A stretch of 19,164 nt of DNA, from contig PKWK01000373.1 in the NCBI GenBank assembly GCA_003133205.1, positions 1 through 19,164 on the forward strand, given 5' to 3'. The notes beneath the pieces are model-generated. The model was not told the origin of the DNA. It was given only the letters and a program-made list of their open reading frames with translations, and ran no database searches. How positions within the stretch are numbered: the stretch's first letter is position 1; each line of letters opens with the position of its first letter. Positions 1-19,164 of the stretch are shown one piece after another. Made by a program: the position numbers and the translations under genes. This DNA is from Granulicella sp. Its GTDB lineage: Bacteria; Acidobacteriota; Terriglobia; Terriglobales; Acidobacteriaceae.

Positions 1-348
1 GAACTCACCATGATCCACGAAGCGATGCTGCTCGAGTATTCGGCGCGCCACCTCGCGCTGGTCGAATGGGCATCGAGCCTCAAGCTCTTCAACTACGCAT
101 GCATCGGCTTCGCCCTCTTCATTCCCTGGGGAATCGCCACCCACGGCGCTGACGGCGGCGCCGCGATGCTCATCTCCATCGCCGCGTTGCTCACCAAACT
201 CATCGTCGCCGGAGCCGCGCTGGCATTGATCGAATCGTTCTCCGCCAAGCTGCGCATCTTCCGCGCGCCCGAGTTTCTGGCGATGGCCTTCCTGCTCGCC
301 GTCCTCGGTCTGCTCGTCCATCTTCTCCTGGGGGTGAGACAAGCATGA
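1..348 (+). CDS. hyfC: HyfC/HycD-like (NuoH-family) membrane subunit, C-terminal part, 5' truncated
   Basis: The reading frame is open to the left edge. It begins with ELTMIHEAMLLEYS, which resembles the conserved ELxMIHE / LEYSG segment of the NuoH-like subunit of group 4 membrane hydrogenases (HyfC, HycD). In that family this subunit anchors the peripheral hydrogenase-like arm to the membrane and lies in the proton/ion path near the electron-transfer module. After this segment come about three hydrophobic stretches and a short polar C-terminus (GVRQA). The first in-frame ATG (base 10) is internal to the conserved segment, so it is not the start; the real start lies outside the window. The stop overlaps the next gene's ATG (ATGA), indicating translational coupling. 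Family assignment rests on motif and operon context. Confidence 0.85.
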   Translation, partial: ELTMIHEAMLLEYSARHLALVEWASSLKLFNYACIGFALFIPWGIATHGADGGAAMLISIAALLTKLIVAGAALALIESFSAKLRIFRAPEFLAMAFLLAVLGLLVHLLLGVRQA

Positions 349-1010
349 ACACCCACGCCTTCACCGTCCCCATCCTCAACCTCCTGGCCGCGTGCCTCCT
401 GCTCATCTCCTTCGCCATGCTCTCGCGCCGCCGCACGCAGCGCCTCATCAACCTGTTCGCGTGGCAGGGCGGAATTCTCTTCCTCTCCACCTGCCTCGTC
501 GCCTACAGCTCTGGGCTGAAAGAGCTCTACTACTCCGCCGCGCTCACCCTGATCCTCAAAGTCATCGGCCTCCCGATGATCCTGCACCGGCTGATCAACC
601 GCCTGGGCGCGCAGTGGGACAGCGAGACCATGGTCAACATTCCCATGACCATGCTCGCCGGCCTGGCGCTGGTCATCTTCGCCTTCGGCCTCGCGCAACC
701 CATCAGCATGATGGCGACTACCATCACGCGCAACACGCTCGGCATCGCGCTCGCCGTCATCCTGCTCTCGTTCCTGATGATGATCACGCGCCGCAAAGCC
801 GTCACCCAGGTCATCGGATTCCTCGCCATGGAGAACGGCCTCTTCTTCGCGGCCACCAGCGCGACCTACGGAATGCCCATGGTCATTGAACTCGGCATCG
901 CGCTCGACGTGCTGGTCGGCGTCTTCATCCTCGGCCTGTTCTTCTTCCAGATTCGCGAGCAATTCGAAAGTCTCGATCTGCGCAACATGGAAAATCTCAA
1001 GGAGGATTGA
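345..1010 (+). CDS. hyfE: HyfE-like membrane subunit (NuoK-related) of hydrogenase-4-type complex
   Basis: The 221-residue, almost wholly hydrophobic protein has about six or seven membrane segments and a polar C-terminus (ENLKED). Length and segments such as GFLAMENGLFFAA and IELGIALDVLVGVFILG are typical of HyfE, a fusion-like relative of the small complex I subunit NuoK. The glutamate in AMENG corresponds to a charged membrane residue expected in proton-translocating NuoK relatives. The subunit would sit between the HyfC anchor and the HyfF antiporter-like subunit. The start ATG overlaps the hyfC stop, and a GGGGGTGAGA stretch upstream can act as ribosome binding site. An AAGGAGGA near the 3' end serves the next gene. 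Confidence 0.9.
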   Translation: MNTHAFTVPILNLLAACLLLISFAMLSRRRTQRLINLFAWQGGILFLSTCLVAYSSGLKELYYSAALTLILKVIGLPMILHRLINRLGAQWDSETMVNIPMTMLAGLALVIFAFGLAQPISMMATTITRNTLGIALAVILLSFLMMITRRKAVTQVIGFLAMENGLFFAATSATYGMPMVIELGIALDVLVGVFILGLFFFQIREQFESLDLRNMENLKED

Positions 1011-1011
1011 A

Positions 1012-2463
1012 TTGGAATTACTCGCAGTACTCGGCCTGCCCCTCCTCGGATTTCTGTTGCTCGCGCTGTTCGGGGCAAAGCGCGCCGCGCCGGAGTTGAA
1101 CGTCGCTATCAGCTTCGCGACCCTCGTCGCCGCCGCGCTGCTGGTCCTGCGCGTGGAACGGCACGGCCCTATCCTGGTCTGGCACGATCAATTCTTCGTC
1201 GACGCCTTCAACGTATTCCTCGTCGGACTCACCGCCTTCGTCGGCTTCACCACCGCACTCTTCTCCCGCCCCTACATGCGCATCGAGGAGCTCCACGGCC
1301 GCCTGACTCCGAAGCGCCTGCGCCTCTATCACGCGATGTACCAACTCTTCATGGCCGCCATGCTGCTCGCGCTGCTCACCAACAACATGGGCCTGCTCTG
1401 GGTCGCGATGGAAGCTGCCACGCTCTCCACCGTGCTGCTCGTCTCGCTCTATCGCACCCGCGCCAGCCTCGAAGCCGCATGGAAGTACTTCATCCTCTGC
1501 GGCGTCGGCATCGCGCAAGCCCTCTTCGGCACCATCCTCTTGTACTTTGCCGCGGAAAAAACGCTGGGCCGCGAAGGCATGACCGCTCTCCTATGGACCC
1601 ACCTCAACGCCGTGAAGGGTCAACTCGAGCCGCGCGTCCTCGGCCTCGCCTTCGTCTTTCTCCTCGTCGGATACGGCACCAAGGTCGGTCTCGCGCCGCT
1701 ACATAACTGGCTGCCCGATGCTCACGCCGAGGGCCCCACGCCAGTCTCCGCGGTCCTCTCCGGCCTGCTGCTGAACGTCGCTCTCTACGCCGTGATTCGC
1801 TGCAAGGTGCTGGTCGAAGGCTCGATCGGCTACATGCTTCCCAGCCGCATGCTGATGGGCTTCGGCCTGCTCTCCGCCGTACTCGCCGCGTTCTTCCTCT
1901 GGCGCCAGCGCGACATAAAACGCCTCTTCGGATACTCCTCCATTGAGCACATGGGCATCATCACCTTCGCCTTCGGACTCGGCGGTCCGGTCGCCAACTT
2001 TGCGGCGCTGCTGCACATGACCGTGCATTCCCTCACAAAATCCTCCATCTTCTTCACCGCGGGGCACGCCTCGCAGAAGGCCGGCACGCAGCAAATGGAC
2101 GGCATCCGCGGCCTGCTCGGCACCAGCCCGACCATCGGCTGGGGACTCATGCTCGGCTCCCTCGCGATCCTCGGCATGCCGCCCTTCGGCGTCTTCGCCA
2201 GCGAATTCCTCATCCTCACCACCGCCATGCGCGAACATCCCTGGACCACTCCATTCCTCCTGATCGCGCTCGGCGTCGCATTCGCCGCCATCTTCAGCCG
2301 CGTGCAGCCGATGGTCTTCGGCGATAGCGACGCTCAGCCCCTGCCGCACTCTCCAGCACTGGTGCCCGTCTTCGTGCATCTAGCGATGGTGCTCATGCTC
2401 GGCGTCTACATGCCCCCCGCCCTCGCCGACTGGTACCGCGCCGCCGCAAGGCTGATCGGATGA
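1012..2463 (+). CDS. hyfF: HyfF-like Na+/H+ antiporter-type (NuoL/M/N family) membrane subunit
   Basis: The protein is about 483 residues with 12 or more membrane segments and belongs to the proton-conducting membrane transporter family shared by complex I (NuoL/M/N), Mrp antiporters and group 4 hydrogenases. Family marks include HDQFFVDAFN near the N-terminus, a membrane glutamate in WVAMEAATLST, the lysine in GYGTKVGLAPLHNWLPDAHA, GPTPVSAVLSG, and FGYSSIEHMGI. These Lys/Glu residues line the ion channel in relatives. I chose TTG at 1012 as start because GGAGG at 1001-1005 lies at correct spacing and the protein then opens directly with a hydrophobic segment (ELLAVLGLPLLGF). An in-frame ATG at 886 would only translate hyfE out of frame. 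The gene is one base from the hyfE stop. Confidence 0.9.
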   Translation: MELLAVLGLPLLGFLLLALFGAKRAAPELNVAISFATLVAAALLVLRVERHGPILVWHDQFFVDAFNVFLVGLTAFVGFTTALFSRPYMRIEELHGRLTPKRLRLYHAMYQLFMAAMLLALLTNNMGLLWVAMEAATLSTVLLVSLYRTRASLEAAWKYFILCGVGIAQALFGTILLYFAAEKTLGREGMTALLWTHLNAVKGQLEPRVLGLAFVFLLVGYGTKVGLAPLHNWLPDAHAEGPTPVSAVLSGLLLNVALYAVIRCKVLVEGSIGYMLPSRMLMGFGLLSAVLAAFFLWRQRDIKRLFGYSSIEHMGIITFAFGLGGPVANFAALLHMTVHSLTKSSIFFTAGHASQKAGTQQMDGIRGLLGTSPTIGWGLMLGSLAILGMPPFGVFASEFLILTTAMREHPWTTPFLLIALGVAFAAIFSRVQPMVFGDSDAQPLPHSPALVPVFVHLAMVLMLGVYMPPALADWYRAAARLIG

Positions 2464-2470
2464 GACGCCT

Positions 2471-4045
2471 ATGACTGAATCCCTCAAATCGCTACCAATC
2501 GCGCTTCCCGCGAACATCGCCTGCAGCCATGCGAGTCTCGGCGCTGTGCACTGGCAGCGTGCCATGGCAGAATTAAGAACCACCGGCGCAACCTTCCTCA
2601 CACTCTGGGGTGCGGATGACTGTGACCAGAACGGTTGCTTTTCAATCCACGCAGCGTTCCTGACGCCTGCAGGCGTGGAGGTGTTGAGCCACGACATCGA
2701 GAACGTTACAAATCCCACCTACCCGAGCATCGCCCATCTTTTTCCTGCCGCCGCCCGCATGGAACGCGCCACCCGCGACCTCCTCGGCATCGTGAGCACC
2801 GCTCCCGAACAGCAACCCGACCAGCGCGGCTGGCTCCGCCACAACGCCTGGCCCGCCAACGTCTACCCCCTCCGCCGCGACACCCCCGAACCTCGAACCC
2901 CGAACCTCGAACCCAGCACTCCTTACCCCTTCGTCCAGGTAGAAGGCGATGGCGTTCATGAGATCGCCGTCGGCCCGGTCCACGCGGGCATCATCGAGCC
3001 CGGACACTTCCGCTTCTCCGTCGTAGGCGAAAAAGTCCTGCGCCTCGAAGAGCGTCTCGGCTACACCCACAAAGGCATCGCCAAGCTCTTCGAAACGCTG
3101 CCACAGAAAGAGGGCCACCGCCTCGCCGCGCGCGTCTCCGGAGATTCCGCCGTCGCCTTTTCCTGGGCCTACTGCGCCGCGCTCGAAGCCATCACTGCAA
3201 CCGCCGTCCCTGGTCGCGCGGCTAACCTCCGCGCCCTCGCCCTCGAACACGAGCGCCTCGCGAATCATCTTGGCGACCTCGGCGCGCTCGGCAACGATGC
3301 GGGCTTCGCCTTCGGGCTGACCCAATTCTCGCGCCTGAAGGAAGACCTCCTCCGCGCCAACATCGAAGCCTTTGGAGCACGCTACCTTTTCGATTACATT
3401 CTCCCCGGCGGAGTCGCCGCCGACCTTCCTCAACCGGCCTACGCTCATCTCGTGCACCTCTATCGCACGCTGGAGTACGAAGTCGCAGGCCTGCAATCCA
3501 TCTACGACGAACACGGAGGCCTGCAGGACCGTTTCCGTGAAGCCGGCCTGCTTAGCCACGACCTCGCGCACAGCCTCGGCGCCATCGGCCTCGTCGCGCG
3601 CGCCTCCGGCATCGCCAACGACCTCCGCGCCGACCACCCATGGGCGCCCTACGACAAGCTGGTAACACAAATAGTTGCAGAGACCGGGGGCGACGTTGCG
3701 GCGCGCGTGCTGCTGCGCTTCCACGAGATCTTCGAGTCGCTCCGCCTCTGCCGAGCGCTGCTGGCCGACCTCTCCCACACCTCAGTCGAAGCAGGGCCGA
3801 TCGCGACCGTCATCCCAGTCGCCGAACCCAACCGCCTCGGCATTGGAGTTATCGAAGGCTGGCGCGGCCCCGTAATGATCGCCCTCGAAACCGGCCCCAA
3901 TGGTTCCATCCGCCGCTGCCACGCGCACGATCCATCCTGGCAGAACTGGCCGTTGATCGAATACGCCATCCTCGGCAACATCGTTCCCGACTTTCCGCTC
4001 ATCAACAAATCGTTCAACCTGTCCTACAGCGGACAGGACGGCTGA
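2471..4045 (+). CDS. hyfG: HyfG-like large subunit (NuoC-NuoD fusion) lacking the [NiFe]-binding cysteines
   Basis: The protein has 524 residues: a NuoC/30-kDa-like domain (about 1-135), a short linker, and a NuoD/hydrogenase-large-subunit-like domain (about 150-524). Typical segments are GPVHAGIIEPGHFRFSV, LEERLGYTHKG and HERLANHLGDLGAL. The first nickel motif of true hydrogenases, RxCGxC, here reads RVSGDS (Arg221, Ser223, Ser226). The second, DPCxxC near the C-terminus, reads NLSYSG (Ser518, Gly521). All four metal cysteines are thus absent and no [NiFe] centre is expected; this matches Ehr (energy-converting hydrogenase related) complexes and, in this respect, complex I. The C-terminus ends shortly after the second motif with no evident protease-cleaved tail. 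Linker residues about 139-149 (EPRTPNLEP) are encoded by repeat family R3. Start at ATG 2471, 7 bases after hyfF. Confidence 0.88.
   Translation: MTESLKSLPIALPANIACSHASLGAVHWQRAMAELRTTGATFLTLWGADDCDQNGCFSIHAAFLTPAGVEVLSHDIENVTNPTYPSIAHLFPAAARMERATRDLLGIVSTAPEQQPDQRGWLRHNAWPANVYPLRRDTPEPRTPNLEPSTPYPFVQVEGDGVHEIAVGPVHAGIIEPGHFRFSVVGEKVLRLEERLGYTHKGIAKLFETLPQKEGHRLAARVSGDSAVAFSWAYCAALEAITATAVPGRAANLRALALEHERLANHLGDLGALGNDAGFAFGLTQFSRLKEDLLRANIEAFGARYLFDYILPGGVAADLPQPAYAHLVHLYRTLEYEVAGLQSIYDEHGGLQDRFREAGLLSHDLAHSLGAIGLVARASGIANDLRADHPWAPYDKLVTQIVAETGGDVAARVLLRFHEIFESLRLCRALLADLSHTSVEAGPIATVIPVAEPNRLGIGVIEGWRGPVMIALETGPNGSIRRCHAHDPSWQNWPLIEYAILGNIVPDFPLINKSFNLSYSGQDG
2887..2915. repeat. R3 microrepeat copy inside hyfG
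   Basis: Tandem CGAACCTCGAACC units are translated in-frame as EPRTPNLEP in the linker between the NuoC-like and NuoD-like domains. Related copies are at 13421, 15724 and 18745. Confidence 0.7.
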
Positions 4046-4053
4046 GGCAAACC

Positions 4054-4560
4054 ATGATCAACACACTATCGCGCATGATCCGCACCGGAATCCTCACCGA
4101 GCCCCTCCCGCCGACGGTCGAAGGCCCTCCCTCAGTCGAAGCCCTGCAGCACGATCTGTGGAAGATCCTCGGCCGCGCCCTCTGCATTCGCCACGTCGAT
4201 GCGGGCTCCTGCAACGGCTGCGAGCTTGAGATTCACGCGCTCAACAACCCGTACTACAACCTCGAAGGGGCTGGCATCAAATTCGTCGCCAGCCCACGCC
4301 ACGCCGACCTGCTGCTGGTCACCGGCCCGGTCTCCGTCAACATGGAGGAAGCGCTGCGCCGCACCTACGACGCCATCCCCAACCCCAAACTCGTCATCGC
4401 CATCGGCGACTGCGGAGCATGTGGCGGAGTCTTCGGGCAGAGCTACGCCAGCCGCGGCGGCGTCGCCAGCGTCATCCCCGTAGACCACACCGTCCCAGGC
4501 TGCCCGCCAACGCCCACGGCAATCCTGGCCGGCATCCTGCAAGCCCTCGCCGCCCGCTGA
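4054..4560 (+). CDS. hyfI: HyfI-like small subunit (NuoB family), Fe-S electron-transfer protein
   Basis: The 168-residue protein is the NuoB/HycG/HyfI-type small subunit that carries the proximal [4Fe-4S] cluster (N2 in complex I). Ligand cysteines are visible: CNGCE at Cys53 and Cys56, IGDCGACGG at Cys120 and Cys123, and PGCPPTP at Cys150. Four of these fit the CxxC-x(n)-C-x(n)-C pattern of hydrogenase small subunits. Electron-transfer function therefore seems intact although the partner large subunit has no NiFe cysteines. I chose ATG 4054 because GAGG lies about 7 bases upstream and it is 8 bases after the hyfG stop; a longer in-frame opening from 3640 only reads hyfG out of frame. It is the last gene of the operon visible here. 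Confidence 0.9.
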   Translation: MINTLSRMIRTGILTEPLPPTVEGPPSVEALQHDLWKILGRALCIRHVDAGSCNGCELEIHALNNPYYNLEGAGIKFVASPRHADLLLVTGPVSVNMEEALRRTYDAIPNPKLVIAIGDCGACGGVFGQSYASRGGVASVIPVDHTVPGCPPTPTAILAGILQALAAR

Positions 4561-4567
4561 CCACTAG

Positions 4568-4611
4568 GATGCCCCATGATCACCGAGCCGCAGGCGAGGT
4601 TATCGTGGGGT
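4568..4611. repeat. R1 palindromic repeat copy, 3' of hyfI
   Basis: The arms CCCCATGATCACC and GGTTATCGTGGGG are complementary at 11 of 13 positions, and enclose a GC-rich loop. Outer TGCCCCAT and TGGGGT boundaries match other R1 copies in the window. As RNA it could also act as a stem at the end of the hyf operon, but no T-tract follows. Confidence 0.55.
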
Positions 4612-4664
4612 TACTCACTTCGCCGCCCCGCATCTCTTAGCAGTCTCGCCTTTCGGATTAGCGT

Positions 4665-4681
4665 GGGGCTTTAGCCCTGGG
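4665..4681. repeat. R2 GGCTTTAGCC-type palindrome
   Basis: GGGGCTTTAGCCCTGGG lies in the 160-base gap between hyfI and the minus-strand SRPBCC gene. The core GGGCTTTAGCCC-like palindrome is shared with the copies near 7957, 11754, 11806, 17886 and 17926. Nothing else of note is seen in this gap apart from the R1 copy. Confidence 0.5.
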
Positions 4682-4720
4682 CCTTCTCTTCGCCGCGACG
4701 AATCGCCCTTTCGGCACACT

Positions 4721-5203
4721 TCACGCTCCCGGAAGGTAGTTGCGCCACTCATCCGATTCGGCAATGCGCTTCAGCAGTTGAAATCTTCGCCGCATCAGGT
4801 TACGGATGTGCGGGATCATGATGTATTTCCCGACAAGCCGGCCGGCCAATCCCAGCGGCAGCGAGAAGCGCACGGTGTCCTTCAACAGAACCTGCCCGCC
4901 GATCTCCGTAAACTCGTGGTCGTGCTGGAACGATTTGAAGCGTCCAGCGACCATGACGTCCCGGAAAAACCGGTTGGGCTCGAAGACGGAGATGAACGAG
5001 ACGTGGCGCTGCGGCACACCGAGCTGCCAACCCTTCCAGCAGATATAGTCTCCGCCAACCACCAGGCCGGAGGTTCGCTCGCCGCGGGTTCCGGCAACGG
5101 GATGCACCTTCAACTCCCGCTCCACGATCGCAAGGCTCGTCGAGAGCAGGAAGCAGCGCTCGATCGGGGCAATGACGTGGATGCTGTCCTTGACGACGAA
5201 CAT
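4721..5203 (-). CDS. SRPBCC / START-like ligand-binding domain protein
   Basis: The 160-residue protein has the layout of the SRPBCC (polyketide cyclase/dehydrase, START-like) fold. It opens with a beta strand followed by the common PIERCF turn (DSIHVIAPIERCFLLSTS), has central strands ending in SFQHDHEFTEIGGQVLLKDTVRFSLP, and a long C-terminal helix after IPHIRN. Members bind hydrophobic ligands or act as cell-division-inhibitor-like proteins; no specific ligand can be read from the sequence. There is no signal peptide, so it is probably cytosolic. The start ATG at 5203 is the only sensible one; no strong ribosome binding site is seen. It lies about 110 bases downstream of thrS on the same strand and could be cotranscribed. 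Confidence 0.8.
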   Translation of the reverse strand: MFVVKDSIHVIAPIERCFLLSTSLAIVERELKVHPVAGTRGERTSGLVVGGDYICWKGWQLGVPQRHVSFISVFEPNRFFRDVMVAGRFKSFQHDHEFTEIGGQVLLKDTVRFSLPLGLAGRLVGKYIMIPHIRNLMRRRFQLLKRIAESDEWRNYLPGA

Positions 5204-5311
5204 GGATGCAAGGGTAAGCTCCGAGCCGCATCAGAACAACGCGGTCCGTCCATCTCTGTTGACGCGATCGAAACAGACTTGCCCTATTTCAACCCTCAGG
5301 GTCCCGCGTCG

Positions 5312-7375
5312 CTATAGCTCAGTCGTCCGAGTGCTGTTGAGGCTCGTGGCGCGCGCAACGAATTCATCCAGCGCCGCGCTGCCCTGGTCGCCCTTGCCCC
5401 GCGTCCGCACGCTCACGCTGTTCGTCGTGGATTCCTTATCGCCAAGGATCAAAATGAACGGAACCTTCTGCAATCCGAAGTCACGAATCTTCGCGTTCAT
5501 CTTTTCATTCCGCGCATCGAGTTCCACACGCAAACCCGCAGCCTCAAGCGTCGCCTTCACCTGCTCCGCATACGCAAGATGCTTCTCACTCGAGATCGGC
5601 ACCAGCCCAACCTGCACCGGCGCAAGCCACAGCGGAAAGGCCCCCGCGTAGTGCTCGATCAGCACGCCGAAGAATCGCTCCACGCTCCCAAATAAAGCGC
5701 GATGCACCATCACCGGCCTGTGCAACTCGCCGTCCTCTCCCTTGTACTCCAGCTCGAAGCGAGCGGGCAGGTTGAAGTCGAACTGCACCGTCGAGAGCTG
5801 CCACATGCGGCCCAGCACGTCGACCAGCTTGATGTCGATCTTCGGCCCATAAAACGCCGCCTCGCCCGGAATCACGCGGTACGCAATCTCGCGCCGCGAC
5901 AGCGCATGCTTCAGCGAGTCGGTCGCCTGGTTCCAATGCTCGGCCGAGCCCGTGTAGTCCTTCGGCTTGGTGGCGTCCCACGTCGATAGCTCGACCTTGA
6001 ACTCCTTGAAGCCGAATGTCTCCAGCACACTCTTCGCGAAGTCGATGCACGCGACCACCTCGTCCTCGATCTGGCCCGGCGTGCAGAAGATATGCGCGTC
6101 GTCCTGCGTAAAGCCGCGCACCCGCAGCAGCCCATGCATCGTGCCCGATCGTTCGTAACGATAAACGTTACCTAACTCCGCATACCGTAGCGGCAGGTCG
6201 CGATAGCTGCGCGGATTGCTCTTGTAGATAAGAATATGTCCCGGACAGTTCATCGGCTTCAGCCTGTACTCGGCGTCGTCCAGCTCCATCGGCGGATACA
6301 TATTCTCGTTGTAGTAACCCTCGTGCCCGCTGATCTTCCACAGCTCGCGGCGCATGATGTGCGGTGTGAACACAAGATCGTAACCGCGACGGACACATTC
6401 CTCGCGCATCCAGTCTTCCATCGTCTTGCGGATAAGCCCGCCCTTGGGATGCCAGAAGATCAGGCCCGCCCCCGCGACCTCCTGGATCGAAAACAGATCG
6501 AGCTGCTTGCCCAGCACTCTGTGGTCGCGCGCCTTGATCTCTTCCAGCCGCTTGAAGTGCGCGTCCAGATCCTTCGTGTTGAAAAACGCCGTCCCGTAGA
6601 TCCGCTGCAGTTGCTGATTCTTCTCGTCGCCCAGCCAGTACGCGCCCGCAATCGAAGTGATCTTGTACGCCTTCACCCGCCCCGTCGAAGGAATGTGCGG
6701 CCCGCGACAGAAGTCCGTGAAGCCCCCATTCTTGTACAGCGAAATCTCCTCGCCGGGCTTCGTGAACTTCTCGATGAAGTGGACCTTCATGAAGTCGCCC
6801 TGCGCGGCATACTCCTTCAGCCCAACCTCGCGCGGCTCTTCCACGCGCACAAACTTCTCATCGCGCGCCACCACCTCGGCCATGCGCGCCTCGATCGCAG
6901 CCAGGTCCGCCTCCGTAAACGGCGTCTCGCGATACACGTCGTAGAAAAATCCGTTGTCCGTCGCCGGCCCATGCCCCAGCTTGGTCTCGGGAAAGAGTTC
7001 CAGGATCGCCGTCGCCATCACGTGCGCGGCCGAGTGGCGCAGCACCTTCAGCGCCGCCTCATCCGCCTCCTTCAACAGCCACAGCTCGACGTCTTCTTCG
7101 AGCGGCGCCGCCAGGTCCACCAACCGCGTGCCGTCTTCGCTCGCGCCCGCCGCGCCATACATCGCGTCTTCCGACGACACATCGGCTGCCCCATTCGTGA
7201 CCGTCCCACCGTCACGGGTGGGGTCCGCACTCGTCAACGGACGAACGCGCGCCACCACAACCACGGCAGCGAGCCGGGGCGAGATGCTGTTAGCAATATC
7301 GAAAGGAGTAGTCCCGCGCGCGACTTCGCGCTGGGACCCATCAGGAAGCTGGACTCGAATCTGCTCTGTACTCAC
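5312..7375 (-). CDS. thrS: threonyl-tRNA synthetase with an insertion in the TGS domain
   Basis: The 687-residue protein charges tRNA-Thr. Domains in order: TGS (about 5-95), editing domain (HSAAHVMATAILELFP and the downstream Cys/His residues), class II catalytic core with motif MNCPGH, and C-terminal anticodon-binding domain (from about LAPVQVGLVPIS). The zinc ligands are visible at Cys377 (MNCPGH), His428 (TQDDAHIF) and His558 (MVHRALFGS). The length exceeds E. coli ThrS (642) by 45, and the first two zinc ligands are shifted by 43, so the extra residues lie near the N-terminus. They map to about residues 45-84 between VVVARV and RLVDLAAP, where an R1 repeat is encoded. The start is GTG at 7375. 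The nearest purine stretch (TAAGG) is close to the start, so initiation may not rely on a standard Shine-Dalgarno. Confidence 0.96.
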   Translation of the reverse strand: MSTEQIRVQLPDGSQREVARGTTPFDIANSISPRLAAVVVVARVRPLTSADPTRDGGTVTNGAADVSSEDAMYGAAGASEDGTRLVDLAAPLEEDVELWLLKEADEAALKVLRHSAAHVMATAILELFPETKLGHGPATDNGFFYDVYRETPFTEADLAAIEARMAEVVARDEKFVRVEEPREVGLKEYAAQGDFMKVHFIEKFTKPGEEISLYKNGGFTDFCRGPHIPSTGRVKAYKITSIAGAYWLGDEKNQQLQRIYGTAFFNTKDLDAHFKRLEEIKARDHRVLGKQLDLFSIQEVAGAGLIFWHPKGGLIRKTMEDWMREECVRRGYDLVFTPHIMRRELWKISGHEGYYNENMYPPMELDDAEYRLKPMNCPGHILIYKSNPRSYRDLPLRYAELGNVYRYERSGTMHGLLRVRGFTQDDAHIFCTPGQIEDEVVACIDFAKSVLETFGFKEFKVELSTWDATKPKDYTGSAEHWNQATDSLKHALSRREIAYRVIPGEAAFYGPKIDIKLVDVLGRMWQLSTVQFDFNLPARFELEYKGEDGELHRPVMVHRALFGSVERFFGVLIEHYAGAFPLWLAPVQVGLVPISSEKHLAYAEQVKATLEAAGLRVELDARNEKMNAKIRDFGLQKVPFILILGDKESTTNSVSVRTRGKGDQGSAALDEFVARATSLNSTRTTEL
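7184..7226. repeat. R1 palindromic repeat copy inside thrS
   Basis: The + strand starts GGCTGCCCCATTC and ends CGGGTGGGGTCC, the same boundaries as the copy inside folC (12741-12787). An internal CCCACC/GGGTGG pairing forms a hairpin. On the minus strand it encodes about residues 50-64 of ThrS, within a segment absent from typical ThrS TGS domains. Confidence 0.65.
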
Positions 7376-7444
7376 GCCTTACAGAATACCGCCTCCGCGC
7401 AGCAACCGAAGGCTCGCCGACTCGCTGCCCCGCTCTGGAAGGAG

Positions 7445-7493
7445 GCGAAGAGAAGCGGGCGCGCCGGCTAGGCTTACTCCCGCTTCTCTTCGC
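7445..7493. repeat. 15-bp perfect inverted repeat upstream of thrS
   Basis: GCGAAGAGAAGCGGG (7445-7459) and CCCGCTTCTCTTCGC (7479-7493) are exact inverse complements around a 19-base loop. It sits between the small-peptide gene (stop at 7508) and thrS (start at 7375), all on the minus strand. It can fold as a strong RNA stem in the thrS leader or as a terminator of the upstream gene; no T-tract is visible on either side, so a leader structure or attenuation role is equally possible. Confidence 0.6.
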
Positions 7494-7507
7494 AATTCGA
7501 GAGCGAT

Positions 7508-7648
7508 CTATACAGTCAGGTTCTGCTCAGACGTGGCCGTCTTCCGCAGCACCATGCCATTGGCTTTAGCCCACGCATGTCCCCGCCAGATGCCGATAAG
7601 AGGGCCACCCGCAACTACAACAAACGCATAGATCATCGCACATTGCAT
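7508..7648 (-). CDS. small single-pass membrane protein, unknown function (46 aa)
   Basis: A short reading frame begins at ATG 7648 with AAAGGAG about 8 bases upstream, one of the clearest ribosome binding sites in the window. The peptide MQCAMIYAFVVVAGGPLIG begins with a hydrophobic stretch long enough to span the membrane or act as a signal anchor, followed by a basic, polar tail (WRGHAWAKANGMVLRKTATSEQNLTV). I do not recognise a family. A longer in-frame opening to 7759 exists, but its upstream part reads as non-coding. It lies 132 bases upstream of thrS and is separated from it by the 15-bp inverted repeat. The ribosome binding site and membrane-like composition argue that it is real; conservation is unknown. 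Confidence 0.55.
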   Translation of the reverse strand: MQCAMIYAFVVVAGGPLIGIWRGHAWAKANGMVLRKTATSEQNLTV

Positions 7649-7956
7649 AGCAATTTCTCCTTTGTTGTGACCTCGGCAGCTTGGGGGATGCCGAGTCGGA
7701 ACGGCGAGTGACACCAAGGCTTGTGGGCCTGCACCCATTCTTCCGGGTACTCCATTCACTATCGACCGGCAGTGCCTTTCTCCCCAATCCCACCTTCGCT
7801 CTCAGCCCGAACTTTCGCGGTACGGCAGTCCCACGTTGGTGTTAGGCCCGTCTCGTCGCCCCCGCGCCGTCGTTCTGGATAGGCCAGAATCTCCGTATCT
7901 GCCGTGCTTAACGCCACGGATTTAGAAACCTGCAGAAATATCCGGTCTTAAGATAG
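7649..7956. other. gene-poor stretch upstream of the small peptide gene
   Basis: About 300 bases without a convincing gene. It should hold the promoter of the minus-strand small-peptide gene, but no clear -35/-10 pair stands out. Two overlapping short minus-strand frames are open here, without a ribosome binding site or a recognisable protein. The right end runs into R2 palindromes. Confidence 0.4.
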
Positions 7957-8016
7957 GCCGGGACTTCAGTCCCGGCACAACGAGCCCCCACCCCCATGAG
8001 CTTTAGCCCCCGGGAC
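7957..8016. repeat. R2 palindromic repeats upstream of ICMT-like gene
   Basis: GCCGGGACTTCAGTCCCGGC (7957-7976) is a perfect palindrome with a TC centre, followed by GAGCTTTAGCCCCCGGG. The same GGCTTTAGCC-type core recurs in other intergenic regions of the window. Because an in-frame ATG at 7996 falls inside this element, I placed the start of the following gene at 8041. Confidence 0.55.
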
Positions 8017-8040
8017 ACCCTCGGACATACAATCATCCCC

Positions 8041-8601
8041 ATGCTCCAGACCATCGCCGTCGTGGAACTCATCCTGTGCTGGATCGCCTGGGCCCTGGCA
8101 TTTGTGAACGCCCGCAAACAGGCAGCCGGCCAGAAAAAGGTGGTCCGAGCCCCCGCCTCGTGGTGGGGCATCGCACTCGTGGCCGTAGGCTTCTTCCTTG
8201 TCATGGTCAACGTCCGGCCCTTGGGATTCCAGAAATCTACGCTGTCCTTGATCGCCTCCATGCTGCTCGCCCCGCCTTCGGTCGCGCTCGCGTGGGCGGC
8301 CACGCGCCATCTCGGCAAGCAATGGCGCTACGAAGCCGCGCTCACCGAGGATCACGACCTCATCCAAACCGGCCCCTACCGCCTGGTCCGCCACCCCATC
8401 TACGCCTCCATGTTGGGAATGCTGCTGGCGGCCGGAACCTGCCTCACCTGGTGGCCGATGTTTCTCGCCGGCGTGGCCTTCTTCCTCACCGGCACCGAAA
8501 TCCGCATCCACGCCGAGGAACGCCTCCTCGCCCAACGCTTCCAAACCACCTACGCCGCCTACCGCACCCGCGTCCCCGCCTACATCCCATTCCTCCGCTG
8601 A
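8041..8601 (+). CDS. isoprenylcysteine carboxyl methyltransferase (ICMT)-family membrane protein
   Basis: The 186-residue protein has four or five membrane segments and the C-terminal marks of the ICMT/PEMT-like methyltransferase family: a GPYRLVRHPIYASMLGML segment, then a hydrophobic hairpin, then EERLLAQRFQTTYAAYRTRVPAYIPFLR. In this family the RHPxY and EExxL/F...Y...VPxxIP regions bind S-adenosylmethionine at the membrane face. Bacterial members methylate varied and mostly unknown substrates; the name is by fold, not proven reaction. ATG 8041 is preferred to 7996 because the earlier one lies in an R2 repeat and the hydrophobic N-terminus begins at MLQTIAVVELIL. It appears to be transcribed alone. 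A second member of the family lies at 18004. Confidence 0.82.
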   Translation: MLQTIAVVELILCWIAWALAFVNARKQAAGQKKVVRAPASWWGIALVAVGFFLVMVNVRPLGFQKSTLSLIASMLLAPPSVALAWAATRHLGKQWRYEAALTEDHDLIQTGPYRLVRHPIYASMLGMLLAAGTCLTWWPMFLAGVAFFLTGTEIRIHAEERLLAQRFQTTYAAYRTRVPAYIPFLR

Positions 8602-8847
8602 CCGCGCCGCGAGCTAGCCATATCTATTAGATGGAGCCAGCAATTGCCAGGGATGTGGCACAGGCCAAACATCGAGACACCGTCAAAGCGCTGTAGTCTT
8701 TAGGAACTAGAGGATGTTGGAGACGCTTCGGACTGAATGCGGTTCTTAGCGGCTATCGCAGCGACAAAACTCAACACAAAACACCAAGGGGCTGGAGCTA
8801 TCAGGCGGAGCATGATCAGATTGGTAACGCTCAAGACTTCGCGGCTA
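8602..8847. other. gap with lower GC; possible tiny minus-strand frame
   Basis: The stretch is visibly less GC-rich than the flanks. The only candidate seen is a 37-codon minus-strand frame (ATG at 8813, stop at 8700-8702) encoding a hydrophobic start (MLRLIAPAPWCFVLSFVAA) and a serine-rich tail. It has no Shine-Dalgarno and is not claimed as a gene. No RNA gene or repeat is seen. Confidence 0.3.
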
Positions 8848-9279
8848 TTATGTAAGCCACCAGCGAAACGCAACGATGAAACTATCTACGCCTAGAGCAA
8901 GCAACAGGATCGCAGTAATTGAAAGCAGTATTACCGCCCGCCTCGGTCTCTTTATCCTCGTGACAAGATGGCGCCTATCAAGATAGATTCCTACGACCCA
9001 CCACCAGGAAATCGCGGCAGGAAGAAGCGCAAAATACTGTCTTGGCACTAAGAGATCCAGCAGTCTTGAAATGGGACGACCGATGATGTAGGCAGGGGAA
9101 TTGAGAACTGAAAACAGCATATCTGGTGTCTGATATGGCCACAGCGGCGCGCCTGAGTCCCACGCCATTCCCATCAACATGATGATGCGTTGATTGTGAA
9201 TGTCCCACACCATGAGCGCCGCGCTCAGAGACCCCATAACGATTGGAAGTAGAACTTTGTACGTTCGCCATATCCTCAT
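8848..9279 (-). CDS. hypothetical small membrane protein
   Basis: The 143-residue frame begins MRIWRTYKVLLPIVMGS with a basic N-terminus and a hydrophobic segment. Further hydrophobic stretches follow around YFALLPAAISWWWVVGIYL and RAVILLSITAILLLALGV, with a short C-terminal tail (RWWLT). Basic residues between segments (DRRHLVTRIKRPRR) give a plausible inside-positive topology with three or four passes. I do not recognise a family. The DNA is clearly lower in GC than the neighbours (29 of 60 bases in the line starting 8881), which suggests a gene acquired separately. No good ribosome binding site precedes ATG 9279. A competing minus-strand frame over the same bases lacks any coherent protein character. 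Confidence 0.6.
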   Translation of the reverse strand: MRIWRTYKVLLPIVMGSLSAALMVWDIHNQRIIMLMGMAWDSGAPLWPYQTPDMLFSVLNSPAYIIGRPISRLLDLLVPRQYFALLPAAISWWWVVGIYLDRRHLVTRIKRPRRAVILLSITAILLLALGVDSFIVAFRWWLT

Positions 9280-9419
9280 GATCTAGTGCCAGCCGCGCGT
9301 CGGATTATGAGCCGATCCAACGATACGCCCTCCAGTGTGGAGGAACGGGAACTGCCCCAAATACGGGTTACCGGTAACTTCCTCGGTTCTAAATCTCCGC
9401 GCACCAGGTTCCGTCCGAA

Positions 9420-11054
9420 TCACGACTCTCCCCGCACCTCACGCTGAAACGTACTGTTCCGCTCCGACTCCCGCACCACCGCCCGCCGCCGTCCCACCAG
9501 CAACTCCTGCGCGCTAATGCTCCCGCAGATCCGCCCCGTCTCGCGATCGATCACCGGCATGCTCATCACCCGAGTCGTCGCCATCTCCTCAGCGACCGCC
9601 CGGCAGGTCTCATCCGTATACGCGAACACCTCGGGCAGCTCCTCATCCACACCGCCGATCGCCTCTCCCGCCGCCACCTCGGTCATCACCTCCGCCACGC
9701 CCACCATCTCCAGCGGATCCACACCATACTCGCGCGACAGGTGATATCCGCGACGGCTCAGCTTCTCCGTCAGAATCGATCGCGGCATCACCAGCGACGT
9801 CACCAGGTAGGACGCCGTACACGCCAGCGCCAGCGGCAGCAGCGCGGGCAGCGCATGGGTCAACTCCAGCGAGAAAAGAATCGCCGTCAGCGGCACGCCC
9901 AGCGAGCCCGACAGCATCGCGCCCATCCCCATCAGCGCCCACACCGCCTGCGTCTCGCCCGGCATGTGCGCCACCCGAGCCGCCGTCTCCCCGATGGCCG
10001 CGCCAATCATCAGCAACGGCGCCAGCACGCCGCCCGACGTTCCCGAACTCAGCGAGAACGCCCACATCAGCGACTTCGCCACCAGCAATCCAAGCAGCAG
10101 ACCCAGCGGCGCATTCCCGCGCAGCAACTCGGCAATATTGTCGTACCCCACGCCGAGCCCGCGCGGAAAGAAAATCCCACCCACTCCGATTCCGATCCCG
10201 CCAATCGCCGGCCACCACATCCAGTGCACACGCAGCCGGCCGCAAAAATGTTCAAACGCGTCCTCGAATCCGTACATCATGCGACTCAGCCCAGCCGCCG
10301 CGAAGCCCACCAGAATCCCCAACGGTCCCGCCACCAGCATCATCGGCCACAAGTTAATCGCGCCGTGCAGTTCCACCGGAAAGATCGGCCCCGCCCCCAG
10401 CCAACTGATGCGCAACGCGCCCGCCGCGACGCTGGCCACCGCCACCGGGATCAGCGAGCGCGGCCGCCACTCGAACAGCAGCAACTCCACCGCCAGCAGA
10501 ATCGCCGCCATCGGAGCGGCAAATGTCGCCGACATACCCGCCGCCGCGCCCGCCACCAGCAGCGTGGTCCGTTCCGCATCGGTCAGCTTCAGCCACTGCG
10601 CCACCAGCGAGCCGAACGCTCCGCCGGTCATGATGATCGGTCCCTCCGCCCCAAACGGCCCACCCGAGCCAATCGCGATCGCCGCCGAAAGTGGCTTCAA
10701 GATCGCGACCAGTGGATCGACGCGCGCGCCGCGCAGCAGGATCGCCTCAATCGCCTCGGGAATTCCGTGCCCGCGAATCTTGTCCGATCCATAGTGCGCG
10801 ATGAACCCCACCAGCAGCCCGCCAACCACCGGCACCAGCGGCATGATCCACGGCGAAAGCGGCGACCCGGCAGGCCCAACCATCGCCAGGCTCAGCCGAT
10901 GGTAGTAGAAGAGGTTGGTCATGAACGCAATCGCACGCAGCAGCGCCACCGCCAACCCGGCCGCGCCCACACCGATCAGCAGCGCCACCCCGGTCAGCAG
11001 CCATACCCTTCGATTTACCGTGAAGTCGCGCAAAGCTGACGGCTTGGCCCTCAT
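9420..11054 (-). CDS. ClC-family chloride channel/transporter with C-terminal CBS region
   Basis: The 544-residue protein has the ClC membrane domain (about 15-430) and a C-terminal cytoplasmic region with CBS-like sequence (VAEVMTEV...TRVMSMPVIDRETGRICGSISAQELL). Signature loops are visible: GHGIPEA (GSGIP in E. coli ClC-ec1), GAEGP with the gating glutamate Glu137, and SGGVLAP (GxFxP loop). The anion-coordinating serine of GSGIP is His96 here. In FAAPMAAILLAVELLLFE the first of the paired E202/E203 glutamates is kept, while the position of the internal proton glutamate (E203) seems to be Leu. Selectivity and channel versus exchanger mode are therefore uncertain. The start ATG overlaps the marR stop (ATGA), so the two form one operon. 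Confidence 0.92.
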   Translation of the reverse strand: MRAKPSALRDFTVNRRVWLLTGVALLIGVGAAGLAVALLRAIAFMTNLFYYHRLSLAMVGPAGSPLSPWIMPLVPVVGGLLVGFIAHYGSDKIRGHGIPEAIEAILLRGARVDPLVAILKPLSAAIAIGSGGPFGAEGPIIMTGGAFGSLVAQWLKLTDAERTTLLVAGAAAGMSATFAAPMAAILLAVELLLFEWRPRSLIPVAVASVAAGALRISWLGAGPIFPVELHGAINLWPMMLVAGPLGILVGFAAAGLSRMMYGFEDAFEHFCGRLRVHWMWWPAIGGIGIGVGGIFFPRGLGVGYDNIAELLRGNAPLGLLLGLLVAKSLMWAFSLSSGTSGGVLAPLLMIGAAIGETAARVAHMPGETQAVWALMGMGAMLSGSLGVPLTAILFSLELTHALPALLPLALACTASYLVTSLVMPRSILTEKLSRRGYHLSREYGVDPLEMVGVAEVMTEVAAGEAIGGVDEELPEVFAYTDETCRAVAEEMATTRVMSMPVIDRETGRICGSISAQELLVGRRRAVVRESERNSTFQREVRGES

Positions 11055-11506
11055 TCCCCGCCCACTCCCGCACCGTCGCGCGCATGCGTGCGGATGCGCC
11101 GCAAAGCCTTTGCCAGTCGCGGCGCCAGCTCATTCAACTCCCGCGCATGATTGTCTGCAAGCCTGCGCAGCACCCGCTCACCCTTGGGCGTCACTCGCAA
11201 AATAGCCCGCCGCCGATCGACCGGATCAGCGGTTCGAACCAGCAGCCCTTCGCGCTCCGATCGGTTCACTAACTCAACCACGCTGTGATGCCGCAGACTC
11301 AGTCGCTGCGCAGCATACGCGATCGTCACCGTCTCGCCCTCCGGCGCGCCCGCCACCTGCAACAGGAGCTGGTGCTGCTGCGGCTGCAATCCCGCCTCCG
11401 TCGCCGCGCATTCGCTGAAGTGAAGAAACTGGCGCAGCTCATAACGAAACTCAGCTAAAGTCCTAAGTAGCAAATGGGATTCCGATGGCTTCGATCGAGC
11501 ACTCAT
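11051..11506 (-). CDS. MarR-family transcriptional regulator, probable autoregulator of the ClC operon
   Basis: The 151-residue protein has a MarR winged helix: recognition region around TIAYAAQRLSLRHHSVVELVNRSEREGLLVR, wing with DPVDRRRAILRVTPKGERVL, and flanking dimerisation helices. The DxRR wing motif is typical of the family. I chose ATG 11506 rather than TTG 11536 because the earlier start lies inside a perfect 25-bp palindrome that looks like an operator, and the protein from MSARSK has normal MarR length. No Shine-Dalgarno precedes this ATG. A TACGAT -10 ends 6 bases before it, so the mRNA may be leaderless. Its stop overlaps the clc start, so it probably controls its own expression and that of the ClC gene. 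The inducer is unknown. Confidence 0.88.
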   Translation of the reverse strand: MSARSKPSESHLLLRTLAEFRYELRQFLHFSECAATEAGLQPQQHQLLLQVAGAPEGETVTIAYAAQRLSLRHHSVVELVNRSEREGLLVRTADPVDRRRAILRVTPKGERVLRRLADNHARELNELAPRLAKALRRIRTHARDGAGVGGE

Positions 11507-11531
11507 ATTTATATCGTAATACGATATAAAT
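11507..11531. promoter_or_regulatory. perfect 25-bp palindrome abutting the marR start codon: probable MarR operator
   Basis: Arms ATTTATATCGTA and TACGATATAAAT are exact inverse complements around a single central A. This AT-rich site stands out in GC-rich DNA and touches the marR ATG. MarR dimers typically bind such palindromes over their own promoter. Confidence 0.8.
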
Positions 11532-11543
11532 CCCAAAGCAAGC
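11515..11543 (-). promoter_or_regulatory. candidate marR-clc promoter overlapping the operator
   Basis: On the minus strand TTGCTT, a 17-base spacer and TACGAT form a weak -35/-10 pair. The -10 lies within the palindrome and ends 6 bases before the ATG at 11506, which would place the transcription start at or next to the A of ATG (leaderless mRNA). Bound MarR would block it. Confidence 0.4.
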
Positions 11544-11571
11544 CGACAGACTTCAAGTTCCCATACAAGCT

Positions 11572-11610
11572 GGGTGGCCCATCCTTTCCGGCTTCATCGG
11601 AAAGGGTGGG
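11572..11610. repeat. R1 palindromic repeat copy, intergenic
   Basis: It starts GGGTGGCCCATCC and ends GGAAAGGGTGGG; TTTCC and GGAAA form the inner stem around GGCTTCATC. Its ends resemble the R1 copies in thrS and folC. Confidence 0.55.
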
Positions 11611-11638
11611 TTATCGCGCTATGCGCGACCGCCTTTTT

Positions 11639-11682
11639 GTTTCCCATTCCACAGCGCCCCCCTTCGTTTCCCATTCCATAGC
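11639..11682. repeat. two direct repeats of a 17-mer, 27-base period
   Basis: GTTTCCCATTCCACAGC (11639-11655) and GTTTCCCATTCCATAGC (11666-11682) differ at one position. Possible regulator half-sites or a small duplication; no further units are seen. Confidence 0.45.
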
Positions 11683-11753
11683 CCAGCGAAGGAATCTGCT
11701 TTCGCCTTGGCACTTGCTTTTGCCTCTGCAACCAAGTAAGCCAAGGCTGGTAG

Positions 11754-11824
11754 CCCGAGGCTTTAGCCTCAGGTCTCCTTGGCCCTCTCGCGCCCCGAAG
11801 ATGAAAGGGGGTTTTAACCCCTGG
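11754..11824. repeat. two R2 palindromes upstream of folC
   Basis: CCCGAGGCTTTAGCCTCAGG (11754-11773) and AGGGGGTTTTAACCCCTGG (11806-11824) share the central TTTAR palindromic core with flanking GC arms, as in the other R2 copies. Confidence 0.5.
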
Positions 11825-11883
11825 AGTATGCCCTCTTCCGTCCGCCCGTCCCCGTCCACCCCCCGGCAATCTAAAATAGCCTC

Positions 11884-13392
11884 ATGTCCTTTGCCGCAGC
11901 GGTCGATCATCTGCACGCCCTCACCCAGGAGCTTGCCCCCACTGCATCCGCGCCGCGCCGCAAGTTCGACCTCGCCCACATCCGCATCCTCGCCGCCGCA
12001 CTCGGCGACCCGCAGCAGCAGTTCCCCTCGATCCTCATTGCCGGAACCAACGGCAAAGGCAGCACCGCCGCCACCCTCGCCAGCATCCTCGCCGCCGCCG
12101 GCTACCGCACCGCCCTCTACACCTCGCCCCACCTCACCCGCGTAACCGAGCGCATCCGCACCTCCGAACCCAACCTCCCCTCTTGTCATTCTGACCCTGA
12201 GCATCGCGAAGGGGAAGAACCCCCGCATTTTGCCCGGAGCGCCCCGACGTTCCAAGGACCACCCCATCCAACAACCTCTCTCCACGAAATCCCAGAAGAA
12301 GCCTTCGCCCGCCTCTACTTCCAGGTCGACGAAACCGCCCAGCGCCTCGTCTCCGAAGGCCAACTCCCGCACCATCCCAGCTTCTTCGAGTCCCTCACCG
12401 CGCTCGCCTTCCTCTACTTCGCCGAGTGCAAAGTCGACATCGCCATCCTCGAAGTCGGCATGGGCGGCCGCCTCGACGCCACCAACATCGTCGAGCCCCT
12501 CCTCTCCGTCATCACCGACATCGCGCTCGACCACCAGGACTACCTCGGCCACACCATCGCCGAAATCGCCCGTGAAAAGGCCGGAATCCTCCGCCCCAAC
12601 GGCACCCTCATCACCCTCCCCCAGCATCCCGAGGCCAACCAGGCCATCGGCGAAGCCGCCATCGCCCTCAACGTCCACGGCATCAACGCCGCCGACTACC
12701 TACCTGGCCGCAACTTCGCCCCCGTACCCGAGGACACACCGGGTGCCCCATTCATGACGCAGTCTCTTCGCGGCATGGGTGGGGTCCTCGCTCCCAACCA
12801 CTACGACCTGACCCTCGACAACGAGCCCCTCAAAATCCGCTCGCCGCTCCCCGGCGAGCACCAGCAACGCAACATCGCCCTCGCCATCGCCACCGCAATC
12901 GAACTACGCAACAAAAATCGTTACAACATCGCAAACGCCGCAATTGAAGCTGGAATCGCCAACACCCAATGGCCCGGCCGCCTCGAATTCCTGCCCCCCA
13001 ACCTGCTGCTCGACGTAGCCCACAACCCCGCCGGCGCATGGACGCTCCGCGCCGCCATCGCCACCCTTCCCGAGAGCCAGCCGCGCACCCTCATCTTCAG
13101 TTGCCTGCGCGACAAGGACCTCCGCGAGATGGCGCAGATCCTCTTCCCGCTCTTCGACTCGACCGCCGGCCGCCCACTCGACCACATCGTCCTCGCCCCC
13201 ATCCACAACCCGCGCGCCGCCAGCCTCGACGATCTGCTGAACGCCGCGCGCGCCCTCGACGTCCCCGCACGCGCCGCGCAAGGCCCAGCCGAAGCCCTCG
13301 CCCTGGCCCAAAGCCTCACTCCGCCGGACGGCCTGATCCTCGCAACCGGCTCCATCTACCTCGTAGGCGCCCTCCGCGAGGCGGCCCAATGA
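11884..13392 (+). CDS. folC: folylpolyglutamate / dihydrofolate synthase (FolC) with two repeat-encoded insertions
   Basis: The 502-residue Mur-ligase-family enzyme adds glutamate to folates (and may make dihydrofolate from dihydropteroate). Visible marks: P-loop GTNGKGS at 54-60, SPHLTRVTERIR, EVGMGGRLDATNIV, TDIALDHQDYLGHTIAEIAREKAGI, and C-terminal domain LLDVAHNPAGAW. Family members are commonly about 420-440 residues. The excess is explained by two insertions: about residues 95-136 (SEPNLPSCHSDPEHRE...), containing repeat R4, and about 283-303 (EDTPGAPFMTQSLRGMGG), containing repeat R1. Both sit in loops outside the catalytic motifs, so activity is probably retained. ATG 11884 gives a normal N-terminus (SFAAAVDHLHAL); no strong Shine-Dalgarno is visible. 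Its stop overlaps the plsC start. Confidence 0.94.
   Translation: MSFAAAVDHLHALTQELAPTASAPRRKFDLAHIRILAAALGDPQQQFPSILIAGTNGKGSTAATLASILAAAGYRTALYTSPHLTRVTERIRTSEPNLPSCHSDPEHREGEEPPHFARSAPTFQGPPHPTTSLHEIPEEAFARLYFQVDETAQRLVSEGQLPHHPSFFESLTALAFLYFAECKVDIAILEVGMGGRLDATNIVEPLLSVITDIALDHQDYLGHTIAEIAREKAGILRPNGTLITLPQHPEANQAIGEAAIALNVHGINAADYLPGRNFAPVPEDTPGAPFMTQSLRGMGGVLAPNHYDLTLDNEPLKIRSPLPGEHQQRNIALAIATAIELRNKNRYNIANAAIEAGIANTQWPGRLEFLPPNLLLDVAHNPAGAWTLRAAIATLPESQPRTLIFSCLRDKDLREMAQILFPLFDSTAGRPLDHIVLAPIHNPRAASLDDLLNAARALDVPARAAQGPAEALALAQSLTPPDGLILATGSIYLVGALREAAQ
12183..12232. repeat. R4 repeat copy inside folC
   Basis: It starts TTGTCATTCTGACC, has a GCGAAGGGGAAGAACC middle and ends CCCCGCATTTTG; the shorter copy at 15021-15057 shares both ends and the middle. 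It is read in-frame and gives a Cys/His/Glu-rich loop in FolC. Confidence 0.65.
12741..12787. repeat. R1 repeat copy inside folC
   Basis: It starts GGGTGCCCCATTCATGAC and ends ATGGGTGGGGTCC, closely matching the thrS copy (7184-7226) at both boundaries but with a different middle. It is translated in-frame into the GAPFMTQSLRGMGGV loop. Confidence 0.65.
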
Positions 13393-14204
13393 CCTCGATG
13401 CCACCCGCAACCAACACTTTCGAACCTCGGACCTCGAACCTCGAACCTCCGCACCACCCCATTCCAGCCCACCTCCGCTACCTCACCAAGTTCGTCTGCA
13501 TTCCGCTGATGGCGATCGCCACCGCCTTCTTCGGCTGCATCTCCCTCCTCTGCGGCCTTTGGGACAGCTCCGGTCGCCAACAGCACTTTGTCGCGGGCCT
13601 CTGGGCCAGAACCATGCTGCGCCTCGCATTCTCCCCCGTCCGCATCGTCGGAGCGGAGAAGCTGCGGCCCTCCGAAGTCGCCGTATATGCCTCAAACCAT
13701 TTGAGTTACATGGACACACCAGTCCTCTTCGCCAAGCTCCCGTTCCAGTTCCGCATCCTCGCAAAGCTGGGGCTTTGGAAGGTCCCGTTTGTCGGCTGGT
13801 ACCTCAAACGCTCGGGCCAGGTGCCGATCGACTCGCGCAGCTCCCGCTCGGCCGTCGCCGGTCTGTTGCGCGGGGTCGCGGTGCTCAAGGCTGGAACGCC
13901 GCTCGTCCTGTTCCCGGAAGGCAAGCGAAGCCCGGACGGCCACATGCAGGTCGCTGCCTCCGGCTGCGCCTTCATGGCCATCCGTGCCGGCGTTCCGCTC
14001 ATCCCTCTGGCCCTCATCGGCACCTATGAACTCCTGCCAATTCATGTATATAGCCTCCGCCCGCGACCCCTGATGATCATCGTCGGCGACCCCATTTCCA
14101 CCGAAGGCCTCACCACCAAGGACGCCGACGCCCTCACCGCCCGCCTCTACGACGAGATCGGCAAGATGTACTATCAATACTCAGATTTCTCGCCAATTGC
14201 TTAG
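13389..14204 (+). CDS. plsC: lysophospholipid acyltransferase (PlsC family)
   Basis: The 271-residue protein is a 1-acyl-sn-glycerol-3-phosphate acyltransferase-type enzyme, acting in phospholipid synthesis at the inner membrane. It has the catalytic HX4D motif NHLSYMD (His104, Asp109), the substrate-binding FPEGKRS motif (from Phe175; FPEGTRS in most), and the VPLIPLALIGTYELLP block. A hydrophobic anchor lies at about residues 35-58 (FVCIPLMAIATAFFGCISLL). The start ATG overlaps the folC stop (ATGA), indicating coupling. Residues about 10-20 (TFEPRTSNLEP) come from repeat R3, so the extreme N-terminus is repeat-derived. An alternative start after the repeat is not apparent, as no ATG is available before the membrane anchor. 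Exact acyl acceptor is not determinable. Confidence 0.9.
   Translation: MTSMPPATNTFEPRTSNLEPPHHPIPAHLRYLTKFVCIPLMAIATAFFGCISLLCGLWDSSGRQQHFVAGLWARTMLRLAFSPVRIVGAEKLRPSEVAVYASNHLSYMDTPVLFAKLPFQFRILAKLGLWKVPFVGWYLKRSGQVPIDSRSSRSAVAGLLRGVAVLKAGTPLVLFPEGKRSPDGHMQVAASGCAFMAIRAGVPLIPLALIGTYELLPIHVYSLRPRPLMIIVGDPISTEGLTTKDADALTARLYDEIGKMYYQYSDFSPIA
13421..13449. repeat. R3 microrepeat copy at the plsC N-terminus
   Basis: It holds three near-identical units of CGAACCTCGGAC/CGAACCT type. It is translated in-frame, giving FEPRTSNLEP, very close to the EPRTPNLEP peptide encoded by the copy in hyfG. Confidence 0.7.
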
Positions 14205-14233
14205 CTCCACTGACCACTTACCACTTCTCCTTT

Positions 14234-15010
14234 ATGACCAAACCCCGCATCGCCATTCCGGTTCCCACCAGCACCGACTTCGAGTACAACCACCGGTCAT
14301 GGAACCAGTACGCCGTCGCGGTCGAGCGCAGCGGGGGTGAACCCGTCGCGGTGCCGCTGGGCGAGCCTCCCGCGACTACCGCAAAGCTCATCGCGAACTG
14401 CCAGGGAGTTCTCCTGCCGGGCAGCGGCGCCGACGTCAATCCCCAGAAGTATGGCCAGGAGCCCGTCGAAGAGTGCGCGCCAGCCGACCTCGCGCGCGAG
14501 AACGTCGACGAACTGCTCCTCCAGGACGCCCACAACATGGGCAAACCCATCTTCGCCATCTGCTTCGGAACCCAGATGCTGAACGTCTGGCGCGGCGGAA
14601 CCCTGCTGCAGGATCTCGCCCCGATGCCCGTAAACCACAAGGCCGGCCGCACCGTCGCCGTCGCCCACACCGCTGCCGTAGCGCCAGACTCGCTGCTCGG
14701 CCAGGTCGCGGCCGTCGAGCAGGTCCCCATGCGCGACGGCTTTCTCCGCCTGCCCGTGAACTCCAGCCATCATCAGGCCATCGGCATTCCCGGCGACGGC
14801 CTGCGCGTCTCCGCCCGCAGTCCCGAGGACGGCGTCGTCGAGGCCGTCGAAGGCACGCCCGAAGGCGTCGGTGGCCGCTTCGTGCTCGGCGTCCAGTGGC
14901 ATCCCGAACGCACCTTCGAAGAGAGCGCCGCCTCCCGCGCCCTCTTCGCCCGATTCATCGCCGAAGCCGCCGCCTGGTCCCCGCGCCCAGCCTCGACCTC
15001 CGCCGCTTAG
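14234..15010 (+). CDS. class I glutamine amidotransferase-like hydrolase (PuuD / peptidase C26 family)
   Basis: The 258-residue protein resembles gamma-glutamyl-gamma-aminobutyrate hydrolases. Opening PRIAIPVPTST and the central LPGSGADVNPQKYG match the family. The nucleophile is Cys110 in AICFGTQMLNV (AICRGxQ is more usual), and the His-Glu pair is His223/Glu225 in GVQWHPE. A further family segment is NSSHHQAI. It hydrolyses gamma-glutamyl amide bonds in relatives; the true substrate is unknown. No other polyamine-degradation gene is nearby, so a Puu pathway role is not supported. ATG 14234 lies 29 bases after plsC with no Shine-Dalgarno, only pyrimidine-rich sequence. It is probably part of the folC-plsC transcript. 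Confidence 0.88.
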   Translation: MTKPRIAIPVPTSTDFEYNHRSWNQYAVAVERSGGEPVAVPLGEPPATTAKLIANCQGVLLPGSGADVNPQKYGQEPVEECAPADLARENVDELLLQDAHNMGKPIFAICFGTQMLNVWRGGTLLQDLAPMPVNHKAGRTVAVAHTAAVAPDSLLGQVAAVEQVPMRDGFLRLPVNSSHHQAIGIPGDGLRVSARSPEDGVVEAVEGTPEGVGGRFVLGVQWHPERTFEESAASRALFARFIAEAAAWSPRPASTSAA

Positions 15011-15020
15011 GCATAATGGC

Positions 15021-15057
15021 TTGTCATTCTTGAGCGAAGCGAAGACCCCGCATTTTG
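15021..15057. repeat. R4 repeat copy between the amidotransferase gene and rsmG
   Basis: TTGTCATTCTTGAGCGAAGC followed by GAAGACCCCGCATTTTG. It shares ends and core with the copy inside folC, which carries 13 extra bases. It fills most of the gap before rsmG. Confidence 0.6.
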
Positions 15058-15074
15058 TTCTGCCTTAGAGGCCC

Positions 15075-15692
15075 GTGTTGACTCCCGAAGCGATCGCCGG
15101 CCTGCTCCAGCCCTACATGCCTGTCCCTGCTGCAGCGGCGGACTCGCCTCGCATCTACGCGCAACTATCGATTTATCTTGAACTTATCCTGAAGTGGAAC
15201 GCGCGCACCAACCTCACGGCCATCCGAACCCCTGAGGAGATTGTCCGCCGCCACTTCGGCGAGAGCCTGTTCGCCGGCGCTCATCTCGGCCCCTGCCGGA
15301 CGCTGCTCGACTTCGGCTCCGGCGCCGGCTTTCCCGGCGTGCCCATCCAGTTGTTGCGGCCGGACGTCCAGGTCACGCTGGCTGAATCCCGCAACAAGAA
15401 GGCGTCTTTCCTGCGCGAGGTCGTTCGCACGCTTGGCCTTCCCACGGAGGTCTGGGCCGGCCGAGTTGAGGCAATGCCCGCGACACGGCACTTTGACGTG
15501 GTCACTCTGCGGGCGGTCGACGACATGGACGCAGCGGTTCGCGAGGCCGCCCTCCGCGTCAGCGACCGACTCCTGATCCTAGCCACATCCCAGTCCGCCT
15601 ACCCCGGCCTCGCCGAGCACTTCCGCATGGCTGAAGCTATCCCGCTGCCCGAATCAACCGATGGCGTCCTCCTGATCGCGCATCGGAGCTAG
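15075..15692 (+). CDS. rsmG: 16S rRNA (guanine-N7)-methyltransferase RsmG (GidB)
   Basis: The 205-residue protein methylates G527 (E. coli numbering) of 16S rRNA. Its SAM-binding motif is [18 protein letters not shown] with Asp79 and the GSGAG loop at 81-85. Family segments [29 protein letters not shown] and [14 protein letters not shown] are also visible, and the length is normal. The start is GTG at 15075 (a TTG follows directly at 15078), with AGAGG just upstream. rsmG next to parA-parB is a common arrangement near chromosomal origins and is kept here, with parS sites directly after its stop codon. Confidence 0.95.
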
Positions 15693-15705
15693 CGGCGTTC
15701 CCGAA

Positions 15706-15721
15706 TGTTCCACGTGGAACA
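15706..15721. promoter_or_regulatory. parS: parS site 1 (ParB-binding centromere)
   Basis: TGTTCCACGTGGAACA is a perfect 16-bp palindrome and matches the bacterial chromosomal parS consensus TGTTNCACGTGAAACA except for one symmetric G for A. It lies 14 bases after rsmG and close to parA-parB, where parS sites are expected. Confidence 0.9.
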
Positions 15722-15723
15722 AT

Positions 15724-15754
15724 CCTCGAACCTCGAACCCAGTACCTCGAACCT
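15724..15754. repeat. R3 microrepeat copy between the two parS sites
   Basis: CCTCGAACCTCGAACCC followed by AGTACCTCGAACC fills nearly all the sequence between the two parS palindromes. It shares GAACCYAGTACCT with the copy at 18745. Confidence 0.65.
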
Positions 15755-15780
15755 GGCGATGTTCCACGTGGAACATCGCC
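15755..15780. promoter_or_regulatory. parS: parS site 2, within a 26-bp perfect palindrome
   Basis: The 16-mer TGTTCCACGTGGAACA recurs at 15760-15775 and is extended by GGCGA and TCGCC, making all 26 bases palindromic. The two sites are 54 bases apart centre to centre. Confidence 0.9.
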
Positions 15781-15807
15781 CTCTTTTTGTCGCCCAGCAC
15801 ACAGAAG

Positions 15808-15879
15808 TTTTCCACACGACTACCACGAAATCCCCTCTCGATTCGCCGCTATTCACAATTGTCCACAGTTTTCTCCACA
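15808..15879 (+). other. cluster of four DnaA-box-like 9-mers; candidate oriC segment
   Basis: Four same-orientation 9-mers each match TTATNCACA at 8 of 9 positions: TTTTCCACA (15808-15816), CTATTCACA (15849-15857), TTGTCCACA (15859-15867) and TTCTCCACA (15871-15879). They lie in the 260-base gap between rsmG and parA, right after the two parS sites. The + strand G/C bias turns over near here. No long AT-rich unwinding element is obvious, so this may be the origin or a DnaA-binding region near it. Confidence 0.55.
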
Positions 15880-15952
15880 GGACGGCGGCCTTCTGCACAC
15901 CCCCCGCCATTGCCAGCACCGCCCTCCGCCCGATAGGCTTCTCCCATACATC

Positions 15953-16846
<894 letters not shown>

Positions 16847-16905
16847 TCCGCAACAACGATTCCCGCGAGCGCACCGCGCCGCAACCGCAGAAAGAGGCAA
16901 CACCC

Positions 16906-17814
16906 ATGGAAGCAATCGCAACTCATACCGACCCGAAGCGCCGGCCCGCGCTGGGCAAAGGCATCGAATCGCTCCTCGGACCGCGCCCGCAGGCGGCTGC
17001 TCACGCACACGAACCGACCGGCAAGCCGCTCGAGATTGCGCTCGACCGCATCGAGCGCAATCCCAACCAGACGCGCACCGCCTTCGACGAGGTCAAACTG
17101 GCCGAGCTGGCGCAGTCGATCACGGCAACCGGCGTCGTCCAGCCAGTCGTCGTGCGCGAACTGCCTGGCGGCCGCTACCAGCTCATCATGGGCGAGCGGC
17201 GCTGGCGCGCGTCCCAGGCGGCGGGCAAGGCGACCATTCCGGCGATCGTGCGCCAGGTCTCCGACGAGCAGGCGATGGAGATGACCATCGTCGAGAACCT
17301 GCAGCGCGAGGATCTGAACCCGATGGAGCAGGCGCGCGCGTTCGAGCGCCTGAGCCGCGAGTTCAAGCTGACCCAGGAGCAGATGGCGCAGCGCACCGGA
17401 AAGGACCGCGCAAGCGTCGGTAACTACCTTCGTTTGTTGAAGTTACCGATTGGTATCCAGGGGCTCGTGGAACAGGGCCATCTGACTTTTGGCCACGCCC
17501 GCGCGCTGCTTGCGCTCGAATCCGCGCAACAGATGATCGACACTACCAACCGGATCTCGGCGCTCGCGATGTCGGTCCGCCAGACCGAGACGTACATCCA
17601 GGGCCTCATCAACCCCGAGTCGAAGCCCAAGCCGAAGGTCGCCGTCGCGCCGCCGCCGCAGGACCCGAACGTGCACGAGGCGCAGGATAGGTTGCAGCGC
17701 CGCCTCGGCCTGAAGGTCCATATCGAGGACAAGAAGGGCAGAGGCCGCGTGATTATCGAGTACACCGGAGTGGACGACTTCGACGCGATTCTGGCGGCGC
17801 TGGGCGAGCAATAG
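16906..17814 (+). CDS. parB: chromosome-partitioning protein ParB (Spo0J), CTP-dependent clamp
   Basis: The roughly 302-residue protein binds parS and slides along DNA as a CTP-driven clamp. The N-terminal PKRRPALGKGIESLLG is the ParA-stimulating type peptide. The CTP-binding GERRWRA motif starts at residue 96 and ENLQREDLNP is at 130-139. The helix-turn-helix region follows (LTQEQMAQRTGKDRASVGNYLRLLKLP), then a C-terminal dimerisation part (DRLQRRLGLKVHIEDKKGRGRVIIEY). I chose ATG 16906 because AAAGAGG lies 8 bases upstream and the ALGKG peptide is then near the N-terminus, as is usual. A GTG at 16843 overlapping the parA stop would add 21 residues and remains possible. It is cotranscribed with parA. 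Confidence 0.95.
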   Translation: MEAIATHTDPKRRPALGKGIESLLGPRPQAAAHAHEPTGKPLEIALDRIERNPNQTRTAFDEVKLAELAQSITATGVVQPVVVRELPGGRYQLIMGERRWRASQAAGKATIPAIVRQVSDEQAMEMTIVENLQREDLNPMEQARAFERLSREFKLTQEQMAQRTGKDRASVGNYLRLLKLPIGIQGLVEQGHLTFGHARALLALESAQQMIDTTNRISALAMSVRQTETYIQGLINPESKPKPKVAVAPPPQDPNVHEAQDRLQRRLGLKVHIEDKKGRGRVIIEYTGVDDFDAILAALGEQ

Positions 17815-17843
17815 TTTTGTAATTATTGTAGTTACATATTTGA

Positions 17844-17868
17844 CTCTCCGATGCGGAGAGCCGGTTTT
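17844..17868 (+). terminator. probable terminator after parB
   Basis: CTCTCCG, loop ATG, CGGAGAG, followed by CCGGTTTT: a 7-bp perfect stem with a short T-run, 30 bases after the parB stop. The T-run is short and separated by three or four bases, so termination may be weak. The preceding TGTAATTA...TAGTTACA (17818-17836) is another small inverted repeat. Confidence 0.5.
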
Positions 17869-17881
17869 CGAGACGAACATA

Positions 17882-17943
17882 CCCCAGGGACTAAAGCCCA
17901 TTCATCTCCGAGGCGCGATAGAGGGCCAAGGCTGAAGCCTTGG
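17882..17943. repeat. R2 palindromes between parB and the second ICMT-like gene
   Basis: CCCCAGGGACTAAAGCCC and CCAAGGCTGAAGCCTTGG (17926-17943, palindromic) resemble the GGCTTTAGCC-type elements elsewhere. Confidence 0.5.
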
Positions 17944-18003
17944 CTTACCTAGAAGCAAGGGCTTCGCCACGCAATCTAAAGCCTGCAACTGACACTTTCC
18001 TAT

Positions 18004-18756
18004 ATGAATGCTACTGCGCTTGGATTTCGGTTTCGCTTCTGGATATTTTTGGTGGTCTGCACGCTGGGGTTTACGGCGCCGTGGGATCTTGCGCTGCATT
18101 TGGATGGCAGCGGGCCGAACTCGCATGTGTGGGGACAGCTTGCCGTGTTGATGTCGCGTGGTGGCGCGCTCAGCATCAGCGCTGCTTTCAATCTCGTGCT
18201 GGTGGTGGGGATCGTGTGTGCGGTGGCGGGCGCGTGGATGCGGACTTGGGGCTCGACATACCTTGGCGTCGATGTGATGAGCGACGCGAAGATGCGCGCG
18301 GATGAGGTGGTCGCCGATGGGCCGTACGCTCATCTGCGCAACCCGCTTTACGTCGGCGCATGGTTGAACACGATAGCGCTGGCGCTGCTGATGCCGGCGA
18401 GTGGCGCGATCTTCACGCTGGTCTTAATGGTCGCGTTCCAGGTCCACACCATCCTGCGCGAGGAGGCGTTCCTGCGCGCGAAGTTAGGCGAGCCCTACGT
18501 GGCGTACTGTGCGCAGGTGCCGCGGTTCCTGCCTAAACCCAGGTCTCAGAAACGAGACCTGGGGCACCCGATTGTGGGGTCGGGCACGCGGCCGCGGTGG
18601 GGGCAGGCCGCGGTGGCAGAGATTTTTATGTGGGGAGTGGCGGTTACCTTCGCCGCGCTGGGCTGGCGGTATGATGCCCATCTGCTGATTCAGGGTGTGC
18701 TGGTGTCGCTGGGGGCGTCGCTGGTGGTGAAGGGGATGGCGAAGCCTCGAACCTAG
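18004..18756 (+). CDS. second ICMT/PEMT-like membrane methyltransferase, with palindrome-encoded insertion
   Basis: The 250-residue protein has several membrane segments. It carries the ICMT-like signature GPYAHLRNPLYVGAWLNT followed by EEAFLRAKLGEPYVAYCAQVPRFLP, where relatives bind S-adenosylmethionine. The substrate is unknown. After the usual family end (VPRFLPK) the frame passes through an R1 palindrome (RSQKRDLGHP) and continues with two hydrophobic segments (AEIFMWGVAVTFAALGW, LLIQGVLVSLGASLVVKG). The C-terminal part may therefore be native, with the repeat inserted in a loop. The + strand is strongly G-rich here, unlike genes left of rsmG. The start ATG 18004 follows TTTCCTAT with no Shine-Dalgarno. 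An R3 copy overlaps its stop. Confidence 0.8.
   Translation: MNATALGFRFRFWIFLVVCTLGFTAPWDLALHLDGSGPNSHVWGQLAVLMSRGGALSISAAFNLVLVVGIVCAVAGAWMRTWGSTYLGVDVMSDAKMRADEVVADGPYAHLRNPLYVGAWLNTIALALLMPASGAIFTLVLMVAFQVHTILREEAFLRAKLGEPYVAYCAQVPRFLPKPRSQKRDLGHPIVGSGTRPRWGQAAVAEIFMWGVAVTFAALGWRYDAHLLIQGVLVSLGASLVVKGMAKPRT
18537..18569. repeat. R1-type palindrome inside the second ICMT-like gene
   Basis: CCCAGGTCTC and GAGACCTGGG form a perfect 10-bp stem around AGAAAC, followed by GCACCC; read in reverse it begins GGGTGCCCCA like the folC copy. It is translated in-frame. Confidence 0.65.
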
Positions 18757-18765
18757 TACCTGAAC
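18745..18765. repeat. R3 microrepeat copy at the end of the second ICMT-like gene
   Basis: CCTCGAACCTAGTACCTGAAC overlaps the stop codon of the methyltransferase gene; it provides the last residues and the TAG stop. Confidence 0.55.
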
Positions 18766-18837
18766 GTAAAAGCAGCCTCACCGTTTCTGCAGTGACATCG
18801 TGCGTCACTCCACAGTTTGCGGTGAGGTCGCTTTTAC
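18766..18837. terminator. 72-base hairpin between convergent genes, probable bidirectional terminator
   Basis: GTAAAAGCAGCCTCACCG (18766-18783) pairs with CGGTGAGGTCGCTTTTAC (18820-18837), interrupted only by a 2x2 internal loop (AG/TC). An inner AGTGAC/GTCACT stem is nested within. The AAAA and TTTT at the outer ends give a T-run on either strand, as expected for a terminator serving both the plus-strand methyltransferase and the minus-strand HU gene. Confidence 0.65.
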
Positions 18838-18912
18838 TTGCCTAGGCAGACCGCCAGACAAGTCCTGGCCCGGCCTGCGTCCGGGGAGGGCAGCACCTTC
18901 ATCACAGAGTGC

Positions 18913-18973
18913 GGCGGGGAGAGATCCGCACCGGCTCTCGAACCACGAGCCGCGCATTCTCTCCCTCACCGCC
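18913..18973. other. nested GC-rich hairpin downstream of the HU gene
   Basis: GGCGGGGAGAGA (18913-18924) pairs with TCTCTCCC...CCGCC (18958-18973) around a bulge, and CGGCTC/GAGCCG forms an inner stem. It lies directly after the HU stop in the HU transcript sense and could stabilise the 3' end or be part of a small RNA. No known RNA family was recognised. Confidence 0.4.
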
Positions 18974-18988
18974 GTCTCTGGAAGTTGC

Positions 18989-19164
18989 TTACTTCTTTGG
19001 CGGAGCGATCGTGTCCTTGGCCACCTTGGCGACGCGGAACTTGACCACGGTCTTGGCCTTGATCTTGATCGGCTCACCGGTCTGGGGGTTGCGACCCATG
19101 CGGGCCTTGCGTTCTGCCTTAACCAGCTTGCCGATGCCGGGGATGGTGAACTCGCCGTTCTTCT
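18989..19164 (-). CDS. HU-family DNA-binding protein, C-terminal part (N-terminus outside window)
   Basis: The minus-strand frame is open at the right edge and ends with TAA at 18989-18991. The 57 visible residues include the HU beta-arm signature: GEFTIPGIGKLVKAERKARM, then GRNPQTGEPIKIKAKTVVKF, and a short lysine-rich tail ending APPKK. HU/IHF proteins bend DNA as dimers in the nucleoid. IPGIGKL replaces the usual LxGFGxF, seen in some HU-like relatives. The N-terminal helices are outside the window. The gene is convergent with the second methyltransferase, with the 72-base hairpin between them. HU as opposed to IHF cannot be fixed from this part. Confidence 0.92.
   Translation of the reverse strand, partial: KNGEFTIPGIGKLVKAERKARMGRNPQTGEPIKIKAKTVVKFRVAKVAKDTIAPPKK

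What the first reader, a model, noticed from the sequence alone, without database searches (positions are those of the whole stretch)
2471..4045. Hydrogenase-like complex whose large subunit has lost every NiFe cysteine
Seen: HyfG reads RVSGDS where hydrogenases have RxCGxC, and NLSYSG where they have DPCxxC, so all four Ni/Fe ligands are gone, while HyfI keeps Cys53, Cys56, Cys120 and Cys150 and HyfF keeps its ion-path Lys/Glu residues. Known: such Ehr complexes exist alongside group 4 hydrogenases and complex I and have no established substrate. Inference: a conserved electron-transferring, ion-pumping membrane complex with a new redox partner or quinone-like site in place of H2. The two motifs are cleanly substituted by Ser/Gly in an otherwise full-length protein, which argues for selection rather than decay.
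Basis: partly seen in the sequence, partly recalled or inferred. Interest (0 to 1): 0.8.

Follow-up and report, generated by a model that had tools for sequence, protein, structure and literature searches.

The report
Hydrogenase-like complex without its metal site
The DNA encodes most of a membrane complex that looks like a hydrogen-handling enzyme but has lost every residue that would hold the nickel-iron centre; it belongs to a widespread, already named but still unexplained family (Ehr/Hyq) that probably moves electrons and pumps ions with something other than a nickel-iron site.

Summary
The large subunit (2471-4045) aligns with E. coli HycE, and the four Ni/Fe cysteines C241, C244, C531 and C534 are S223, S226, S518 and G521. 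In addition the canopy Asp529 is Asn516, and Pro-Arg-Gly is Trp-Arg-Gly. The proton-relay residues (E176, N265, H266, R377, E419, R465), the small subunit's four cluster cysteines and the ion-path Lys/Glu are kept.

This is not a new kind. It is an Ehr-type complex with the gene order of the Azorhizobium hyqRBCEFGI operon, whose authors already noted that HyqG lacks both CxxC motifs (PMC3357923). The six-gene set B-C-E-F-G-I recurs in 69 of 83 relatives; 13 others are cut by contig ends or broken, and one has hyfB in two pieces. No HyfH-type subunit or HycI-type protease was detected. Of 44 carrier genomes searched, 24 lack HypD and 39 lack nifD, so the published role, recycling nitrogenase H2, is unlikely to be general.

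My best reading is an ion-pumping oxidoreductase with a metal-free, complex-I-like substrate pocket; donor and substrate are unknown. By-catch: in Thermaceae relatives the small subunit has also lost all four cluster cysteines.

The parts
1..348 (+). hyfC (NuoH/HycD-like), 3' part only; the gene begins before the window
   Evidence: Pfam NADHdh E 4.1e-05, 23.5 bits, below the cut-off of 27; matches relatives' hyfC
345..1010 (+). hyfE, hydrogenase-4 membrane subunit
   Evidence: NCBIfam PRK11492 E 3.4e-28, below its cut-off; conserved place in the operon
1012..2463 (+). hyfF, NuoM/N-like ion-pumping subunit; TTG start assumed
   Evidence: NCBIfam hydrogenase 4 subunit F, 860 bits, cut-off 543; Glu/Lys/Glu ion-path residues kept
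2471..4045 (+). hyfG, fused NuoC-NuoD-like large subunit without Ni/Fe ligands
3131..3148 (+). RVSGDS, residues 221-226, in place of RxCGxC
3854..3868 (+). EGWRG, residues 462-466, in place of EAPRG; canopy Arg465 kept
4016..4033 (+). NLSYSG, residues 516-521, in place of DPCxxC; canopy Asp is Asn516
4054..4560 (+). hyfI, small subunit with Cys53, Cys56, Cys120, Cys150; no ferredoxin domain, no hyfH between it and hyfG
   Evidence: Pfam Oxidored_q6 E 7.4e-31

Best explanation
The window holds five of the six genes of a compact Ehr/Hyq-type complex (hyfB-C-E-F-G-I; hyfB and the start of hyfC would lie upstream). It is not a NiFe hydrogenase. Most likely it works as an ion-pumping membrane oxidoreductase. 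An unidentified soluble donor docks on HyfI, where group-4 hydrogenases carry HyfH, and passes electrons through the single [4Fe-4S] cluster into the former NiFe pocket of HyfG. There a small two-electron/two-proton substrate, most simply a quinone bound unlike in complex I, is reduced or oxidised, and the event drives HyfC/E/F/B. Shown: loss of the metal ligands; retention of the cluster cysteines, the proton-relay residues and most of the ion path; the recurring operon; purifying selection. Inferred: electron flow, donor, substrate, direction, and ion pumping itself.
For: Four ligands lost and D529 changed to N516; proton-relay residues named for HycE in PMC9474812 kept: E193/S283/H284/R395/E437/R478 align with E176/N265/H266/R377/E419/R465; N265, H266, R377 and E419 in 85 of 85 compact rows, E176 in 85, R465 in 84. 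New shared D225 (85 of 85) and D487 (84 of 85). HyfI cluster Cys in 79 of 81 compact rows, the other 2 cut at the 3' end. Ion-path residues kept in HyfF and in relatives' HyfB. HypD lacking in 24 of 44 carriers searched, and no association with HypD in 247 acidobacterial genomes: 29 of 54 with a hit against 85 of 193 without, p 0.22. Ehr forms one branch without true NiFe rows, 98/97. Ordered model, pLDDT 91.4, except the 171-173 loop.
Against: No donor, acceptor or redox gene recurs beside the operon. The complex-I quinone ligands are absent: T. thermophilus His38/Tyr87 (names recalled) align with I175/G224. In relatives' HyfC the residues at HycD Y102, E199 and E201 are changed, though a true NiFe operon shares that loop. 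Thermaceae relatives have lost the cluster cysteines too, so part of the family may not transfer electrons at all. Azorhizobium hyq deletions changed H2 output (PMC3357923, sections 6-7), which a non-H2 substrate does not directly explain.
Confidence: 0.5

Rival explanations
1. It is an H2:quinone oxidoreductase without a NiFe site, as proposed for Azorhizobium Hyq: HyfG/HyfI exchange electrons between H2/H+ and quinone at an unknown centre.
For: Same operon layout as hyqRBCEFGI (PMC2650096 passages). Published H2 data: a hyq deletion raised H2 output 15-fold (relative value of Table 2B) at 20 uM O2, and hyq+ strains without exo-hydrogenase made most H2 below 1 uM O2, including a nifK strain (PMC3357923, Table 2).
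Against: No known H2 chemistry at such a pocket; the authors call a NiFe site uncertain, if not unlikely. The nifK hupSL hyq triple mutant is not in the table. Two of the three Cys they found conserved in HyqG (491, 497) appear to align with I511 and L517 in the window; the third (258) I could not place firmly, but the two Rhizobium Cys nearest to it fall on G274 and F286. nifD is in only 5 of 44 carriers searched. In Nitrospira moscoviensis, Ehr expression did not rise with H2 (PMC12342949 passage).
Confidence: 0.1
2. It is a redox-independent ion transporter: the hydrogenase head is kept as a structural or regulatory cap on the HyfB/C/E/F channel.
For: In Thermaceae-type relatives the small subunit lacks all four cluster Cys (0 of 44 rows has any, one row with a gap) and the large subunit lacks the ligands, yet most ion-path residues are kept in Allomeiothermus. 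No electron-input subunit in the compact operon.
Against: In the window's own clade the cluster Cys are present in all 79 complete rows and proton-relay residues are invariant, which a mere cap would not need.
Confidence: 0.2
3. It runs in reverse: proton-motive force drives electrons from quinol up to a low-potential acceptor such as ferredoxin.
For: Same anatomy as the best explanation; carriers include aerobes that need low-potential electrons (inference).
Against: No ferredoxin or ferredoxin-dependent gene recurs beside the operon.
Confidence: 0.12
4. It is a decaying hydrogenase in which the ligands were lost by drift.
For: Ligands lost.
Against: Shared signature across several phyla, pN/pS 0.21-0.30, intact reading frames.
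Confidence: 0.01

Closest known systems
Hyq 'endo-hydrogenase' of Azorhizobium caulinodans (hyqRBCEFGI; PMC2650096, PMC3357923)
   Same: Six structural genes in the same order, no HyfA/D, large subunit without either CxxC motif, small subunit with four cluster Cys. Rhizobium leguminosarum and Azospirillum brasilense, species the authors list as carriers, have the same gene set here (L085, L130; other strains); L085 falls in the window's clade with 100/100 support (L130 is not in the tree).
   Different: Window lacks the Cys that I align with HyqG Cys491/Cys497; acidobacterial relatives have an ArsR-type regulator upstream, whereas the gene before hyfB in R. leguminosarum L085 matches Cro/C1-type HTH; Azorhizobium hyq is NifA-controlled, whereas 39 of 44 carriers searched here lack nifD.
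Ehr (Ech/energy-converting hydrogenase-related) complexes, e.g. Geobacter, Nitrospira, Margulisbacteria (PMC7894505, PMC12342949, PMC6349859)
   Same: Group-4-like complex without Ni/Fe ligands, function unknown.
   Different: The window's clade is a compact version without a ferredoxin subunit; a second acidobacterial Ehr clade has a ferredoxin domain fused to the small subunit.
E. coli formate hydrogenlyase HycE and hydrogenase-4 HyfG
   Different: Four Ni/Fe Cys and Asp529 lost; HyfA, HyfH, HyfJ and HycI equivalents not found in 83 relatives; no separate HyfD.
Respiratory complex I NuoCD/NuoB/NuoH
   Same: Fold, N2-type cluster site, proton relay.
   Different: No NADH module, no NuoI, quinone-ligating His/Tyr absent.
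Mycobacterial Rv0081-Rv0087 locus (PMC6901956, PMC6177252)
   Same: Smt/ArsR regulator before an operon of hyc-type genes; order resembles I-B-C-E-F-G of L127/L128.
   Different: Not compared by sequence here; a lead only.

Membership tests
Group 4 [NiFe]-hydrogenase | RxCGxC and DPCxxC Ni/Fe ligands | tested here: not met
   S223, S226, S518, G521
Group 4 [NiFe]-hydrogenase | NiFe maturation genes available in carriers | tested here: not met
   HypD in 20 of 44 carriers searched (44 of the 80 loci's genomes); draft genomes may be incomplete, but 7 of 11 records titled as strains lack it too. The window's own genome is not held
Ehr complex | group-4-like large subunit lacking Ni/Fe ligands, with antiporter-like subunits | tested here: met
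   definition from PMC6349859 and PMC10284858 passages
Ehr complex | groups with a named reference Ehr protein in a tree | not tested
   No Geobacter or Nitrospira EhrL sequence was identified by name here; the clade was defined by motif
Hyq endo-hydrogenase | operon R-B-C-E-F-G-I | tested here: inconclusive
   C-E-F-G-I in the window, B-C-E-F-G-I in 69 of 83 relatives; hyfB and the regulator of the window were not seen, and the regulator family differs between relatives
Hyq endo-hydrogenase | large subunit lacks both CxxC motifs | tested here: met
   PMC3357923 passage
Hyq endo-hydrogenase | three conserved Cys (258, 491, 497) | tested here: not met
   491 and 497 align with I511 and L517, placed through the R. 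leguminosarum row and the C-terminus; 258 not placed firmly
Hyq endo-hydrogenase | H2 uptake or evolution | not testable with these tools
   needs biochemistry
Hyq endo-hydrogenase | link to nitrogen fixation | tested here: inconclusive
   nifD in 5 of 44 relatives' genomes; the window's genome is not held
Respiratory complex I | quinone-ligating His and Tyr of NuoD | tested here: not met
   I175 and G224 in alignment with 2fug_4; residue names recalled
Respiratory complex I | NuoI and NADH module in the operon | tested here: not met
   no NuoE, NuoF, HyfA or HyfH match at E 1e-5 in the stretches of 83 relatives; in-operon ferredoxin-motif hits are low-complexity only

The most novel reading that the evidence does not exclude
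The compact Ehr/Hyq complex makes or consumes H2 at a pocket with no NiFe site, as the Azorhizobium deletion data would imply; that would be an H2-active enzyme outside the known [NiFe], [FeFe] and [Fe] classes.
Probability: 0.06. Interest if true: 0.95.

Novelty: new member of a known kind. Interest (0 to 1): 0.42.

Why it matters
Ehr-type complexes are common in soil and water bacteria yet have no agreed substrate, and databases label them hydrogenase, formate hydrogenlyase or NADH dehydrogenase. The comparison narrows the question. The metal site and one canopy acid went, the proton relay and most of the ion path stayed, and many carriers seem unable to make a NiFe site. A published H2 activity for the same operon type can therefore be tested directly. 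The Thermaceae relatives, which lost the FeS ligands as well, ask whether such a machine can work without electrons.

Tried and rejected
Decay: rejected by shared signatures and pN/pS. Displaced NiFe ligands: rejected for the window, only C235 and C483 conserved across the clade. HyfC THLE loop as an Ehr hallmark: rejected, a true NiFe operon (L114) has it too. Recurrent partner gene: none; a spermidine-synthase-like gene lies near the operon in 13 loci, 8 of them Burkholderiaceae, too uneven to use. The neighbour clustering is crude (stop-to-stop frames, no gene caller). First AF2 model (A2, 35 rows) was poor at 147-190, 194-200 and 506-524; the deeper alignment (A3, 62 rows) fixed most of this. 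No coordinates are given by the tool, so pocket distances were not measured. Foldseek and VIA rows show only the known fold. Papers with no use: PMC9381531, PMC13284343. The founding Ehr review (recalled) and the Rv0081-Rv0088 paper are not held. A six-term search aimed at Thermus HyfI without cysteines listed nothing.

Rows dropped: one search left out 5 hits spanning under 330 model positions (L090, two L106 pieces, L087, one L102 piece). The 85 compact rows include the second copy in L058, the truncated L050 and the broken L033. Of the 54 acidobacterial genomes with a hit, I looked at motifs for only those with loci, so some of the 54 are classed by score alone. HypD, nifD and PF00374 were sought in 44 of the 80 loci's genomes, chosen by me.

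Full report
What is there. The first 4.6 kb of the window carry hyfC (3' part), hyfE, hyfF, hyfG and hyfI in one direction, tightly packed. No whole genome is held for the window. The nearest listed protein (99%) comes from an unnamed JGI contig of 3 kb, and in the tree the window pairs with a Granulicella assembly, L002, 100/100, so the source is most likely an acidobacterium.

Observation. HyfG aligns with E. coli HycE (7z0s_E, E 4.9e-63). HycE C241, C244, C531 and C534 fall on S223, S226, S518 and G521. Two further changes were not in the finding: Asp529, which PMC9474812 (passages) calls strictly conserved in hydrogenases and complex I, is Asn516, and the Pro before the canopy Arg is Trp464. 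Proton-relay residues named there for HycE are kept: E193 as E176, S283 as N265 (Ser, Asp or Asn is usual there), H284 as H266, R395 as R377, E437 as E419, R478 as R465. D192 is I175. The quinone ligands of complex I are not there either (their names are recalled).

Is it more than chance? Of 121 rows (window plus the 120 listed of 8000 scored homologues), none has all four Cys and 2 have one. Among 85 rows of the window's clade, 75 have none and 10 keep only the first Cys; R221, G224, D225 and E176 are in 85, R465 and D487 in 84, W464 in 83, N516 in 82. Purifying selection: pN/pS 0.205, 0.298, 0.269, 0.265 against L001, L002, L003, L042.

The operon. E. coli hyf has A to J. Of 83 relatives (L001-L080, L083-L085), 69 show B-C-E-F-G-I, one (L055) has B in two pieces, and 13 are cut by contig ends or broken. 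No frame in these 83 stretches matched E. coli HyfA, H, J, HycI, NuoE or NuoF at E 1e-5. The ferredoxin-motif scan found only low-complexity matches inside these operons. Annotated examples. In acidobacterial rows with flank an ArsR-type gene lies about 104-352 bp before hyfB (27 of 27); in the other rows with flank, none of 40 (Pfam check on one such gene, L042).

Need for NiFe maturation. I searched 44 of the 80 loci's genomes: HypD occurs in 20 and a NiFe large subunit (PF00374, E 1e-20) in 16. Of 11 records titled as strains (L041-L043, L056, L059-L061, L063, L064, L068, L071), 7 lack HypD. In 247 acidobacterial genomes, 29 of 54 with a hit to the HyfG model (E 1e-60) and 85 of 193 without have HypD (p 0.22); after taking out four genomes with true group-4 NiFe rows and two with only the RFTGTS type, 25 of 48. 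Not all 54 were inspected for motifs, and many genomes are drafts, so absences are soft.

History. In a tree of 55 rows all 45 Ehr-type rows form one branch (98/97); three acidobacterial NiFe rows (RLCGAC or RICGVC with CYAC or CYSC) sit next to it with weak support (83/53), the RFTGTS rows beyond them, and E. coli HycE and HyfG, L113 and NuoCD on the other side; the root is at the midpoint only. The window's compact clade is 100/100 and spans Acidobacteriota, Pseudomonadota and a Myxococcaceae-labelled assembly.

What is known. The Ehr name and the missing ligands are in print (passages of PMC6349859, PMC7894505, PMC10284858, PMC4378227, PMC12342949); the passages call the role unknown, suspected or hypothetical. 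Closer is Hyq of Azorhizobium: operon hyqRBCEFGI (PMC2650096, abstract and passages), six-subunit core, HyqG without either CxxC but with Cys258/491/497 (PMC3357923, abstract, sections 3, 6, 7, first part of 8, and passages). Table 2 there gives H2 output (pmol per 10^9 cells per min) of 16 (hupSL), 175 (hyq) and 540 (both) at 20 uM O2, and 61,000 (hupSL), 2,600 (hyq), 14,000 (both) and 56,600 (nifK hupSL) below 1 uM O2. PMC2930871 (abstract and outline only) adds nodule data: single mutants evolved no detectable H2, double mutants did. In my alignments two Rhizobium and one Azospirillum protein carry C-NKSFN-C (L085, L130, L131), which I take for HyqG Cys491/497; the window has I-NKSFN-L. C511 is in 26 of 28 other Ehr rows. 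nifD is in 5 of 44 carriers, so H2 from nitrogenase is unlikely to be the general substrate.

Mechanism. HyfI keeps its four cluster Cys in 79 of 81 compact rows, the other two being cut. Ion-path residues are kept in HyfF and in relatives' HyfB; HyfC residues matching HycD R108, E130, E138, E189 and E206 are kept in two acidobacterial relatives, and E206 in the window part, while those matching Y102, E199 and E201 are changed. The AF2 model is confident (91.4) with a loose 171-173 stretch, by alignment in the beta1-beta2 loop that carries the proton donor in FHL. I therefore favour an ion-pumping oxidoreductase with a metal-free pocket. With no HyfH found, the electron donor would have to dock on HyfI directly. 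Donor, substrate and direction are not shown.

By-catch. A search with the Allomeiothermus small subunit listed 120 rows: 44 (P0121-P0164, mostly Thermaceae where named) have no Cys at any of the four cluster positions (one row with a gap). Of the other 76, 46 have all four, 27 none and 3 a part; rows named Gaiellaceae and Acidimicrobiales are among the 27. The 50 nearest large subunits read R-A/V-G-G/S-E in 48 and DLSYAG in 43. Pairing of the two subunits was seen directly only in L086. If they are functional, some Ehr complexes work without either metal site. I did not find this in print, but the only search aimed at it was.

Limits. hyfB and the regulator of the window itself were not seen. 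The clade definition rests on motifs, not on named Ehr references. Mycobacterial kinship is by gene order in papers only (PMC6901956, PMC6177252 passages).

Noticed in passing
L086:11263-12135; proteins P0121-P0164: Small subunits of Ehr-type complexes, mostly Thermaceae where named, lack all four [4Fe-4S] cysteines (CNGC to TGLDD type, GDC to GNE, PGC to PGS/PGD; 0 of 44 rows has any), and the L086 large subunit lacks the Ni/Fe ligands; a possibly redox-free complex.
   Followed up: partly
rows within P0165-P0240: 27 of 76 further rows also have no Cys at the four cluster positions (DEDS type in P0165, P0193, P0225, named Gaiellaceae or Acidimicrobiales).
   Followed up: partly
L110, L111, L112: A separate acidobacterial lineage, gene order C-E-F-G-I-B, whose large subunit reads RFTGTS or RFSGTS and FGLSTAEGDR: a NiFe-less branch placed outside Ehr in the tree.
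   Followed up: partly
L103-L107, L109, L115-L125: Second acidobacterial Ehr clade whose small subunit carries a ferredoxin-type motif ahead of the NuoB-like part.
   Followed up: partly
acidobacterial rows among L001-L050, upstream of hyfB: ArsR-type regulator gene before the operon in 27 of 27 acidobacterial rows with flank, also near L086 and L128.
   Followed up: partly
L005, L024, L056, L059, L061-L063, L068-L071, L083, L084: Spermidine-synthase-like gene close to the operon in 13 loci.
   Followed up: no
L058:9968-11521 and 16974-19433: Two hyf-type operons on one contig; the second large subunit reads RVSGDS and NGSYSG.
   Followed up: no
window 4721-5203 (-): ORF without a Pfam match downstream of hyfI; a similar ORF, judged by eye, lies downstream in L002.
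   Followed up: no
window 5312-17814: Ordinary chromosomal genes: threonyl-tRNA synthetase, ICMT-type methyltransferase, CLC channel, MarR regulator, Mur-ligase family, acyltransferase, peptidase C26, gidB, parA, parB.
   Followed up: no
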